Translations under genes and position numbers: made by a program
Part shown: positions 1 through 64,000 of the stretch, piece by piece
Layout of the letters: the number at the start of each line of letters is the position of its first letter
Position numbering within the stretch: the first letter of the stretch is position 1
Notes under the pieces: generated by a model
Seen by the model: only the letters and a program-made list of their open reading frames with translations
What the model was told of the DNA's origin: nothing
The model's database searches: none
Assembly (NCBI GenBank): GCA_016791475.1
Contig: JAEUWI010000046.1
Span: forward strand, 1-64,000
Reading direction: 5' to 3'
DNA length: 64,000 nucleotides
Source: Candidatus Hydrogenedentota bacterium
GTDB taxonomy: Bacteria; Hydrogenedentota; Hydrogenedentia; Hydrogenedentales; JAEUWI01

Positions 1-76
1 ACCTCCTTTCCGAGATCCACAGTATGGGGACATTTTCAAAGAGTTAGCAGGGGGACATTTTCAAAGAGTTTCGACA
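1..76. mobile_element. Possible end of an insertion sequence (element lies to the left of the window)
   Basis: A motif, GGGGACATTTTCAAAGAGTT, occurs twice about 27 bp apart near positions 26-45 and 52-70, and the stretch closes with TTTCGACA at about 69-76. Read on the minus strand it begins TGTCGAAACTC and repeats a CTTTGAAAATGTCCCC block. Short repeated blocks just inside a TGT-starting end are known for IS21-type elements. No transposase is present inside the window, so only the end, if that is what it is, can be seen. Which IS family it belongs to is uncertain. Confidence 0.35.
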
Positions 77-204
77 CAGCTTGCCCTCACCAGAGGTGCT
101 GTCTATACCGGCGGAAGAAATGTTTTATTCACGGGCCAGAGCCGTTATGATGAAGGGCGTTGTCCAATTGGCCCTCAACTCAACACAACCGAGTGAGTTA
201 TCCC

Positions 205-3027
205 ATGTTTCGCTTCCTGAATGCCCTACTCTTCCTCGCCCTCCTCGCCACCGCCGCCCATGCGGAGCTCACGCCCGGGCGGCTCCGCTGCGAATACCTG
301 GTGAACCCGCTCGGCATCGACGCCACGGCGCCCCGCCTGAGCTGGATCGTCACCTCCGAAGAGCGCGGCCAGAAGCAGACCGCCCGCCAAATCCGCGTCG
401 CTTCTTCGCCCGACTTGCTCGAAACGCCCGACCTGTGGGACAGCGGCCAGATTACCAGCGACGAAACCATCCAGATCGCCTACGCGGGCAAGCCTCTCGC
501 CTCGCGACAGGCCTGCTACTGGCAGGTCAAGGTCTGGGACAAGGACGGCAAGCCGAGCGAATGGAGCGCGCCCGCGTCGTGGTCCACGGGCCTGCTCAAC
601 AAGTCCGACTGGTCCGCCCAGTGGATCAGCTTCAAGGACGATTCCCCCCTCGAAGCCTCGCCCGAGAAAATGGTCCTCCCGCCCGCGCGGCACTACCGCA
701 AAGACTTCGCCGCGCCGAAAGAAGTGAAGCGTGCCACGATCTACGCCACCGCCCTCGGCGTCTTCGAGTTCAGCCTCAACGGCAAGACCATCTCCGATCA
801 GCGCTTCGCCCCCGGCTGGCCGGACTACCACAAGCGCGCCTACTACGAGACCTTCGACGTCACCAGTCTCGTGAACAGCGGCAACAACACCTGGGGCGCC
901 GTCCTGGCCGATGGCTGGTACAGCGGCTACATCGGCTTCGGCCTCCTCGTGGGCTATGGCCCCAGCAAATCCGGTCGCGCCTTCTACGGCAAGACCCCCG
1001 CCCTTCAGGCCCAGCTCGAAATTGAGTACACCGACGGCTCCACCGAAACCGTCATCACCGACCCCTCCTGGAAAACCGCCACCGGCCCCATCCTCACCGC
1101 CGACATGCAAATGGGCGAAACCCACGACGCCCGCCTGGAAATGCCCGGCTGGGACGCCCCCGGCTTCGACACGGCAACGTGGCAAAACGCCATCCTCGCC
1201 AAGGACAACGGCAGCATCAAATCACCCTACTGGGATCAGGGCGGCAAGCGCGAAGTGGAGCTGGGCTTTCAGGAGCCCGCCATCTACCAGGCCCACAGCG
1301 GCGTGCCCGTCCGCCCCATCCAGCGCATCAAGCCCGTTAGCGTGAAAGAGATCAAGCCCGGGGTCCACATCTTCGATCTCGGCCAGAACTTCTCCGGCGT
1401 CGTCGAGCTCAAGGTCAATGGCCAAGCCGGTACCCGCGTGCAACTCCGCCACGGCGAAATGCTCCACCAGGACGGCACACTCATGACGGAGAACCTCCGC
1501 AAGGCCCTCGCGACGGATGTCTACATTCTCAAGGGCGACTCGGCAGGCGAAGTGTGGCAGCCCCGCTTCACCTTCCATGGCTTCCAGTACGTCGAAGCCA
1601 CCGGCCTGCCCGAAGCCCCCACGCTCGACACCATCACCGGTATCGTCCTCCACTCGGACACGCCCCTCACCAGCAAGTTCGCCTGCTCCGACGACATGGT
1701 CAACCAGCTCTACAGCAACATCGTCTGGACCCAGCGCTCCAACTTCCTGGAGCTGCCCACCGACTGCCCCCAGCGCGACGAACGCCTCGGCTGGACCGGC
1801 GACGCCCAGATCTACGTCCGCGCCGCCACGCTGAATGCCGACGCCGCCGCCTTCTACACCAAATGGCTCGATGACCTCTTCGAGGCGCAAGAGCCCAACG
1901 GCGCCTTCCCCGAATACGCCCCCCACCCCATGAACCACGGCCGCGACGGCATCACCTGGGGCACCGGCTGGATGGACGCGGGCATCATCTGCCCCTACAC
2001 CATCTACAAGGTCTACGGCGACACCCGCATCATCGCGAAATACTACGACGCCATGGCCCGATTCATGGACTTCCGCCGCGGACTCGCCCCCGACTTCCAG
2101 GGCGTCTACACCGGCAACGACTGGGGCGACTGGCTCTCCCTCAGCAAGACCCCCATCGAATACATCGACGCGGGCTACTTCTACTACACTGCGTCCCTCA
2201 TGGCCGAAATGGCCGAGGCCCTCGGTAAGAAAGAAGACGCCGTGAAATACCGCGACTGGATGAAAAAGATCCAGGGCCGCTTCATGGCCAACTACCTCAA
2301 CGAAGACGGCAGCCTCGCCATCCGCACCCAAACCGCCTACGCCGTCGCCCTGTGGATGAGCATCCTCCCCGAAGACAAGCGCGCCGCCGCCGGACAGCAC
2401 CTCGCCGACCTCATCGCCGAAGAAAACAACGCCATGAGCACCGGCTTCATCGGCACCCGTCCGCTACTGCCCGCCCTAACCGCCACGGGACACCACGACC
2501 TCGCCACCCGCCTCCTCCAAAACCGCAAATACCCCTCCTGGGGCTTTGAGGTAGTCAACGGCGCAACCACGGTGTGGGAACGCTGGAACAGCTACACCAA
2601 AGAAGGCGGCTTCGTCGCCGGCATGAACTCCTTCAGCCACTACTCCTTCGGCGCAGTATGCGAATGGATGTTCGGCTCCCTGGCCGGCATCGACACCAAA
2701 GGCCCAAGCTACAAGCACCTCATCCTCCGCCCCCAGATCCCAACAAAAGACAGCAACCCCGACTTCACCCCAATCAACTGGGTAGAGGCCGAATACGACT
2801 CCATCCGCGGCAAGATTAAAGTGGCCTGGAAGAAGACCGATGCCGGGCTGGAGTACATCGTTACCATTCCCGCCAACACCACCGCAACGCTGCAATTGCC
2901 CGTACCCGACGGCGAGACAGTGACCGAAGGCGGAAAAGCCCTGGCGGAAGTGCCGGGAGTGACCACGAGCGCGACCAGTGTGCTAACACTCGCGGCGGGC
3001 ACCTACCACTTCAACGTCGCGCCATGA
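205..3027 (+). CDS. Secreted alpha-L-rhamnosidase, GH78 family
   Basis: A roughly 940-residue enzyme that should remove terminal alpha-L-rhamnose from plant or microbial polysaccharides or glycosides. I start it at ATG 205, not at an upstream in-frame ATG at 160, because it then begins with a clean signal peptide (MFRFLNALLFLALLATAAHA, cut before ELTPG). The family order is visible: an N-terminal beta domain (RCEYLVNPLGID), a second beta domain (FSLNGKTISDQRFAPGW), the catalytic (alpha/alpha)6 barrel, and a C-terminal beta domain. The family motif DCPQRDERLGWTGDAQ carries the expected general acid (Glu about 526), and VWERWNS carries the second catalytic Glu (about 792). Length fits the family. 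It stands alone, followed by a repeat array. The product is exported, so it probably acts in the periplasm or outside the cell. Confidence 0.93.
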   Translation: MFRFLNALLFLALLATAAHAELTPGRLRCEYLVNPLGIDATAPRLSWIVTSEERGQKQTARQIRVASSPDLLETPDLWDSGQITSDETIQIAYAGKPLASRQACYWQVKVWDKDGKPSEWSAPASWSTGLLNKSDWSAQWISFKDDSPLEASPEKMVLPPARHYRKDFAAPKEVKRATIYATALGVFEFSLNGKTISDQRFAPGWPDYHKRAYYETFDVTSLVNSGNNTWGAVLADGWYSGYIGFGLLVGYGPSKSGRAFYGKTPALQAQLEIEYTDGSTETVITDPSWKTATGPILTADMQMGETHDARLEMPGWDAPGFDTATWQNAILAKDNGSIKSPYWDQGGKREVELGFQEPAIYQAHSGVPVRPIQRIKPVSVKEIKPGVHIFDLGQNFSGVVELKVNGQAGTRVQLRHGEMLHQDGTLMTENLRKALATDVYILKGDSAGEVWQPRFTFHGFQYVEATGLPEAPTLDTITGIVLHSDTPLTSKFACSDDMVNQLYSNIVWTQRSNFLELPTDCPQRDERLGWTGDAQIYVRAATLNADAAAFYTKWLDDLFEAQEPNGAFPEYAPHPMNHGRDGITWGTGWMDAGIICPYTIYKVYGDTRIIAKYYDAMARFMDFRRGLAPDFQGVYTGNDWGDWLSLSKTPIEYIDAGYFYYTASLMAEMAEALGKKEDAVKYRDWMKKIQGRFMANYLNEDGSLAIRTQTAYAVALWMSILPEDKRAAAGQHLADLIAEENNAMSTGFIGTRPLLPALTATGHHDLATRLLQNRKYPSWGFEVVNGATTVWERWNSYTKEGGFVAGMNSFSHYSFGAVCEWMFGSLAGIDTKGPSYKHLILRPQIPTKDSNPDFTPINWVEAEYDSIRGKIKVAWKKTDAGLEYIVTIPANTTATLQLPVPDGETVTEGGKALAEVPGVTTSATSVLTLAAGTYHFNVAP

Positions 3028-4052
3028 AGGAATTGCAGCAATCGATTCTGCCGCATACGATATGCCGTTCCTTCTTAGTCGCGAAGCGGCGCCATAGCGT
3101 AGCCCAGCGGCGAGCGAAGCGAGTCCTGGGATCAAGGCCCCCCACCGTATGAGTCCCGGAGGGGCGACATAGGTCTCGCCTCTCTTCAATCCAAGATCCA
3201 CCGAACATCGTATTTCCACTCCGTGAACCGACAAAAAATATCAGTCGCGAAGCGGCGGCATATCGTAGCCCAGCCGCGAGCGAAGCGAGTCCTGGGTCCC
3301 GTGTGCCCTCCCAAAAATAGTCCCAACGGGGCGCAATAGGTCGCGCGTATCGTCGATCCAGGTCCACCGCGCGTCATATTCCTCCTCCTGAGCCAATGCA
3401 AAGAATCAGTCGCGAAGCGGCGACATATCGTAGCCCAGGCGCGAGCGAAGCGAGTCCTGGGTCCCATGTGCCCTCCCCAAAATAGTCCCAACGGGGCGAC
3501 ATAGCCCCCGCGTCTCCTCAATCCCAGATCCAACGCACGTCACATTCCACTTTGTGCGCCAACGCCGGATCCAGTCGCGAAGCGGCGGTATATCGTAGCC
3601 CAGCGGCGAGCGAAGCGAGTCCTGGGTTCAAGGCCTACCCCCCACCGCATGAGTCTCGGAGGGGCGGCATAGGTCTCGCCTCTCTTCAATCAAAGATTCA
3701 CCGAGCATCCTACTCCACCTCCTGACCCAACGCGAGATCAGTCGCGAAGCGGCGACATATCGTAGCCCAGGCGCGAGCGAAGCGAGTCCTGGGTCCCGTG
3801 TACCCTCCCCAAGTTAGTCCCAACGGGGCGACATAGGCCTCGCGTATCGTCAATCCCAGATCCAACGCGCGTCATATTCCTCCTCCTGAGCCACCACCCG
3901 ATCCAGTCCCGACGTGGCGGCATCTCGTAGCCCAGAGTGAAGCGAGGCACGAGCGAAACGGCTCGCTCTGAAAAGGACTCATTGAACATTTTCCCGTTCC
4001 CATCGTTATAGAATCAGGAGTGCATTTCGACCATCAAAGCTCGGAGTGAAGC
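3028..4052. repeat. Array of about five and a half tandem repeats of about 166 bp
   Basis: Units start at about 3075, 3242, 3408, 3573 and 3740 with GTCGCGAAGCGGCG, plus a decayed unit from about 3904 (GTCCCGACGTGGCGG). Each unit has a shared first half containing CATATCGTAGCCCAG and an imperfect stem formed by CCCAGG and CCTGGG around a GCGAGCGAAGCGAG core. The second half comes in two versions: type A (units 1 and 4, with GAGTCCCGGAGGGGCGAC or close) and type B (units 2, 3 and 5, with GTCCCAACGGGGCGACAT). The second-half motif itself resembles the unit start, so each unit looks like an older duplication of a shorter module. The open frames seen here on the minus strand (RFAxxWATICRRFATD-like peptides) are by-products of the repeat. 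No gene is seen in this gap apart from the promoter at its right end. Confidence 0.9.
3982..4012 (+). promoter_or_regulatory. Possible sigma-70-type promoter for the lipoprotein gene at 4053
   Basis: TTGAAC at 3982-3987 and TTATAG/TATAGA at 4006-4012 are separated by 18-19 bp, just after the last decayed repeat unit and about 40 bp ahead of the next start codon. Assigned by eye only. Confidence 0.35.
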
Positions 4053-5027
4053 ATGTGTATATTTGGCAGGATTTCGAAGGCGTGGCGAGTTAACCTCGTG
4101 CTGTATTTCGCCCTGTGCCTGCAATCCTGCGAAACAACGAGAACGCCGCCATCGCCATCCCATACTCCAGGGCCCATTGGTGGTCGCGTAGTCAATGAAT
4201 GTGGTGAGCCCGTTGACGGTGCGAAGCTATACCTCGTACAGGAATCAGATTTGCATGCAGACCGTTTGCACACCATCGTGGAAACGGATTCCACAGGCCG
4301 TTGGATGCGCATCCCCAACCGACCCATTCCGCTCGATCTTGCCATCGTCGTAGAGCACCCCAAGTACGCTCCGTCCGTTTTCAACATCAGTCCGCAGCGC
4401 CATACGGAACTCTCAAACCATACCGCTGAATTGAAAATCGAGAGAGGGTGTGAAGTATCCGGAGTGACCGTGGACCAATTAGGTAAGCCTGTTCATCGGG
4501 CAACGTTGCGCGTGCTTCTACCCATCTCGGCGACCAGAGAAGTCCTGTATTGGCCGATTCTCGTCCCCTCACGAACAGACGGCACCTTCGATCTGAGAAT
4601 ACCATCGAAAACCACCTGTAATGCGCACCTTCTTGCGCGGGGATATCGTGAGCAATCCATCGAACTGACTGCCCAGGCATTGCCGCTTACTCTCACCCTC
4701 ACACCTTACGAAAAATTGCGCGGACGAATCGTGGATGAATCCGAGCTTCCTGTTAAGAACGCCGAGATTGAACTCCACCCATCGGACGACGAATTCTGGA
4801 ACAGCGTCGAAATGTCGGTCTCCCCAGACGGATGGTGCGCCCAATCCGCTGGTGGTGAAACTTGGAGCCGTAAGTCGGATCCAGATGGTATTTTCGGATG
4901 GCTCGAACTTGAAAACACTCGTTATGACCTTACGGTAAAGTGTGAGGGATATCGAGATCTTGTGCTTGCTCTGCCCACGTCCGACGAAATTCAAACAATC
5001 ATACTGTACCGCCTGCCTGCGGAATGA
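4053..5027 (+). CDS. Putative lipoprotein with carboxypeptidase-regulatory-like beta-sandwich repeats
   Basis: A 324-residue protein with an N-terminal hydrophobic segment ending in a weak lipobox (LQSC, Cys about 26), so probably a membrane-anchored lipoprotein. The body has three related segments of the kind 'GxVVNECGEPVDGAKLYL', 'SGVTVDQLGKPVHRATLRV' and 'LRGRIVDESELPVKNAEIEL', each followed by a strand such as TDGTFDLRIP or DPDGIFGWLEL. This is the pattern of the CarboxypepD_reg-like fold, a transthyretin-type adhesion or stability module with no catalytic site of its own. The start ATG has GGAG six bases upstream. Codon use looks less GC-biased than the neighbours. A shorter relative sits at 62601-63044. 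The specific role is unknown. Confidence 0.7.
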   Translation: MCIFGRISKAWRVNLVLYFALCLQSCETTRTPPSPSHTPGPIGGRVVNECGEPVDGAKLYLVQESDLHADRLHTIVETDSTGRWMRIPNRPIPLDLAIVVEHPKYAPSVFNISPQRHTELSNHTAELKIERGCEVSGVTVDQLGKPVHRATLRVLLPISATREVLYWPILVPSRTDGTFDLRIPSKTTCNAHLLARGYREQSIELTAQALPLTLTLTPYEKLRGRIVDESELPVKNAEIELHPSDDEFWNSVEMSVSPDGWCAQSAGGETWSRKSDPDGIFGWLELENTRYDLTVKCEGYRDLVLALPTSDEIQTIILYRLPAE

Positions 5028-5338
5028 AAATTCACGGGGGACTTGGGGCAATCTTCGTTCACCTGCGGTAGAAACGTCTTCACTCGTCCCCAAGCTCCGC
5101 TTGGGAATGCAGTCCCCGAAGCTCCGCTTCGCCACCGACTTCCGCGCACCAAGTGAAACCTGACTGTTTCACCCTCTCCTAATCCCCTATGAACCTCGCT
5201 GCCCCCGACCATTCGGAACGAGATTCTGGCGCAGGATCACGGAACGAGCAAGCCGCTTCGTTGGCCAGGAGCGAAGGCTAAAACCATTCAATGGGGAAGC
5301 GTACTTTCGACTGAGCGTATGCGAACCATTCGAAAGCT
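5028..5338. repeat. Gap with two back-to-back short palindromes (PKLRLG-type repeat)
   Basis: CCCAAGC at 5089-5095 pairs with GCTTGGG at 5099-5105 across a TCC loop. A second hairpin, GAAGC TCC GCTTC, lies at 5118-5130. The two share the core AAGCTCCGCTT. The first lies about 60 bp behind the lipoprotein stop codon. The rest of the gap shows no gene. These hairpins could act as transcript ends or as REP-like repeats. Confidence 0.6.
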
Positions 5339-5797
5339 TCAGCTTTCGCACGGGTCAATGTCGTCATTCGAGCGAACTTGCTCCAGTCCGAGAATAGAGA
5401 ACCGGTCACGCATGATACCTGCGCGAACGCCCACATGCTTCAATGCCCGATTGATCACGTCCGATTCGCCCCACTCCGGGGCCATCCGTACCTCACCTCC
5501 CGAGTACACAACGCCGCCCTGACCTCCCACTCCGCCGAAATACTCCGTCTCTACGTAAGCCAAGTCTCCCAAGTGAGAAAGGTCTCGGAGGAAATCCTGA
5601 AAATCACTCGTCAGCCAGAGAAAGTCCTCGAACGGTTCGGAACGACTTGAGTGTATAACCACATCGTAAAAGTCCGAATTAACAGGAATTATCGCAAAGC
5701 CAACTGCCGTATTCCGACGCGGAAGCATTGGATACCGATGGCAAATCAAATCTGCGGTGGCAGTTGATGTGATAATGGCCTGTATATTATGTCCCAT
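5339..5797 (-). CDS. Hypothetical protein, about 152 residues
   Basis: A compact soluble protein with no signal peptide and no membrane segment, beginning MGHNIQAIITSTATADLICHR. It has a mid-section rich in acidic and aromatic residues (FEDFLWLTSDFQDFLRDLSH), a Gly-rich stretch (VETEYFGGVGGQGGVVYSG), then VINRALKHVGV and a C-terminal DRFSILGLEQVR. The FGG-GGQG stretch and the overall layout look like a family of small uncharacterised bacterial proteins I have seen, but I cannot name a function. GAGGA lies about 10 bases ahead of the ATG at 5797. The reading frame avoids rare residues and has protein-like composition, unlike the overlapping plus-strand frame at 5378-5650. Confidence 0.6.
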   Translation of the reverse strand: MGHNIQAIITSTATADLICHRYPMLPRRNTAVGFAIIPVNSDFYDVVIHSSRSEPFEDFLWLTSDFQDFLRDLSHLGDLAYVETEYFGGVGGQGGVVYSGGEVRMAPEWGESDVINRALKHVGVRAGIMRDRFSILGLEQVRSNDDIDPCES

Positions 5798-6964
5798 TGT
5801 CTTCTATCCTCAACTGCTCACAATGTCCACTACTTAGGTGTCCCTCACTAAGAAACTTTTCGCGTACGACCCCGCTCTAAAGGCTCAGTATCAGAATCAG
5901 GCTTCCGCCCCACATGACAATTTCCCCGCACTTCATCAACGCCTACTCGCCACCCTGCGCCTTCGCCAATTCCGTACTCGATAAGAAACGCTGCGCTGAT
6001 CGCCGGCCGCCGCCTGGCAGCGGGCCGCGACCGCATCGTTAGCGTAGTGTGATTTCAACATAGTATGCGCAGACCGCGCGCGGTGTTCAACGCTTTCATC
6101 CCGAAGGACCGAGATTGTCACGCGCAGCGGCATGTGCGGAAGACGTCTTCAGACTTTGTAACACTATACCCAAATGGAATAGCCACGGTGCGCCTTTCTA
6201 ATGCGCTACTGCCAGGGAAAGTGTCATCCAGAGGCTCTTGGACATTCATGTCCAAGATCCGTTGAGCGGTCACACTCAAAAAACCAGCGATCACGGCATG
6301 GGACAAATTCTCCTTCATTCCGCTAACGTATGGTCATTCTTCCAACGCTCCCCCCCCCAAAAAAGTGCAACGCCCGATCCATATATATGGAGACCGATTG
6401 CGAGGAATATCCAATCGGCGTACAACGCGCTGGCCGGGCGTCGCGCGGACCATCCCCTGGGGAATGCTAGCTACCCCCTTCGGATGCCGCCGATGCCCCC
6501 GGTGCCATTTGGATGGCACCCAAAACGGTACGCCGCCTGGACCCGGGTTCGCAATCGATCCAACCCCACCCATCGAAGACCAAGGTGGAACCGTATCCGG
6601 CGCAAGGATCTTGGGCATTCCCGCCACGGCGCGTCTTTGACTTGCCCGAGACAAAGCGCAACCAGCCAGGAAGGCACCCTTCGAATTGCAGGTGTGTACT
6701 GCACCATCCAAGTTGCGACTTTGGTGATGCACGACCTCCTTGCAAGTACTAAGGTCGTATGGATTTGGCGTGAGCACTGCCTCGGGCAAGTCAAAGACGC
6801 GCCGTGGCGGGTCAAAGACGCGCCGTGGCGGGTCAAAGACGCGCCGTGGCGGGAACGCCCAAGATCCTCGGCTTCCCCCTTGAAAACCCCACCACCCCGC
6901 GCTATCCTCTACCCATCTGGCAGCAACCCTTTCCCGACACCCCATTTCCAAAGAGGCAGCACCC
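5798..6964. other. Non-coding stretch of about 1.2 kb with several palindromes
   Basis: No convincing gene is present on either strand. The short open frames have unbalanced Arg/Pro/Cys-rich composition and no ribosome-binding site. A C-run occurs at about 6350-6358 and a perfect 8-bp hairpin GGTGCCAT TTGG ATGGCACC at 6501-6520. The right part holds the expanded inverted repeat listed separately. The sequence is more AT-rich on the left (about 5800-6330) than on the right. Confidence 0.6.
6606..6867. repeat. Long inverted repeat whose right arm carries three tandem copies of a 21-bp unit
   Basis: The left arm (6621-6650) is an exact reverse complement of 6781-6810. The outer part of the left arm (6606-6620) matches 6853-6867 with one mismatch. 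Between these two right-arm blocks lie two extra copies of a 21-bp unit, which gives three perfect tandem copies at 6790-6810, 6811-6831 and 6832-6852 (each with GACGCGCCGTGGCGG), while the left arm has one. The arms enclose about 130 bp without a gene. The structure looks like a non-coding mobile or hairpin element with slippage on one arm. Confidence 0.85.
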
Positions 6965-7540
6965 ATGAGCAAAGCCAAGCCCACGACGAAATCGCTCACC
7001 CCTGCGCAACAATCCGAACTCCTCGCCACTCTGAAAACCCGCTTCGAAAAGAACCCACAGCGCCACAAAGGCATCGAATGGGCCGCCGTCCAGAAGAAGC
7101 TGGAAGCCGCGCCGGAAAAGCTATGGTCCCTCAATGAAATGGAGCAAACGGGCGGCGAACCGGATCTCGTGGGTCAGGACAAAAAAACCGGCGAATTCCT
7201 CTTCTACGATTGCGCGGCGGAAACGCCCAAGGAACGCAGAAGCATCTGCTACGACCCCGCCGCCCTGGAATCGCGAAAGGAACACAAGCCAATAGACAGT
7301 GCCATCGGCATGGCAACCGCCATGGGCATCGAAATCCTGACGGAGGAAGAATACCGGGCCTTGCAGGAACTCGGGAAGTTCGACACAAGAACCTCAAGCT
7401 GGTTAAAGACACCCCCCGAAATCCGGAAACTCGGCGGCGCGATCTTCGGCGACTTCCGCTACGGCCAGGTCTTCATCTACCACAACGGCGTGGAGTCCTA
7501 CTACGCCGTCCGGGGCTTTCGCGGTTCGCTGCGGGTTTAA
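6965..7540 (+). CDS. DUF4256 family protein
   Basis: A 191-residue soluble protein that reads as a full-length DUF4256 member: an N-terminal helical part (LTPAQQSELLATLKTRFE), the characteristic segment EMEQTGGEPDLVGQD, then FLFYDCAAETPKERRSICYD, a helix with MATAMGIEILTEEEYRALQ, and a C-terminal part DTRTSSWLKTPPEIRKLGGA followed by FGDFRYGQVFIYHNGVESYYAVRGFRG. The family's biochemical role is not known to me. The start ATG has AGAGG eight bases upstream. It stands alone with a terminator-like hairpin behind it. It is conserved at full length with no sign of decay, although its upstream flank is repeat-rich. Confidence 0.88.
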   Translation: MSKAKPTTKSLTPAQQSELLATLKTRFEKNPQRHKGIEWAAVQKKLEAAPEKLWSLNEMEQTGGEPDLVGQDKKTGEFLFYDCAAETPKERRSICYDPAALESRKEHKPIDSAIGMATAMGIEILTEEEYRALQELGKFDTRTSSWLKTPPEIRKLGGAIFGDFRYGQVFIYHNGVESYYAVRGFRGSLRV

Positions 7541-7593
7541 TGCTGCCGGGCTGAAAACGCGAATGAAAACAAAGGGATTGGAAACCACATAGA

Positions 7594-7630
7594 GCACAAA
7601 GAACTCAGAATCGTATTCTTTGTGCTTTTT
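7594..7630 (+). terminator. Probable rho-independent terminator behind the DUF4256 gene
   Basis: GCACAAAGAA at 7594-7603 pairs perfectly with TTCTTTGTGC at 7616-7625, followed directly by TTTTT. The surrounding AAGAAC/GTTCTTTGTGGTT pairing extends it loosely. This type of AAAGAAC-rich palindrome can also be a dispersed simple repeat. Confidence 0.65.
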
Positions 7631-7735
7631 GCGTTCTTTGTGGTTAAAAATAGAAAGCCTCTACGCTGTATACCCGATATCCCGAAGTTAATCCTTCGAC
7701 ACGCAGCCCCCCAAACCCTGTGAGATCCCGAACCC

Positions 7736-10729
7736 ATGCTGAGTCTCCCCCGGGCGACGCGCCATTCCGCCGCCCTCCTCCTGGCCCTGTTCGCTCTTCC
7801 TCAACTGGCCCACGCCGAGACCCACTTCATCGAAGCGGAGTCCTTTGCGCCGTCCGAGGGCTGGAAAACCAACACCGACTCGCTGCTGCGGAAGGCTTCG
7901 CGGGCGACCACCTTGTCCGGTGCGGATGGCCCTGGTGATGGCGTGGCCACGGCAACGGTGACGCTCGAGACTGCGGGGCGCTTTCGCGTCTGGGTGCGTT
8001 CCCTGCAGGTTGCGGCGTGGCGCGGACCCTTCCGGGCTTCCGCGAGCGCGGGCGGAAAAGATCTCGGGGCCGTGGTGGTTGACCTGGAGCCGGATCCTGC
8101 GGTGGAGGACTGGAATTTCGTTTGGAAGTCGTTCGATGCGGACCTGCCCGCCGGCGAGATCACGCTGTCGCTGGCGAAACACGAGCAGCAGAATTGCAGC
8201 GGCTATGTGCGCCAGGTGGATTGTCTGCTGGTCACCAGCGACTTCAATCTCGTGCCGGACCATGTTCCCTTCGGTCCCCAGACCTTTCTGCGCGTCACGG
8301 TCGGAAATGAAATGGAGCAACCCGTATACCTTCACTTCTTCGCGGACCACTACCGCGATCCGTGGTACAGCTATCACGCCCTGGGGCGCGCCACCCTGCA
8401 CGATGCGACGAGCGTTCCGGAAGCCGAGTTGCTCGCGCCGGGTGAGTCGTCTCCCTGGAGCAACATCTCCCCCATCGTCTTTCAGGATTCCGGCGTTGCG
8501 CTGGATTTTTCCCTGCGCTTCACCTATCAGTCCATGCCCGACCACATGAATGCCCGCATCGAATTTGGTCGCGCCGACACGCCGGAAGGCACCGTCGAAC
8601 TCGTCCGCGCTTTTGATGTGGACGCTCGACCCAATGGCGTGGTGGTCGTGGTGCCGCCAAATCTCGATTCCCCCGAGAACGTGGCGCGGCTCCGCCGCGA
8701 TGCGGAGTTTGCCGAGGAAACAGGAGTACGCGCCGACGCCCACCCCTGGCCCACCATAGGCAAGCGCCCCAAACGCATCCCCTTTTTGGTGAGCGCCCAT
8801 ATCGGCGGCTACGATCTGGATGTGGACGCAGCGGTGACGGCCCGGGAACAGAAGACGCTGAACTATTTCGGCTTCAACGGCGACTATGACCGGGTGCTGG
8901 GCGGCCTGTGGTACATGGAAGACCAATCCTATTGCCGTCCCGATGTAAAGCAGATGGGCGAGCGGGTCCAGGCGGAAGTGACCAAGTTTCACACGTCGGG
9001 ACGCTCCCTGGACGACATTGCCTACTGCATCCTCATGGACGAGCCCGCTGGCCAGAGCGCGGCCCTCATGGTGAAGGACGAGGCGAGCCGCACGGCCTTT
9101 ACAGCGTGGCTGCGGGCACAGGGCCTGACGCCGGCTGATCTGCTGGTGCCCGACTGGGATGCCGTGCGCCCCGTGGAGCCCGCCGAGCGCGAGGCCTTTC
9201 CCGCACTTCATTACCACACCCAGCGCTTCCGCACCGTGGCGCTGGGCGACTTCATGGCGGTGCAGCGCGGCATTATCGAAGCGGCCTACGGCCGCAGCTT
9301 CCCCACCCTCGTAAACTTCAGCGATGGTGCGATCTACACCGCCAATTTCTACGATCAGGGCGTTGACTACTTCGAGCTGATGAACCGCGATGATCAGAAC
9401 GCGCTCTGGAGCGAGGACTGGGCCAACAACGCCTCCACCTATCAGTGTGCCGCCTTTAACGTGGACCTGATGCGTGCGGCGGCCCGGAAGCGCGGCCAGA
9501 CCCTGGGCCACTACCTGATCGCCCACGCCGGGCGCACGGCCTGGGACACCAAATTGAAAGCCACCAGCGAGACCGCGCGGGGCGTGCGCCTGTGGATGAA
9601 TTTTTCCTACGGTCCGACCTGGGGCAGCCACGAGGGCGGGCCCGCCTGGAAAAGCCACATGTGGTACAACAAGCCCGAGAATTGGACCGCGAACGCGGAA
9701 ATCACGCGTGAAATCGGCGCGGTGGAAGACTGGCTGCTCACGGCGGAGCCCGCCCCCGCCGAAGTGGCCCTCCTCTATTCCTCCTCCTCCGACATCTGGT
9801 CGCTGGAAAACAGCGCCTTCGGCTTCGATCGCATGCACACCTGGCTCGCCCTGAGCCACGGCCAGGTCCCGGTGGATGTCGTCTCGGAAATGGACGTCGC
9901 CGAGGGACTCCTGTCGAGGTACCGCGTGTGCTACCTCTCCGGCCCGAATCTCACCCGCGCCGCGGCCGGGAAGCTGGCGGCCTGGGTCCAGGAAGGCGGT
10001 ACCCTGTTCGTGACGGCGGGCGCGGCGGAACGCGATGAGTACAATCGCCCCCTCGACACGCTGGCCCACCTCCTGCCCACGCTGCGGGGCCCTCTGGTCA
10101 CACTCGAGCCCTGGCAGTCCGCCGGACGCTTCCTTACCGCCCTGTCGCCGCGAGATACGGTCACCTGGGATGGCGAAACCGTCGACGTCCTGTCGGTGCG
10201 GCAGGTCCAGGCCCCGAATGCCATTGCCACCACACTCGCCACCTTCAGCGATGGGAGCGCTGCGGTGGTCGAGTCCCCCGCGGGCCGGGGGCGGATCATC
10301 AGCACCGGCTTTCTCCCGGCGCTGGCCTACATCCGCGGCGCACTCGCAGCCCGCGCAAGCCTGGAGAAAGCCGCCCCGGATACCCCGCGCCTCAAGACCT
10401 CCTACAACCCCTTGGACTTCTCTACCGGCCTTCGCGAGCGCATCCTCGTTGCCACCGGTGAAACGCGTTCCACGAACCTCACGTGCGACACACCACTGGT
10501 GGACGCGGTCTACCTTCCGTGTTCCCAGGGTGCGCTGGTAGCGCTTGCGAACTACACCCTCGCGCCGATTGACGAGCTCACCCTTCGTATCCGTGGCGCG
10601 GACCCCGTGGAAAGGGTTGAGTCAATCCATCACGGCAAGTTGGACTTCGAAAAGACGGCGGACGGCGCACTACGCGTTTCGCTCCCCCTCGGCGCAAGCG
10701 ACTGGTTGATGATCACCCGCACAAACTAA
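7736..10729 (+). CDS. Large secreted protein with GH42-like (beta-galactosidase-type) architecture
   Basis: A 997-residue exported protein with signal peptide MLSLPRATRHSAALLLALFALPQLAHA. Residues about 28-160 form a beta-sandwich like those that bind sugars (FIEAESFAPSEGW, FRVWVRSL). The centre (about 330-640) looks like a TIM-barrel hydrolase domain: FNGDYDRVLGGLWYMEDQ, ILMDEPAG and WSEDWANN. Residues about 670-770 (VALLYSSSSDIWSLEN, YLSGPNLTRAAAGKLAAWVQ, EGGTLFVTAGAA) match the Rossmann-like trimerisation domain that follows the barrel in GH42 enzymes. A small beta domain ends the protein. I cannot assign both catalytic acids with confidence, so the activity is open and a non-enzymatic relative is possible. 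No strong ribosome-binding site precedes ATG 7736. It converges on the PEP-CTERM gene. Confidence 0.6.
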   Translation: MLSLPRATRHSAALLLALFALPQLAHAETHFIEAESFAPSEGWKTNTDSLLRKASRATTLSGADGPGDGVATATVTLETAGRFRVWVRSLQVAAWRGPFRASASAGGKDLGAVVVDLEPDPAVEDWNFVWKSFDADLPAGEITLSLAKHEQQNCSGYVRQVDCLLVTSDFNLVPDHVPFGPQTFLRVTVGNEMEQPVYLHFFADHYRDPWYSYHALGRATLHDATSVPEAELLAPGESSPWSNISPIVFQDSGVALDFSLRFTYQSMPDHMNARIEFGRADTPEGTVELVRAFDVDARPNGVVVVVPPNLDSPENVARLRRDAEFAEETGVRADAHPWPTIGKRPKRIPFLVSAHIGGYDLDVDAAVTAREQKTLNYFGFNGDYDRVLGGLWYMEDQSYCRPDVKQMGERVQAEVTKFHTSGRSLDDIAYCILMDEPAGQSAALMVKDEASRTAFTAWLRAQGLTPADLLVPDWDAVRPVEPAEREAFPALHYHTQRFRTVALGDFMAVQRGIIEAAYGRSFPTLVNFSDGAIYTANFYDQGVDYFELMNRDDQNALWSEDWANNASTYQCAAFNVDLMRAAARKRGQTLGHYLIAHAGRTAWDTKLKATSETARGVRLWMNFSYGPTWGSHEGGPAWKSHMWYNKPENWTANAEITREIGAVEDWLLTAEPAPAEVALLYSSSSDIWSLENSAFGFDRMHTWLALSHGQVPVDVVSEMDVAEGLLSRYRVCYLSGPNLTRAAAGKLAAWVQEGGTLFVTAGAAERDEYNRPLDTLAHLLPTLRGPLVTLEPWQSAGRFLTALSPRDTVTWDGETVDVLSVRQVQAPNAIATTLATFSDGSAAVVESPAGRGRIISTGFLPALAYIRGALAARASLEKAAPDTPRLKTSYNPLDFSTGLRERILVATGETRSTNLTCDTPLVDAVYLPCSQGALVALANYTLAPIDELTLRIRGADPVERVESIHHGKLDFEKTADGALRVSLPLGASDWLMITRTN

Positions 10730-10736
10730 AACGCGA

Positions 10737-10762
10737 AACGGCCCGCCCGAAGGCAGGCCGTT
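10737..10762. terminator. Bidirectional hairpin between convergent genes
   Basis: AACGGCCCGCC at 10737-10747 pairs with GGCAGGCCGTT at 10752-10762, with one mismatch and a CGAA loop. It lies between the stop of the GH42-like gene and the stop of the PEP-CTERM gene. On the minus strand it is followed by TTCGCGTTTT, so it should end the PEP-CTERM transcript best. Confidence 0.65.
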
Positions 10763-10804
10763 GTACTTGTCTAATGCCGTGGAGACCCAGGCCGCGAAGG
10801 CTCG

Positions 10805-11644
10805 TTATGCCGCGCGACGCTTGCGCAGCGCCACGAGGGCCATTCCCATGCCCGCAAGCATGAGTGGCGCGGGCACCGGTACCGGAACCGGATCGGGATC
10901 CGCGGGGGGCGGCGGAACCGTGGACAGGGGGTTGGTATCATACACGTTGATATTATCGTTGCCGCAGGCCATGGTCCAGTGGAAACCGATACCGCCCAGG
11001 GCGATCGACTGTTCCAGATTTCCATCCAGAGCGAGGGCGATTTCCAGGAAATTGTGGGCCGATCCGGGCCCATTGCCCGTATCCCAGTCCACCACGGCAT
11101 TCGTGAAGTAGGTCGCCCCCGGCTGCGTTTCACGCACACGGTAAGGATTCGAGCCGCTGTGGGAGGAAATCGTCACACCGCTGGTCGACCAGTTCCCCGT
11201 ATTGGCCCATACGTCACCAAAGCGGGAGCCATTTTCCGTGCCCGTCGCAATGGCCAGATCATAGGTCGTGGGACCGCCCGTATAGCCCAGGTCGATGAAC
11301 AGGTCACCGGAGCGATAGGTGGTATTCGACGGCTCGTATCCCGTAACCATACCGATATAAAGGGTGCCGCCGGTGTAGGCGTTCGCGTCCGAATCCTGGT
11401 ACAGGTAAAAGAACTGCTCAATGTCGTAGTTCTGCCCGCCGTACGCATCGCTGTCCGAATCGTCCAGATAGCGAATGCTCGTATTCAGCAGCGACCCGGA
11501 CGCCGCGCTCTGGTTCCAGTTGTCGTTGGACGTGCCGCCGTAACTGAACCAGTCGTTCCATTCACCGTCCAGGGTGATGGCGGGCGCGGCGGCGGTGATC
11601 GCCATAGTCGCCAGTGCCGCCATCCAGATGGTCGTTCTTCTCAT
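10805..11644 (-). CDS. PEP-CTERM sorted surface protein
   Basis: A 279-residue exported protein. Starting at ATG 11644 gives a good signal peptide (MRRTTIWMAALATMAITAAAPA) with AGAAGGGG just upstream; longer in-frame starts do not. The body is rich in Asn, Gly, Asp and Tyr (DGEWNDWFSYGGTSNDNWN, DSDSDAYGGQNYDIEQ) and resembles extracellular beta-rich surface proteins. The C-terminus has a Pro-rich stalk, then VPAPLMLAGMGMALVALRKRRAA: a PEP-like motif, a membrane segment and an Arg cluster. This is the tripartite signal that exosortases recognise, with VPAP in place of the usual VPEP. No exosortase gene is in the window. Such proteins are usually linked to exopolysaccharide or biofilm surfaces. 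Confidence 0.85.
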   Translation of the reverse strand: MRRTTIWMAALATMAITAAAPAITLDGEWNDWFSYGGTSNDNWNQSAASGSLLNTSIRYLDDSDSDAYGGQNYDIEQFFYLYQDSDANAYTGGTLYIGMVTGYEPSNTTYRSGDLFIDLGYTGGPTTYDLAIATGTENGSRFGDVWANTGNWSTSGVTISSHSGSNPYRVRETQPGATYFTNAVVDWDTGNGPGSAHNFLEIALALDGNLEQSIALGGIGFHWTMACGNDNINVYDTNPLSTVPPPPADPDPVPVPVPAPLMLAGMGMALVALRKRRAA

Positions 11645-12497
11645 TGTAACCCCTTCTCTTACCCGGTTAGGTCGGCGACTCGGCCTTGCGCTTCTTCGCA
11701 CACGCATGGACCAATGAACCGGAGCTGCCGTGGGTAGCCGCAGCCCTGCCGATTTCTTGCAAATTACCGCGAAAAAACTCGCGGCTTGGATGATCCTCAT
11801 CCCGAATGAAGTTATGAATCGGGCGAAACAGGGGGGTAGGAAATAAAGCCCAAAAACCCACAGTATCGCACGCCCATGCCTGATCATATCACCGAAGAAA
11901 TGTCATTGCAAGTCCTTTATTATAATATGTTTACAACTCTCCTCCTAACACACCCCATGTTCGCTTCCCGTCGACCGGGCAGCCGCCTGTAATTTTAATA
12001 AAGCCACTGTTTTCGAGGCCGCTTAACCCGCATAGCGCACCCAAAATTCCATTAAATATAAGTGTCGAAAATTTCGCGTTATGGCGGATTTCTGCCATTC
12101 ACTTCCGCAAATTTAGCCCTATTGAGAATAATTTACCGCAATTTCCTGCGTGCCCCATTCCGCAGCGTGGCCAGCCAACAGGTCCTTCGGAACCGTGTGG
12201 TGATGTTGGGCGGTCACGGGTGCGCGCCTCCGATGGCCGCACTTCGAGCCATGCCCGACCACGAGGATTCAGCGGTTCGGATGGCCGGGGCCCGCCCCTG
12301 GCCGACGGATGAAACGGCAAAGCTACACCAATCCCCGTGGCAAAGGAATGGAATAGTGAACACCGTTGTTCACTCTGGTGGTTAGTCATAGGTTTTTGAG
12401 TTTTCCTTGCGATATACTGTGGGCGTGTGCACCCGGACGGGCAGGTCTGAGGCACCAGAAAACACCGCCACAGCAGGTTCAGGAAGTACCTTTTGCC
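11645..12497. other. Divergent intergenic region of about 850 bp between the PEP-CTERM gene and the propeller/Fe-S cluster
   Basis: The minus-strand leader of the PEP-CTERM gene lies on the left and the first gene of the central cluster begins on the right. The middle (about 11900-12130) is strikingly AT-rich compared with the rest of the window, with TATAATAT at 11921-11928 and long A/T runs. Short open frames in the right half, on both strands, have Arg/Pro/Ser-rich composition and no family I recognise, so I do not call genes there. Confidence 0.55.
12413..12418 (+). promoter_or_regulatory. Putative -10 element for the central cluster
   Basis: TATACT lies about 80 bp upstream of the first gene of the cluster. 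The same hexamer serves as the apparent -10 at 41095, 42583 and 57524. No good -35 at the right spacing is visible here, so this is weak. Confidence 0.35.
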
Positions 12498-13964
12498 GTG
12501 AATATGAAATTCGATATCAACGCGCTGGATAACAATCGCAAAGCGAATTTGTATGCGATGGCGGGTGCGGGAACCATCTGCTCCCTCGCCGGCATTGTGT
12601 CCCTGATTTTATGGCTGGTCAGTGCGCCCGCCATCGTGGTGGAGGTACAGGTGCCCGGCACCGATGGCCTTCCCGATCTTTCCGCCCTGCAAGCCAAAGG
12701 CCCGGAGTTATCCGGGGTCTTCGCGAAGGGCGAAGGCGCGCCGTCGGATCTGCCGGGAATATGGAGCCAGTTTCGGGGACCCAATTCGGACAACATCGTA
12801 TTGGACGGTCCTCCTCTGGCTGCGGATTGGGGCAGCGACGGCCCGAAAGTGGAATGGGCCCTGCCGATCGGCGATGGCTACGCGGCGCCCGCCGTCTATG
12901 ATGGCTGTGTTTACCTGATGGACTACGACGTGGAAGGCCGGGCCGACGCCCTGCGCTGCCTTTCGCTGGCGGACGGCAAGGAAGTCTGGCGCCGTTCCTA
13001 CGAGATTAAGATCAAACGCAACCACGGGATGTCGCGGACCATTCCGGCGGTGAATGAGAAGTATGTGGTCACCATGGGGCCGAAGTGCCATGTGGTATGT
13101 CTTGATCGGGCCACGGGCGACTACCGCTGGGGTCTTGACCTGCAGCGTGACTATGGCACGGTGGAGCCCCTCTGGTACGCGGGTCAGTGTCCGCTGATAG
13201 TGGACGACGCGGTCATCCTGGCGCCGTCCGGAGAAGAGGTGCTGATGATGGCGGTAAGTTGCGAGACCGGCGAGGTGCTGTGGAAGGCGCCCAATCCCCG
13301 CAAGTGGGCCATGTCCCACGCATCCATCATCCCCATGACGGTGCTGGGCCGCAAGATGTACGTGTACAGCGCGATTGGCGGTGTTGCGGGCGTGGCGGCG
13401 GACGGACCGGAAGCGGGCAAACTGCTGTGGGATGTGCCTTGGGATGCGAAGGTGGTGGCCCCGTCGGTGGTGCATGCGGGCGACGACAAGATCTTCGTGA
13501 CGGCGGGCTACAGCACGGGCTCGATGATGCTCCGACTGAAAGAGTCCGGCGGCGCCTATGAGGCGGAAATTGTGAAGCGGACCTCGCCGGAAGAGGGGCT
13601 GGCCTGCGAACAGCAGACGCCGATCTTCCACAATGGTCTGCTGTACGCCATCATGCCGAAGGACGCGGGCGCGCTGAAGGGCCAGTTCGCCTGCTTCGAC
13701 ACCGAAGGGAATCTGGTGTGGTCCAGTGGGAACGACAACCGCTTTGGATTGGGCCCGTTCTTGCTGGCCGACAACAAGTTCTATATACTGGACGACGACG
13801 GCAAACTGACCATGATCGACGCCTCGACAAAAGAGTTCAAGAAGCTCGGCGAGGCACAGGTTTTGCAGGGTCATGACGCCTGGGGCCCCCTTGCCATCGC
13901 GGGTGATCGCCTTCTCGTGCGCGATATGAACAATCTGGCCTGTGTCAACGTGGGTGCGGCTTGA
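12498..13964 (+). CDS. Membrane-anchored PQQ-type beta-propeller protein (cluster gene 1)
   Basis: About 488 residues. I choose GTG 12498 because AGGAAG lies 11 bases upstream; ATG 12504 in the same frame is the alternative. One membrane helix lies near residues 18-42 (AMAGAGTICSLAGIVSLILWLV), which should place the rest in the periplasm. The body opens with WSQFRGPNSDNIV, the 'FRGP' entry typical of PQQ_2/BamB-like propellers, and shows repeated docking motifs such as LADGKEVWRR, ATGDYRWG and ETGEVLWKA. These motifs define the fold and do not prove that PQQ is bound; no dehydrogenase residues are recognisable. It heads the run of redox genes and is followed after 29 bp by the NHL-propeller gene. 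Confidence 0.8.
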   Translation: MNMKFDINALDNNRKANLYAMAGAGTICSLAGIVSLILWLVSAPAIVVEVQVPGTDGLPDLSALQAKGPELSGVFAKGEGAPSDLPGIWSQFRGPNSDNIVLDGPPLAADWGSDGPKVEWALPIGDGYAAPAVYDGCVYLMDYDVEGRADALRCLSLADGKEVWRRSYEIKIKRNHGMSRTIPAVNEKYVVTMGPKCHVVCLDRATGDYRWGLDLQRDYGTVEPLWYAGQCPLIVDDAVILAPSGEEVLMMAVSCETGEVLWKAPNPRKWAMSHASIIPMTVLGRKMYVYSAIGGVAGVAADGPEAGKLLWDVPWDAKVVAPSVVHAGDDKIFVTAGYSTGSMMLRLKESGGAYEAEIVKRTSPEEGLACEQQTPIFHNGLLYAIMPKDAGALKGQFACFDTEGNLVWSSGNDNRFGLGPFLLADNKFYILDDDGKLTMIDASTKEFKKLGEAQVLQGHDAWGPLAIAGDRLLVRDMNNLACVNVGAA

Positions 13965-13993
13965 GCCCCCCCCTCATTCAAGGAATTTGAGTC

Positions 13994-15001
13994 ATGAAGG
14001 AACCGGTACGCAAGACAAAGCACCCCTACATCGTGGGCGCGTGCGTTGCGGCCATTGCCGGATTCTATTTTTATCTCGTGGCCGATAAGACCAAGTTCCC
14101 CGAGCCGGGAGAAAATCTCGTCTACGATATAAAGAAATTTGAAGACGTGGACAACGTGGCGACCCGCTACAAAGAGGGCAAGCCGATCGTGCCCACGGTC
14201 GACGGGCCAAAGGCGATGGAGATCGATGGGGCCGGCAACCTCTTCGTGGGCGGCAAAGGCGCGATCGCGGTGTACGACGCTTCGGGTGCGGAGACCTCCC
14301 GCATCGCGGTTGATGGCGCCGCGACTTGCCTGGAATTTACACCCGACGGTCGGCTTCTCGTGGGGCTGGAAGATCGGGTGGCGGTCCTTGGCGCGGACCA
14401 CAAGACCATGGCGACCTGGAGCGGCTTTGCGGAGCGGACCCTGATTACCTCCATCGCGGCCAACGCGGAGGAAGTATTTCTCGCGGATGCGGCGAACCGC
14501 TGCGTGCTCCGCGTGGACTATGACGGCAAGGTATTAAATGAAATTGGCAAAGCGGACGAAGCCCGGGACATTCCCGGCCTGGAAGTGCCGAGCCCGTATT
14601 TCGACATGGCTTTTGACGACGAAGGCTCCCTCTGGGTGGTCAATCCCGGCAAGCTGGGGCTGGAGCGCTATCGCAGCAATGGCGATATCGTGACCTCCTG
14701 GTATCGACCCTCACTGGAGCTGGACGGATTCTCAGGGTGCTGCAATCCCACCCACATCGCCTTCAACAGCGCGGGGCGTCTGGTCACCTGCGAGAAGGGG
14801 CTGGTTCGGGTAAAGATTTACGAAGTCACCGCGGGCAGCTTTGAAGAGTTGGTCGTCGGATCAAAATCCTTCAAGGTGGCCCAGTCGGTGAGCGACATGG
14901 TGGTGGATGCCTCGGACCGTGTGCTGGTGCTCGATTCCCGGCAGAAAGCCGTGCGCATCTTCGAGCCCGAAGCGCCGGCGGTGGCAAAGGCTGTTCCTTA
15001 G
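13994..15001 (+). CDS. Membrane-anchored NHL/six-bladed propeller protein with a GCCNP motif
   Basis: A 335-residue protein with one N-terminal membrane helix (YIVGACVAAIAGFYFYLVA, about 11-30) and a periplasmic propeller with repeats such as KAMEIDGAGNLFVGGKGAIA and FDMAFDDEGSLWVV. A segment at about 247-253, SGCCNPTHIAF, carries two adjacent Cys (249 and 250) and is followed by GRLVTCEKGLVRVKIYEV. I remember the 'GCCNP...SEKG' signature as a recurring feature of NHL proteins placed next to ferredoxin and NosR-like genes, but no function is known to me. The double Cys could bind a metal, form a vicinal disulfide or pair with a redox partner. AAGGAA lies eight bases upstream of ATG 13994. The tail LVLDSRQKAVRIFEPE completes the last blade. 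Confidence 0.75.
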   Translation: MKEPVRKTKHPYIVGACVAAIAGFYFYLVADKTKFPEPGENLVYDIKKFEDVDNVATRYKEGKPIVPTVDGPKAMEIDGAGNLFVGGKGAIAVYDASGAETSRIAVDGAATCLEFTPDGRLLVGLEDRVAVLGADHKTMATWSGFAERTLITSIAANAEEVFLADAANRCVLRVDYDGKVLNEIGKADEARDIPGLEVPSPYFDMAFDDEGSLWVVNPGKLGLERYRSNGDIVTSWYRPSLELDGFSGCCNPTHIAFNSAGRLVTCEKGLVRVKIYEVTAGSFEELVVGSKSFKVAQSVSDMVVDASDRVLVLDSRQKAVRIFEPEAPAVAKAVP

Positions 15002-15076
15002 ACAATTGAACCTGGCGGTCCGGGCGCGCTGTCGCGCCGGGACGGGAGGCCAGGCGACTCAGCAGAGGTAAATCGG

Positions 15077-15304
15077 ATGGATAAAGCGATGAATCGGCAG
15101 GCCTTCCTGGAGCGCCTGGTGCGCGGAAGCACCCTCCTCGGACTGGGCGGAATCGCCCTGGCCGCGACGCACGGATCGAAGACTCCGGAAGAGTGCTTCG
15201 AGACCACCACGCACTGTAAGGAGTGTTGGACGAACGCCTCCTGCAACCTACCGGAGAAAGGACTGGAGCCCGATGAGCGAGCGAAAAAAACTCGACAGGC
15301 GTGA
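15077..15304 (+). CDS. Small exported or membrane-bound four-cysteine protein
   Basis: 75 residues with an N-terminal hydrophobic segment (about 17-30, GSTLLGLGGIALAA) preceded by NRQAFLERLVRG. This looks like a Tat-type leader in which the RR pair is not intact. The rest is short and contains Cys 40, 47, 50 and 56 in ECFETTTHCKECWTNASC, then a charged tail. The four Cys could ligate a small metal centre or form disulfides; there is no CxxCH heme motif. GAGG lies about eight bases before ATG 15077. Its 3' end overlaps the start of the ferredoxin gene by 32 bases in a different frame, which suggests translational coupling and a shared complex. I do not recognise a named family. Confidence 0.65.
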   Translation: MDKAMNRQAFLERLVRGSTLLGLGGIALAATHGSKTPEECFETTTHCKECWTNASCNLPEKGLEPDERAKKTRQA

Positions 15305-15839
15305 TTTCATGCGCGGTGCCGCGGCGGTCGCTTTTACGGGAGCGACCTGGGCGGCGGTGGGCGAAAAGACCGAGACCAAGTACTGGCAGCTTGACCCGGC
15401 CAAGTGTACCCAGTGCGGCCGGTGCACCACGCACTGCGTATTGACGCCGAGCGCGGTGAAGTGCCTGAACCAGTTTGATATCTGCGGGTATTGCGACCTG
15501 TGCTTCGGCTACCTTCAGCCGGGCTCCCGCAACCTGGATACGGGCGCGGAGAACCAGCTTTGCCCCACAGCGGCCATCGAGCGGAAATACATCGAGGCGC
15601 CGTATTACGAATACAAGATCCACGAAGACAAGTGCATCGGCTGCGCCAAATGCGTGAAGGCCTGCCTGGTCTTCGGCAATGGCTCTTTCTATCTTCAGAT
15701 CCGACAGGACATCTGCATCAACTGCAACGAGTGCTCGATCGCAAAGTCGTGCCCCTCCGATTGCTTCAGCGAAGTGCCCGAGTCGAATCCCTACATGTTC
15801 CTCACCGGCGATACCCATCTCGCCCATCCGCCGGCATGA
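15273..15839 (+). CDS. Tat-exported multi-cluster ferredoxin
   Basis: 188 residues. The leader KLDRRDFMRGAAAVAFTGATWAA is a Tat signal with the RR pair at 9-10, so the folded Fe-S protein should be carried to the periplasm or the outer face of the membrane. Cys groups follow the 4Fe-4S pattern: 45/48/51/55 (CTQCGRCTTHC), 71/74/77 with 64 and 97 as possible partners, 121/124/127/131 (CIGCAKCVKAC) and 148/151/154 with 160/164 (CINCNECSIAKSC). Three to four clusters are likely. GGAG lies about four bases ahead of the start. The gene overlaps both neighbours (the stop overlaps the next ATG as ATGA). It is the natural periplasmic electron partner of the membrane polyferredoxin encoded next. Confidence 0.88.
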   Translation: MSERKKLDRRDFMRGAAAVAFTGATWAAVGEKTETKYWQLDPAKCTQCGRCTTHCVLTPSAVKCLNQFDICGYCDLCFGYLQPGSRNLDTGAENQLCPTAAIERKYIEAPYYEYKIHEDKCIGCAKCVKACLVFGNGSFYLQIRQDICINCNECSIAKSCPSDCFSEVPESNPYMFLTGDTHLAHPPA

Positions 15840-17107
15840 TCATGCGATACGTCTCCGCCCTCATCGCCCTGGTCGCCGCCACCGCAGTGCAAGGCGCACG
15901 CGCTATCGAGCTCAAGTTCGCCCCGCCGGACTTTGAGACCGAATATGCCATGCCCTATCTGTTTACGCCGGCGCCAGCCGGCAGCAACACCTGGTGGGAA
16001 TCGCTGATCCTTTTCGCGGCCTTGTCACTCACGACGTATATGGTCTTCAAGGCCCGGTCGCGCCGAGGGCTCTTTGCCATCAGCGTGTTTTCCCTGTTGT
16101 TCTTCGGGTTCTACCGCAAAGGCTGCATCTGCCCCGTGGGTTCGACGCAGAATGTCATGGCGGCGGTGTTCCTGCCCGACGTGGGCGTTTCCTGGGTTGT
16201 TGTATCATTCTTTGTCATGCCCCTGCTCTTTTCCCTCTTTTTCGGTCGGGTTTTCTGTGCGTCGGTCTGTCCCCTGGGCGCCATTCAGGAGCTGGTAGCC
16301 ATCGCCCCAATCCGTATCAATCCGGCGCTGGAGCGGGTGCTCGGCCTGGGCAAATACATGTACCTCGGACTGGCCACGCTGGGCGTGGCCACCGGCGCTG
16401 GCTTTCTGATTTGCCGCTGGGACCCTTTTGTCGGTCTGTACCGCATGGGCCACAGTTACAACATGCTTATCGCGGGCGCGCTCATGCTGCTCGTCGGCGT
16501 ATTTATCGCGCGCCCCTACTGCCGCTTTCTCTGCCCCTACGGTGTGTTGCTGGGCTGGATGTCGCGCTTCTCCAAGTTCCACCTGGAAATCCCCCCCTCC
16601 CCCTGCGTCGAGTGCCGTCTCTGCGAAGATTCCTGTCCCTACAATGCCATCGACATGCCTACCCCGCGCCACCTGGTGGAAGATCCGGCGGTCGGCAAGA
16701 AACGTACGCGCCTGCTGGTATTCCTGGCGCCCGTGTTCATCCTTCTGGGTGCCGTGGGCGGGTATCTTTTCCATGAGCCCCTCTCCCACATTCACCCGAC
16801 GGTGAGTCTGAGCGAGCGCATCGCCAAGGAGGATCGGGGTATCATCAAGGGCGAGGTCTACCTCGAGTCAGATACCTTCCGCAAGGAGAGCAAGACCGCA
16901 GCGACGCTGCATGCCGAGGCGCTGGCGGTCACCGAGAAGTTTAAGACGGGAAGCGCCCTCTTCGGCGCTTTTCTGGCCCTGATCATCAGCATCAAGCTGA
17001 TCGAGTTGTCCGTTGTGAAGAAGCGCACGATTTTCGAGCCACACAAGGAGACCTGCTTCAGTTGCGGCCGCTGTTATCCTTATTGCCCTGTTGAAGAAGG
17101 AGCGTAG
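15836..17107 (+). CDS. NapH/NosR-like membrane polyferredoxin
   Basis: 423 residues starting at ATG 15836, which overlaps the previous stop. A signal-like first helix is followed by about five further membrane segments (near 56-71, 76-93, 118-138, 172-192, 208-226) and late helices at about 292-312 and 371-395. Paired motifs CICP (97/99), CASVCP (141/145) and CRFLCP (229/233) are the Fer4_5 signature of NapH, NosR and RdxA-type proteins that pass electrons between quinol and periplasmic Fe-S centres. Two ordinary 4Fe-4S motifs follow: 257/260/263/267 and, at the C-terminus, 407/410/413/417. The FMN-binding domain of true NosR is absent, as are nos, nap and rnf genes. It is probably the trans-membrane step of the cluster. 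Confidence 0.85.
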   Translation: MIMRYVSALIALVAATAVQGARAIELKFAPPDFETEYAMPYLFTPAPAGSNTWWESLILFAALSLTTYMVFKARSRRGLFAISVFSLLFFGFYRKGCICPVGSTQNVMAAVFLPDVGVSWVVVSFFVMPLLFSLFFGRVFCASVCPLGAIQELVAIAPIRINPALERVLGLGKYMYLGLATLGVATGAGFLICRWDPFVGLYRMGHSYNMLIAGALMLLVGVFIARPYCRFLCPYGVLLGWMSRFSKFHLEIPPSPCVECRLCEDSCPYNAIDMPTPRHLVEDPAVGKKRTRLLVFLAPVFILLGAVGGYLFHEPLSHIHPTVSLSERIAKEDRGIIKGEVYLESDTFRKESKTAATLHAEALAVTEKFKTGSALFGAFLALIISIKLIELSVVKKRTIFEPHKETCFSCGRCYPYCPVEEGA

Positions 17108-17116
17108 TACCCTGGA

Positions 17117-18931
17117 ATGCTTGAGAAACGGGAGTTTGACAAGAGCGATTTCTTCTGGCGTCTCTCGACGACAGTAACGATAGTATCGGGTCTGTTTTCG
17201 GTCATTATCTTTATCCTGCTCGCGGTGAATTACTTTCAGATCACCCGGCTGGATCCGGTTAATCATGAGTTGTTGACCGAGTTGCGCCAGACTTATGCAT
17301 CCCTTCCCGAGAAGGACGAAGCGCTGGCCCAGCGAATTCGCGATTTGGATCTGATCACGCGCAGGGCTTTTTTCACGAGCCAGACCTTCCTGCAGGGCGG
17401 CGCGTGGATGATGCTCATCACGGTTTCGGTTTTCCTCATCGCCTTCAAGAATATGATTCGCTGGCGGCCCCATCTGCCGGAACTGGCGGATGTGCCCACG
17501 GCGGACAAAGAGTTCCTGGCTTATGCCCAGTCCCGCCATCTGATCACGTGGGCGGGCGTCGGGTTGCTTTTTGGAGGCATGATGACCGCCTACTTCAGCG
17601 AGAGCGCCCTGACGAAGGAAATGGTGGAGGCCGCGACCAGCGCGGCGTCCGCCGACGGTGCGGCGCCCGCCGACGGTGCGGCGCCCGCCGATCCCGCGGC
17701 GGCCCCGGCAGGCGATGCCGCCGCGGTGCCCGCCGTGGCCACGGTACCACCGCCCACGTGGGAGGAGATGCTGGTGAACTGGCCCAGTTTCCGGGGACCG
17801 GGGAGCAACGGGGTGGCCCATTTCACCACCGCGCCAACCACCTGGGATGTGGACGCGGGCACGAACATCAAGTGGAAAGCGGACTTGACGCTCCCCGGGA
17901 AGAACTCACCCGTATTCTGGGGCGGCAAGCTCTACATCAGCGCGGCGGACGAAACGACGCGCGAGGTATACTGCTACAATGCGGACACGGGTGAACAGCT
18001 CTGGAAACAGACGGTTCCGAACTTCCCCGGTACGCCGGCAGAATCACCCAAGGACGTGATGGAAGATACGGGCTTCGCCGCATCGACCATGGTGGCCCAC
18101 GGCGATATGGCCTTCGCGATTTTTGCCAACGGCGATCTCGTGGCCTACAAGTCCGACGGCACCCAGGCCTGGGGGAAGAACCTCGGGGTGGCGAAGAACC
18201 ACTACGGCTATTCATCCTCCCTGCTGGCCTATGACAAGCTCCTGTACGTGCAGTACGACGATTCGGAGAAGCCGAGGCTATTGGCCTTCGACACGGCCAC
18301 GGGCAATGAAGCGTGGACCGTAAACCGCAAGAAGATTTCCTGGGCCTCCCCCATCTTCGCAAAGACGAATGTGGGCGATCACCTGATCCTCACTTCGGAA
18401 AAGGATGTGGACGGGTACAATCCGTTGACGGGCGCGCCGCTATGGACCGTGGAGTGTCTGGGCGGCGAAGTGGCGCCGTCGGCGGCCTACGCGAACGGCA
18501 TGGTCTTTGCCGCGAACGAGTATGCCATGGCCAACGGCATCACCCTCGGCGGCACGCCGGAAGCGGTGGAGGCCACCGTGACCTGGGAGTTCGACGAACT
18601 CCTGCCGGAAGTCTCCAGCCCGGTGGGCGATGGCGAGCGGTTCTATTACGGCACCACGGTGGGCGATATCGTTTGCCTCGATGCGAAGACCGGTGAAAAC
18701 CTGTGGACGCAGGAAGTCGAGGATGGCATAGACGCATCGCCAATTCTTGTGGGCGACCGGGTGTACCTCGCGGACAAGAGCGGCATCATGTATATCTTCC
18801 GCGCCAGCGCGACCTATGAGGAGCTTGGGAAACTGAAGCTCGGTTCGGCGTCCTATGCGACCCCGGCCTATCTGGACAAACGCATGTACGTCCGTACCCC
18901 GGAACAACTCTACTGTATCGAGGCGCCATGA
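17117..18931 (+). CDS. Membrane-anchored PQQ-type beta-propeller protein (cluster gene with three N-terminal helices)
   Basis: 604 residues. About three membrane segments occupy the first third (near 20-40, 96-112 and 136-156). Then comes a low-complexity Ala/Pro/Asp linker containing a repeated DGAAPA unit, then a propeller that starts at NWPSFRGPGSNGVAHF. Blade motifs include ADTGEQLWKQ, TATGNEAWTVN and KTGENLWTQEV. The helices and linker hold the propeller off the membrane on the outer face. An AAGGAG stands about 12 bases before ATG 17117, and its stop overlaps the start of the HydCB-like gene, which ties it to the electron-transfer module. Function unknown; the propeller may be a docking platform. 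Confidence 0.8.
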   Translation: MLEKREFDKSDFFWRLSTTVTIVSGLFSVIIFILLAVNYFQITRLDPVNHELLTELRQTYASLPEKDEALAQRIRDLDLITRRAFFTSQTFLQGGAWMMLITVSVFLIAFKNMIRWRPHLPELADVPTADKEFLAYAQSRHLITWAGVGLLFGGMMTAYFSESALTKEMVEAATSAASADGAAPADGAAPADPAAAPAGDAAAVPAVATVPPPTWEEMLVNWPSFRGPGSNGVAHFTTAPTTWDVDAGTNIKWKADLTLPGKNSPVFWGGKLYISAADETTREVYCYNADTGEQLWKQTVPNFPGTPAESPKDVMEDTGFAASTMVAHGDMAFAIFANGDLVAYKSDGTQAWGKNLGVAKNHYGYSSSLLAYDKLLYVQYDDSEKPRLLAFDTATGNEAWTVNRKKISWASPIFAKTNVGDHLILTSEKDVDGYNPLTGAPLWTVECLGGEVAPSAAYANGMVFAANEYAMANGITLGGTPEAVEATVTWEFDELLPEVSSPVGDGERFYYGTTVGDIVCLDAKTGENLWTQEVEDGIDASPILVGDRVYLADKSGIMYIFRASATYEELGKLKLGSASYATPAYLDKRMYVRTPEQLYCIEAP

Positions 18932-21384
18932 CACAGGACACACTGGAACTGGATATCAGCCACATCGATGCGATTGTGGAGGCGAAGGGGCGGGGCCCGG
19001 AGGCGGTAATCCCGATCCTTCAGGCAATCCAGTCGGAATACCGCTACCTGCCCAACGCGGCCCTGGAACGGGTGTGCGAACTGACCGATATTCAGCCCGC
19101 ATCCATCGAGGGTGTGGCGACGTTTTATTCCCAGTTTCGCCGGGACCCCGTGGGTGAACACCTGATCAGTCTCTGCGATGGCACGGCGTGCCACGTAAAG
19201 GGCGCGGAGGATGTCCACGAGGCGATGGCGGAGCGCCTGAACCTCAAGAAAGGCGAAGACACCGACGCCGACCGCAAGTACACCATACAGAAGGTGGCCT
19301 GCATCGGGTGCTGTTCCCTGGCCCCCGCGATGCAGATTGACGGCGTCACCTACGCCAACGTGGCCCCTGATTCCGTTGCCGCCACGTTGCGCGATTTCGA
19401 GAATCGCGAGTCCAAGAAGGGGACGCTTGAGAAGCCCGTTCACCGCGAAGTGGTGGAAAACGGCGCGGAAATCCGCATCGGCCTGGACTCCTGCTGTGTG
19501 GCGGGCGGCACCGACCGCATCGAAGCCGCGGTGGAAGAAGCACTGGCCGGCATCCACTCGACCGTCCCCATCAAGCACGTGAGCTGCGTCCACATGTGCC
19601 ACCAGGTGCCCGTGCTGGAAATCATTCAGGAGAACAAGGCCCCGGCCATGTACCTCCGCGTGACGGTGGACGACGTTCCGGGAATCATTGCGCGCCACTT
19701 CAATCCTCAGAATCCGTTGACCCGCCTGCGCTCTGCGGCGCTTCGCTGGGCCGACAGCCTCTATGTGGATGCGGACACGAGCGAGAACGCCGTGAAGCGC
19801 CATGACGGCAATGTGCGCGATCCCCAGGTGACCGCCTTCCTCGGCAATCAGATGCACATCGCCACGGAATACCATGGCGAGATGGATCCCTACAGCCTGG
19901 ACGAGTACTTGAAGAAGGGCGGCTTCGCGGCGGTGGAGCGTATCCTCTTTGGCAAGTTGACCGGCGATGTGATGCTGTTCCGCCATCAGAAGAAATCCCT
20001 GCGCGACCTTCCGAAGAGCGACAAGGCCTGGACCGCCCAGCAGATCATCGACGAAGTGCTCGCGAGCGGCGTGCGCGGTCGCGGCGGCGCGGGCTTCCCC
20101 ACAGGGAAAAAGTGGCAGTTCGTCCACGATGCGCCGGCGCCCACCGGCAAGAAGTATGTTATCTGCAACGGCGACGAGGGCGACCCCGGCGCCTTCATGG
20201 ATCGCATGATCCTTGAGTCCTACGCGTACCGCGTGATCGAAGGCATGATGATCAGCGCCCTGGCCGTGGGTTCCGACGAGGGCATCCTCTATATCCGCGC
20301 GGAGTATCCCCTGGCGACAAAACAGATGCGCCGGGCCATTGAAGATTGCATGGAAGCGGGTATTCTCGGCGAGAATTTCATGGGTACGGGCCGCACCCTG
20401 CACCTGCGGGTGAAGGAGGGCGCTGGCGCTTTCGTATGCGGCGAGGAGACGGCGCTTATCGCCTCCCTCGAAGGCAAGCGCGGCATGCCCACGATGCGTC
20501 CCCCCTACCCCGCGATTTCCGGCCTCTACGGCTGCCCCACGCTGATCAACAACGTGGAAACGCTCTCGGTGATCCCTTGGATCGTGCGTAAGGGCGCGGC
20601 GGAATTCGCCAAGCTCGGCACGGAGAAGAGCAAAGGCACGAAGGTATTTTCGCTGGCCGGCAAGATACGCAATGGTGGCCTGATCGAAGTGCCCATGGGC
20701 ATCACGATCCGCCAGATCGTGGAAGACATCGGCGGCGGCATCGCGAACGGACGGAAGTTCAAAGCGATCCTCGTGGGCGGCCCTTCGGGGGGCGTGATTC
20801 CCGCGTCCATGGCCGATACGCCCGTGGACTACGAGGCCCTTTCGCAGATTGGCGCCATGATGGGCTCCGGCGGCATGGTGGTGCTCGACGACTCCGACTG
20901 CATCGTGGAAATGGCGCGCTATTTCCTCTCCTTCACCCAGGACGAGTCCTGCGGCAAGTGTTCCCCCTGCCGCATCGGCACGATGCGCCTGAAGGAGATG
21001 CTCACGCGCCTTTGCAACGGCCAGGGCAAAGAGCAGGACATTGAAATGATGGAGGAGCTGGGCAAGGTCGTAAAGAGCCAGAGCCTGTGCGGCCTGGGCA
21101 AGACCGCGCCCAACCCGGTGCTGACGGCACTCATGTATTTCCGTGAGGAATTCGAAGCGCACATCGCGGGCCGGTGCCCGGCGGGCAAGTGCAAGCCGCT
21201 TATCGACTACTGGGTGGAGGACAACTGCATCGGCTGCACCAAGTGCGCCCAGGTGTGCCCCGTGGACTGCATCGAGTCCGCGCCCTACAAGATGCACCAT
21301 ATTGATTTGAGTATTTGCACGCGATGCGATTACTGCCTGGTGGCCTGTCCGGTGGACGCCATCAAGGCGGGCTCCCGGGTATAA
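18928..21384 (+). CDS. HydC-HydB (NuoE-NuoF)-like fused flavin/Fe-S NAD(P)-oxidoreductase subunit
   Basis: 818 residues joining what are normally two proteins. Residues 1-155 are a NuoE/HydC domain with the 2Fe-2S ligands C83, C88, C125 and C129. Residues about 180-255 are the thioredoxin-like N-terminal domain of HydB/HoxF, with C189/C190, C220 and C224; the first usual Cys seems replaced by Gly 185. Residues about 330-660 are the FMN/NAD domain with GRGGAGFPTGKKW (384-396) and NGDEGDPGAFMDR (414-426), the latter the HydB/Hnd form and not the complex I form. Next is CGKCSPCRIGTMR with C721 for a 4Fe-4S centre, then two C-terminal 4Fe-4S motifs (767-780 and 797-807). This is the core found in electron-bifurcating and NAD-linked hydrogenases, but no hydrogenase gene is present. 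It begins in an ATGA overlap. Confidence 0.92.
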   Translation: MTQDTLELDISHIDAIVEAKGRGPEAVIPILQAIQSEYRYLPNAALERVCELTDIQPASIEGVATFYSQFRRDPVGEHLISLCDGTACHVKGAEDVHEAMAERLNLKKGEDTDADRKYTIQKVACIGCCSLAPAMQIDGVTYANVAPDSVAATLRDFENRESKKGTLEKPVHREVVENGAEIRIGLDSCCVAGGTDRIEAAVEEALAGIHSTVPIKHVSCVHMCHQVPVLEIIQENKAPAMYLRVTVDDVPGIIARHFNPQNPLTRLRSAALRWADSLYVDADTSENAVKRHDGNVRDPQVTAFLGNQMHIATEYHGEMDPYSLDEYLKKGGFAAVERILFGKLTGDVMLFRHQKKSLRDLPKSDKAWTAQQIIDEVLASGVRGRGGAGFPTGKKWQFVHDAPAPTGKKYVICNGDEGDPGAFMDRMILESYAYRVIEGMMISALAVGSDEGILYIRAEYPLATKQMRRAIEDCMEAGILGENFMGTGRTLHLRVKEGAGAFVCGEETALIASLEGKRGMPTMRPPYPAISGLYGCPTLINNVETLSVIPWIVRKGAAEFAKLGTEKSKGTKVFSLAGKIRNGGLIEVPMGITIRQIVEDIGGGIANGRKFKAILVGGPSGGVIPASMADTPVDYEALSQIGAMMGSGGMVVLDDSDCIVEMARYFLSFTQDESCGKCSPCRIGTMRLKEMLTRLCNGQGKEQDIEMMEELGKVVKSQSLCGLGKTAPNPVLTALMYFREEFEAHIAGRCPAGKCKPLIDYWVEDNCIGCTKCAQVCPVDCIESAPYKMHHIDLSICTRCDYCLVACPVDAIKAGSRV

Positions 21385-21857
21385 CGAGTCTATAAGAGAA
21401 TATGTAACCCTCTAACCGCCTGAAGAAGTCATAAACGTTGGGCTCAGCATTTTTGCGGCCTATAGTCTAGCGTAGAACGCCCAATAGTTGTATGGTGACA
21501 TAAAATTGAATCGCGCACCAACGTGGCTTAGCCTTCCAGGCTGAGACAAAGCCCATTTTGGATATCGACGGGCCTTGCGTATTGTTGGTGGTTGAAAGTC
21601 AAGAGACAAGAAAGAGGGCGACTCAAAATTTTAACGAGCGCTCTGCCTCAGCCTGGAAGGCTAAGCCACGTTGGCGCCCTTCCGCGCTTCAGGTTAACTT
21701 CAAAACGTATCAGATTGCAGGAGTGCCCAGTCGAATGGGTGCCACACGACATCGAAATGATGTGCCAACGCCGGTGGCGTAGCTTGAGAACGACCAAGTA
21801 GGTTAAATTTCGCCGTGATCGCTTCTGCAAACTGGCGGCTTCTAAACGGAGTAATTC
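21385..21857. other. Gap of about 470 bp inside the redox cluster, holding a palindromic element
   Basis: No gene is visible. The left part is AT-rich relative to the flanks. The middle holds the 28-bp inverted repeat listed separately. The last about 30 bases carry the GGAG ribosome-binding site of the next gene. The insertion splits two genes that would otherwise be expected to be adjacent. Confidence 0.6.
21518..21674. repeat. Element bounded by perfect 28-bp inverted repeats
   Basis: 21518-21545 is the exact reverse complement of 21647-21674. The arms contain CTTAGCCTTCCAGGCTGAG and its complement, and enclose 101 bp that encode nothing recognisable. Size (157 bp) and perfect ends suggest a MITE-like or REP-like element. 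It could also form a long hairpin in RNA. No flanking direct duplication is obvious to me. Confidence 0.85.
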
Positions 21858-23372
21858 ATGCCCACCGTAACGATTAACAATCGAGCGATCGAAGTCGAGC
21901 CCGGAACGACGCTGCTGCAGGCGGCGCGGAAACTGGACATCGAGATCCCGACGCTGTGCTACTGGGAAGGGGTGCGCCCGATGAACTCGTGCATGCTTTG
22001 CACGGTGCGCAATACCCAGACGGGGCAACTCCATTCTTCGTGCTCCACGGTGGTGCAGGACGGCATGCAGATCGAGACGGACACGGGCGATGTGTGCGAG
22101 GCGCGCAAGGAAGTGCTGGAGCTGATCCTCAGCGAGCACATTGGCGACTGCGAAGCCCCCTGCACCCACACCTGCCCCGCTTCAATGAACATTCCGGTCA
22201 TGATGCGGCAGATCTATGACGGCGATTTCGCCGACGCGGCCTACACGATCCACAACGGCCTGGTCATTCCCTGGACCCTGGGCTATGTGTGTCCCGCGCC
22301 CTGCGAGAACCCCTGCCGCCGTAAGAGCTACGACGAGACGATGAAAATCCGTACGCTGCATCGAAATGTGGCGGAGAAATCACTCAAGGAGAATCCTGAA
22401 CTGCTGGAGTGCCCGCCGGACACGGGGAAGCGCACGGCCGTTATCGGTGCGGGTGCGACGGGTATGGCGGCGGCCTGGGTCTTCCGCAAGGAGGGCCACG
22501 CCGTGGTCGTCTATGAAAAAGACGACAAGGCCGGCGGCAAGCTGCGGGAATTGCCCGACGACAAGCTTCCCAAGGAAGTACTCGATACCGAGATCGATTT
22601 CATCACCCGTTTGGGCGTGGATTTCCGCTATAACCAGAAAGTGGACGCGGAGATGCTGGAGGCGATCCGCGAAGAATACGATGCCGTGGTCATTGCATGC
22701 GCGGGCCTGGGCAAGGCGGGTGGCAAGGTTTTCGAGGCGAAGGAGCACAAGCTCACGGTGATGGCGGTGGGCAATGGCAAGACGGCGGCCGCGTGGGCCA
22801 ACCGCTACATGGTCAGCGTGGATGCGAAGCCGGAGCCGGAGCTTTTCCAGTCGAAGATTGGCAAAATGGTGAAGGCGGAGATGGAGGCCATGCGCGATCA
22901 CAACGAAAATAAAGAGGCGATGCTGGTGGTTCCCATCACCACCGAGGAACCGCTGGCCGATTCGCGCAAAGAAGCCGGGCGGTGCCTCCACTGCGACTGC
23001 CGCAAGCGCGTGACCTGCACCCTGCGCAAGTGGTCCCACGTGTACAACGCGGAGCAGCGCAAGTACAACACGACGGAGACCAAGGATGTTCGCTACCTCG
23101 GTCTGGGCGGCGACGTCTACCTGGAGCCGGGCAAGTGCATCCGGTGCGGCCTGTGCGTGGAAATTGCCAACATGCACGGCGAGGATATCGGCCTGGCCTT
23201 CATCGGCCGCGGTTTCGATATGGAAATCAAGGTGCCCTTCAATCGGAGTCTCGACGAGGGCCTGCGCAAATCCGCCGCGGCGTGTGTAGCGGCGTGTCCC
23301 ACGGCGGCTATCGCCTTCCGGAACAAGGAAGACATCGAAGGGTGTCACACGACGGTTTGGATTGAACTCTAA
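21858..23372 (+). CDS. 2Fe-2S ferredoxin / GltD-like Fe-S flavoprotein lacking the NAD(P)H domain
   Basis: 504 residues. Residues 1-75 are a NuoG/HydA-type 2Fe-2S domain (C34, C45, C48, C62). Residues about 95-160 match the 4Fe-4S domain of glutamate synthase small subunit and NfnL (C98, C102, C106, then C145, C149, C153). Residues 193-285 are one Rossmann unit (VIGAGATGMAAAW, then VVYEKDDKAGGKLREL), as for FAD binding. In GltD a second, NADPH-binding Rossmann domain would follow; here the chain passes within about 25 residues to MAVGNGKTAAAWANRYM, which normally comes after it. The C-terminus has CLHCDCRKRVTC (376-387), CIRCGLC (427-433) and C476/C480. It should therefore accept electrons from a partner, presumably the HydCB-like protein upstream, and not bind NAD(P)H itself. 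GGAG lies six bases before the ATG. Confidence 0.85.
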   Translation: MPTVTINNRAIEVEPGTTLLQAARKLDIEIPTLCYWEGVRPMNSCMLCTVRNTQTGQLHSSCSTVVQDGMQIETDTGDVCEARKEVLELILSEHIGDCEAPCTHTCPASMNIPVMMRQIYDGDFADAAYTIHNGLVIPWTLGYVCPAPCENPCRRKSYDETMKIRTLHRNVAEKSLKENPELLECPPDTGKRTAVIGAGATGMAAAWVFRKEGHAVVVYEKDDKAGGKLRELPDDKLPKEVLDTEIDFITRLGVDFRYNQKVDAEMLEAIREEYDAVVIACAGLGKAGGKVFEAKEHKLTVMAVGNGKTAAAWANRYMVSVDAKPEPELFQSKIGKMVKAEMEAMRDHNENKEAMLVVPITTEEPLADSRKEAGRCLHCDCRKRVTCTLRKWSHVYNAEQRKYNTTETKDVRYLGLGGDVYLEPGKCIRCGLCVEIANMHGEDIGLAFIGRGFDMEIKVPFNRSLDEGLRKSAAACVAACPTAAIAFRNKEDIEGCHTTVWIEL

Positions 23373-23442
23373 CCGAGCGATCTCGCAGTAGCGCTGGCGC
23401 GTTCAATTCACAAGCAATCTCAAGCAAACAGGGCGGGTCATC

Positions 23443-24675
23443 ATGGTGCGATTTCTTCTGCTGGGTCTGGTCGCGTTGGGTCTCTATGGAACGGCACACG
23501 GCGGCGACGCCCGCCAGTTTCGCGGACCTGATCGCGATGGAAAGTTTGACGAGAAGGGACTGCTGAAGGCGTGGCCCGAGGGCGGCCCGGAGTTGCTCTG
23601 GGAAATTGACCTCATCGGCATGGGCTACGCCTCCCCCACCGTCGTCGGCGACACCATCTATGTGCCCGGCATGATCGAGACGAACCAGGGCTATCTCTTT
23701 GCGCTCTCCCTCGACGGCCAAGAGAAATGGCGGCTGAATTACGGGCAGGAAACGGAAGATTCGCAGGCACCAGGCGCACGCTCCACCCTCACGGTGGATG
23801 GCGCACACGGATACCTTATGTCGGGCCTGGGCGTCCTCTACAAGATCGACCTTGGCGCGCCGGCCATCACATGGCAGGTGGACCTGTTGAAGCGCTTCCA
23901 GGGGAAGCAGATTCAGTGGGCAATCGCAGAATCCCCGCTGGTCGATGAAAAGCTGGTGTATTGCATGCCCGGCGGACCCGACGCCGCCGTCGCCGCGCTG
24001 GACAAAGCAACCGGTGAGACCGTCTGGACTACCAAGGACTTCGGGGATGCCTCGGCTTATTGCTCGCCCAACATCATCGTCCACAACGGGCGCCGTATCC
24101 TCGTAAGCATGACGGGCAAGGGACTCGTCGGCGTGGACGCGGCAAGTGGCGAGGTGCTGTGGACCCGCGACCATCCAGATCAGTGGGATATTCACGCCAA
24201 CACGCCCGTGTACGCCGACGGCATGCTCTATTTTGTTGCCGGCAGCAAGGTGGGCGGCGTCATGCTCAAGCTCTCCGACGATGGCACGGAGCTGACCGAG
24301 GTATGGAAAGACACGGCACTGGATACCCTGCACGGCGGTGTGGTGCTTCATGAAGGCTATATCTACGGAACGGCCCATCGCTCGGGCAGGGAAATGCTCT
24401 GTCTCGAGCTCAAGACCGGCAAGATCATGTGGCGCACGCCGGAGGTTACGGAGGGGGCGCTTGTCTATGCGGACGGCATGCTCTACAACTACGAGGGGCC
24501 GATGAAGGGCGTCGTGAGTTTGATCAATGCGTCGCCGGAGGGCTTCGAGCGCACGGGGGAATTCAAGGTCACGAAGGGCGAGGCGAAGCACTGGGCGCAC
24601 CCGGTGGTGGCGAATGGGACCCTGTATATTCGGCGCGGCGAGTATCTCTGGGCCTATGATGTAAAGGCGAAGTGA
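23443..24675 (+). CDS. Secreted PQQ-type beta-propeller protein
   Basis: 410 residues with signal peptide MVRFLLLGLVALGLYGTAHGG, then ARQFRGPDRDGKFD and about seven blades (DGQEKWRLN, ATGETVWTTKD, ASGEVLWTRDH, KTGKIMWRTPE). It ends cleanly at a last blade, LYIRRGEYLWAYDVKAK. It is the last plus-strand gene of the redox run, 70 bp after the GltD-like gene and converging on the ArsG-like gene with a gap of 8 bp. No enzyme residues or metal motif stand out. Probably a periplasmic scaffold or substrate-binding partner of the cluster. Confidence 0.8.
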   Translation: MVRFLLLGLVALGLYGTAHGGDARQFRGPDRDGKFDEKGLLKAWPEGGPELLWEIDLIGMGYASPTVVGDTIYVPGMIETNQGYLFALSLDGQEKWRLNYGQETEDSQAPGARSTLTVDGAHGYLMSGLGVLYKIDLGAPAITWQVDLLKRFQGKQIQWAIAESPLVDEKLVYCMPGGPDAAVAALDKATGETVWTTKDFGDASAYCSPNIIVHNGRRILVSMTGKGLVGVDAASGEVLWTRDHPDQWDIHANTPVYADGMLYFVAGSKVGGVMLKLSDDGTELTEVWKDTALDTLHGGVVLHEGYIYGTAHRSGREMLCLELKTGKIMWRTPEVTEGALVYADGMLYNYEGPMKGVVSLINASPEGFERTGEFKVTKGEAKHWAHPVVANGTLYIRRGEYLWAYDVKAK

Positions 24676-24683
24676 TCCGTCTT

Positions 24684-25370
24684 TCACCAGAGCACCAGTG
24701 AATAGGCCAGCGTAAAGTAGAAACCGACGGCGATTGAAATGACGCCGGCGGTTTTTCGCAGCCACCACTCGACGCGGTTCACGCCGCGCACCACGCGCCC
24801 GACACGATGGGCGGCGAAACCCACGAGGTAGACTACGATTACCACGGGGAGGGATACGCCCAGTGAGAAGGCCAGCGGGAGATACACACAGGAATGGTGC
24901 AGAACCGCCATTTGGATGAGCCCGCCGAAGAAGAGGGCGGCGGAGGTGGGGCAAAAGGACAAGGCCAGAAACAGCCCCAACACGGTCGCACTCCACAGAC
25001 CGCCGCGGCTGGCATAGCGCACGGCCCAGGCCTTGAGGCGTCCCCGGTGGAGTTTCACCGAGACCAGTTCCAGCAGAAACAATCCCATAATCATGAGGAT
25101 CGGCCCCATCAGGCGAAACAGATACTTCTGGAGACCCTGCGACACCACCGGCGCCGTCACGAGACTGCTCACGACCAGTGCCGCCAGTATCACGAAGGCC
25201 AGCGCCTGCCCCAGGGTGTAGCAGCCACCGGCCAGCAGCAACGTTCGCGGCCGCTCGATACGTCGCGCGATAAAGCTGATGGCGGTGACGTTGGTGGCAA
25301 GCAGACACGGGCTGATCGACGTCATGATGCCCAGGACAAAGGCCGGTCCGGCGGCGAAGACCCAGTCCAT
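24684..25370 (-). CDS. ArsG family / CcdA-DsbD-like membrane protein
   Basis: 228 residues with about six membrane helices and almost no loops. Two Cys sit where CcdA/DsbD and ArsG proteins have them: C22 in SISPCLLATNVTAISFIARR (helix 1) and C140 in SFCPTSAALFFGGLIQ (helix 4). In CcdA/DsbD this pair passes reducing power from cytoplasmic thioredoxin to periplasmic thiol proteins. In the described ArsEFG system the same kind of protein is assigned to export of aromatic arsenicals. The start overlaps the stop of the upstream ArsF-like gene, so the two are co-translated. Which activity applies here cannot be told from sequence; the Cys pair and context make me favour thiol-electron transfer. 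Confidence 0.8.
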   Translation of the reverse strand: MDWVFAAGPAFVLGIMTSISPCLLATNVTAISFIARRIERPRTLLLAGGCYTLGQALAFVILAALVVSSLVTAPVVSQGLQKYLFRLMGPILMIMGLFLLELVSVKLHRGRLKAWAVRYASRGGLWSATVLGLFLALSFCPTSAALFFGGLIQMAVLHHSCVYLPLAFSLGVSLPVVIVVYLVGFAAHRVGRVVRGVNRVEWWLRKTAGVISIAVGFYFTLAYSLVLW

Positions 25371-25849
25371 CAGTCCGCCTTCTCGCGTCCATCGAGCGCG
25401 GCCCGCACCTCGCCGCGCACGTAGTTCATGTAAGCCTCCTTATCGTACACCAACTCCCAGATGCGGCTCAGGCTTCGGTACTCCGTCTGCCGCCCCCCCT
25501 CAAAACGGACCAGCACCACGGCCTTGGTATAAAGCCGGAATTCGTCAACGAAATGGGTATTGGCGGCAAGGTCAACGTCCACGCGGCGCCACTCAACGCG
25601 CCCGCGCGTCAGATCGTTCTTGAAATGAGCCTCCAATACCTCGCGGGTGTACACTTCCAGGTTCTGACATGTCGTGCAGTCCTTTCCCATGTCCATGTAA
25701 TACACGATCAGCTCCGTAACGGGAGAGGCCGGCGCAGGGTCGACGGCGCCCGACGCCGCACCTTCGGACAGGACCACATAGGCCATACTGCCGAGAGCAA
25801 ACAGAAGCACCAGCGTGGTAAAAAGCGATTGGAATGATTTTTTCGGCAT
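25370..25849 (-). CDS. ArsF family thioredoxin-fold protein, membrane-anchored
   Basis: 159 residues from ATG 25849 (chosen because the following MPKKSFQSLFTTLVLLFALGSMAYVVL is a good anchor; the longer in-frame start adds a non-protein-like stretch). After a short linker comes ELIVYYMDMGKDCTTCQNLE, a thioredoxin-like strand and CxxC (C58, C61). It continues with RREVLEAHF-type helix sequence, VEWRRVDVDLAANTHFVDEF, RLYTKAVVLVRFEGGR and RIWELVYDKEAYMNYVRGEV, all matching the family named after ArsF of the nitrophenylarsenate-reducing system. Many members occur where no arsenic gene is present, as here. It is probably a periplasm-facing redox partner of the ArsG-like protein, with which it overlaps by ATGA. 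Confidence 0.78.
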   Translation of the reverse strand: MPKKSFQSLFTTLVLLFALGSMAYVVLSEGAASGAVDPAPASPVTELIVYYMDMGKDCTTCQNLEVYTREVLEAHFKNDLTRGRVEWRRVDVDLAANTHFVDEFRLYTKAVVLVRFEGGRQTEYRSLSRIWELVYDKEAYMNYVRGEVRAALDGREKAD

Positions 25850-26081
25850 GGTAGCCACGGTATGTTGTACCCCGGCGCCGCGCAGCGCGGGCGGGGCTGC
25901 AAGTGGAAATGGGTGCGCATCGAAACCGCATTGGCGAGCGACCACTATTCATTCGCCATACGGACCCGCACGGTGTCATCCGTGGCAAAACGCGTCCAGT
26001 ATACCGCGCCCGGTCCCGCTGCCGCGAAACAGGATAATAGGCCTTACCCTGACGGCGCCATTCGATTCACAGGTTCCGCGC

Positions 26082-27395
26082 TTACTTGTTTCCAATGCAA
26101 TAGAGTGTATCGGAGGTCCGAATGAAAAGCTTGCCATGGGCGATGGCCGGGGTGGACTTGCATTCGTGCCCACCGAGATTGTTTCGAGAAAGGATGGTGA
26201 GGCCGTCGCCGATTCCCGCCGTGATCACCTGACCGCTCTCGGTCATGACGTACATCTTGTCGTCGGCAACCACGGGCGAAGACCAGATACGGCTGTCGGC
26301 CTCCAGATCGCCCAGCCAGGCGGGCGCCCCCGTCTTCACATCGAGGCAGAAAACCTTGCCCTGGACGTCATTGAGCAGGATCACGCGGTCCTTATAGAAG
26401 ATCGGGTTGGGTACGTCGGTGGTCTTTTCATCGTAAATCCAATGGGATTCCGTGTAGGCGAATGACTTGCCGGGCTGAGGCAGAATGGCGAAGGCGGCCT
26501 GGCCTCGGGGTTGCACGCCGATGACATATTCGCCCGCCGCCATGGGTGACGGGATCAGGCGCCACATCTTGCCTTTTTCCGGGTTGTGATTCTGCCGCCA
26601 GAGCTCCTTACCCGTGGTCGCGTCGTGGCCGATAACGTAGTTGCCGCCCTGGCTCAGGATGGCGGCCGTGTCGCCGAATTCGTAAGGCATGGGGCTGGAG
26701 TAGGAATCGAAGGCCTCGTCGCCGCCGTCGCTGGAACGGTGGGCTTTCCAGACTTCCTTGCCATCGGCCGGGTCGAGGCAGAGAATGTGCGAGGTCTCAT
26801 CGGTGAACTCTTCCAGCTCCCGACGCTCCCACTGACCGCGCATGATGGCAATGTACAGCTTGCCCTTGAAAAAAAGCGGTGTCGAGCTATAGCCGAATTG
26901 CTGATTGATGGGGCCATACTCCGCGACCAGGTTCTTGGACCACTTCACGTTGCCGTCGAAATCGGACGCGATGAGATCGCCCGTGCCAAACATGAAATAC
27001 ACCGTCGTGCCGTCGCTCACGGGCGAGGGCGAGGCCAGGGTATTGCGCCGGGGCTGCTCGGCATCCTTTACGAAGGTCTTTTCCCAGAGGAGCGCTCCCG
27101 TGTCCCGGTTAAAGCAAAGGCCGAGGAGGGATTTCATATCCGCACTGTTGGACACGCAAAAGATGCGTTCTCCCACCACGATGGGCGACGCGGAACTCTG
27201 GCCCGGCATGGGGGTTTTCCAGAGGATATTGTCCTGGGTCCAGGCCCCGGGCAGGTTGGTGGCATCCGCGGTACCGTTGTGGTTTGGTCCACGCCAGTGG
27301 GGCCAGTCGTTGGCCGGAGCCATGCCCGCCGTGGCGAGGGCGACCCCGAAAACGAGACCGCGAAAGGCCTGGCGGATAAAACGGTGGAAGCGCAT
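26082..27395 (-). CDS. Secreted PQQ-type beta-propeller protein
   Basis: 437 residues with signal peptide MRFHRFIRQAFRGLVFGVALATAGMAPA and entry motif NDWPHWRGPNHNGTAD. Blades carry RDTGALLWEKTF, FDGNVKWSKNL, ADGKEVWKAHRS, TTGKELWRQNHN and VKTGAPAWLGDL; the last blade ends SDTLYCIGNK. The WPHWRGP form is very common in Planctomycetes-like genomes, usually as an uncharacterised secreted protein. AGAGGG lies eight bases ahead of ATG 27395. It lies on the same strand as the ArsF/ArsG pair but 230 bp upstream of it, so it may or may not share a transcript. Confidence 0.82.
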   Translation of the reverse strand: MRFHRFIRQAFRGLVFGVALATAGMAPANDWPHWRGPNHNGTADATNLPGAWTQDNILWKTPMPGQSSASPIVVGERIFCVSNSADMKSLLGLCFNRDTGALLWEKTFVKDAEQPRRNTLASPSPVSDGTTVYFMFGTGDLIASDFDGNVKWSKNLVAEYGPINQQFGYSSTPLFFKGKLYIAIMRGQWERRELEEFTDETSHILCLDPADGKEVWKAHRSSDGGDEAFDSYSSPMPYEFGDTAAILSQGGNYVIGHDATTGKELWRQNHNPEKGKMWRLIPSPMAAGEYVIGVQPRGQAAFAILPQPGKSFAYTESHWIYDEKTTDVPNPIFYKDRVILLNDVQGKVFCLDVKTGAPAWLGDLEADSRIWSSPVVADDKMYVMTESGQVITAGIGDGLTILSRNNLGGHECKSTPAIAHGKLFIRTSDTLYCIGNK

Positions 27396-27648
27396 TGGTA
27401 AAACCCTCTGTGAATTTCCACCGGCGAAGTACCGGTGGTCTGCCTGTAATTAGCGGCGCTGCCGCCGCGTGGCTTATAATGGACTTGGGTGCCATGACGG
27501 ATCCCGCTGCGAAATAGCAGGCGCCCAGCCTTGAATACAACTCTAAAGGAACGGCGCCCGTTCCTTCAACATGGCGGCCCCGCGTTGCCCGGCAGGCATG
27601 CCGCCCCAATGCAGTGAGCAGTAGAAATCGGAAGGAGTCCCAGCGCAG

Positions 27649-28941
27649 ATGAAGATTGTTTACATCGTACCGGGAACGGGGGGCACATTCTACTGCCAGA
27701 ACTGCATGCGGGATATCGAGTTGGTCCGGGCGCTGCGGCGTATGGGCCACGACGTACTCATGATCCCGGTCTATCTGCCGGTGCTCATCGACTCGGGCGA
27801 GATCGGCAAAGGCGTCCCCGTGTTCTTCGGCGGCATCAATTGCTACCTCCAGCAGAAGTTCTCCCTTTTTCGTTACACACCGCGCTGGATGGATCGCCTC
27901 TTTGACACATCGTGGATGCTGCGAAAAGCGGCGAAACAGGAAGGTACAACCGAAGCGGCCGGACTCGGACCCATGACCCTCTCGATGCTTCAGGGGCCGG
28001 ATGGCAACCAGAAGAAGGAGCTGGAGCGCATGATGGCCTGGCTGGTGGAGCAGGAGAAACCGGATGTCATCCACCTCTCCAATGCGCTGCTGCTGGGGAT
28101 GGCGCGCACGCTTAAGCAAAACCTGAAGGTGCCCCTGTTTTGCAGTCTGCAGGACGAAATGCCCTGGCTGGACGCCATCGACGATCCCTATAACCGGCTT
28201 TGCTGGGACGCCATGACCGATTGCAGCCGCGATGTGGACGCGTTTGTGGCGGTGAGCCAGTGGTACGCCGATGAAATGGCCGTGCGGATGGCGCTTACAC
28301 CGGAAAAGATTCAGGTAATCCATCTGGGCATCAAGTGCGATGACATTCCCAAAGCGCCCATGACCTTCGAGCCTCCGGTGATTGGATATCTTTCGAAGAT
28401 GACCGATTCCCTCGGGCTGGGTCGACTGGTGGACGCCTTTATTCATCTGAAGCAGCACCCGCGCCTCAAAGATCTCAAATTGAGGGCGACCGGGGGCCAG
28501 GTCGGCTCGGATGCCACGTACATCAAGTGGCTCAAGCAGAAGTTGCACAAGCACGGCTTCGAACATGATGTGGAATTCATGGAAGAATTCGATATCGAAA
28601 CACGCCGCGAGTTCATCCAGTCTTTGTCGGTCATGTCGGTTCCGGCGCCCGAGGGCGAGGCCTTCGGGCTGTTCATCATCGAAGCGAACGCCGCGGGCAT
28701 TCCGGTGGTGCAGCCGAGGGCGGGGGCCTATCCCGAAATCGTGGGGGCGACGGGTGGAGGACTGATTTACGACGGCCATGACCCTGAGGCCTTGGCCAAG
28801 TCGCTGGAAACCGTCCTGCTGGACGCGGAAGCCGCACGGGCTCTGGGGGCGAAAGGTCGTGAGGCCGTGGCGAAGAAATTTTCAACCGAGCGGATGGCCA
28901 ACGACACCATCGCGCTGTATTCGAGGTTCGCTGTTACATGA
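27649..28941 (+). CDS. GT4-type glycosyltransferase
   Basis: 430 residues with the two-domain GT-B layout. The N-terminal domain starts MKIVYIVPGTGGTFYCQNCMRDIELVRALRRMGHDV, the usual glycosyltransferase-4 opening. The C-terminal domain has VIHLGIKCDD, VIGYLSKMTDSLGLGRLVDAF and the donor-binding EX7E motif in PEGEAFGLFIIEANAAGIPVVQP. It should transfer a sugar from a nucleotide-sugar donor, with retention; the acceptor is unknown. GGAAGGAG stands about 10 bases before the ATG. Its stop overlaps the start of the next propeller gene, so a glycosyltransferase and a membrane-anchored propeller are made together, which is an unusual pairing. Confidence 0.88.
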   Translation: MKIVYIVPGTGGTFYCQNCMRDIELVRALRRMGHDVLMIPVYLPVLIDSGEIGKGVPVFFGGINCYLQQKFSLFRYTPRWMDRLFDTSWMLRKAAKQEGTTEAAGLGPMTLSMLQGPDGNQKKELERMMAWLVEQEKPDVIHLSNALLLGMARTLKQNLKVPLFCSLQDEMPWLDAIDDPYNRLCWDAMTDCSRDVDAFVAVSQWYADEMAVRMALTPEKIQVIHLGIKCDDIPKAPMTFEPPVIGYLSKMTDSLGLGRLVDAFIHLKQHPRLKDLKLRATGGQVGSDATYIKWLKQKLHKHGFEHDVEFMEEFDIETRREFIQSLSVMSVPAPEGEAFGLFIIEANAAGIPVVQPRAGAYPEIVGATGGGLIYDGHDPEALAKSLETVLLDAEAARALGAKGREAVAKKFSTERMANDTIALYSRFAVT

Positions 28942-30326
28942 AAGACAAAATCATTTCGATGGCGCCGTTTTTCGTCATTCTGGGTATCGTGCTGGTCTGG
29001 GGATTCATGCAGGGATGGTTCTCCCCCGCCCCGGCGTCGGAAGAAGCGCCTGATGACGTGGCGGCGATTTCAGGAACAGCAGAGCCCGCAGGGACGACGA
29101 CCGAACCGGTACCTGCCGCGCCCCCCGCGCCTGTGGAAACTGCGCCCGCCGCTTCGACGCCCCCGGTCCCCGCGCCGACTGCGGTGCCCACACCACTCGC
29201 CGCGGCTCCGGTCGTGGCGGCGAACGAAGCCCCTGCAACGCTGTGGTCCACCTATCACGGCGACGCCAATCTGGCCGGCGTGGCCGCAGGCACCCTCCCG
29301 GATGCGCCCGCGCGACTCTGGCGCTTTCAGACGAGCGCCCCGCTTTTCTATGGCCCGGTCTCCTCGGCGTCGATGCTGCACTTCGTGAACAGCCACGGCG
29401 AGATCTCGACGGTGGACTTCACGGGGAAGAAGATCTGGTCCAAACAGCTCACGCGGAAATCGGTCAACGACGATACCGAGCAGAATGCGCGGGTGGACGG
29501 TCCTTTGTGCTGCTTCGACTCGACGCTCCTCGTGGGGACGATGGCGGGCACGATCTACGCCTTCGACGCGGCAACGGGCAATGAGAAGTGGCGGCATGAA
29601 ATGGGCAGCCCGGTGCTGGGTTCCATCACCTATCAGCCCGCCAGCGCCACCCAGCCCCAGGCGCGGGTCTATGTCATCGGTCAGGACGACGGCGCGCTCC
29701 ATTGTCTTTCCTTTGCCGATGGAACGCCCCTGTGGAAAAGCGAACCCATTGATCGCTGCGACGGCTCACCCGCCGCGGGCGACGGTGTGGTCTCCTTCGG
29801 GAGCTGCGCCTCGGCCCTTCATGTCGTGAGTGCCGAGGACGGCGCGATTCTGAAAAATATCGCCATCGGAAAGGAATCGCAGGTAGCGGGCGGCGTGGCC
29901 ATCCGGGGCAACTCGGTGTTTTCCGGCACGCACGCGGGCGAGTTGATCCACGCCAATCTGACGACCGGCGAGATCGTGTGGACCAATACCGATTGCGTGG
30001 CGGAAGTCTTCACCACGCCGGCGGTCAGCACGGACAAAGTCATCTACGGCGGCATGGACGACACCGTTTACGCGGTGGAGCGCGCCACCGGTAAGAACGT
30101 GTGGAAATTTGATGCCAAGGGTATGCCCGGTTCGGCGGTAATTGTGGGCGACAAGGTGGTGGTAACGGCAAACGGCGTGCTGTACCTGCTGGCGCTGGCC
30201 GATGGAAAACAGCTTTGGTCCTACGAAGTCAGCGATGAAATTACGCCGCCTTCGATCATCAACGGGATGATCCTCGTCGGCGGCAAAGATGGCTCGCTGT
30301 CGGCCTTTGGGGCGGCGCAGGGCTGA
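28938..30326 (+). CDS. Membrane-anchored PQQ-type beta-propeller protein in the glycosyltransferase operon
   Basis: 462 residues. One N-terminal membrane helix (PFFVILGIVLVWGFMQGWF, about 9-27), a long Ala/Pro/Thr-rich linker to about residue 95, then a propeller beginning LWSTYHGDANLAGVAAG. The canonical WRGP entry is replaced by YHGDANLAG. Blade motifs: FTGKKIWSKQL, ATGNEKWRHEM, ADGTPLWKSEP, TTGEIVWTNTD, ATGKNVWKFDA and ADGKQLWSYEV. BamB-like topology, but BamB is a lipoprotein without such a linker. It overlaps the glycosyltransferase stop (ATGA). The linker composition resembles that of the anchored propeller at 17117. Confidence 0.82.
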   Translation: MKDKIISMAPFFVILGIVLVWGFMQGWFSPAPASEEAPDDVAAISGTAEPAGTTTEPVPAAPPAPVETAPAASTPPVPAPTAVPTPLAAAPVVAANEAPATLWSTYHGDANLAGVAAGTLPDAPARLWRFQTSAPLFYGPVSSASMLHFVNSHGEISTVDFTGKKIWSKQLTRKSVNDDTEQNARVDGPLCCFDSTLLVGTMAGTIYAFDAATGNEKWRHEMGSPVLGSITYQPASATQPQARVYVIGQDDGALHCLSFADGTPLWKSEPIDRCDGSPAAGDGVVSFGSCASALHVVSAEDGAILKNIAIGKESQVAGGVAIRGNSVFSGTHAGELIHANLTTGEIVWTNTDCVAEVFTTPAVSTDKVIYGGMDDTVYAVERATGKNVWKFDAKGMPGSAVIVGDKVVVTANGVLYLLALADGKQLWSYEVSDEITPPSIINGMILVGGKDGSLSAFGAAQG

Positions 30327-30344
30327 GGCCGAAGTCATAAGACG

Positions 30345-30393
30345 GATAGGACCGATAGGACAGATTGATCCAATCGGTCCTATCGGTCGTATC
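30345..30393. repeat. Imperfect long palindrome of the GGACCGATAGGAC type
   Basis: The 23-bp arms at 30345-30367 and 30371-30393 match with two mismatches around a 3-base loop. Inside each arm a GACCGATAG-like unit is repeated. It lies 18 bp behind a stop codon and could end transcription. The same style (short repeated unit making a long palindrome) is seen at 42414-42560. Confidence 0.75.
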
Positions 30394-30453
30394 GGTCCTG
30401 AACGTTATGGCCACGGCACCATTTGCCGTTTGAGACACTGAAAGGAATACCCA

Positions 30454-31143
30454 GTGACCACACCAGGCGCCTTGCTTGAACTCAACGACGTCTCCAAGAC
30501 CTACAACGAGGCCGACGCGTCCACCGCGATCCTGAAGGGCGCCTGCCTTTCCGTTTCCGCTGGGGACTCCCTCGCGATTGTCGGGCCTTCCGGTTGCGGC
30601 AAGAGCACCCTGCTCAACCTCATCGGTCTGCTGGACTCGCCCAGCGGCGGCACGCTCCAGTTCAAGGGCGAACGGCTCGACGGCTTTAATGAAGAGCAGC
30701 GCGCGGCCTTTCGCAATCGCTCCATTGGCTTTGTGTTCCAGCACCACCACCTGCTGCCCCAGTGCACGGCGCTGGAGAATGTGCTGGTGCCCACGCTGGT
30801 GAGCAAGGACGCGACAAACGCCGCCGAACGCGCGGAGAAACTGCTCGTTCGCGTAGGCCTGAAGGATCGCATTCATGCGCGACCCGGCCAGCTCTCCGGC
30901 GGCGAGCGGCAGCGCGTGGCGGTGGTAAGGGCGCTCATCAACCAGCCGGCGTTGCTCCTGGCCGACGAACCCACGGGCTCCCTCAGCCACGAAGGCGCGG
31001 ATGCCCTCGCTACCCTCATGCTCGAATTAAACGCCGAAGAAGGCATGGCGCTCATCGTGGTGACTCACTCCATGGACGTGGCGCGACGCATGGCCCAGGT
31101 CTATGAACTTGCCGACGGCAAACTGCGCGGGAAGGCGGCCTGA
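30454..31143 (+). CDS. lolD: ABC transporter ATPase, LolD/MacB type
   Basis: 229 residues starting at GTG 30454 with AAGGAA a few bases upstream. All ABC motifs are present: Walker [10 protein letters not shown] (44-52), Q-loop FQHHHLLPQ, signature [19 protein letters not shown], Walker [12 protein letters not shown] and the switch histidine in VVTHSMD. The [13 protein letters not shown] stretch is typical of the LolD/MacB/FtsE group. It shares one base with the next gene, which encodes the FtsX-type permease, so the pair forms one transporter. The symbol is given at family level: the true substrate (lipoprotein, lipid, peptide or mechanotransmission) is not shown. Confidence 0.88.
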
Positions 31144-34100
31144 TGTTTTCTCTGATCCGCAACAGCCTCCGCCACTATTGGCGTATGCACCTCGGCGTGC
31201 TCGCGGGCGTCACCTTGGCCGCCGCCGTGCTGACTGGCTCGCTGCTGGTGGGCGATTCCGTGGACTACTCGTTACTCCGCTTCGCGAAGCAGCGCCTGGG
31301 CAACATCGACCACGCCATCAGCACACGCACCCAGTACTTCAGCCAACGCGTGGTGGAAGCCATCGGCTCGGACGCGAAGATCTCCACGGCGGGCGCGCTG
31401 CAATTGCGCGGCATGGCCATCCGACAGGGTGCCACAACCGATGACCGCCGCCAGATCAACCGCGTCGAAGTCATCGGCGTCGGCGAGGACTTCTGGAAAC
31501 TGGCGGCGGACTCCACGCTGGCCCTCGGCCCCAACGAAACGGCGCTCAACACGAAACTGGCCGAGGCGCTGGGCGTGACAGAGGGCGGCGAGGTGGATCT
31601 GCGCATGGAGAAGCCCTCGCTGCTGCCCCGTGACGCCGGTCTCTCCGTGCGCAATGAAGATCGCTCCGTGCGCCAGACCTACACGGTCAAGAAGGTGCTC
31701 AGCGATGACGAAATGGGCCGCTACAGCCTTTCCGCGAGTCAGATCGCGCCCTACAACGCTTTCGTGAATCGAGACGCGCTTCAGGCCCGGGTGGCGCTGC
31801 CGAATCGCATCAATCTGCTCTTTGCCAGCGGCGAATTGGCCGACGACGCGCTCGATGAAACCCTCGCCCGCGTGTGGACACCCGAAGACATCGGCCTGGC
31901 TTTCGACACGCACCCGAGCGGCGTGGTGCAACTGAAATCGGAGCGTATCTTCATTCCCGCGGAACTTGCCAGCGCCGCGCAGGAGATTCCCGGCGCGCAA
32001 GGCACGCTGACCTATCTCGTAAATGGATTTTCGAAAGGCAACCTCGCTACCCCCTATTCCTTCGCCGTTGCGGGCGCGGTGCCCCCGGAGATGAAGGACG
32101 ATGAGATCATCATCAACCGCTGGATGGCGGATCAGATCCAGGCTGCTATCGGCGACACGATCACCATGACATACTCGGCCCTGCTGCCCTCGAACAAGTT
32201 CGAAGAGCGCAAGCGCGATTTCAAGGTGAGCGCCATCCGCGAGATGGCCGATCTCGTCTCTGAAAAGGAGCTCACGCCTGTCTTCCCCGGCCTCACGGAC
32301 GTGGACAGTTGCGCCGACTGGGATGTGGGCATGCCCATGGACGAGGAGAAGCTCAACGACAAGGCGAACGAGGACTATTGGGACGCGTACAAGCAGACGC
32401 CCAAGGCCTTCGTGACGCTGAAGACCGGCCAGGAGCTCTGGGGCAACCGCTTCGGCGATCTCACGAACGTCCGCTTCCCCGCCGCGCCCGACACTATCGC
32501 AAGAGTGAGCGATCACCTGAAGCAAAACGCCGACCCCGCGCGGACGGGTCTCGTCTTCATCCCCGTGGAGGCGCAGGCCCTCGCCGCCGTGCAGAAGGCC
32601 ATGGACTTCGGCGGCCTCTTCATCGGCATGAGCTTCTTCCTGATTGTCGCGGCGCTGCTGCTGACCGGACTGCTCTTCGTCTTTGGCATCCAGCACCGTA
32701 TCGAGCAGATCGGCATGCTGTTGGCCCTCGGCTTTCGACACAAACAGGTGCGGCGGCTCTTTCTCGCCGAAGGCGCGATTGTGGCTGTAGCGGGTTCCAT
32801 TCTCGGGGCGGTGTCGAGCACCTTCTATACCCGCGGACTTCTCCACGGCCTCGCAACGTACTGGCAGGGCGCGCTGGCGAATTCCTCCATCCAATACCAT
32901 GCCACCTTCGGCAGCATCGTAGTGGGCGCGGTCATCAGTCTGGTGTGCGCGCTCGTCACCATGTTTTTCGCGTTGCGGAAGTACATGAAGAAACCGGCAC
33001 GCGAACTGCTCTACATGGACTTCTCTCAGTCCCTCGAAACGAGTCGCGAAGGCCGGGGCCGCCGCGCCACGCTCTACCTCGGCGTCGGTGGTGTTGTCCT
33101 CGCCGCGCTTATCATGGCGTTACCCCTTGTCATCGCCGTGCACAACGCCGCCCTCCTCGGATTCGGCGTGGGCACCCTCCTGCTCCTTTCCGCGTTCTGC
33201 CTGTGTCGCTGGAAGTTGATGTCCATGGACCGCGCGCAGGGGGGGCGGCCCTTCACCTTCACCGCGCTGGCGCTGCAAAACGTGTCGCGTCGTCGCGGGC
33301 GCAGCCTGGCCACCATCGCGCTGCTCGGCGGCGGTGCATTCATGGTCTTCGCCGTGTCCTCCATGCACGAAGATCTCTATGCCTCCGCCCACCTTCGCTC
33401 GTCCGGCACGGGCGGCTACAGCCTGCTCGCGGAATCCACCTTTCCCCTATTGGAAAAGCCCGAGTTCATCGTGAAAAGCGATACCCTGTCCGCCGCCGCC
33501 ATCAAGGTGCGCGATGGGGACGACGCAAGTTGCCTGAACCTGAATCACTCGCAACAGCCAGGTGTGCTCGGCGTAAACGTGGCCGAATTCGCTGCGCGCA
33601 AGGGCTTCGCCTCGGAGGATGCGGCTGCGGAACTGTGGGAGCGCCTCAACGTGAAGCTGGAGGATGGCGCCATCCCTGCGCTCGCGGGTGATGCGAACAC
33701 GGCCATGTGGACGCTGAAGAAAAAGACAGGGATTGAGAAGGGTGACTACCTGATCTATCAGGACGAAAGCGGCGCTGAGGTGAAGGTCAAACTCGTGGGT
33801 GCGCTGCCCATGCGGCTCAGTGTATTCCAGGGCAAGATCCTCATGAGCGACGAGAACTTCACGCGCCTCTTCCCCGCCGAGGACGGCTACCGCATGCTCC
33901 TGATCGACGCGCCCGCCGACGCCATCGAATCCACCATCCAGAGCCTCAATCGGGCCTATGACCGCTTCGGTCTCGACGCCATCCCGCCCGTGGAGCGCAT
34001 CCTCGAATTCTACGCTGTGGAGACGACCTACCTCGCCATGTTCCTCGTACTTGGCGGGCTGGGCCTTGCCATCGGCAGCGTGGGTATGGGGGTGGTGGTA

Positions 34101-34406
34101 CTGCGCAACCTCCTTGAGCGACGCGGTGAACTCGCGATGCTCGGCGCGCTGGGCTACCCCCACCCCGCCATCATTCGCATGCTCTACATCGAGTACGGTT
34201 TTCTGCTCGTCGCAGGTTTGGGGACGGGCATCGTCGCGGCGTCCCTGGCGATTATTCCATCCTTCTTCGCCACGAATTCCCAGGTCAACGTGGGCACGCA
34301 GGTGCAACTGGCCCTGCTGGTCTTCATCGTGTCCGTCGGCTGCACCGCCACGGCGATTGTGCTGGGATTCCGCCGAGAGCGCTTCGATGCGTTGAGAATA
34401 GAATAG
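31143..34406 (+). CDS. Large FtsX-family ABC permease with two FtsX domains
   Basis: 1087 residues. One N-terminal helix (near 15-35) is followed by a big periplasmic domain (about 40-500) of the MacB_PCD kind. Then come a first FtsX domain (about 515-620, MSFFLIVAALLLTGLLFVFGIQHRIEQIGMLLALGF), a middle pair of helices (about 645-690), a second soluble region, and a C-terminal FtsX domain (about 955-1085, ending VLGFRRERFDALRIE). Two FtsX units in one chain and about 10 helices are usual for the 'duplicated' group that works with a LolD-like ATPase. The start overlaps the ATPase stop. It is last in the glycosyltransferase-propeller-ATPase run, and its stop is immediately followed by a branched palindrome. 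Confidence 0.88.
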   Translation: MFSLIRNSLRHYWRMHLGVLAGVTLAAAVLTGSLLVGDSVDYSLLRFAKQRLGNIDHAISTRTQYFSQRVVEAIGSDAKISTAGALQLRGMAIRQGATTDDRRQINRVEVIGVGEDFWKLAADSTLALGPNETALNTKLAEALGVTEGGEVDLRMEKPSLLPRDAGLSVRNEDRSVRQTYTVKKVLSDDEMGRYSLSASQIAPYNAFVNRDALQARVALPNRINLLFASGELADDALDETLARVWTPEDIGLAFDTHPSGVVQLKSERIFIPAELASAAQEIPGAQGTLTYLVNGFSKGNLATPYSFAVAGAVPPEMKDDEIIINRWMADQIQAAIGDTITMTYSALLPSNKFEERKRDFKVSAIREMADLVSEKELTPVFPGLTDVDSCADWDVGMPMDEEKLNDKANEDYWDAYKQTPKAFVTLKTGQELWGNRFGDLTNVRFPAAPDTIARVSDHLKQNADPARTGLVFIPVEAQALAAVQKAMDFGGLFIGMSFFLIVAALLLTGLLFVFGIQHRIEQIGMLLALGFRHKQVRRLFLAEGAIVAVAGSILGAVSSTFYTRGLLHGLATYWQGALANSSIQYHATFGSIVVGAVISLVCALVTMFFALRKYMKKPARELLYMDFSQSLETSREGRGRRATLYLGVGGVVLAALIMALPLVIAVHNAALLGFGVGTLLLLSAFCLCRWKLMSMDRAQGGRPFTFTALALQNVSRRRGRSLATIALLGGGAFMVFAVSSMHEDLYASAHLRSSGTGGYSLLAESTFPLLEKPEFIVKSDTLSAAAIKVRDGDDASCLNLNHSQQPGVLGVNVAEFAARKGFASEDAAAELWERLNVKLEDGAIPALAGDANTAMWTLKKKTGIEKGDYLIYQDESGAEVKVKLVGALPMRLSVFQGKILMSDENFTRLFPAEDGYRMLLIDAPADAIESTIQSLNRAYDRFGLDAIPPVERILEFYAVETTYLAMFLVLGGLGLAIGSVGMGVVVLRNLLERRGELAMLGALGYPHPAIIRMLYIEYGFLLVAGLGTGIVAASLAIIPSFFATNSQVNVGTQVQLALLVFIVSVGCTATAIVLGFRRERFDALRIE

Positions 34407-34487
34407 CGGGAGCGCGGGTTTTCATACCCGCGTCTTGTGCAGCCAAGCTGCACAACCAATCACGGACTGGAAAGTCCGTGCTCCCGC
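34406..34487. repeat. Branched (clover-like) palindromic repeat, copy 1
   Basis: An outer stem GCGGGAGC (34406-34413) / GCTCCCGC (34480-34487) encloses three hairpins in a row: GCGGGT/ACCCGC (34414-34431), TTGTGCAGC/GCTGCACAA (34435-34455) and CACGGACT/AGTCCGTG (34461-34480). It fills exactly the space between the permease stop (TAG ending at 34406) and the stop of the minus-strand Tat protein gene (from 34488). The same design occurs at 35593-35704. Confidence 0.9.
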
Positions 34488-35534
34488 TTACCGCGCGAAC
34501 CAGCGCATGGCGTAGCGCCCGTTGCTGCGGTTGAATTGCAGGGTGTACGGATCGTTCAAGAGTCGCGCGCAGTAGCCGTCGGTGCGGGGCATGAGCCAGC
34601 CGAAGTCCCAGCCCTGGCTCGTATAGCGCAGGGGGACGGCGGGCTTCACGCGCACGGTGGGGATGGTGCCGGCGATGAAGAGCTTCTGCGCGGTGTAGTA
34701 ATAGGCCGAGCCGACGTTCACGAAGATTTCGTGGTCGGTGGTGGTTTCCCCTTCCTTTGTGAGGTCGGCGCACAGGCCACGAATGGCCACCTTCAGTTCG
34801 CAGCCCTGGGTAAAGGCGTCGCCCAGGGCGTCCACTGAGCCATTTACGACCGATCCGTCCGCGTTGTGCGATAGCAGCTCCTGCCAGTCATCGCGCACGA
34901 GGTAGCGGAATACATTGAAGTCGTAAATAAAATTGCTGCTGGGTGCGTTGGTACCCGCGTCGAAGCTGTCCTGCTGGTGATACTTCGGCATGGCCGAGTG
35001 ATCGTCCAGCGGCGAAGGGCCAGGCGCGCCCATGGCGGGTGGCCCGTCGAGAAAGGGGCGCGCGATCGCCTGTTGTCCATCCTGGTTATACATGAAAAAG
35101 GACATGGAGGGGCGCGGCCCGAAGCCGTCGGGCAGGCTGATGGGCTGGCGCAGGGTCATGATACCCGCGACGGCCCTGTCTTCCAGCAGATAGGTCGTGC
35201 GAAACTCCGCCACCTCGCGAATCAGTTCGTCGCTGTTGGAGTCTGTGTCGATGTGTTCGTTGTGGATGAACTCAGTCTGCACCTGGAGGTCTGCACCACG
35301 GCGAATGGCATCGGCCAGGGCGGCGTTGCTTCCGGCGGTGACGTTGCGCTGGGAATCGAGCGCAACGGCGCACTTCCATTTGGATTGGAACACGGGATGC
35401 TCCTTTGCCTGGTTGGCGGATGGGGATTCGGCTTTGGTCTCGTTTCCAAAGGCGTTGGCGATGGGCCAAAGCGCGGCGGTGGCCGCAGCGCCCTTCAGCA
35501 CGGCGCGTCTTCCGGGTTTGTTGGATGGGTTCAT
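34488..35534 (-). CDS. Tat-signal protein of unknown function
   Basis: 348 residues. The leader NKPGRRAVLKGAAATAALWPIANAFG is a typical Tat signal (RR at 9-10), so the protein is exported folded, perhaps with a cofactor. The mature part has segments such as KWKCAVALDSQRNVTAGSNA, GADLQVQTEFIHNEHIDTDS, PSMSFFMYNQDGQQAIARP, FIYDFNVFRYLVRDDWQELL and IFVNVGSAYYYTAQKLFIAG, with many aromatic residues. I do not recognise a catalytic motif; relatives I recall are annotated only as Tat-signal proteins. GAGGAGG lies six bases before ATG 35534. It is flanked on both sides by branched palindromic repeats. Confidence 0.72.
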   Translation of the reverse strand: MNPSNKPGRRAVLKGAAATAALWPIANAFGNETKAESPSANQAKEHPVFQSKWKCAVALDSQRNVTAGSNAALADAIRRGADLQVQTEFIHNEHIDTDSNSDELIREVAEFRTTYLLEDRAVAGIMTLRQPISLPDGFGPRPSMSFFMYNQDGQQAIARPFLDGPPAMGAPGPSPLDDHSAMPKYHQQDSFDAGTNAPSSNFIYDFNVFRYLVRDDWQELLSHNADGSVVNGSVDALGDAFTQGCELKVAIRGLCADLTKEGETTTDHEIFVNVGSAYYYTAQKLFIAGTIPTVRVKPAVPLRYTSQGWDFGWLMPRTDGYCARLLNDPYTLQFNRSNGRYAMRWFAR

Positions 35535-35592
35535 TGACTACCTCCTCGCAACGATACGTGTATTAACCCGTTCGAAGTGAAACTTTGGAACG

Positions 35593-35704
35593 GCGGGAGC
35601 GCGGGTTTTCTTACCCGCGTATCGTGCAACGAAGTTGCACGATTTAATCTCAAAAAACGGTGCGCCGTAGGCGCATACACGGGTAGGAAAACCCGTGCTC
35701 CCGC
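35593..35704. repeat. Branched (clover-like) palindromic repeat, copy 2
   Basis: The outer stem GCGGGAGC (35593-35600) / GCTCCCGC (35697-35704) encloses GCGGGT/ACCCGC (35601-35618), ATCGTGCAAC/GTTGCACGAT (35621-35643), TGCGCC/GGCGCA (35661-35675) and CACGGGT/ACCCGTG (35678-35697). It has one more internal hairpin than copy 1. The arms differ in sequence but the pairing is kept, which implies selection on the folded shape. It ends one base before the stop codon (from 35706) of the next minus-strand gene. Confidence 0.9.
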
Positions 35705-35705
35705 T

Positions 35706-37724
35706 TTACTCGACCACCGTGCGATACTCATCCACCATCAAACCAATCTCGTCAAAAGGAATCGGCTCGAAGCCGGGAATCAGTCCGAAGAGTTCCGCAT
35801 CCTCTTTCAGGGCGAAGTTCTGGGCCTTGTAGTCCACAAAGCCGGGATCTTCCTGGGTGATGAAGCTGTCCTTCACGGTCCAGTTTCCGTTGACCAGGTT
35901 CTTGGTTTTCACGGCTACGTTGCGCGCGGCGTGGTTCAGGCGCAGGCCGCTTTCGTACTCCATGTAGCCCTTCAGCTCGGGATAGCGCTCGGTGAAGGGC
36001 GCTTTGGTGATGTCCACCTCTTCCAGCAGTCTACCCTGCCAGAGGGGCTCGCTCAGCCACTGCTTCCAGAGGGCGTCGGGCCAGGGCGCGGAGCCCAGGG
36101 CAAGGCCGCATTCGATGAAGATGTTGTTGGTCACGATATTGTCGTGCCCGCCGTGGTTGAACACCGCGCCGAAACTGCCGCCCGAGGCCTTGTAGAAGAC
36201 ATTGCCATGTACCGTCTGGCCGCCGTCGCCATCGTCGAAGTAGATCGCGCAACTGCCGTGGGCCATCTTGCTGCCTATTTCGTGCCAGTAGTTGTGACGG
36301 ATGACGGTGCCGCGATCCGAAGGATTGCGGCCCATGTAGAAAGCGCCGCAGTCGTCGGAATTCATGCTGACGTGGTGCACGTCGTTGAACTCAAAGACGT
36401 GGTCATTGCCGGACACGAGAATGGCCTGATGGGGCGCGTCGTTGATTTCGTTGTGGGCCACGTGAATGCCCACGCCGGCCATGACGATGTTGTACGCGGC
36501 GGTGCGCATGCGCTCGGACACGCGGTAGATGTGATTGTTCACCACGCGATGTCCGGAGAGCGTGAGGGTCTTCCGGTCACCGCCGCTGATGCTGAGGCCG
36601 CCGGTGCCGTTGTTGTAGATGTCGCAGCTTTGCACGGTGTGGTTCGTGCCGCCGTCAATCACGGCGCCGATGAGGCCGGCGTTGCGGAGGGTACAGCCGG
36701 CAAGGGTCACGCCTTCGCCGCCCGTAACCGAGAGTGCGTTGCCCGCGCTGTATTCGAAGGTGATCCCCGTGAATTGAAGATGGGACGCGCCGTTCAACGC
36801 AACCAGCGGCTCCGCGGTGAGCGAGAGGACGATTTCGCCACCGTCCAGGGTGGCGGGCGGCCAGAAATAGAGCACTTTGGCGGCGCGATCAATGTAGTAC
36901 TCGCCCGGGACGTCGAGCTCCTCCAGCAGATTCACCGCGCGATAGCGGCGCGGCGCGGGGTTGCCGCTGCCAATGCCGTAGACGTGCTGCGAACCCAGGG
37001 TTATCTGGCGCGTAGCGGGATCGATGGACTTCACGCGGATGGTCTCGGAGGCCCAGTCGAAGCACCAGTAGCCTTCGAGCCAGAGATCGGCCACGTTGGC
37101 CCAGCGCGCCTGATGATCGCCGCTGTAGGTAAAGACGCCGAGGGCATCCGAAGCAAAGTTGCGCCAGGGCGCGGGCCCGCTCTCAACGATGGTTTCGATT
37201 TCCGCCCAGCCCTCGTTGGGCCACTGGGCCAGGGTCATGCGCGCACCGTTGAAGAAGAGCTCCGGCACGGGTTGGGCGCTGCGGAAGGCATCGGGCACAT
37301 CGCCAAGCGTAGCGATGGCGGAAAGGTCCGCCTGCCGCACGGTTGCGCGGCCCTCCTCCGGGATGCGTGCCAGTGCGGCGGCATCACTCACTGCCATAAA
37401 CGCCTCACCCGCAAGAAAGTGTCCCCCATGGAGCCGGGCCTTGCCGGTGTTTACGGCGCGGTAAGCAATGGGGGCCGCCGCCGTGCCGCTGTCTTCTGCG
37501 CTAAAGGGGACGGACCTCGGGTGGATATAGTCGCCATCGTGCAGCCACACGGTATGGGGCCCGACGCCGGCGGCCCGCACGGCATCGCGCGCGGCGCCGA
37601 GGGAGGCCAAGGGCGCGGCTTCGGTTCCTGGATTGGTGTCGTTGCCTGCAGGGGCGATGTGAAATTCTGCGGCCCAAGTGCTGAGGGTGCCCAGTGTGAG
37701 TACCAATGCCAAAGCGAAGCGCAT
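35706..37724 (-). CDS. Secreted right-handed parallel beta-helix protein, GH141-like
   Basis: 672 residues with signal peptide MRFALALVLTLGTLSTWA. The mature start EFHIAPAGNDTNPGTEAAPLASLGAARDAVR is the classic opening of secreted beta-helix carbohydrate enzymes, followed by VWLHDGDYIHPRSVPFSAEDSGT. The middle shows the repeating N/G-rich turns of a beta-helix (VQSCDIYNNGTGGLSISGG, VVNNHIYRVSE, VAHNEINDAPHQAILVSGN, IRHNYWHEIG). The opening and the length are close to GH141-type proteins (fucosidase/xylanase), but beta-helix proteins with quite different activities look alike, so the substrate is open. AAAGGA stands six bases before the ATG. Confidence 0.75.
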   Translation of the reverse strand: MRFALALVLTLGTLSTWAAEFHIAPAGNDTNPGTEAAPLASLGAARDAVRAAGVGPHTVWLHDGDYIHPRSVPFSAEDSGTAAAPIAYRAVNTGKARLHGGHFLAGEAFMAVSDAAALARIPEEGRATVRQADLSAIATLGDVPDAFRSAQPVPELFFNGARMTLAQWPNEGWAEIETIVESGPAPWRNFASDALGVFTYSGDHQARWANVADLWLEGYWCFDWASETIRVKSIDPATRQITLGSQHVYGIGSGNPAPRRYRAVNLLEELDVPGEYYIDRAAKVLYFWPPATLDGGEIVLSLTAEPLVALNGASHLQFTGITFEYSAGNALSVTGGEGVTLAGCTLRNAGLIGAVIDGGTNHTVQSCDIYNNGTGGLSISGGDRKTLTLSGHRVVNNHIYRVSERMRTAAYNIVMAGVGIHVAHNEINDAPHQAILVSGNDHVFEFNDVHHVSMNSDDCGAFYMGRNPSDRGTVIRHNYWHEIGSKMAHGSCAIYFDDGDGGQTVHGNVFYKASGGSFGAVFNHGGHDNIVTNNIFIECGLALGSAPWPDALWKQWLSEPLWQGRLLEEVDITKAPFTERYPELKGYMEYESGLRLNHAARNVAVKTKNLVNGNWTVKDSFITQEDPGFVDYKAQNFALKEDAELFGLIPGFEPIPFDEIGLMVDEYRTVVE

Positions 37725-37776
37725 TGGATGTCCTTTCTTTGCGGCTGGAAATTGCCCGTCTTGCGAGCGGCCCTGG

Positions 37777-38190
37777 TCAGGTCAGCACATGCTGCCTGGC
37801 TTTGACTCTCGCTGCGAGGTCCTTGCGTATCGGCAAACGGGAACCACCAGCGACCACGTAGCGCAGCCGCCCTTCGTCCATCATTTTGTGAATACCCTGT
37901 ACGGTAACGTGCATGGCCGCCGCCGCCTCCTTGACGCTGACGAGTTCCGCCGCCACGACCCGTTGTGCGTCGTACTGGGCCATATGCTGCGCCAACATCC
38001 GCGAAATGGTCCGCTCTGAGGTCTGGGACCAAAATCCTTCTCCGCAAGTTTCGCAAAACTGGCCATCCAGGCCTGTGATATCGAGGGGTGGATACCCCTT
38101 CGGATTATAACGTTCGTCTTGCCCCTTCAAATGGCGCATACTCTTTTTTTCGCCGCAAGCGGGACAATCGATCCATTGCTTCTCGCGCAT
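37777..38190 (-). CDS. mqsA: MqsA-like antitoxin with an excisionase-type DNA-binding domain
   Basis: 137 residues. The N-terminal half is an MqsA/YgiT zinc ribbon with C9, C12, C46 and C49 (CPACGEKK ... FCETCGEGFW), the part that binds the MqsR toxin. The C-terminal half (VSVKEAAAAMHVTVQGIHKMMDEGRLRYV, then GSRLPIRKDLAARV) looks like an excisionase/MerR-type winged helix and not the XRE-type domain of E. coli MqsA. It should bind DNA and repress its own operon. The gene follows the toxin gene with one base between toxin stop and antitoxin ATG, the same order as mqsRA. Confidence 0.8.
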   Translation of the reverse strand: MREKQWIDCPACGEKKSMRHLKGQDERYNPKGYPPLDITGLDGQFCETCGEGFWSQTSERTISRMLAQHMAQYDAQRVVAAELVSVKEAAAAMHVTVQGIHKMMDEGRLRYVVAGGSRLPIRKDLAARVKARQHVLT

Positions 38191-38191
38191 C

Positions 38192-38506
38192 TTAATCGTC
38201 CTCCAGGGATTTGAATGAGATTACTACCGTCATGATGTCTACTATCTGTACTTTTACGTAGGCCGGTATTCCACCTACATCGGGGCGATAGACATCCTGC
38301 CAAATTGCTGAATCCCGCAGCATTGTCATAGATTTGAGAAAGTCCGAATTGTCCAAACTCAGAATCGCCTCTGCGATCTCGGCCGGTTCAGAGAATCCAA
38401 AATCGTTCGTCGCGCATCGCATCGCCGTTCGGGTAACGCGATAGCCACCCTCCCGGATGAGCGCTTTAATCCGGGCCAGTGGATAATGTGGCTTTCGTTT
38501 CTCCTT
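38192..38506 (-). CDS. mqsR: MqsR family toxin whose start codon appears mutated (ATG to AAG)
   Basis: From the codon at 38506 the frame reads K-EKRKPHYPLARIKALIREGG, which lines up with the E. coli MqsR opening MEKRTPH; the Met position here is AAG. The frame stays open to the stop at 38192 and keeps the family core: DFLKSMTMLRD, SAIWQDVYRP and AYVKVQIVDIMTVVISFK, with the conserved Lys, Gln and Tyr of the mRNA-interferase site. An in-frame TGA lies at 38537-38539, and between it and 38422 there is no ATG, GTG or TTG. The only ATG (38422) would remove about 28 residues. So the toxin is dead, starts at a rare codon (ATT 38524 or CTG), or is made only in short form. MqsR cleaves mRNA at GCU-type sites in E. 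coli. Confidence 0.78.
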   Translation of the reverse strand, partial: KEKRKPHYPLARIKALIREGGYRVTRTAMRCATNDFGFSEPAEIAEAILSLDNSDFLKSMTMLRDSAIWQDVYRPDVGGIPAYVKVQIVDIMTVVISFKSLEDD

Positions 38507-38613
38507 AGAGAATTTTACCTTAATCGGTTTAAGTTTTCAACTCAAAAACCATCATTGGAGGCGGGTCTTCCGCAAACGGTGCGCAATTTCGAACTAACGC
38601 ACCTTCATCTTCC

Positions 38614-40965
38614 CTATTTCGGACTCCACAAAAACACCCGGCGGTGCAGGCCGCCGCGAACGCTTCGACCGGGCATCTCCAGATCGACGAGCACCGCGAC
38701 GCTGTTCTTCTCGCCGGGGCGGATCAGATCGCTGACGTCCACGTCGAAGGAGTACTTCGACTTGGGCGCGCCGCTGCGCGTGGGCATGTCAGACTGGACC
38801 GGCCGCATCACGCCGTTGACCCAGACCCAGACCGCGGTGTTGTAGACGCCGCCAAAGGTGAGCCTATACGCCGTCCCTTCGCTTGCGGCGGGCACGTCGA
38901 ACTCGGTGCGGTACCAGGCCTTGCCCCAAAGGTTCCAGCTCTTCTCGTCCTGGTAGCCCTGGGTCTCCCAGGATTGGGTGACGTCGATGGGCTTCCAGCC
39001 GCTTTCCACGCCGGGGAGATACCACTGATAGAGCGTGCCGATGTCTTCCGGGTCCGGCTTGAATTCCCACTCGCGGGGCAGCATGGCCACGAGGGTACCT
39101 TTGGCGCCCGAAGTTCGCTCCCGGAGGTCCCGATAGATCTTCAGATGGGTCTCCAGGCTTGAGGACTCGGCCACCGCTATTTCCGGGGCGATGGGAAGCA
39201 GCCCCGTGCGAATGGCAGACGCCTCCTCGCGCAGGGCCAGCATGCCTTCGCCGTGGTGGATGGCGGCGGCGAAGTTGCCCTCCACCACCGCCGTCTCCAT
39301 GGCCAGGAAGGCCATCATGTGGTCGTGGGCCAGTCGCAGCACGCGAACGCGCCCTTTAAAGGGTTCGTCTACTGCATTTTCCGTGGCGGAGGCCATGAGG
39401 GCGTCCAGCTTATCCTGAACATCGGACAGAATGAGGCGCCACTGCATGAGTTCGCCCCAGCGTTCGTGGGTGGTGGTAGCCTCGACGGCGTCTTCAAGGG
39501 TCCAGATGTACTTTTCAATCGCTTCACCAGCGGGGCCGTAGAACTGCTGGCAATACTCGCGCACAAGCGCATCCACGTCGGCGTCGGCGTCCCACATGAG
39601 ACGGGCGCGGACATAGTAGTTGAGATGGGTCACCATCCAGGCATTGTTGCCCTCGGTCCAGAAGCCCCATATGCCCTTATCGCGAAACCAGGGCAGATCA
39701 TGCTTCAGGCAGTGGAGCGCGGGAAAGGGCAGATTATCCACGGCCTTGCCGGGGTCGTAGTCATAGATGATGATGGGGTCGGGGGCATCGGTCCAGCGTT
39801 CCAGCACCTGCTGGTAGTGGATGCGCTGCCAGCACCGCGGGTCGCCCGTGCGGTGGATGTTGCAGGTGCCCAGCATGGCGGACTGGATGCCCAGATTGGG
39901 CGAGAGCGGCCCGGTGGATTCGGGCGGACGCACGCGGTTCGCATAACCATTGGTGAGCACCCAGCGCTCGGGGAATTCCTTGTAGACCTCGGCGGCGACC
40001 TGATTGGCGAAATGGAACCACAGATCGCTCAGGCTCGGATCCCCATAGCCCTTGCCCACAAACCCCGGAAAGAAGCGCTGACAATTCGCGCAATAGCACA
40101 TGGGATGACCGTCAGGCGGCGCAAAGCCGAAGGTGAGCATGTCCGGGTCCGCGCGGAAGGCCCTCTTGATCGTCTCCGCACCGATGCGCACGCCCTCGGG
40201 CTCGGTCATGCACATCATGTCGCGCAGGCGCTCGCCTTTCTCGTCGATGGCATAGATCTCGGGGTGGGCGTCGAAATACTCGTCGGCGGGCGCGAGGAGG
40301 CTGATGGAGCCATCGCCGGGCAGGCTCAGGTCTAGCTTGCTGAGTTTGTTGCGGTCGTACCACTGGGCAAAGTCCGCACGATCTTCCTCGCTGACCGGCA
40401 TCCAGCCCGAATACCAGATGTCGCGGATTCGGAAACTCGGCTTTTCCATCCGATCGATTTCGCCAATCTTTATGGTGGCGCTTGAGGGCAATACTTCGCC
40501 GAAGGTACCAGGAAAAAACCAGCGACAACCAAGATCCTGCTCCAGAAAGTCATAGACGGCGAAGAGTGTGCCGCTGTAGTTCCAGTCTTCATTCCCCGCA
40601 AGCACCAGGTTGGAGCCCTCGGTCTTGACGATAATTGCCTCTTCGTTCATTTCAGGGGCATGACCCGACGGAACCTCGATTCCGAGTGCTTCCACGGCTT
40701 TGCTCCGACCCACGAGAATTCTGGGACCATCGCCCGGCTCGGACTCATGGACAATGGGCAGTGCTGCTCCGCTGATACGCCCGAGTATTTCGCTGAGTGC
40801 CCGGGCGCCTTTCAGGGCCTGCTCCGTAGGCGCATCCGCGACCACAATACGGGCGCGAGGCTTTCCCCCCTCCGCTATCATCATGTCCGCACGCACCGTC
40901 GCTGCGCCAGGCAACACGATGCCGACAATGGCCATCAATGTCCAAATTTTATCGCGCATGATCAT
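38614..40965 (-). CDS. Secreted DUF4838 protein (glycoside-hydrolase-like)
   Basis: About 783 residues from ATG 40965, chosen because GGAGG lies six bases upstream and MIMRDKIWTLMAIVGIVLPGAATVRA follows as signal peptide. An N-terminal domain (ARIVVADAPTEQALKGARALSEIL, PRILVGRSKAVEALG, AVYDFLEQDLGCRWFFPG) is the alpha/beta GH20-type accessory fold. The central DUF4838 domain follows (GFAPPDGHPMCYCANCQRFF, FHFANQVAAEVYKEFPERWVLTNGYANR, GIWGFWTEGNNAW). The C-terminal beta domain (WYRTEFDVPAASEGTAYRLTFGGVYNTAVWVWVNG) resembles GH2 jelly rolls. DUF4838 proteins are found in sugar-utilisation loci; the reaction is not established. Confidence 0.85.
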   Translation of the reverse strand: MIMRDKIWTLMAIVGIVLPGAATVRADMMIAEGGKPRARIVVADAPTEQALKGARALSEILGRISGAALPIVHESEPGDGPRILVGRSKAVEALGIEVPSGHAPEMNEEAIIVKTEGSNLVLAGNEDWNYSGTLFAVYDFLEQDLGCRWFFPGTFGEVLPSSATIKIGEIDRMEKPSFRIRDIWYSGWMPVSEEDRADFAQWYDRNKLSKLDLSLPGDGSISLLAPADEYFDAHPEIYAIDEKGERLRDMMCMTEPEGVRIGAETIKRAFRADPDMLTFGFAPPDGHPMCYCANCQRFFPGFVGKGYGDPSLSDLWFHFANQVAAEVYKEFPERWVLTNGYANRVRPPESTGPLSPNLGIQSAMLGTCNIHRTGDPRCWQRIHYQQVLERWTDAPDPIIIYDYDPGKAVDNLPFPALHCLKHDLPWFRDKGIWGFWTEGNNAWMVTHLNYYVRARLMWDADADVDALVREYCQQFYGPAGEAIEKYIWTLEDAVEATTTHERWGELMQWRLILSDVQDKLDALMASATENAVDEPFKGRVRVLRLAHDHMMAFLAMETAVVEGNFAAAIHHGEGMLALREEASAIRTGLLPIAPEIAVAESSSLETHLKIYRDLRERTSGAKGTLVAMLPREWEFKPDPEDIGTLYQWYLPGVESGWKPIDVTQSWETQGYQDEKSWNLWGKAWYRTEFDVPAASEGTAYRLTFGGVYNTAVWVWVNGVMRPVQSDMPTRSGAPKSKYSFDVDVSDLIRPGEKNSVAVLVDLEMPGRSVRGGLHRRVFLWSPK

Positions 40966-41071
40966 GAGAGGCCTCCAGGGTCCGGGTCCGATTGCACCGT
41001 CCTCGATTGTGGCAGAGCACCGCGGTGGATTTCCAAGTACAGACTGGCGCAATTTTGCCATCCACACATCG

Positions 41072-41100
41072 TTGACGCCCTCCCCACCCGTTGTTATACT
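41072..41100 (+). promoter_or_regulatory. Sigma-70-type promoter for the first esterase gene
   Basis: TTGACG at 41072-41077 and TATACT at 41095-41100 with exactly 17 bp between them, 30 bp upstream of the start codon at 41130. It is the best promoter match in the window, and lies between divergent genes. Confidence 0.75.
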
Positions 41101-41129
41101 CCCGGGCATCAATCAACCGGAGAAGCCCC

Positions 41130-42413
41130 ATGACCCAATTCCTCCCACGCGCATTTACGTTGGCTGTCTTCCTTGTACTGGCCGGATGGCCATCATTCGC
41201 ACTAAGCCCCTATACGTTCTCCGTGCTGACCGATCGTGAGGACGCCCTCTACAAGGTATCGGATCCCGTCACGTTTCGAATTCAGTTGCTGAAGGACGGA
41301 ACACCGGTGACAGAAGGTGAAATCGGAATTGAACTCGGCAATGACGGCTCGACCGTAATCAAAAGCGGCACACGCCCGTTGAGTGTCGAGCCTGTTATCG
41401 TCACCGGGACGCTGGATCAGCCAGGCTTTCTCCGCTGCACCGCCACCTTTGCCGCGCCCGATGGGGAGAAGGTGGTCGGCCTGGGCGGAGCGGGGCTCGA
41501 TCCCCTGAACATCAAACCGAGTATGCCGGTGCCCGATGATTTCGATGCCTTCTGGGCCGCGAAGAAAGCAAAACTGGCCGAGGTTCCCATGAATCCCAGG
41601 CTCACCCCCGTAGAGTCCACCCTGGCGGGCGTGAAGGCTTTTGACCTGCAATTGGACTGCCTGGGCGGCGCGCCGGTCTCCGGGTACTATTGCATGCCGG
41701 AGGGCGCGGCGCCGAAGTCGCTCCCGGCCACGCTGGTGGTGCATGGCGCGGGGGTGCGCAGCTCGATTCTGCGGCCCGAGCTGGCGGCCGAGGGCCTGCT
41801 GGTGCTCGACATCAATGCCCACGGCATTCCCAATGGCCAGCCCGACGAATTTTACAAGAACCTCAACGAGGGCCGCCTGAAGAATTACCGCCAGCATGGT
41901 CGCGAAGATCGCGAGACCATCTATTTTCTCGGGATGTACTACCGGCTTATGCGGGCGCTGGATTTCCTCACGGCACAACCGGAGTGGGACGGAAAGTTTC
42001 TGGTTGTACAGGGCACCAGCCAGGGGGGAGGGCAGTCCCTCGTTGCTGCGGGGCTCGACCCGCGGGTGACGGCGATTGCGCCGGGGGTGCCCGCCATGTG
42101 CGATCACTCGGGTGTGATCAATGGCTGGCCGCGCATCGTGCCTCGGGATGACGCGGGCAAGCCCGACCCGAAGATTCTAGAGGTGGCGCGCTACTATGAC
42201 GCCATGAACTTCGCCGCGCGAACGAAGGCCGAGGCGCTGGTGTCGGTGGGCTTCATCGACAATACCTGCCGCCCCACGACGGTGTATGCGGCGTACAACA
42301 ACCTGCAGGGGCCGAAGAAGATCTTTAACATGCCGCTGATGGGCCACAAGAACGCGCCGGAATGGGATGGCATGGTGCTGGAGATGATCAAGGCGCATGT
42401 GGGGAAACAATGA
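41130..42413 (+). CDS. Secreted acetyl-xylan-esterase-like alpha/beta hydrolase (copy 1)
   Basis: 427 residues from ATG 41130 (GGAGAAG five bases upstream) with a signal peptide ending about WPSFA. Residues about 25-120 are a beta domain (YTFSVLTDREDALYKVSDPVTFRIQLLKDG). The rest is the AXE1/cephalosporin-deacetylase fold: PSMPVPDDFDAFWAAKKAKLAEVP, LPATLVVHGAGVRSS and the nucleophile elbow GTSQGGGQS with Ser 297. VSVGFIDNTCRP carries the expected Asp and MGHKNAPEW the His. It should remove acetyl groups from xylan-type sugars outside the cytoplasm. A close paralogue follows immediately, evidently a tandem duplication. Confidence 0.88.
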   Translation: MTQFLPRAFTLAVFLVLAGWPSFALSPYTFSVLTDREDALYKVSDPVTFRIQLLKDGTPVTEGEIGIELGNDGSTVIKSGTRPLSVEPVIVTGTLDQPGFLRCTATFAAPDGEKVVGLGGAGLDPLNIKPSMPVPDDFDAFWAAKKAKLAEVPMNPRLTPVESTLAGVKAFDLQLDCLGGAPVSGYYCMPEGAAPKSLPATLVVHGAGVRSSILRPELAAEGLLVLDINAHGIPNGQPDEFYKNLNEGRLKNYRQHGREDRETIYFLGMYYRLMRALDFLTAQPEWDGKFLVVQGTSQGGGQSLVAAGLDPRVTAIAPGVPAMCDHSGVINGWPRIVPRDDAGKPDPKILEVARYYDAMNFAARTKAEALVSVGFIDNTCRPTTVYAAYNNLQGPKKIFNMPLMGHKNAPEWDGMVLEMIKAHVGKQ

Positions 42414-42560
42414 AGGACGAAGGACGAAGGACCTAAGGGACCTAAGGGACCTAAGGGACGATTGACTGAACCATTGACCCACAGGTAAGTCCACAGCACG
42501 CTCCTGCCGTAGGTCCTTTGAGTCCTTTGTGTCCTTTAAGTCCGTCGTCCTTCGTCCCCT
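42414..42560. repeat. Simple-unit palindrome (AAGGACC/GGTCCTT type) between the two esterase genes
   Basis: On the left are repeated GGACGAAGGAC units followed by three copies of ACCTAAGGG; on the right are repeated TCCTTTGAG/TCCTTTGTG/TCCTTTAAG units followed by GTCGTCCTTCGTCC. The two halves can pair imperfectly over more than 30 bases. It directly follows the stop codon of copy 1. Confidence 0.75.
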
Positions 42561-42588
42561 TGAGTGATCGACGGTCCCTTGCTATACT
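42560..42588 (+). promoter_or_regulatory. Sigma-70-type promoter for the second esterase gene
   Basis: TTGAGT at 42560-42565 and TATACT at 42583-42588, spacer 17 bp, with a TGC extension directly before the -10. The start codon follows 30 bp downstream, the same spacing as for copy 1. So the duplicated gene keeps its own promoter. Confidence 0.7.
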
Positions 42589-42618
42589 CGCCAGACCAAA
42601 ACCAACTGGAGAGCCCCC

Positions 42619-43896
42619 ATGTCCGCTTTTGTCCCCCGCGCTTTTTTTCACCTCATCGCGTTTGCCCTGCTGACCTTCACCGCCGCCGCGCAGGATGGGG
42701 TGGTGGTCTCGGTCGCCACGGATCGTGAAGACGCCCTCTACAAGGTGGGTGAAACTGTGACCTACACGATTACCGTGAAGAACAACGACGTACCCGTAAC
42801 CGAGGGCGAGGTGAATATTGAGCTGAGCCAGGACGGCATCACCCAGGAGCGCGTAACCCGTCCCCTCTCGGCGGCCACGATCACCAGCACCCTCAAGACG
42901 CCCGGCTTCCTGTGGTGCATCGTCAGTTATGCGGGGGCCGATGGCAAGGCGACGGTGGGCTATGGCAGCGCGGGCTTTGACCCGCTGGACATCAAGCCCA
43001 GCCTGCCCGTGCCCGATGACTTTGACGCCTTCTGGGCGGAGAAAAAGGCCAAGCTGGCCGAAGTGCCCATGAATGCGAAGCTGACGCCGGTGGAGTCTCC
43101 GGCCGAGGGCGTGGAGTGTTTCGACGTGCAGCTTGATTGCCTCGGCGGTGCGCCGGTGTCGGGTTACCTGACGCGACCCGTTGGTGCGAAGCCGAAGAGC
43201 CTGGCGGCCATGCTCTTCGTTCATGGTGCGGGCGTGGTCAGTGCGCGGAAGCAGCCGACCATCGCGGCGGAGGGCGTGCTGGCGCTGGATATCAACGCCC
43301 ACGGCATCCCCAACGGGCAGCCAGCGGAATTCTATAAGGAACTTTCGGCGGGCAAGCTTAACGGCTACCCCCACTTCGGCAAAGACGACCGTGAGACCTC
43401 GTACTTCCTGGGCATGTACCTGCGCCTCATCCGCGCGATGGAGTTCCTCGAAGCGCAGCCCGAGTGGGACGGCAAGATTTTGATGGTCGAAGGCACCAGC
43501 CAGGGCGGCGGCCAATCCCTTGCGGCCGCTGGACTCAACTCGAAGGTGACACTGCTCTGCGCCGGTGTGCCCGCCATCTGCGAGCATACGGGCGTCATCG
43601 CCGGGTGGCCGCTGCTGGTACCGCGCGATGAAGCGGGCAATCCCGATGCGAAAGTATTGGAAGCTTCGCGCTACTTCGACGCCATGAACTTCGCGGCCCG
43701 GACCAAAGCCGACGCGCTGGTGTCGGTGGGCTTCATCGACGGCGTCTGCCGCCCCACCAGCGTCTACGCGGCCTACAACAACCTCCGGGGCAAAAAAGAA
43801 ATGCTCAACAAGCCCCTGATGAACCACGCCGTGGCCCCGGAGTGGGACGCCATGGTGCTGGAGAAGGTGAAGGCGCAGATTGCAGCGCGCAAGTAG
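42619..43896 (+). CDS. Secreted acetyl-xylan-esterase-like alpha/beta hydrolase (copy 2)
   Basis: 425 residues, signal peptide MSAFVPRAFFHLIAFALLTFTAAA. It parallels copy 1 along its whole length: VATDREDALYKVGETVTYTITVKNNDVPVTEGEV, PSLPVPDDFDAFWAEKKAKLAEVPMN, LFVHGAGVVSARK, the elbow GTSQGGGQS with Ser 294, VSVGFIDGVCRP and MNHAVAPEW. Identity with copy 1 appears to be above half by eye. The replacement of GH by NH just before the catalytic His (MGHKNAPEW to MNHAVAPEW) and other changes near the site could reflect a shifted substrate range. GGAGAG lies five bases before the ATG. Confidence 0.88.
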   Translation: MSAFVPRAFFHLIAFALLTFTAAAQDGVVVSVATDREDALYKVGETVTYTITVKNNDVPVTEGEVNIELSQDGITQERVTRPLSAATITSTLKTPGFLWCIVSYAGADGKATVGYGSAGFDPLDIKPSLPVPDDFDAFWAEKKAKLAEVPMNAKLTPVESPAEGVECFDVQLDCLGGAPVSGYLTRPVGAKPKSLAAMLFVHGAGVVSARKQPTIAAEGVLALDINAHGIPNGQPAEFYKELSAGKLNGYPHFGKDDRETSYFLGMYLRLIRAMEFLEAQPEWDGKILMVEGTSQGGGQSLAAAGLNSKVTLLCAGVPAICEHTGVIAGWPLLVPRDEAGNPDAKVLEASRYFDAMNFAARTKADALVSVGFIDGVCRPTSVYAAYNNLRGKKEMLNKPLMNHAVAPEWDAMVLEKVKAQIAARK

Positions 43897-44011
43897 GGAC
43901 TGACGCACCCAGGATCACTACAAAGATCTTCGGGAAGCCAGACTCAACGAGCGCAACAGTGCGAGCTCGTGACGTCGCCGGGTGTGGCCGATCCAAAATC
44001 AACCAAATTCT

Positions 44012-44037
44012 CGCTACCACGGTCCTCCGTGGTAGCG
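44012..44037. terminator. Perfect hairpin in the gap between convergent genes
   Basis: CGCTACCACGG at 44012-44022 pairs with CCGTGGTAGCG at 44027-44037 around TCCT. There is no T-run on either side, so it is either a terminator of an atypical kind or a REP-like repeat. A smaller palindrome, CGTCGCGAGCGACG, lies about 30 bp downstream. Confidence 0.5.
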
Positions 44038-44115
44038 AATACCGTTCCCCTCTGCGGAACAAGACGTCGCGAGCGACGCTCCGAACTTTTCATCGTCTGT
44101 GGAAAAAGCGAAGCC

Positions 44116-47004
44116 TCACGAAGGGCTGTTCCCCGGCGCGTCCGCTCCACCCACAATATCCGCCTTAAGGAACAGAAGTTTCACACGCTCGTTACGAACT
44201 GGCCCAAGCATCTGACATAACCAACGCCCCGACTCTCCCAGTATAAGTTTTGTGTACAATTCGTCTACCTTCTCAACTGGCGTGTCTTCGACTGAGGCGC
44301 CCTGGGTCGTAAGCTTAAACGCTATTTCCAGCCCAATAAACTCCGACTCTTCCTTTGACGGTTTCAGTGTTGGTATGATCTCCAGCGAAAAACCCAAGAT
44401 GTCAGATTCAGCCTGGCCCTCTTCCCCGGACGGCACCGCTTTCCCTATGCTGATAGACTCCTTCTGTCCCGCGTTCGCAATTATCTTCGGAGCAGATAAC
44501 AGTCGTGCCTGGTTTTTCCCGACCAAACGGTGAACAAATTCAACGCAGGAAGACCACTTTTCCGAACTCTCGGCCCACAGCGCATAGTTGGTGCCGGTAA
44601 CGTCTGCCTCACTATTTTCCGTGTTTTGTGATTCAGGCCGAGCCTGATCGCTTTGCAGGAGGTTACCTGAGATCAACTCGGTGAGCTGCGGACCGTCGGG
44701 AATGGAAAAATCGGCGTCCCGGTCCATCTCCACGATCATCGTGTCAATCGCAATTTGCCGCACCACCGCAAAGGGCAGGGTCAGCCATTCGCCCTTGGCC
44801 GCGTTTTTCGCGCTTTCGCCCAGGGCAGCTTTCAGCCGTGTTTCGTCTACGGTTCCATTCAGGATGTCGAGCCGTCGCCCCACGGGGTCTACGCGAACCT
44901 GCTCGGCCTGAATCTTACCAAAGTCTTCGGTCTCTAACAGCACATCGAAAAACAAGAGTGCATCGCCAATTTCCAAACGCTGTCCATCAATAACCATCTC
45001 CGGATGGGTGACATGCATGCTGCCCGAGATCGTAACCAGACCTGGGTCTTCAGTGCTGTAATCAAACGCCAATCGTTTCCCATGAATCGTTACGTCCTCC
45101 CCCTGAGGCTCATATTTCAACACCAACGTCGCATCGTCGATTGACTCAATTTTTCCCTCAGGAAAGCCCCCGTGAATGGTTTCCGCATTGACAACCAGGC
45201 GAGGCAAGGAAGCGCCGAAGTTTTCGGTTTCCGTCTCCTCGGGGTCCTTCGCTATTCGCTCTGGTCGAATGCAAACAACGTTCACACGATCCGCGTTCGT
45301 TTCGGAGACGAGATAGATCCAACCGGGTCGCTCCATGTTATTAAACTTTGCCGAACTCGAGGTTGCCACTTCATTGTAGCTCATCTTTCCCGCATTAATG
45401 CCTGCGACCACGGGTTGCCTGAGCGCGAGGTTCAAATCAAGCGACGGTCCCTGATTACCCAGATCGACGATTCGTGCGAGCATTTTCACCTGAAGTGCGA
45501 TGAACTCCACGGTATCGCGACCATCGCGCACGCCGTCGAGCGCTGTCGGAATCACCGCGAGCACCGGCTCCGCCCCGGCATCGAAGCACCCCACATAGGT
45601 AAAGTCAGCTTCCCCGGACTCGCGGAGTGACTGAAGGCGCGCGCCAAATGAGGTCCACTTCTCATCCGACACTTCCCCCGAGGGCGTTTCATCGTTGCGA
45701 TTTAGCCGTTCAGCCAGCGTTTTCCCATCTGGCAGCACCAGTTCAGCCGTCCGGTCAACCTGGATACCCCGTACCGCGATTCGGACAAGCATGCCATCGG
45801 CCTCCGGGGCAGCCACACGATCTCGTGCCCCACTTTCCACATTTAGGAATTCCTCCAGCGAATACTTCACCATGGGCCAAGACGGCCTAATCCCTCGTTT
45901 GGCAAACCCTTCGGAATCATCAACTCCGACAGCCGCCCCCGCTCCAGCTTTTACTTCCTCCTCCGTCGCCCCCGGCAACACCCAGCCCGCAACCAGCAAA
46001 AGCGTCACCAGCGCCCCATAGCGCCGCCAGCCTGACTCCGTGTATCCTCCTTCCAGCGCGCGGCGCACGCGGCGGTCAATTGCGCCGAAGTTGTCGGCCA
46101 TGCCCGCCATGGCCCAGCTCGACTGGGGCAGCGAGACGCGCTCGGCCACGTTCACCAGCGTGCGCGAGTAGGCCGCGCCGCTGGCTATCCCTTGCGACAG
46201 CACGAGGTCGTCGCAGCAGAACTCGCGCTCTTCGCGGATGCGGCGGTTGAGCCACCACACGGCGGGATTCCACCAGAGCAAGGCTTGGGCGGCGGCCTGG
46301 AGGCTGTTTACCAGGGCATCCATACGTCGGATGTGGGCAAGTTCGTGGGCGAGGAGGATATCGAGTTCCTCATCGGGCATTGTGGCGACCCAGGCGGGCA
46401 GGATCACGAAGGGACGGAGGATTCCGCCCGACTGTGGGGCACCGACGCTTTCGCTAAGGCAGAGGCGGGGCGCGCGACGGAGTTTCATGGCGCGAACCGC
46501 CGCATTGAAACGCTCCTGGAGCGCCTCATCGGCGCCCGCGCCTTGCTTCATAAATTCCCTCGCGGCCAACCACTGCCGCGCGATGAGGACGAGGATGGCG
46601 ATTGCGCCCGCAGCCTCCAGCAGCAACAGCCATGCCTTCGGGGAAAGGACGGGCGCTGGCGGCATCACGGGCGCAACCGGGACTATTGGGGAAGGCGTAG
46701 CCGGTGCTGGCGACTTTTCCACGGTCACGCGGAGGTCCGAATTCACCAGAGGCGCGGGCTCGTTGGTAAATGCACGCGCGAGCAGATCTGAGAATCCGTA
46801 GGCCACGCCGAAGACCGGGGGCACGGCGAACTTCAACAGGACCACCAGCAGAAGTCCGTAGCGCAGACCCGGACGAAGGGATCGGCCTGCGGCCAGCACC
46901 GCCAGGACCAGGAGAAGCAGCAAGCCCCCCTGTCCCGTGGAGACCACCGTCCACTCCCACCAGGTCGCCGCAGCCCGATTTAGTGTTTCCACTATTCCGT
47001 TCAT
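44116..47004 (-). CDS. blaR1: BlaR1/MecR1-type M56 metallopeptidase receptor with an unusual long C-terminal part
   Basis: 962 residues. The N-terminal third is a BlaR1-type membrane peptidase: helices near 25-40, 47-65 and 123-143, zinc motif HELAH at 220-224 in DILLAHELAHIRRMDALVN, then EREFCCDDLVL with the third ligand, and a last helix near 330-350 (YGALVTLLLVAGWVLPGA). In BlaR1 a penicillin-binding domain would follow. Here about 600 residues do not look like one: a middle part contains LptA-like strands (DDATLVLKYEPQGEDVTIHGKRLAFDYS), and the end (NQARLLSAPKIIANAGQKES, FSLEIIPTL) resembles the secretin domain of GspD/PilQ. It overlaps the blaI stop by ATGA. It presumably senses something in the envelope and inactivates the BlaI-type repressor. 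Confidence 0.82.
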   Translation of the reverse strand: MNGIVETLNRAAATWWEWTVVSTGQGGLLLLLVLAVLAAGRSLRPGLRYGLLLVVLLKFAVPPVFGVAYGFSDLLARAFTNEPAPLVNSDLRVTVEKSPAPATPSPIVPVAPVMPPAPVLSPKAWLLLLEAAGAIAILVLIARQWLAAREFMKQGAGADEALQERFNAAVRAMKLRRAPRLCLSESVGAPQSGGILRPFVILPAWVATMPDEELDILLAHELAHIRRMDALVNSLQAAAQALLWWNPAVWWLNRRIREEREFCCDDLVLSQGIASGAAYSRTLVNVAERVSLPQSSWAMAGMADNFGAIDRRVRRALEGGYTESGWRRYGALVTLLLVAGWVLPGATEEEVKAGAGAAVGVDDSEGFAKRGIRPSWPMVKYSLEEFLNVESGARDRVAAPEADGMLVRIAVRGIQVDRTAELVLPDGKTLAERLNRNDETPSGEVSDEKWTSFGARLQSLRESGEADFTYVGCFDAGAEPVLAVIPTALDGVRDGRDTVEFIALQVKMLARIVDLGNQGPSLDLNLALRQPVVAGINAGKMSYNEVATSSSAKFNNMERPGWIYLVSETNADRVNVVCIRPERIAKDPEETETENFGASLPRLVVNAETIHGGFPEGKIESIDDATLVLKYEPQGEDVTIHGKRLAFDYSTEDPGLVTISGSMHVTHPEMVIDGQRLEIGDALLFFDVLLETEDFGKIQAEQVRVDPVGRRLDILNGTVDETRLKAALGESAKNAAKGEWLTLPFAVVRQIAIDTMIVEMDRDADFSIPDGPQLTELISGNLLQSDQARPESQNTENSEADVTGTNYALWAESSEKWSSCVEFVHRLVGKNQARLLSAPKIIANAGQKESISIGKAVPSGEEGQAESDILGFSLEIIPTLKPSKEESEFIGLEIAFKLTTQGASVEDTPVEKVDELYTKLILGESGRWLCQMLGPVRNERVKLLFLKADIVGGADAPGNSPS

Positions 47005-47393
47005 GATTTGCCTCCTTTGCGTTCTTCCTGCTCATCCAATAACTGCCGCAACGCCGCTATCTGCTCCGTGCTCAAGGGCTGCTCTTCGAGAAACATGGAC
47101 ACCAGCGGAATGGGGTTGCCGCCGAAGACCCGGTCCACGAGTTTCTTCACCTGCTCACGCCCGGCGGAGTGGCCGCGCTTGTTGGGGCGATAGAGGAAGG
47201 CCCGCTGTCCTTTGAGCTTGCGATGGGAAACAAGTCCCTTGGTTTCCAAGCGCCGGAGAAAGGTGATTACGGTGGGCTGGGCCCAGCCGGTGGACTCCGC
47301 CAGGGCCTCGTAGATTTCGCGGGTGGTGCCCTCCCCCATCTCCACCAGGGTTTGTAAGACTTGCGCTTCCGCTTCCGAAATCAGGGGTGCCAT
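47001..47393 (-). CDS. blaI: BlaI/MecI family transcriptional repressor
   Basis: 130 residues from ATG 47393, chosen because AAGGAGG lies five bases upstream (the longer frame from 47423 has none). It is a standard BlaI winged helix: LISEAEAQVLQTLVEMGEGTTREIYEALAES, then WAQPTVITFLRRLETKGLVSHRKLKGQRAFLYRP, and a C-terminal dimerisation helix with PLVSMFLEEQPLSTEQIAALRQLL. It should bind the palindrome immediately upstream and repress the blaI-blaR1 operon until the receptor protease triggers its removal. No beta-lactamase gene lies nearby, so the regulated target may be elsewhere or may be envelope maintenance. Confidence 0.92.
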   Translation of the reverse strand: MAPLISEAEAQVLQTLVEMGEGTTREIYEALAESTGWAQPTVITFLRRLETKGLVSHRKLKGQRAFLYRPNKRGHSAGREQVKKLVDRVFGGNPIPLVSMFLEEQPLSTEQIAALRQLLDEQEERKGGKS

Positions 47394-47430
47394 GGGTGCC
47401 TCCTTGGGTTGGGCATGGGGCATTATGATT

Positions 47431-47469
47431 TACATTTGTAAATTTGTCAAGCATAAATTTACAAATGTA
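47431..47469 (-). promoter_or_regulatory. BlaI-type operator palindrome
   Basis: A perfect 15-bp inverted repeat (47431-47445 and 47455-47469) around a 9-bp spacer. Each arm holds a classical BlaI/MecI box of the TACA...TGTA form: TACATTTGTA at 47431-47440 and TACAAATGTA at 47460-47469. It sits about 40-75 bp upstream of the blaI start, in a short AT-rich island in otherwise GC-rich DNA. This is exactly where an autoregulatory operator is expected. Confidence 0.85.
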
Positions 47470-47546
47470 GATTTTGCATGTTTGGGAATTGGACTGGCGG
47501 CGGAGGCGCGGATGGAGAGGTTGGACGGTGTGGACAGGCGCCTGTG

Positions 47547-47579
47547 AAAAACGCGGGCTGATTTGCATCAGCCCGCGTT
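47547..47579 (-). terminator. Rho-independent terminator behind the acetolactate-synthase-like gene
   Basis: A perfect 13-bp stem (47550-47562 with 47567-47579, core CGCGGGCTGAT) around TTGC. Read on the minus strand it is followed by a run of T, and it lies about 25 bp past the stop of the gene at 47604. Confidence 0.85.
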
Positions 47580-47603
47580 GGGTACTCGATTCTGGTGACG
47601 CTG

Positions 47604-49244
<1,641 letters not shown>

Positions 49245-49508
49245 TAGGGCTCCTCTATATCGGCCGGGGGCGCTGCAAAACCACGGGCCGACAACAGCAA
49301 TTTCAATTCGCCATCAACTTCTGTCCGCGCGGGCCTGGACAGTTCCGAATTGCGTAGACGAATCCGCGCGCTTGACGCGAACCGTATCGCTTCCAGTCCT
49401 TGCCCACAATACCAAACCGCGCCCTGCGGAGCAAACTCACTTGGACACACACACAGTACAGGTAAAAAAAAACGCCAGCAACCCGAGAGTCACTGGCGTG
49501 ATATTTTA

Positions 49509-49585
49509 TGGCGGAGACGACGAGACTTGAACTCGCGACCTCCGGCGTGACAGGCCGGCGTTCTAACCGACTGAACTACGCCTCC
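49509..49585 (-). tRNA. tRNA-Asp (anticodon GTC), CCA encoded
   Basis: The 77-nt minus-strand sequence folds as a full cloverleaf: acceptor GGAGGCG/CGTCTCC with one G-U pair, TA at 8-9, D stem GTTC/GAAC, anticodon stem CCGGC/GCCGG with loop CTGTCAC (GTC at 49549-49551), T arm GCGAG-TTCAAGT-CTCGT, G73 and encoded CCA at 49509-49511. It matches the bacterial tRNA-Asp pattern. G73 is the expected discriminator for Asp. Confidence 0.95.
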
Positions 49586-49694
49586 GCTGCATAAGAGCGT
49601 TTCCGCTCCCCCCGAAGGGAAGACTAATATACCAAATGTTTCCGGGCTGTTTCAAGCGTTCAGCGAACTTTTTTTCGCGTATCGCGATTTTTTT

Positions 49695-51131
49695 TTACGC
49701 GCGCGCGTTGCCGTCGGCGTCGATAACCAGATCGGCCTCGACAGGCCAGGCCTTCCCGACGCTCTTTGCCACGAATTCATCGCACGTGAGGGCGAAGAGG
49801 GGGCTGATCTCGATGGCGATGGCCGACTTGCCGTCGGCCCTTCTTGGCACGGGTTGTCCGGCGGCATCGAGCCACTTCGCCCAGAAGTTGGTCATGCTCT
49901 CGCGCGCCGCGACGACGGAGTTGTCGCCGTCGAACTGCTTGGTGGGGGTGTACTCTCCGGGCGGGTCGATTTCCAACGCCACGGGGGGATGGTTCGCCAT
50001 GCGCAGGGCATCGAAGACAAAGGTCTCGAACTTGTAGCCGTTGGGCCTGTCCGGACTGATCTGTTCCCCTTCCGCGTTGATGTAGGGGATCTTCTTGTGG
50101 GCCAGGTGCCAGGGGAACTGGTCGAAGTTGTCGTAGACGCGCTGGACGAAGTCCACCGAGAGAATGTGAATGGCCGGATTGCCGGCGTAGTATATGACTT
50201 TGCCGTCGGCGTCGGTTTCGAGCAACTGGGGATAGATATCCAGTTCACTGTATTCGATTACCTGGTAGACGCCATCGCAAAGGCAGTGGACGCCGACCGC
50301 TTCGCGGGGCTCGTGCTTCCGGTGGTTCTTGCTGGAAATCTCCGCCTGGGCCTGGAGGTGATAGCCGATGAAATAGGGGTCGGCGACCTTGACGGCCCAG
50401 TTGTCCACCTGGAAGTAGCAGAGGGTATCGATGCCGCGCTTGCGGGCGTCGTCCAGCACGTGGTGCTCCACCATGGCCTGGATGCAGCCGCCGTGGCCGT
50501 TGGGGTTCATGGCGAGGCGCCCCTTTTCCTCCAGCATGAATTTGCCCTCGCCGTCCATACAGGGCACCATGTGCTGGGTGATGAATATCACGTCCGCCGG
50601 GGAGAGCCCGAAGAAGGCGTGCTCTTCGAAGTACGCTTTTGTCGCGGGGCCGTTGGTGTTGCTGACCATGATGTACCAGGGCAGAACGCAGCCATAGCGC
50701 CGCTGGAGATTCAGGATTTTCTCTGCGTGGTACTGGAAGAGCGATTTGCCGGTGAGCCCGCCGATGGGGTAGGAACCTTTGGGGCCGTCGAAGCCGAGGC
50801 GCGTGCCCTGGCCACCGGCAACGAGAAAGAGGCCGATGCGACCGGCGCGCAGGGCATCTTCGCCCAGCGCAAGGGCCGCCTGCGCGTCGGGGCGCCGGGG
50901 ATCCACGATGGGGATGACGGGCACGGGTTCGATCCGTTCAAACGCGGCAACGACCGGTGTGGACTTGATCCACTCGGCGGCCAGCCGGTCCATCAAGGGG
51001 AAATCGACCTGGGACAGATCCGCCAGCAGGGCTTGGCGGCCCGCGGCGTCCAGTTCGTCCCAGAAGCGGAACACGTGCTCCTGCCCATGCGTTGCGGCGA
51101 TGTCCCGAAGCTGAATTTCACTCATTCCCAT
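49695..51131 (-). CDS. UDP-N-acetylglucosamine pyrophosphorylase-like (UAP1/UDPGP-type) nucleotidyltransferase
   Basis: About 478 residues. I start at ATG 51131, eight bases after AGGAAG; 51125 and 51140 are alternatives in frame. The nucleotide motif LFLVAGGQGTRLGFDGPKGSYPIG (about 102-125) is that of eukaryotic-type UAP1 and related UTP:sugar-1-phosphate uridylyltransferases. Also seen are MVSNTNGPATKAYFEEHAFFGL, PNGHGGCIQAM, YFQVDNWAVKVADPYFIGY and PNGYKFETFVFDAL. Such proteins make UDP-GlcNAc or UDP-GalNAc from UTP and sugar-1-phosphate. It shares its strand with a DUF1573 lipoprotein and a GlcNAc-kinase-like gene just upstream, which fits amino-sugar salvage. Confidence 0.87.
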   Translation of the reverse strand: MGMSEIQLRDIAATHGQEHVFRFWDELDAAGRQALLADLSQVDFPLMDRLAAEWIKSTPVVAAFERIEPVPVIPIVDPRRPDAQAALALGEDALRAGRIGLFLVAGGQGTRLGFDGPKGSYPIGGLTGKSLFQYHAEKILNLQRRYGCVLPWYIMVSNTNGPATKAYFEEHAFFGLSPADVIFITQHMVPCMDGEGKFMLEEKGRLAMNPNGHGGCIQAMVEHHVLDDARKRGIDTLCYFQVDNWAVKVADPYFIGYHLQAQAEISSKNHRKHEPREAVGVHCLCDGVYQVIEYSELDIYPQLLETDADGKVIYYAGNPAIHILSVDFVQRVYDNFDQFPWHLAHKKIPYINAEGEQISPDRPNGYKFETFVFDALRMANHPPVALEIDPPGEYTPTKQFDGDNSVVAARESMTNFWAKWLDAAGQPVPRRADGKSAIAIEISPLFALTCDEFVAKSVGKAWPVEADLVIDADGNARA

Positions 51132-51189
51132 GCGATGCACTTCCTTCCTGGCGTCTCAACTTCTGTTTTGCCTGGGTCGCCGGCATTCG

Positions 51190-52383
51190 TCAATGGGCGT
51201 GGCTCCCCTCGGCATTTTCTTCGTTGGTAAGATTGCGGATACCCACAATCTCGGTGTAGGTGTTGCCTTCGGCGGTGACTTGAACGCTCACGGTCTCGTC
51301 AAAGGGTTTGCTCCGAGCCTCGGCATCGGGCACGAGCATGTCGACATGAACTTCATTGGGGGAGCTTCCGGGCACGACGCTGGCCGTGATCGCGGGGCTG
51401 CTCGTGGCGGCAATGGCCAGGGCCAGGGGCCCGGTGGAGACGAAGGTGGCGCGCGCGGTGAAGTTTGCGCCGTCCGCACCTGGGCGGAGCATGGCGCGTT
51501 CGGGGTAAACCGGGGCGGGCGTGTAGGGCGCTTTGGCGGTGCCGGTGACGTGGATGCGGTGGCGCGGCAGACGCTTCACATCCGTCAGAAGGACGACGTT
51601 GCGCTCGAAGGCCCCGGCGGATATTTCGGGCCCGGTGGTGATGATGATGTCGCACTCGGACTTGCCTGGTGTCTTCCACTGGTCTTCGGGGAGCACTTCG
51701 ACCCGGGCGGTCAATCCGGGAATCCGCGGGGCGCGGGGGCCGACGGTAAGCACTTCGACCCCGGTCACGTTTGCGGGGGCGTCCTGAATCTGCCGGAATC
51801 GGACGCGCCGCTCAACGACGTCGCCCTTGTTGAATTCGCCCAGCACGAGTTCTTCGGTCTCGATGTAGTATTCCGGCTCGATGGAGGCCCGAACATCCAC
51901 GGTGACCTGGGGCTGGGCGGGGTCGGTCGAGGTGATGGTCAAGATCTTGTGGGAACTGAAGCCCGGGACGCGGTCGGGATCGAGGGTCACATCGATCCAG
52001 GATTCCTCGCCCGGCTGAATGGTCGCACGTTCCGGGGGAATATTGCCCATGGTGCAGGCGCAGGTGGTGTCGATCTTGGTGATCTTGAGGGGCATCTTGC
52101 CGTCGTTGAACACCTTCAGCTTGTGGTGATGAATCTGGTCGTTCTTCACGGTGCCCAAGTCGAGGTCATTGGTCTCCAGGCGTATGATGGAAACCTGCAT
52201 GGGCTCGCCGACGGGGGGCATGGTGCCGTCCGCTTCGCCCTTGGGGGCGCCATCCTTGTGAAGCGACTCGATGAATTCCTCGTCGGATTCGAAGTCGTTT
52301 CCGCCGCACCCGGCGAGCGCCAGAATGGGCGCGGCGATGATGAATCCCCACATCAAGAGAATGAGTGCACTGCGCTTTTTCAT
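51190..52383 (-). CDS. DUF1573 lipoprotein
   Basis: 397 residues from ATG 52383 (GGAG seven bases upstream, inside the end of the kinase gene). Leader MKKRSALILLMWGFIIAAPILALAGC ends in a good lipobox, LAGC. The DUF1573 core follows: DLDLGTVKNDQIHHHKLKVFNDG, then KITKIDTTCACTMGNIPPERATIQPGEESWIDVTLDP. The remainder is two or three further Ig-like beta domains of the ASH/MSP type (ILTITSTDPAQPQVTVDVRAS, VRFRQIQDAPANVTGVEVL). These are structural, not catalytic, domains at the cell surface or in the periplasm. It lies four bases after the kinase stop and 59 bases before the UAP-like gene, so it probably belongs to the same transcript. Its link to the sugar enzymes is unexplained. Confidence 0.85.
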   Translation of the reverse strand: MKKRSALILLMWGFIIAAPILALAGCGGNDFESDEEFIESLHKDGAPKGEADGTMPPVGEPMQVSIIRLETNDLDLGTVKNDQIHHHKLKVFNDGKMPLKITKIDTTCACTMGNIPPERATIQPGEESWIDVTLDPDRVPGFSSHKILTITSTDPAQPQVTVDVRASIEPEYYIETEELVLGEFNKGDVVERRVRFRQIQDAPANVTGVEVLTVGPRAPRIPGLTARVEVLPEDQWKTPGKSECDIIITTGPEISAGAFERNVVLLTDVKRLPRHRIHVTGTAKAPYTPAPVYPERAMLRPGADGANFTARATFVSTGPLALAIAATSSPAITASVVPGSSPNEVHVDMLVPDAEARSKPFDETVSVQVTAEGNTYTEIVGIRNLTNEENAEGSHAH

Positions 52384-52387
52384 TTTG

Positions 52388-53398
52388 CTACTCCGATTTG
52401 AAGCGTACGCCATATTTGAGTTCGGACTCCTCAAGGGAGGCTGAGAGTTGCTCGTAACAACGGTCGGTCAGGGTACAGTCGAGCTCCATGCCCAGGAGCA
52501 GCGCGCCAACCACCGGCTCGTAAATCGGCATGACGAGTCGCGCGCCGGGGCACTCCCGGTGCACGACGACGGCGAGCGCGTCGACGAGAACCGGGCTCAT
52601 GCCTTTGAAGACACTGCCGGCCATGACGACGTCGAAGGTATCCCGTTGCATATTCAGGTGTCGGATGGCGGCATTGACCATCTGGCCGAGGTAGCGCCCG
52701 CCCCACTCCAGGATATCGCAGGCGATGGCGTCGCCCTCCCACGCCGCATCGAAGACCAGCTTGGCCATGGGCTGCAGATCGCGGTAGGTAATCTTTCCGT
52801 AGTACATCTGGTGGAAGAGTTCGTCCACGTCCTTGCAACCGGCGCGATCCACGAATTTCTCGGTCATGAGGGTGGGGCCGGTGACACCGTCCCGGGCGCG
52901 GAAGACCGCCTTGAGCCCGTGGATGCCGATGGAGGAGCCGCTCACGCGATCACCATAGTCTTCGCTGATGCCGCCGACGCGGGTTTCTTTGCCTTCGCGG
53001 TTGACGCCGGCGCAGACGCAGCCGGTGCCGCAGGCGATGACGACGCCGAAGGGGTCCCGGGTGCCGCCGCGCAATCCGCCCATGGAATCGTTGCGGAAGA
53101 CCCTGGGAATCTCGCCGAAGAGGGGGGTGAAGAGCTCGCGCTCCAGCATGACGTAGTCGTCCGGAATATCGGCGCCGGCCACGCCCATGCCGATCCCGCT
53201 GATATCTTTCAGTTCCAGTCCGGCGTGCTCCAGCGCCTCGCCGACCGCACGCTCAATTTCGCGGCGGGCGGCCTCGACGCCGTACCCCTCGTAGTTGCCG
53301 GTGCCGCCCCGGCCAAAGCCTTTGATCTGCCCTTGTTCATCGCCGATAAGGCAGAACGTTTTCGTTCCGCCGGCGTCCAGTCCCAGATAGAAGGCCAT
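52388..53398 (-). CDS. N-acetylglucosamine kinase-like BadF/BadG-type ATPase
   Basis: 336 residues of the ASKHA fold. The phosphate-1 motif LGLDAGGTKTFCLIGDE (5-21) opens the protein. Then come the adenosine region ISGIGMGVAGADIPDD, phosphate-2 FGVVIACGTGCVCAGVN, and the segment GGISEDYGDRVSGSSIGIHGLKAVFRARDG, which is typical of GlcNAc kinase (NAGK) relatives. It should phosphorylate GlcNAc or a related amino sugar with ATP in the cytoplasm, feeding the UAP-like enzyme encoded two genes downstream. AGGAA stands eight bases before the ATG. The benzoyl-CoA reductase role of other BadF members is unlikely: the 4Fe-4S ligands and partners are absent. Confidence 0.85.
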   Translation of the reverse strand: MAFYLGLDAGGTKTFCLIGDEQGQIKGFGRGGTGNYEGYGVEAARREIERAVGEALEHAGLELKDISGIGMGVAGADIPDDYVMLERELFTPLFGEIPRVFRNDSMGGLRGGTRDPFGVVIACGTGCVCAGVNREGKETRVGGISEDYGDRVSGSSIGIHGLKAVFRARDGVTGPTLMTEKFVDRAGCKDVDELFHQMYYGKITYRDLQPMAKLVFDAAWEGDAIACDILEWGGRYLGQMVNAAIRHLNMQRDTFDVVMAGSVFKGMSPVLVDALAVVVHRECPGARLVMPIYEPVVGALLLGMELDCTLTDRCYEQLSASLEESELKYGVRFKSE

Positions 53399-53436
53399 AA
53401 ACTACGTTCCTATAGTGCCGGGCAGTGCATAACTGC

Positions 53437-53465
53437 AAAAAACGCGGGAAAAAAATTCCCGCGTA
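53437..53465 (-). terminator. Rho-independent terminator behind the CpoB-like genes
   Basis: ACGCGGGAA at 53443-53451 pairs with TTCCCGCGT at 53457-53465 around five A. On the minus strand it is followed by TTTTTTG. It lies about 50 bp after the stop at 53516 and just upstream of the kinase start. Confidence 0.85.
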
Positions 53466-53515
53466 TTGTCAACATTGTAAGGGCAGAATACAAATCATCA
53501 CGGCATGAAATTCGA

Positions 53516-54352
53516 TCAGTTGCCTCTCAGCTTGGCAAGATCGGTTTCCGCCTGGCGTGCCGCGGTGGTGGTGGGGTATTTCTTGACCACTTCTTCCAGC
53601 AGCTTCTCCGCCTCGTCGTTGCGACCGAGCCGGGAAAGGGCCACCGCCTGAGACTGCATCGCCTGAGAGACTTTGCTGTCGTTCTCGGGGTATTTGGTGC
53701 GAACATTCTGGAATGCGCTGACGGCGTCATCATACCGCTCGAGTTTCAGGTAGCAGCGGCCCTGCCAGTACTGGGCGTTGCCGGCCTGCTCCGTGTTGGG
53801 GTAGCGATCAAGAAACTCCGAGAATTGCTGGAGCGCGCCTTCGTAGTCGTTGCTCAGCCAGACTTTCTGGGCCTGCTGATAGGCGGCCAGGGCCGCGCCG
53901 GAGTTTGCCGCCGTGGCGGGCGCCTCGGGGGCGGGTTCCGCCGCCGTGCCCAGGGCCGCGCCGGGGTCGCCCGCGGCGGTCGGGGGCACGATGGCGACGG
54001 TGTCGGAGGGCATCTGGGCTTCGGCGGCCTTGCCGCCGGCGGTCAGATTGAACTGACGGTAGATCGTCGTGGTCAGTTCGCCGAGCTGCTTTTCGAGTAC
54101 GTCGAGCTTGACCTGATTCTCTTCCATCATGCTCCGCAACTGGCGGGTCTGCACTTCGGTTTCGTCGACGCGGCTGACCAACTGGGTGGTCGTCTCGTTG
54201 AGCTTTTTGATGGCGCCGTCGAGGTTGTCGTTCAGGTTCGTTACCTTGCGGTGCGTGTCGTAAAGGAGGGTTTCGACCTGGTTCGCGGCTCCCGCTTCCA
54301 GGCAGGATCCCAGAACGACCAGCACGCCGAGGCTGCACATTGTGCGTACCAT
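53516..54352 (-). CDS. CpoB/YbgF-like TPR lipoprotein (paralogue 2)
   Basis: 278 residues from ATG 54352 (AGGAG eight bases upstream). Leader MVRTMCSLGVLVVLGSC carries a lipobox-like VLGSC. Residues about 25-110 are a coiled coil (KVTNLNDNLDGAIKKLNETTTQLVSRVDETEVQTRQL). A Pro/Ala linker comes next, then three TPR-like units (AYQQAQKVWLSNDYEGALQQFSEFLDRYP, AQYWQGRCYLKLERYDDAVSAFQNV, SQAVALSRLGRNDEAEKLLEEVV). This order is that of CpoB (YbgF), which couples outer-membrane constriction to peptidoglycan synthesis with the Tol-Pal system. It follows a second CpoB-like gene and pal. tolQRAB are not in the window. Confidence 0.82.
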   Translation of the reverse strand: MVRTMCSLGVLVVLGSCLEAGAANQVETLLYDTHRKVTNLNDNLDGAIKKLNETTTQLVSRVDETEVQTRQLRSMMEENQVKLDVLEKQLGELTTTIYRQFNLTAGGKAAEAQMPSDTVAIVPPTAAGDPGAALGTAAEPAPEAPATAANSGAALAAYQQAQKVWLSNDYEGALQQFSEFLDRYPNTEQAGNAQYWQGRCYLKLERYDDAVSAFQNVRTKYPENDSKVSQAMQSQAVALSRLGRNDEAEKLLEEVVKKYPTTTAARQAETDLAKLRGN

Positions 54353-54405
54353 GTGATTCGCTCCTGCTGTTGATGCATGGCGGGGGTTTGCCCCGAATAA
54401 AGTAC

Positions 54406-55269
54406 TCATGGATTGCCCTTCCGCAGGGATTCGAGGTCGCGGCTTGCGTGTTCCGCCGCGGTAGAGGTGGGGTAGTTGGCGACCACCTCTTCCATCAGCG
54501 CGACGGCCGTTTCCCGATCACCAAGCTTGTAATGGGCAACCGCCTGATTGTGCAAGGCGTAGGCCATATAGCTGCTGTCGGGATAGTTGCTCCGGACAGC
54601 TTCGAAGGCTTCAATGGCCCTGGAATACTCGCTCTGGTTCAGCAGTGACTTCGCGATCCAGAACTGCGCCTTGTCACGGTTCGGCGACTTGGCATAGGTA
54701 TCGAGGAATGCGGTGAAGGCCGCAATGGCCCCGGCATAGTCCTCGCTCTCGTACATCGCCTTGGCGGCGGCAAAGGCATTGCCGTCGTCCGCATTCGCCT
54801 TATCCTCCGAGATGAGGGGCGGAGCCGCCTCTGCCCCGGCAGGCTGCGCGATTTCAGCCGGAACAGTGGATGCGGACGAAGTTGCCGCCTCGGGGGACTC
54901 GACGGGAGCGGGCTCTTGCGAAGGACGGGACTTCGGGATGGGGGTGGGCGAATAGCTCAAGCCCCAATGCCGATAGAGCGTCTTCTTGAGATCTTCGAGC
55001 ATCTTGATCAGGTTGTCGACCTTGCGCTGATTTTCTTCCATCAGCGAGGCCAGCAGTCGGATCTGCTGCTCGTTTTCACTCACACGGGCCATGAGGGTGG
55101 CCGTGGTCTCGTTCAGCCGGGCCAGCGAGTCGGCCATGCTCGTGTCGAGCAGGTTGACCCGCTGATGCATGTCGGTCACCACGGTCTCCATGTTCTTGGA
55201 GCCCGTGGTGACACAACCTGAAAACAGCGTCACAGCCAGCAGGGCCGACCATGCTATGTTTCTATGCAT
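54406..55269 (-). CDS. CpoB/YbgF-like TPR lipoprotein (paralogue 1)
   Basis: 287 residues from ATG 55269; an in-frame TTG at 55296, one base behind the pal stop, is possible but ruins the leader. MHRNIAWSALLAVTLFSGC gives a lipobox (FSGC). The coiled coil (about 28-92, DMHQRVNLLDTSMADSLARLNETTATLMARVSENE) and TPR part (AFAAAKAMYESEDYAGAIAAFTAFLDTYA, FWIAKSLLNQSEYSRAIEAFEAVRSNYP, NQAVAHYKLGDRETAVALMEEVVANYP) mirror its downstream neighbour. Two full-length tandem copies are unusual because most bacteria have one. They may form a mixed coiled-coil trimer. The order is pal, then this gene, then the second copy. Confidence 0.82.
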   Translation of the reverse strand: MHRNIAWSALLAVTLFSGCVTTGSKNMETVVTDMHQRVNLLDTSMADSLARLNETTATLMARVSENEQQIRLLASLMEENQRKVDNLIKMLEDLKKTLYRHWGLSYSPTPIPKSRPSQEPAPVESPEAATSSASTVPAEIAQPAGAEAAPPLISEDKANADDGNAFAAAKAMYESEDYAGAIAAFTAFLDTYAKSPNRDKAQFWIAKSLLNQSEYSRAIEAFEAVRSNYPDSSYMAYALHNQAVAHYKLGDRETAVALMEEVVANYPTSTAAEHASRDLESLRKGNP

Positions 55270-55296
55270 GCGCACGCGATACGTCGCTTCCCGCAA

Positions 55297-55839
55297 TTAG
55301 TTTGCAGTCGCCCGCATGAACTCGGCGCGGCGGTTCTGAGCCCAGGCGGCTTCGCTGCTGCCGGGGACGGCGGGGTTTTCTTCGCCGTAGCTGATGGTGA
55401 TCATGCGATCACCGGAGATGCCGAGCTGGCGGAGGTGTTCGCGGACCGCCTGGGCACGACGTTCGCCGAGGGCCAGGTTGTACTCCTGGGTGCCGCGCTC
55501 GTCGCAGTTGCCGGCGATCTGGATGATGACATTCGGCACTTCCTTGATGCGCTCAGCGTTGGACTGGAGGGTCGCAATCGCTTCGGAGCTCAGGGAGGAG
55601 CTGTCGAAATCGAAGTAGATCGGCTTTAGGCGGGAATCGCCTTCGAAAAGGAGCTTTTCGAGATCGACGTTGGGCAGACCGCCGGTGCCGGAGCCTTCAC
55701 CACCGGCGTTCGCGGAGGTGTCGGAAGCAGCGTCAACGGGCTTGTCTTTCTTCTTGCAGCCAGCGAAGCTGACCACCATGAGGGAAAGGCACAGTACAGT
55801 AAGGAACATTCGATACGGGTTTGACTTGTGGGCTTGCAT
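55297..55839 (-). CDS. pal: Peptidoglycan-associated lipoprotein Pal (OmpA-like)
   Basis: 180 residues. Leader MQAHKSNPYRMFLTVLCLSLMVVSFAGC has a clear lipobox (FAGC). A Gly/Ser linker leads to PIYFDFDSSSLSSEAIATLQSNAERI, then VIIQIAGNCDERGTQEYNLALGERRAQAVREHL, with the Asp and Arg that bind meso-diaminopimelate. ISGDRMITISYGEENPAVPGSSEAAWAQNRRAEFM follows, all standard for Pal. It anchors the outer membrane to peptidoglycan, normally with TolB. It is the first of three same-strand envelope genes. N-terminal Cys lipidation would place it in the outer membrane, which supports a two-membrane cell. Confidence 0.93.
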   Translation of the reverse strand: MQAHKSNPYRMFLTVLCLSLMVVSFAGCKKKDKPVDAASDTSANAGGEGSGTGGLPNVDLEKLLFEGDSRLKPIYFDFDSSSLSSEAIATLQSNAERIKEVPNVIIQIAGNCDERGTQEYNLALGERRAQAVREHLRQLGISGDRMITISYGEENPAVPGSSEAAWAQNRRAEFMRATAN

Positions 55840-56246
55840 GGTTCTCTCTTACCCCTAGTTCAGGTTAATTGGTTTCTCACATCCACGACACATACGCTTT
55901 GAATTGATGCAGTTTACGGGTAAGTCGTTTCGGGCGCAGCACCCGCGTATCAGCACCTTGAGCTGCATTTTTTCTCCGCGCAAGCGTATTTTACAATTTT
56001 GAAGGCCCTGAACACAACTTTACGTCCCGCACGCGCTTCGAGACATTTTCCGGGGTGTTTTCTACCCAATCTATGGGCAATGGGCGACAAAAAGTTCCCG
56101 ATATTCCGCAATTCATCGGTGGAAATAGCAACGCTTACTGGCATTACAGGAATTTGTCAGAATTCCCGTCCTTGCCGACGTTGGAAAAGTGTTTTCGTAT
56201 CATTTTGCTCCATTCCGGAGCACTGGGCTGCAACAATAGTGGCTGG
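55840..56246. other. Upstream region of the pal operon, about 400 bp, no gene seen
   Basis: AT-rich compared with its flanks. Short open frames exist in plus-strand frames but have no ribosome-binding site or recognisable family. It should hold the minus-strand promoter for pal; I could not pick one with confidence. Confidence 0.5.
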
Positions 56247-57044
56247 TCAGGGCGTGGAGAATTCCAGGGTGCAGAGCAAGGCAAAATGATCGGAGGCCAG
56301 CGTGTTTTCTATTACCCGGGTCTCTTTCGCGACCCAGCGTTCCCTCGGTGAAAAAAATACGTAGTCGATCTTGATTTCGGGCTTGTTGGAGGGAAAAGTA
56401 GGTGGCGCGTCGAGCCCGTCGGTGGGCGTCCAGGATTCTTTGAGAATCGTGACGGTCTCACTGTCCGGCGTGGCGTTGAAGTCCCCCGCCAGGAGGCGGG
56501 GCAAGTCGCGCTTTCCGAATTCCTGGTTGATCATCCGAGCCTGCGCCGCGCGATCAATTTTCGAGGCATTGTCCAAATGCGTCGCGACAAAGGCTATCGA
56601 TGGCCCGTCGGGCAGGTCCAGGACCGCTTCCAGAGCGACCCTGGGCTCGTTGTCGGGCGAGGAAGGCAGTGGGATTGCGCGGGTACTCCGAAATGAATAG
56701 CGGGACAAGATAGCGACGCCATACTCGCCGCCATCGAAGGCCATGGCCCGGGCAAAGAGGGGGTGAAGCCTGGTGCGGTGGCCAAGTTGCGTGGCCAGGT
56801 CCTGACCGCCAACCCGTCCCGTTCGCACGTCTACTTCCTGCAAGGCCACGAGGTCCGGGTCCAGGTCGAGAATGACCTGGGCGACCACATCGAGGTTGCC
56901 GTCTTTTTTCATGGTCGCGCCATGGAGAATGTTGAAGGTCAGTACTTTGATTGTTGTTGTTTTCATGGTGTCCGCATAAACTTCACGGTCCGTGCCGGCG
57001 ACCAGCAGCGCCAGCAATCCCAGTCCTCTAGCTACCATCCACAT
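56247..57044 (-). CDS. Endonuclease/exonuclease/phosphatase family protein, exported
   Basis: 265 residues with a signal-like start (MWMVARGLGLLALLVAGTDREVYA). The EEP fold is complete: VLTFNILHG (metal-binding Asn), DLVALQEVDVRT (catalytic Glu), FDGGEYGVAILSRYSF, FVATHLDNASKIDRAAQARMI (His-Asp), RLLAGDFNATPDSETVTIL (Asp-x-Asn) and the final IDYVFFSPRERW ... SDHFALLC with the catalytic His. Members cleave phosphodiesters or phosphate monoesters: nucleic acids, lipids such as sphingomyelin or phosphoinositide, or sugar phosphates. Export suggests an extracellular or periplasmic substrate. GAGG lies five bases ahead of the ATG; the gene is 12 bases from the DUF6504-like gene on the same strand. 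Confidence 0.87.
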   Translation of the reverse strand: MWMVARGLGLLALLVAGTDREVYADTMKTTTIKVLTFNILHGATMKKDGNLDVVAQVILDLDPDLVALQEVDVRTGRVGGQDLATQLGHRTRLHPLFARAMAFDGGEYGVAILSRYSFRSTRAIPLPSSPDNEPRVALEAVLDLPDGPSIAFVATHLDNASKIDRAAQARMINQEFGKRDLPRLLAGDFNATPDSETVTILKESWTPTDGLDAPPTFPSNKPEIKIDYVFFSPRERWVAKETRVIENTLASDHFALLCTLEFSTP

Positions 57045-57056
57045 GGATGCCTCGTT

Positions 57057-57398
57057 TCAGCCCCTATCCGCAGTCGGCTCGTTGACTGCGATGGAATAGA
57101 GCCACCATCGCTTTGACGCGGCCCCCGCGCGGGGCCGCCGCTCGAAATAGACTCGCCAGGTATTTCCGCCCGCCGTGGCGAATCGGTACCAGTGTTTACG
57201 CACGTACAGTTCACCGCTGCCGTGGGTGCAGGGGCCCAGCCCCCGACCCGATTCCAGCACCGCGAGCACGGGATAGGTGGCGCCGCGCCAGACAAAGGCG
57301 CGGGGAATGAGGGGCTCTCCGGCAATCGCCGGGGAATCCAATCCTTCGCCCTTGAAGAGGGGACGGAGCGCTTCACTGATCAATTTCTCGGCGGGCAT
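57057..57398 (-). CDS. Small cytoplasmic protein, DUF6504-like
   Basis: 113 residues, no signal or membrane segment. The central strands PRAFVWRGATYPVLAVLESGRG, then GELYVRKHWYRFATAGGNTWRVYFERRPRAG and SKRWWLYSI have the shape of the DUF6504 group (short beta-rich proteins with an FxWRG-Y and a WYR motif) that I remember as uncharacterised. A start at 57398 has an AGGAT close by, so initiation is not certain. It is 12 bases upstream of the exported EEP gene on the same strand, and its own start is close to the divergent polyprenyl synthase gene. Confidence 0.55.
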   Translation of the reverse strand: MPAEKLISEALRPLFKGEGLDSPAIAGEPLIPRAFVWRGATYPVLAVLESGRGLGPCTHGSGELYVRKHWYRFATAGGNTWRVYFERRPRAGAASKRWWLYSIAVNEPTADRG

Positions 57399-57499
57399 AT
57401 CCTGTATTCCGCAGCCGCCCCATGGAAAGGCGCATGAAAGGGAAGGAGACTGTTGCGACCACTATACCAGAACGATCCACCCCGCCCCAACGCCGCCGA

Positions 57500-57529
57500 T
57501 TGGAACCCCAAAAGGCCCTGTGCTATACT
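57500..57529 (+). promoter_or_regulatory. Promoter for polyprenyl diphosphate synthase; start codon sits at the predicted +1
   Basis: TTGGAA at 57500-57505 and TATACT at 57524-57529 (preceded by TGC, an extended -10) with an 18-bp spacer. The predicted transcription start, six or seven bases on, falls on the GTG at 57536. Confidence 0.6.
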
Positions 57530-57535
57530 CCACCG

Positions 57536-58513
57536 GTGAACAAAACCATCGATTTGACAGATCTGTACCGTCCAGTTCAGGCAGAGCTCCACGGGGTCAG
57601 TGACACCATCCACCAACTCTGGGTGGATGCTTTGACTCTTGTGCGCATCGACGCGAGCACGATGCCGAGGACGGGCGGAAAGTTGCTTCGCCCCGCCTTG
57701 TGCCTCCTGGCGGCGGGGGCGATTGGAGGTCGCGATCTGAAGCAGTACGTCACCCTGGCCAGTTCCTTCGAGGCGCTTCATATCGCTTCGCTGGCCCACG
57801 ACGATGTGATCGACAAAGCGCTGCTCCGCCGGGGCGGATCCTCCCTCAATGCCTTCTGGGACAATCACGCGGCGGTACTCGGCGGGGACTACCTGGTGGC
57901 GCGGGCCGTGGAAATGCTTTCGACCTACGATGTCTGCGCCGTGGTGGCCAACGCCATCCGCTCGGTGCGCTGCATGGCGGAAGGCGAGCTTTACTTCTTC
58001 GGTCGCGAAGACGAGCCCATCATTGCGGAAGACTGCATCATGCTGGCGGAGCAGAAGACGGCGAGCCTTTTTGCGGAGGCGTGCAGCGCTCCGACTTATG
58101 TCATCGACGCACGCCATCGAAAAGCACTCTATCAATTCGGCATCTCCCTGGGGATCGCATTCCAGCTCGTGGACGACATGCTGGACATCACCCAGACCAC
58201 GGAGCAACTTGGCAAACCTTCCTGCTGCGATATTGTGGAAGGCAAGAAGACCATCCCCATCATGCACCTGAAGAATGGGTTGGACGGGGATGATCTGGCG
58301 CGGCTCGAATCGATGCGCGGCGCGGACATCACCGAAGCGGATCGGGCGTGGGTCATTGCCCTGGCTGAGGAGACCGGCGCGCGGGAAAAGACCGAGGCCA
58401 TCACCAATGCCTACGCGGACGAGGCCCGCGGCCACCTGGCCCAGCTCCCCCCCAGCGTCTTTCGGGACAGCATGGAAGGCATCGTGGAATTCGTGATGGT
58501 GCGGGTATCCTGA
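57536..58513 (+). CDS. Polyprenyl diphosphate synthase (trans-isoprenyl family)
   Basis: 325 residues from GTG 57536; an in-frame ATG at 57422 would add a 38-residue Arg/Pro-rich tail that the family lacks. The first Asp-rich motif is in SFEALHIASLAHDDVIDKALLRRG (DDVID at about 89-93), preceded by GGKLLRPALCLLAAGA, and the second is FQLVDDMLDITQ. It adds isopentenyl diphosphate units to an allylic primer, giving C30-C50 chains for quinones or carriers. The residues before the first motif (EALHIAS) fit a long-chain product. No ribosome-binding site precedes the GTG, consistent with a leaderless mRNA. It is the only isoprenoid gene here. Confidence 0.92.
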   Translation: MNKTIDLTDLYRPVQAELHGVSDTIHQLWVDALTLVRIDASTMPRTGGKLLRPALCLLAAGAIGGRDLKQYVTLASSFEALHIASLAHDDVIDKALLRRGGSSLNAFWDNHAAVLGGDYLVARAVEMLSTYDVCAVVANAIRSVRCMAEGELYFFGREDEPIIAEDCIMLAEQKTASLFAEACSAPTYVIDARHRKALYQFGISLGIAFQLVDDMLDITQTTEQLGKPSCCDIVEGKKTIPIMHLKNGLDGDDLARLESMRGADITEADRAWVIALAEETGAREKTEAITNAYADEARGHLAQLPPSVFRDSMEGIVEFVMVRVS

Positions 58514-58553
58514 TTTCGAATCTCGGCTTCGTTTCGAGTCGGGCCCGAGGTCC

Positions 58554-60728
58554 TCATTCGATTACGTACCAGGAGAATCCCCCGGTCGGAACCGCCACTT
58601 TAATGTTCACACCGTAATCCCGCCCAATTTCCACCCGCTGCGACGCACCTTCGGCCCCGGTTACCGTTGCGGCGTCGGTGAGACCGGTATAGTAAAGATT
58701 CACCGGCAAGCTGCGCGCCACCGGCACCGCGGTGGGGTTGAAGACCGCGAGCATACCCTTGTGCTTCAGGCGCGGATTCACGTGGAGCATCCAGTCAAGG
58801 TCACGGCCATCGGCACGGCGCCCATGGACGAGATCGCTTTCCAGGATGTCGCGGTAGGTCTTGTACCAATCCACCCACCGCTTCACCATCGCCTTTGTGC
58901 GGTCGGTATCGTAGAGGCGGGGCCCGCGATAACAGGCTTGGACGCCCAGCGCGAGATTGGAAAAGAGCATCTTTTCATAATGCTCCAGATGGGTGTCGAG
59001 GGGCTCTATCGTTGCCACCTCTCCCCCACCCTGGTATTCCGTGAGGGGCACAAACATCCAGCCCATGCCTGGTGTTTTCTCCCAGGCGCCGTCGTAGATA
59101 TTCTGGCGTGTGTGAATAACCTGCTGGGCGCGGGGCAAGCTCCAGTTGGTTTCGCGGTAGCCCATGCCACTCTTTGTGGAGCCGGCGAGGTAGTAGTAGT
59201 CCGGCACATTCAGCGAGATGCCGCGCCCGCGACACCACTTGTAATAATCCGTGATGGTGCGCCACTGGGTCCACTGGGAGTCCTCATAGCCCCGATGTCC
59301 CGGGTGAACCGTAGAGCGGCAGGTGTCGCCGGGGTAGGAGCCGTCGTGCTCCAGCAGGTCAAACCCGGTGGCGGGATAGTAATCGTAGAGGTTTGCGAAG
59401 TACTTCTTGCCCCACGCGCTGCCGATGCAGGGCGAGTGGCCGAAGGTGGGCGATTCTCCCTCCCCCATCACCACGTCATTCTCCGCATCGATGGTGCGCG
59501 ATGCGAGGAGGGAATAGCCGCCGAGTTCCACGCCGCGCTGTTCGGCGTAGTCCGCGTAGGCCTTCATCCGCGCCCGGTTTTCTTCGCTCGCGTCTTCGAT
59601 TTCGAAACCGCTGCCAAAGGAGAGGATAGCCATTTCGAAGCCGACTTCCGCGCACTGGTCCAGCGCCTTGTAGACCGTCTCGGGGTCGCTCTGGCGAATA
59701 TGGAGCATGAGCGGATTCTCGGTGACCCAGGGAGCGATGAGGCGGTACATGCGGCGCTGGGCCAGGCCGTTGCGCTCGCGATCCGTGCTATCGCGCACGA
59801 GGAGGAAGGTGCGGAAGGACTCGAAGGTCTCTCCCGGGGCAATATCCACTGCGGGCCCAAGGGTGGGGCGCACTTCGAGCAGGCAGGGGTTGAGCCGCTC
59901 GTAGTTGACCTGGGTTTGATACTCGGGATCGGGAACCCAGTGCACGGCGTGGCGAGAACTATCGCGGACACCCATGCCGCCGAAGGCGTAATCCGTCTCC
60001 ACGTGAAGGTTGGGGGTAATGTAGTCCACGCCCCGGTTGTCGACGTCGGACCCATATTCCACCACGGCCAGGACTTCGCTGGTAAAGCTGTCGAGCCGAA
60101 CGGGCGCGGAGCTGTTGTTTCGAAGGGTAATCCACTTGGAGAGCACGGGAATGCCGTCGTAGAGCTCATAATGCACCGACACCGTTACGTCGCTCCCCCC
60201 TGCCGGCGCGGCGTAATCCATGCGCAGGTACACACCCTTCGGGGGCCAGGTCGCGTCGGGCGCATGGCGCCGCACCCGGGCCCAGGCCATGCGCTCCCGG
60301 GGAAGCCCCGTCTCGAAGCCGGTGAATGTCATCGCGCCGGGGGAGGCCGTCAGTGAATCGAGCCATTCCGGCGCGAGAAAAGCGTAGTTGGGCTGACCCG
60401 CGAGTCCGCCCACGTCGACAGACTGCCCGTTCAGGGTTACTCGCGCTTCCGGCTTCACGCCACGCAAAATAGCCTCGCCGGTCATGAGGTTGTCGAAGGC
60501 GACCGTGGCGACGTTGGGCGACAGGCGAAATTCGCGCCGGATCAAGCCGTTGGAAAGCACCAGTGATTGGGCGTCGGCCGAGCGGTAAATCCCGGCTGGC
60601 GTATCACTCCCCTTGACCAGCCAATCGCCCGTCGTGGGGAGGGCAGCTTCGGGCGGCAGATCGGCCAGCGTGGCGCCGAAGGCAGAAACGGAGAGGCCAA
60701 GGCAGAGCAGGACCAGGGATGGGCGCAT
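58554..60728 (-). CDS. Secreted GH36/clan-D-like alpha-glycosidase (alpha-galactosidase-type)
   Basis: 724 residues with signal peptide MRPSLVLLCLGLSVSAFG. An N-terminal supersandwich (LVLSNGLIRREFRLSPNVATVAFDNLMTGE, VSVHYELYDGIPVLSKWITLRNNS) leads into a TIM barrel (YKALDQCAEVGFEMAILSFGSGFEIEDASEENRARMKAY, then YDYYPATGFDLLEHDGSYPGDTCRS). A C-terminal beta domain (HKGMLAVFNPTAVPVARSLPVNLYYTG) closes it. The layout is that of GH36-like proteins of clan GH-D. DLLEHDG stands where GH36 has its nucleophile strand, so Asp there is a candidate, but the second acid is not evident to me. Substrate unknown. AAGGAG lies five bases before ATG 60728. Confidence 0.72.
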   Translation of the reverse strand: MRPSLVLLCLGLSVSAFGATLADLPPEAALPTTGDWLVKGSDTPAGIYRSADAQSLVLSNGLIRREFRLSPNVATVAFDNLMTGEAILRGVKPEARVTLNGQSVDVGGLAGQPNYAFLAPEWLDSLTASPGAMTFTGFETGLPRERMAWARVRRHAPDATWPPKGVYLRMDYAAPAGGSDVTVSVHYELYDGIPVLSKWITLRNNSSAPVRLDSFTSEVLAVVEYGSDVDNRGVDYITPNLHVETDYAFGGMGVRDSSRHAVHWVPDPEYQTQVNYERLNPCLLEVRPTLGPAVDIAPGETFESFRTFLLVRDSTDRERNGLAQRRMYRLIAPWVTENPLMLHIRQSDPETVYKALDQCAEVGFEMAILSFGSGFEIEDASEENRARMKAYADYAEQRGVELGGYSLLASRTIDAENDVVMGEGESPTFGHSPCIGSAWGKKYFANLYDYYPATGFDLLEHDGSYPGDTCRSTVHPGHRGYEDSQWTQWRTITDYYKWCRGRGISLNVPDYYYLAGSTKSGMGYRETNWSLPRAQQVIHTRQNIYDGAWEKTPGMGWMFVPLTEYQGGGEVATIEPLDTHLEHYEKMLFSNLALGVQACYRGPRLYDTDRTKAMVKRWVDWYKTYRDILESDLVHGRRADGRDLDWMLHVNPRLKHKGMLAVFNPTAVPVARSLPVNLYYTGLTDAATVTGAEGASQRVEIGRDYGVNIKVAVPTGGFSWYVIE

Positions 60729-60801
60729 GGAATCTCCTTCGATAGACTACTTTCGAGCTCGGCAGTTCGCTCGTGTGTACGCGAAGTGCTTCGCATCGGC
60801 A

Positions 60802-60927
60802 CTAGAGCGGCGTATTGCCCGCCATCTCGCGAATTTCCGCCAATTCTGTTTGTGAAGGAATCCTGAGATCGAGCCGTCCGTTTTCGAGGGCCATGAGGAT
60901 CACCAGTTCCTCTTCGTCGTAACGCAT
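60802..60927 (-). CDS. Small 41-residue protein, possibly antitoxin-like
   Basis: A short frame starting at ATG 60927 with AAGGAA nine bases upstream and ending TAG at 60802. It reads MRYDEEELVILMALENGR, then LDLRIPSQTELAEIREMA and GNTPL. The amphipathic, acidic N-terminus and the LENGRL / ELAEIREMA pattern recall the short DNA-free antitoxins that sit before a toxin gene, but no toxin gene follows. It could be a remnant or a free small protein. It lies between the GH36-like gene and the terminator of the oxidoreductase gene. Confidence 0.45.
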   Translation of the reverse strand: MRYDEEELVILMALENGRLDLRIPSQTELAEIREMAGNTPL

Positions 60928-60962
60928 GGGAGAATATTCCTTTTCGGTTGGGGAGCACTAAA

Positions 60963-60995
60963 ATGCCCGTGGACCCAAACCAGATCCACGGGCAT
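60963..60995 (-). terminator. Rho-independent terminator behind the Gfo/Idh/MocA oxidoreductase gene
   Basis: ATGCCCGTGGA at 60963-60973 pairs perfectly with TCCACGGGCAT at 60985-60995; on the minus strand a TTTTAG run follows. It lies about 25 bp after the stop codon. Confidence 0.85.
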
Positions 60996-61020
60996 GTTAC
61001 ACCAAATCAGAAGACGCAGG

Positions 61021-62355
61021 CTACACCGTCCAGGGCTTGCGGTACTCGCGGGTGAGCCATTCCGCCTTGCCGCCGTTGCGGGCGAGCTTCATCTGCTTCG
61101 GCTTCCACCCGATGGTCGTGTGGTTGTAGTAGGCCTGGTTGAGCAGGTGGCAGCAGATGGCGGTGCGGCCACCGACGATCTCGTTGGTGATGGGTTTCTT
61201 GCGGGTCTGGACGCAGTTGAGGAAGTCCGCGATGTGGTCGCGGCTCTCATAGAGCTTCACCTTGGCGTTGGCCAGGTATTCCTTCTGCACGAGAATGATC
61301 GAGGCTTCAAGCGAGGTGCCTTCGCCCTTCTGCGCGTGGCCCGTGACCTTTTTACCGCCGAGCCAGAATTCGAACTGGCCGCGGTTGACCTTCACTTCGC
61401 CGTCGGCGCCATAGAAATGGGCGCCGAAGCCACTCTTGTGATGGACCGTCACACCGCCCTTGTAGTGGAGGATGCCACCTTCGACCGCCGCAGGATCGGC
61501 CGGTGCTTCCACCTTGATCGGGCCGCTATCGTCCATGTCGAGGCCCCATTGGGCGATGTCGAGGTGGTGCGCACCCCAGTCGCAAACCATGCCGCCGCCG
61601 TACTCTTTATACAAGCGCCACATGGGGAAGTGGTCGTGCTTGCCGCGCGGACTGAGCACGGAGTTGTAGGGGCGCATTGGGCCTGGGCCCACCCAGCCTT
61701 CCCAGTCAAGACCGGGTTCCATGGGCTCTTCGGGGAGGTCGCAGGGAACGCCCGGCGCGCCGAAGCTGCACTCCACATGGCTGATCTTGCCGATGGCGCC
61801 GTTGCGCACGAGCTCGCAGGCCACGCGGAACTCTTCCATGGAACGCTGCATCGAGCCGGTCTGAAGTACGCGCTTGTACTTCTTCACCGCCTTCATGATT
61901 TCCACGGCTTCATGCACATTGTGCGTGAGGGGCTTTTCGCAGTAGACATCCTTGCCCGCCTTCAGCGCGGCGATGGTCTGGATGGCGTGCCAGTGGTCCG
62001 GCGTCGCGATGCAGACGGCGTCGATGTCGTCGCGGGCGATCAGTTCCAGAAAATCATTGTAGGCCGCGCAATCCGCCGCGCCAAGCTCCGGGCGGGCCGT
62101 GTAGAATTCGTTCACCCGCTGCTGGGCGGCCGTACGGCGCGTGGTATCCACGTCGCAAACGGCCACAATACGCACGTTCGGGCGCTCGATGAAGCTGTTC
62201 ATCAGATGGTTGTTCTGCTTGCCCGTTCCGATGAAGCCCATGGTGAGGCGCTCACTGGGCTTCACCTCCGCGGCCCAAACTTTGGAGGGGAGAAGGAAGG
62301 GCACCGCCGAGAGGGCGGACGCCTGCTTGAGAAATGTTCTGCGGCTGGATTTCAT
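61021..62355 (-). CDS. Tat-exported Gfo/Idh/MocA family oxidoreductase
   Basis: 444 residues from ATG 62355 (AAGGAA seven bases upstream). The leader SSRRTFLKQASALSAVPFLL is a Tat signal, so the protein is exported folded with bound NAD(P), as is common for this family in Planctomycetes-like bacteria. The Rossmann motif is LTMGFIGTGKQNNHLMNSF. The family motif is VYCEKPLTHNVHEAVEIMKA, with the catalytic-site Lys in EKP. The C-terminal sheet domain has GGGMVCDWGAHHLDIAQWGLDMDD with the active-site Asp-x-x-x-His. It oxidises or reduces sugar hydroxyls, or takes part in glycoside breakdown; the substrate is unknown. It lies close to GH36-like and GH5-like genes. Confidence 0.9.
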   Translation of the reverse strand: MKSSRRTFLKQASALSAVPFLLPSKVWAAEVKPSERLTMGFIGTGKQNNHLMNSFIERPNVRIVAVCDVDTTRRTAAQQRVNEFYTARPELGAADCAAYNDFLELIARDDIDAVCIATPDHWHAIQTIAALKAGKDVYCEKPLTHNVHEAVEIMKAVKKYKRVLQTGSMQRSMEEFRVACELVRNGAIGKISHVECSFGAPGVPCDLPEEPMEPGLDWEGWVGPGPMRPYNSVLSPRGKHDHFPMWRLYKEYGGGMVCDWGAHHLDIAQWGLDMDDSGPIKVEAPADPAAVEGGILHYKGGVTVHHKSGFGAHFYGADGEVKVNRGQFEFWLGGKKVTGHAQKGEGTSLEASIILVQKEYLANAKVKLYESRDHIADFLNCVQTRKKPITNEIVGGRTAICCHLLNQAYYNHTTIGWKPKQMKLARNGGKAEWLTREYRKPWTV

Positions 62356-62600
62356 GAAATGATTCCTTCGTTGAATCTGGTTCCCGACAGTCGAGGGCCA
62401 GCAGGATCCCACAAAAGCACGTCAAATCACAAGCAAAAGGGACGGACCCGCGCGGGGGCACTTTTCCGGCGTGAAGATAACCCCGATTCCCAGGGAACTA
62501 CCCGACGTGGCAACGCCCACCGCGATGCGCGGGCCAGTCCCCGTGGATGTGAGGCGACAATGTTGGCGCTAACGACGGAACCTGAGAAGCGGGAGCGTAT

Positions 62601-63044
62601 TCAGTCACGCGACAACACCACATTCCCCAGATCAATCGGGTGTTCACATTCCCCATCAAGTTCATTGAGTCTAAACTCAAATACGGCTGGCACATAGCCA
62701 TCACGGGTGAGCACAATCCGGCAGGTATCCTCTGGGCTCTTGTAGCCGTTCAACCCCCGACGCTGCTTGCGACCGAAAGCCAGAAGATAATCCATGTCGA
62801 TCGTTCCATCGGCGGAGAATCCGATTAACGACTCATCCGGATACCGTATGGAATCGCTCTCAAATTCCAGGTACACATCGGACAGTGCTGCTCCATCTTG
62901 TGCGTCTACTACGGCCCCGGTTATTCTCAAGGGAAATACGAAGTCACTATGGCGGTGAGCAAGACACCCTGAACCCAGGAAGGAAGCGACGATCAGTGTC
63001 GCGACCCAGGCTTCCGCCATACGAATACTGGCTCGATTCTGCAT
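62601..63044 (-). CDS. Small putative lipoprotein with a carboxypeptidase-regulatory-like domain
   Basis: 147 residues from ATG 63044 with AAAGGAA ten bases upstream (in the end of the neighbouring gene). The leader ends FLGSGC, an imperfect lipobox (Cys 27). The rest is a single beta-sandwich: RITGAVVDAQDGAALSDVYLEFESD, then SADGTIDMDYLLAFG, then CRIVLTRDGYVPAVFEFRL. It is a short relative in style of the lipoprotein at 4053. Probably translationally linked to the GH5-like gene, whose stop lies eight bases upstream. Role unknown. Confidence 0.6.
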   Translation of the reverse strand: MQNRASIRMAEAWVATLIVASFLGSGCLAHRHSDFVFPLRITGAVVDAQDGAALSDVYLEFESDSIRYPDESLIGFSADGTIDMDYLLAFGRKQRRGLNGYKSPEDTCRIVLTRDGYVPAVFEFRLNELDGECEHPIDLGNVVLSRD

Positions 63045-63051
63045 AGGGTGG

Positions 63052-64000
63052 CTATTCCTTTCGAATCGCCACCGCGATATCCTCAAAGAACTCCGGCGTC
63101 ACGACCCGGCTCTTTCCGCCGGTGTGTTTGATTGTCTCGCCAACCGTCTTCTCGCCGGTCTTCGTGTTAAGCCACTCAACCGAATAGGCGCCTTCGGGCA
63201 GTTCCAGATCGAATTCCGCCGAAATTGGCTTTCCCGCCTCCAGCGCCTCCTTCTTCATGCGCAGGTATACGGCATAGGCCACGCCGGGCTCGGCGAGGGC
63301 CTGGGCACGCACGGGCTTCGACACCTTGCTCACCAGCGACAGGGACGGCTGCATTTTCACAAAGTCGAAACCCTCGACAAACTGTTTCAGCGCGCTGAGC
63401 TGCTTGCGGATCGCGGGGCCACCGCCGCCGGGGGACTCGAAGGCCATGAAATCGCCCTCGGGATGCTTCGCGGTGAAGGAGTAGTCCAGATGGTTGAACA
63501 CCGCGCCACCCGCCAGAATAAAATCCCAGGCTTCGCTGCGGTAGGGGAAATCTTCTTTGCCGTCAAAGCCCGTCTCGTTGTCGCCGATGACGCGATTGTG
63601 ACCGTAGTTCATGGTCACGGCTTCCGGGTGGGCATAGTGAAACTGAAGCACCTTCACCTCCGGGTGAGGGTTTTCCACCTGCGCTTTCTGGTTGGCGATG
63701 TTAAGCGAAATCAGGTGGCGCACGCCCAGCTTCGTTTCTTCTTCCACGATCGTGTCGACGATCTGGTGTTGAAACTCCAGATTAACCGTATCGTCAACAT
63801 AGGGTTCGTTGCACACTTCGTAGATCAGGTTGTCGAAGTCCTTTAGCTCCTGCACGATCTTCCGGGTCATGGCCACCTGAACATCCGTCAGATCGTCGTG
63901 CATGAGCTTGTACACTTCCTGGCGCGGACACTCCCCCACGCCGTTGATGTTGTTGGCCGCGTTCATCGGCGAGGCGGCCCAGAGGGGGTCTTCATAGAGC
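63052..64000 (-). CDS. GH5-like (cellulase-type) glycoside hydrolase, 3' part only; gene runs off the right edge
   Basis: At least 316 residues are visible; the frame is still open at the last base (LYEDPLWAASPMNAANNINGVG reads into it), so the Met at 63966 is internal. The barrel motif FDNLIYEVCNEPYVDD contains the NEP of clan A hydrolases, with Glu as acid/base. Further on, VIGDNETGFDGKEDF is a candidate for the strand with the second Glu. FILAGGAVFNHLDYSFTAKHPEGDF follows, and a C-terminal beta domain (AEFDLELPEGAYSVEWLNTKTGEKTVGETI) closes the protein. The family is inferred from these motifs; the N-terminus and any signal peptide are outside the window. Confidence 0.75.
   Translation of the reverse strand, partial: LYEDPLWAASPMNAANNINGVGECPRQEVYKLMHDDLTDVQVAMTRKIVQELKDFDNLIYEVCNEPYVDDTVNLEFQHQIVDTIVEEETKLGVRHLISLNIANQKAQVENPHPEVKVLQFHYAHPEAVTMNYGHNRVIGDNETGFDGKEDFPYRSEAWDFILAGGAVFNHLDYSFTAKHPEGDFMAFESPGGGGPAIRKQLSALKQFVEGFDFVKMQPSLSLVSKVSKPVRAQALAEPGVAYAVYLRMKKEALEAGKPISAEFDLELPEGAYSVEWLNTKTGEKTVGETIKHTGGKSRVVTPEFFEDIAVAIRKE

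Follow-up and report, generated by a model that had tools for sequence, protein, structure and literature searches.

The closest described systems are the transhydrogenases StnABC, with its StnC subunit (8OH5; PMC10482914), and Nfn-ABC, with NfnA (9BOV, 9N5U); both subunits have the same domain order as the protein described here. In StnC, the cluster chain C7-C6-C5-C4-C3 connects the NADPH/FAD site with the core, and K170 is a ligand of the FAD-proximal cluster, its mutation being harmful to StnC (PMC10482914). In the wider Bfu family, the variants proposed include enzymes that use a quinone as third substrate and enzymes fed by additional subunits (PMC9304861). In Wolinella, NapH has been proposed to oxidize quinol; it passes electrons on to NapG and has NapF, a cytoplasmic Fe-S protein, as a binding partner (PMC5928378). 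The phylum Hydrogenedentota has been described as lacking cultured representatives, in work that centred on its bifurcating hydrogenases (PMC11406978).

The window, that is, the whole stretch of DNA analysed, comprises 64,000 nucleotides of contig JAEUWI010000046.1 from a Candidatus Hydrogenedentota bacterium; its features are listed in Table 1. One of its genes encodes a 504-aa protein with the domain order 2Fe-2S, GltD-type 4Fe-4S, FAD Rossmann half, short FAD tail and C-terminal 4Fe-4S. An earlier note on this DNA had read the order as NuoG-type 2Fe-2S, GltD-type 4Fe-4S and one Rossmann unit; Pfam recovers all three parts (Fer2_4, Fer4_20 and, from residue 192, the beginning of one dinucleotide-binding Rossmann fold, where Pyr_redox_2 matches in part and slightly under its cut-off), but the C-terminal 4Fe-4S region (residues 370-487) had been overlooked. 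NF009454 (657 aa) is the closest NCBIfam model, and the solved chains most similar in sequence are 9BOV_A, 8OH5_C (StnC) and 9N5U_A (NfnA). A Foldseek search with the AlphaFold model (mean pLDDT 76.6, mostly >90 in the FAD domain) placed 9BOV_A, 8OH5_C and 9N5V/9N5U_A at the top, with E values of 2e-32 to 9e-28. By both sequence and fold, the protein is a homologue of BfuA of the StnC/NfnA type.

Table 1. Features of the locus, with positions in the window
Feature	Position	Strand	Evidence
Membrane-anchored PQQ_2-type propeller protein, block-conserved	12366..13964	+	
Membrane-anchored NHL/SGL-type propeller protein, block-conserved	13994..15001	+	
NapG-like polyferredoxin with Tat signal	15273..15839	+	
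NapH-like membrane Fe-S protein, CX3CP motifs and two 4Fe-4S motifs	15836..17107	+	
TMPQQ, membrane-anchored BamB/PQQ_2-type beta-propeller protein, 604 aa	17117..18931	+	
HydCB, fused HydC-HydB (BfuC-BfuB), 818 aa, every bifurcation-core cysteine kept	18928..21384	+	
Truncated BfuA/StnC-like subunit, 504 aa, without NADPH domain	21858..23372	+	Pfam, alignments, Foldseek
NuoG/HydA-type 2Fe-2S domain, residues 3-76; C34, C45, C48, C62 invariant	21864..22085	+	Fer2_4 9.5e-18
GltD-type 4Fe-4S domain, residues 98-178; C98, C102, C106, C145, C149, C153	22149..22391	+	Fer4_20 8.8e-13
First segment of the FAD-type Rossmann fold, residues 190-282; GIP loop lost, GxGxxG and E220 retained	22425..22703	+	
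Deletion junction; ~175 residues extra here in full-length relatives	22704..22727	+	alignment
Second FAD segment remnant (VFEAKEHKLTVMAVGNGKTAAAWANRYM); GGD motif lost	22728..22814	+	alignment
C-terminal Fe-S region: C376, C379, C381, C387; C427, C430, C433, C480	22965..23318	+	
Glycosyltransferase gene; immediately 3' of the truncated subunit in clade B	27649..28941	+	

Matches to NF009454 and to StnC/NfnA run to residue ~282 and restart only in the C-terminal Fe-S region. Alignment against six full-length homologues from other phyla, each encoded next to HydC-HydB, places a gap between DAVVIAC(A)G (~282) and VFEAKE..AVGNGKTAA (~291-311), and the three comparators in which the gap was measured have 173-180 extra residues at this point. 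The absent stretch includes the NADPH-domain motifs GGGNTAIDAAR and YRRTEKEMPA, so that the NAD(P)H-binding domain is missing, as the earlier note had it, and the alignment resumes on both sides of the junction, in agreement with its view that the flanking parts of the fold are kept. The figure it gave for the gap, about 120 residues, was too low, as the loss extends into the second FAD segment: the whole NADPH domain and the start of that segment are gone (~175 residues), leaving the end of the segment (VFxAxE...AVGNGKTAA) without the GGD motif. The truncated subunit therefore lacks the NADP(H)-binding domain that BfuA has in the Stn/Nfn-Bfu transhydrogenases, and loss of NADPH binding is strongly supported by the alignments. 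It is much less probable, indeed very improbable, that another protein supplies an NADPH domain in trans, as no separate gene for such a domain was noted among the conserved neighbours and the flavin-ring contacts that it would serve are gone. Identification as the glutamate synthase small subunit GltD was ruled out, since the NADPH domain is absent; the genome carries another gene, at a different locus, for a GltD-like protein, and there is no glutamate synthase large subunit among the conserved neighbours (HydCB and the NapG/NapH block).

The distribution of the truncated form was analysed in Hydrogenedentota, Omnitrophota and a sample of 291 genomes. A profile search found it in 43 of 68 Hydrogenedentota genomes, a count that includes contig-end fragments and leaves out G062, where the match lies inside a 1077-aa frame; a single-sequence search (E<=1e-60) gave matches in 40 of the 68. 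The deletion is common to all complete Hydrogenedentota homologues, which form two clades (A and B) of about 502 and 488 aa, and this shared loss makes the earlier conclusion that the electrons do not come from NAD(P)H well supported. Of the 117 Omnitrophota genomes, two gave a match, in each case to a longer open frame and confined to the first part of the protein. In-frame TGA codons in some homologues, considered as possible selenocysteine sites, turned out to be ordinary stops at or past the C-terminus. Outside Hydrogenedentota, the truncated form was found in the 291-genome sample only in G239, a member of another phylum represented by six genomes. Its 542-aa version has no NADPH domain and keeps the complete second FAD segment (IVVNRKTYETNVPGIFTGGN) and, judged by this alignment, is an intermediate. 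Trees built from residues 1-282 and from HydB each place all truncated forms in one group (support 100/97 and 100/99, respectively) with G239 basal, both trees being midpoint-rooted and some outgroup branches long; the phylogeny thus indicates that the deletion has a single shared origin in one well-supported clade. The genomes are metagenome assemblies, which could favour an assembly deletion, a danger that the earlier note had pointed out, or a pseudogene, but the same junction recurs in 43 Hydrogenedentota genomes, in open frames and in a single clade of one origin, and we regard such an artefact as excluded.

What the deletion has left behind was assessed in 30 truncated proteins. The cysteines of the 2Fe-2S domain, H94, C98, C102, C106, C145, C149 and C153, as well as C376, C379, C381, C387, C427, C430, C433 and C480, are invariant in all of them, with one exception, an ambiguous letter. 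These ligands correspond to the StnC path C7-C6-C5-C4-C3, individual clusters being assigned by alignment; a further cluster of the ferredoxin-like region of full-length relatives is lost, as judged from its missing cysteines. The position of StnC K170 is occupied by His (H168) in 30/30 of the truncated Hydrogenedentota proteins, whereas Lys is found there in G239 and in all six full-length homologues. Three features found in 6/6 full-length forms are lost in the truncated clade: the GIP loop, the GGD motif and the glycine that follows DAV..A. The FAD-ring contacts of the Stn/Nfn enzymes (GIP loop, StnC R239) are missing along with Lys170. Of the dinucleotide-binding features, GxGxxG is kept with one exception per clade, at G199, E220 is found in every truncated protein and R230 in nearly every one. 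Cys281 (window 22698-22700), in the region of the former FAD ATG-type motif, is newly fixed in 29/30.

With GxGxxG and E220 in place and the flavin-ring features gone, the dinucleotide site may survive next to a decayed flavin-ring site. The word flavoprotein used in the earlier note is therefore open to doubt: the protein may still bind FAD or a different dinucleotide, but the truncated subunit may be an Fe-S wire, not a working flavoprotein. An unlikely, if still credible, alternative is a true flavin relay, in which FAD remains bound and redox active, its ring being accessible to a donor or acceptor, either a protein or a small molecule. The near invariance of GxGxxG, E220 and R230, the high-confidence prediction of the FAD-domain fold and the full second FAD segment of the G239 intermediate are in keeping with such a relay, but it is hard to reconcile with the loss of the three flavin-ring features named above, and with a GG motif that is broken in several clade B members. 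The eroded pocket could also mean that the subunit is a structural leftover that holds HydCB together without any third substrate, and the C1/C2 branch of StnC serves stability or assembly, not electron transfer, according to the authors (PMC10482914). A passive scaffold, however, would need neither the invariant path ligands nor the fixation of the new His and of Cys281, and we consider this explanation quite improbable.

The upstream partner HydCB has NfnB/StnB as its nearest solved relatives (best PDB matches). Its core cysteines (clusters A1, B1, B2, B3 and B4) are kept in 20/20 aligned homologues, save one that is kept in 19/20; HydC and HydB are separate genes in G239. HydCB and the truncated subunit together carry the sequence features of the Bfu family, which suggests bifurcation at the HydCB core and a truncated subunit that would feed it. 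The suggestion of the earlier note that electrons arrive from another subunit is plausible in this general form, but the HydCB core would itself handle NADH and ferredoxin, so the third partner should be something else, most likely the NapG/NapH module. HydCB and the truncated subunit are separated by 473 bp (window 21385-21857), as against about 10-30 bp in relatives. This spacer contains a 38-nt inverted repeat (21515-21552 / 21640-21677) that resembles REP/MITE-type elements and recurs on about ten further contigs of the genome; Rfam gave no match over window 12-32 kb.

In both Hydrogenedentota clades the gene order is PQQ-NHL-NapG-NapH-TMPQQ-HydCB-truncated BfuA, with NapG and NapH overlapping by 4 bp in the window, and in G239 it is TMPQQ-HydC-HydB-truncated BfuA. 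TMPQQ is present in 43/43 genomes with truncated BfuA and in 1/25 without it (Fisher p about 2e-17, kinship ignored). The NapH-like protein has CX3CP motifs and two C-terminal 4Fe-4S motifs and the NapG-like protein has a Tat signal, as in NapGH, with scores under the family cut-offs (TIGR02163, 48.8 vs 213 bits; TIGR00397, 19.8 vs 178.9 bits). Hydropathy and positive charges suggest that both ferredoxin motifs of NapH lie on the cytoplasmic side; its predicted model had low confidence (mean pLDDT 65.3) and was left out of the fold search. The genome has its own canonical complex I, distinct from the HydCB/NapGH locus, which is therefore not complex I. Downstream, further BamB/PQQ_2-type propeller genes start at 23443, 26082 and 28938 (window 23443-30326), and the glycosyltransferase is kept in both clades. 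A CcdA-like membrane protein and a thioredoxin-like protein (window 24684-25945, minus strand; named by sequence inspection, no Pfam match at E 0.01) trail the block in many clade A genomes.

Two genomes depart from this arrangement. G054 (locus L048, 4.5-14 kb) has a second HydCB-truncated BfuA copy with no adjacent NapG, NapH or TMPQQ; a PQQ propeller, a glycosyltransferase and a propeller accompany this copy. G327, from another phylum (L081, 10-19 kb), has propeller-NHL-NapG-NapH-TMPQQ with no adjacent HydCB or truncated BfuA, which suggests that this block can act as an independent module. The membrane and HydCB-truncated BfuA modules thus appear separable, and both genomes could speak for a soluble enzyme, made of HydCB and the truncated subunit and served by a soluble partner, that shares only regulation or a wider process with NapG, NapH and the propellers. 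This seems rather improbable to us given the near-perfect co-occurrence and adjacency over two phyla and the 4-bp overlap of the TMPQQ stop codon with the HydCB start in the window.

Since truncated BfuA nearly always lies beside genes for membrane Fe-S proteins, its probable role is to link NADH/ferredoxin chemistry with the membrane and not with NADPH. We consider it somewhat better than an even chance that an NADP(H)-blind BfuA wire joins the bifurcating core, which would serve NADH and ferredoxin, to a membrane partner of the NapH type and, through it, to quinone or the periplasm. Truncated BfuA would sit on the HydCB core, which would exchange electrons with NADH and ferredoxin by bifurcation of the Bfu/HydABC kind, and the retained chain C7-C6-C5-C4-C3 would still lead to this core. 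With no NADPH domain, flavin-ring contacts or side-branch cluster(s) left, the FAD-proximal cluster, with His in place of StnC Lys170, would become the outer terminal and would swap electrons with a protein docked in the space emptied by the NADPH domain. The likeliest candidate is the NapH-like membrane protein of the same block, through its cytoplasmic Fe-S part, by analogy with the binding of NapF by Wolinella NapH. Such a membrane-linked enzyme could have as its third substrate either (mena)quinone or a redox protein of the periplasm (NapG, the propellers). Oxidation of NADH by an acceptor at the menaquinone level could then power the reduction of ferredoxin, or the process could run the other way.

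The locus thus offers a concrete candidate for a connection between NADH/ferredoxin and the membrane in Hydrogenedentota, in which removal of a single domain has apparently turned a transhydrogenase subunit into a wire blind to its substrate; an intermediate form survives in a different phylum. That it represents a phylum-wide, so far undescribed membrane-linked bifurcating enzyme, in which HydCB and an NADPH-less BfuA would connect NADH/ferredoxin to quinone or the periplasm via NapH/NapG, with membrane-anchored beta-propellers, is a tentative proposal that we hold to be possible but on balance would not yet bet on. The open-access papers searched contain no description of a Bfu enzyme with NapG, NapH and propellers and nothing relevant on a Hydrogenedentota NapH/propeller system; no such type was found in PMC9304861, where the term 'NapH' is absent. 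Types 2 and 3 of the Bfu family (PMC9304861) are similar in combining a BfuBC core and a BfuA that additional subunits feed. The NapGH menaquinol dehydrogenase of the Wolinella nap system likewise combines a Tat polyferredoxin with a CX3CP membrane protein, but the proteins described here score far under the NapG/NapH cut-offs and are accompanied by beta-propellers and HydCB, and no nitrate reductase genes were noted in the conserved block. The 2Fe-2S GltD-like proteins of NF009454 (PRK12814), about 657-688 aa, which are encoded beside HydC-HydB in other phyla, have the same domain order and the nearest length, but retain the NADPH domain. Finally, StnC and NfnA share with the truncated subunit a HydB/HydC-type partner and all ligands of the path clusters, whereas the truncated subunit has no NADPH domain, no flavin-ring contacts, His for Lys170, no FdhF-like C-terminus and one ferredoxin-like cluster fewer, and, unlike in StnABC and Nfn-ABC, HydC and HydB are fused here and linked to NapG, NapH and propellers.
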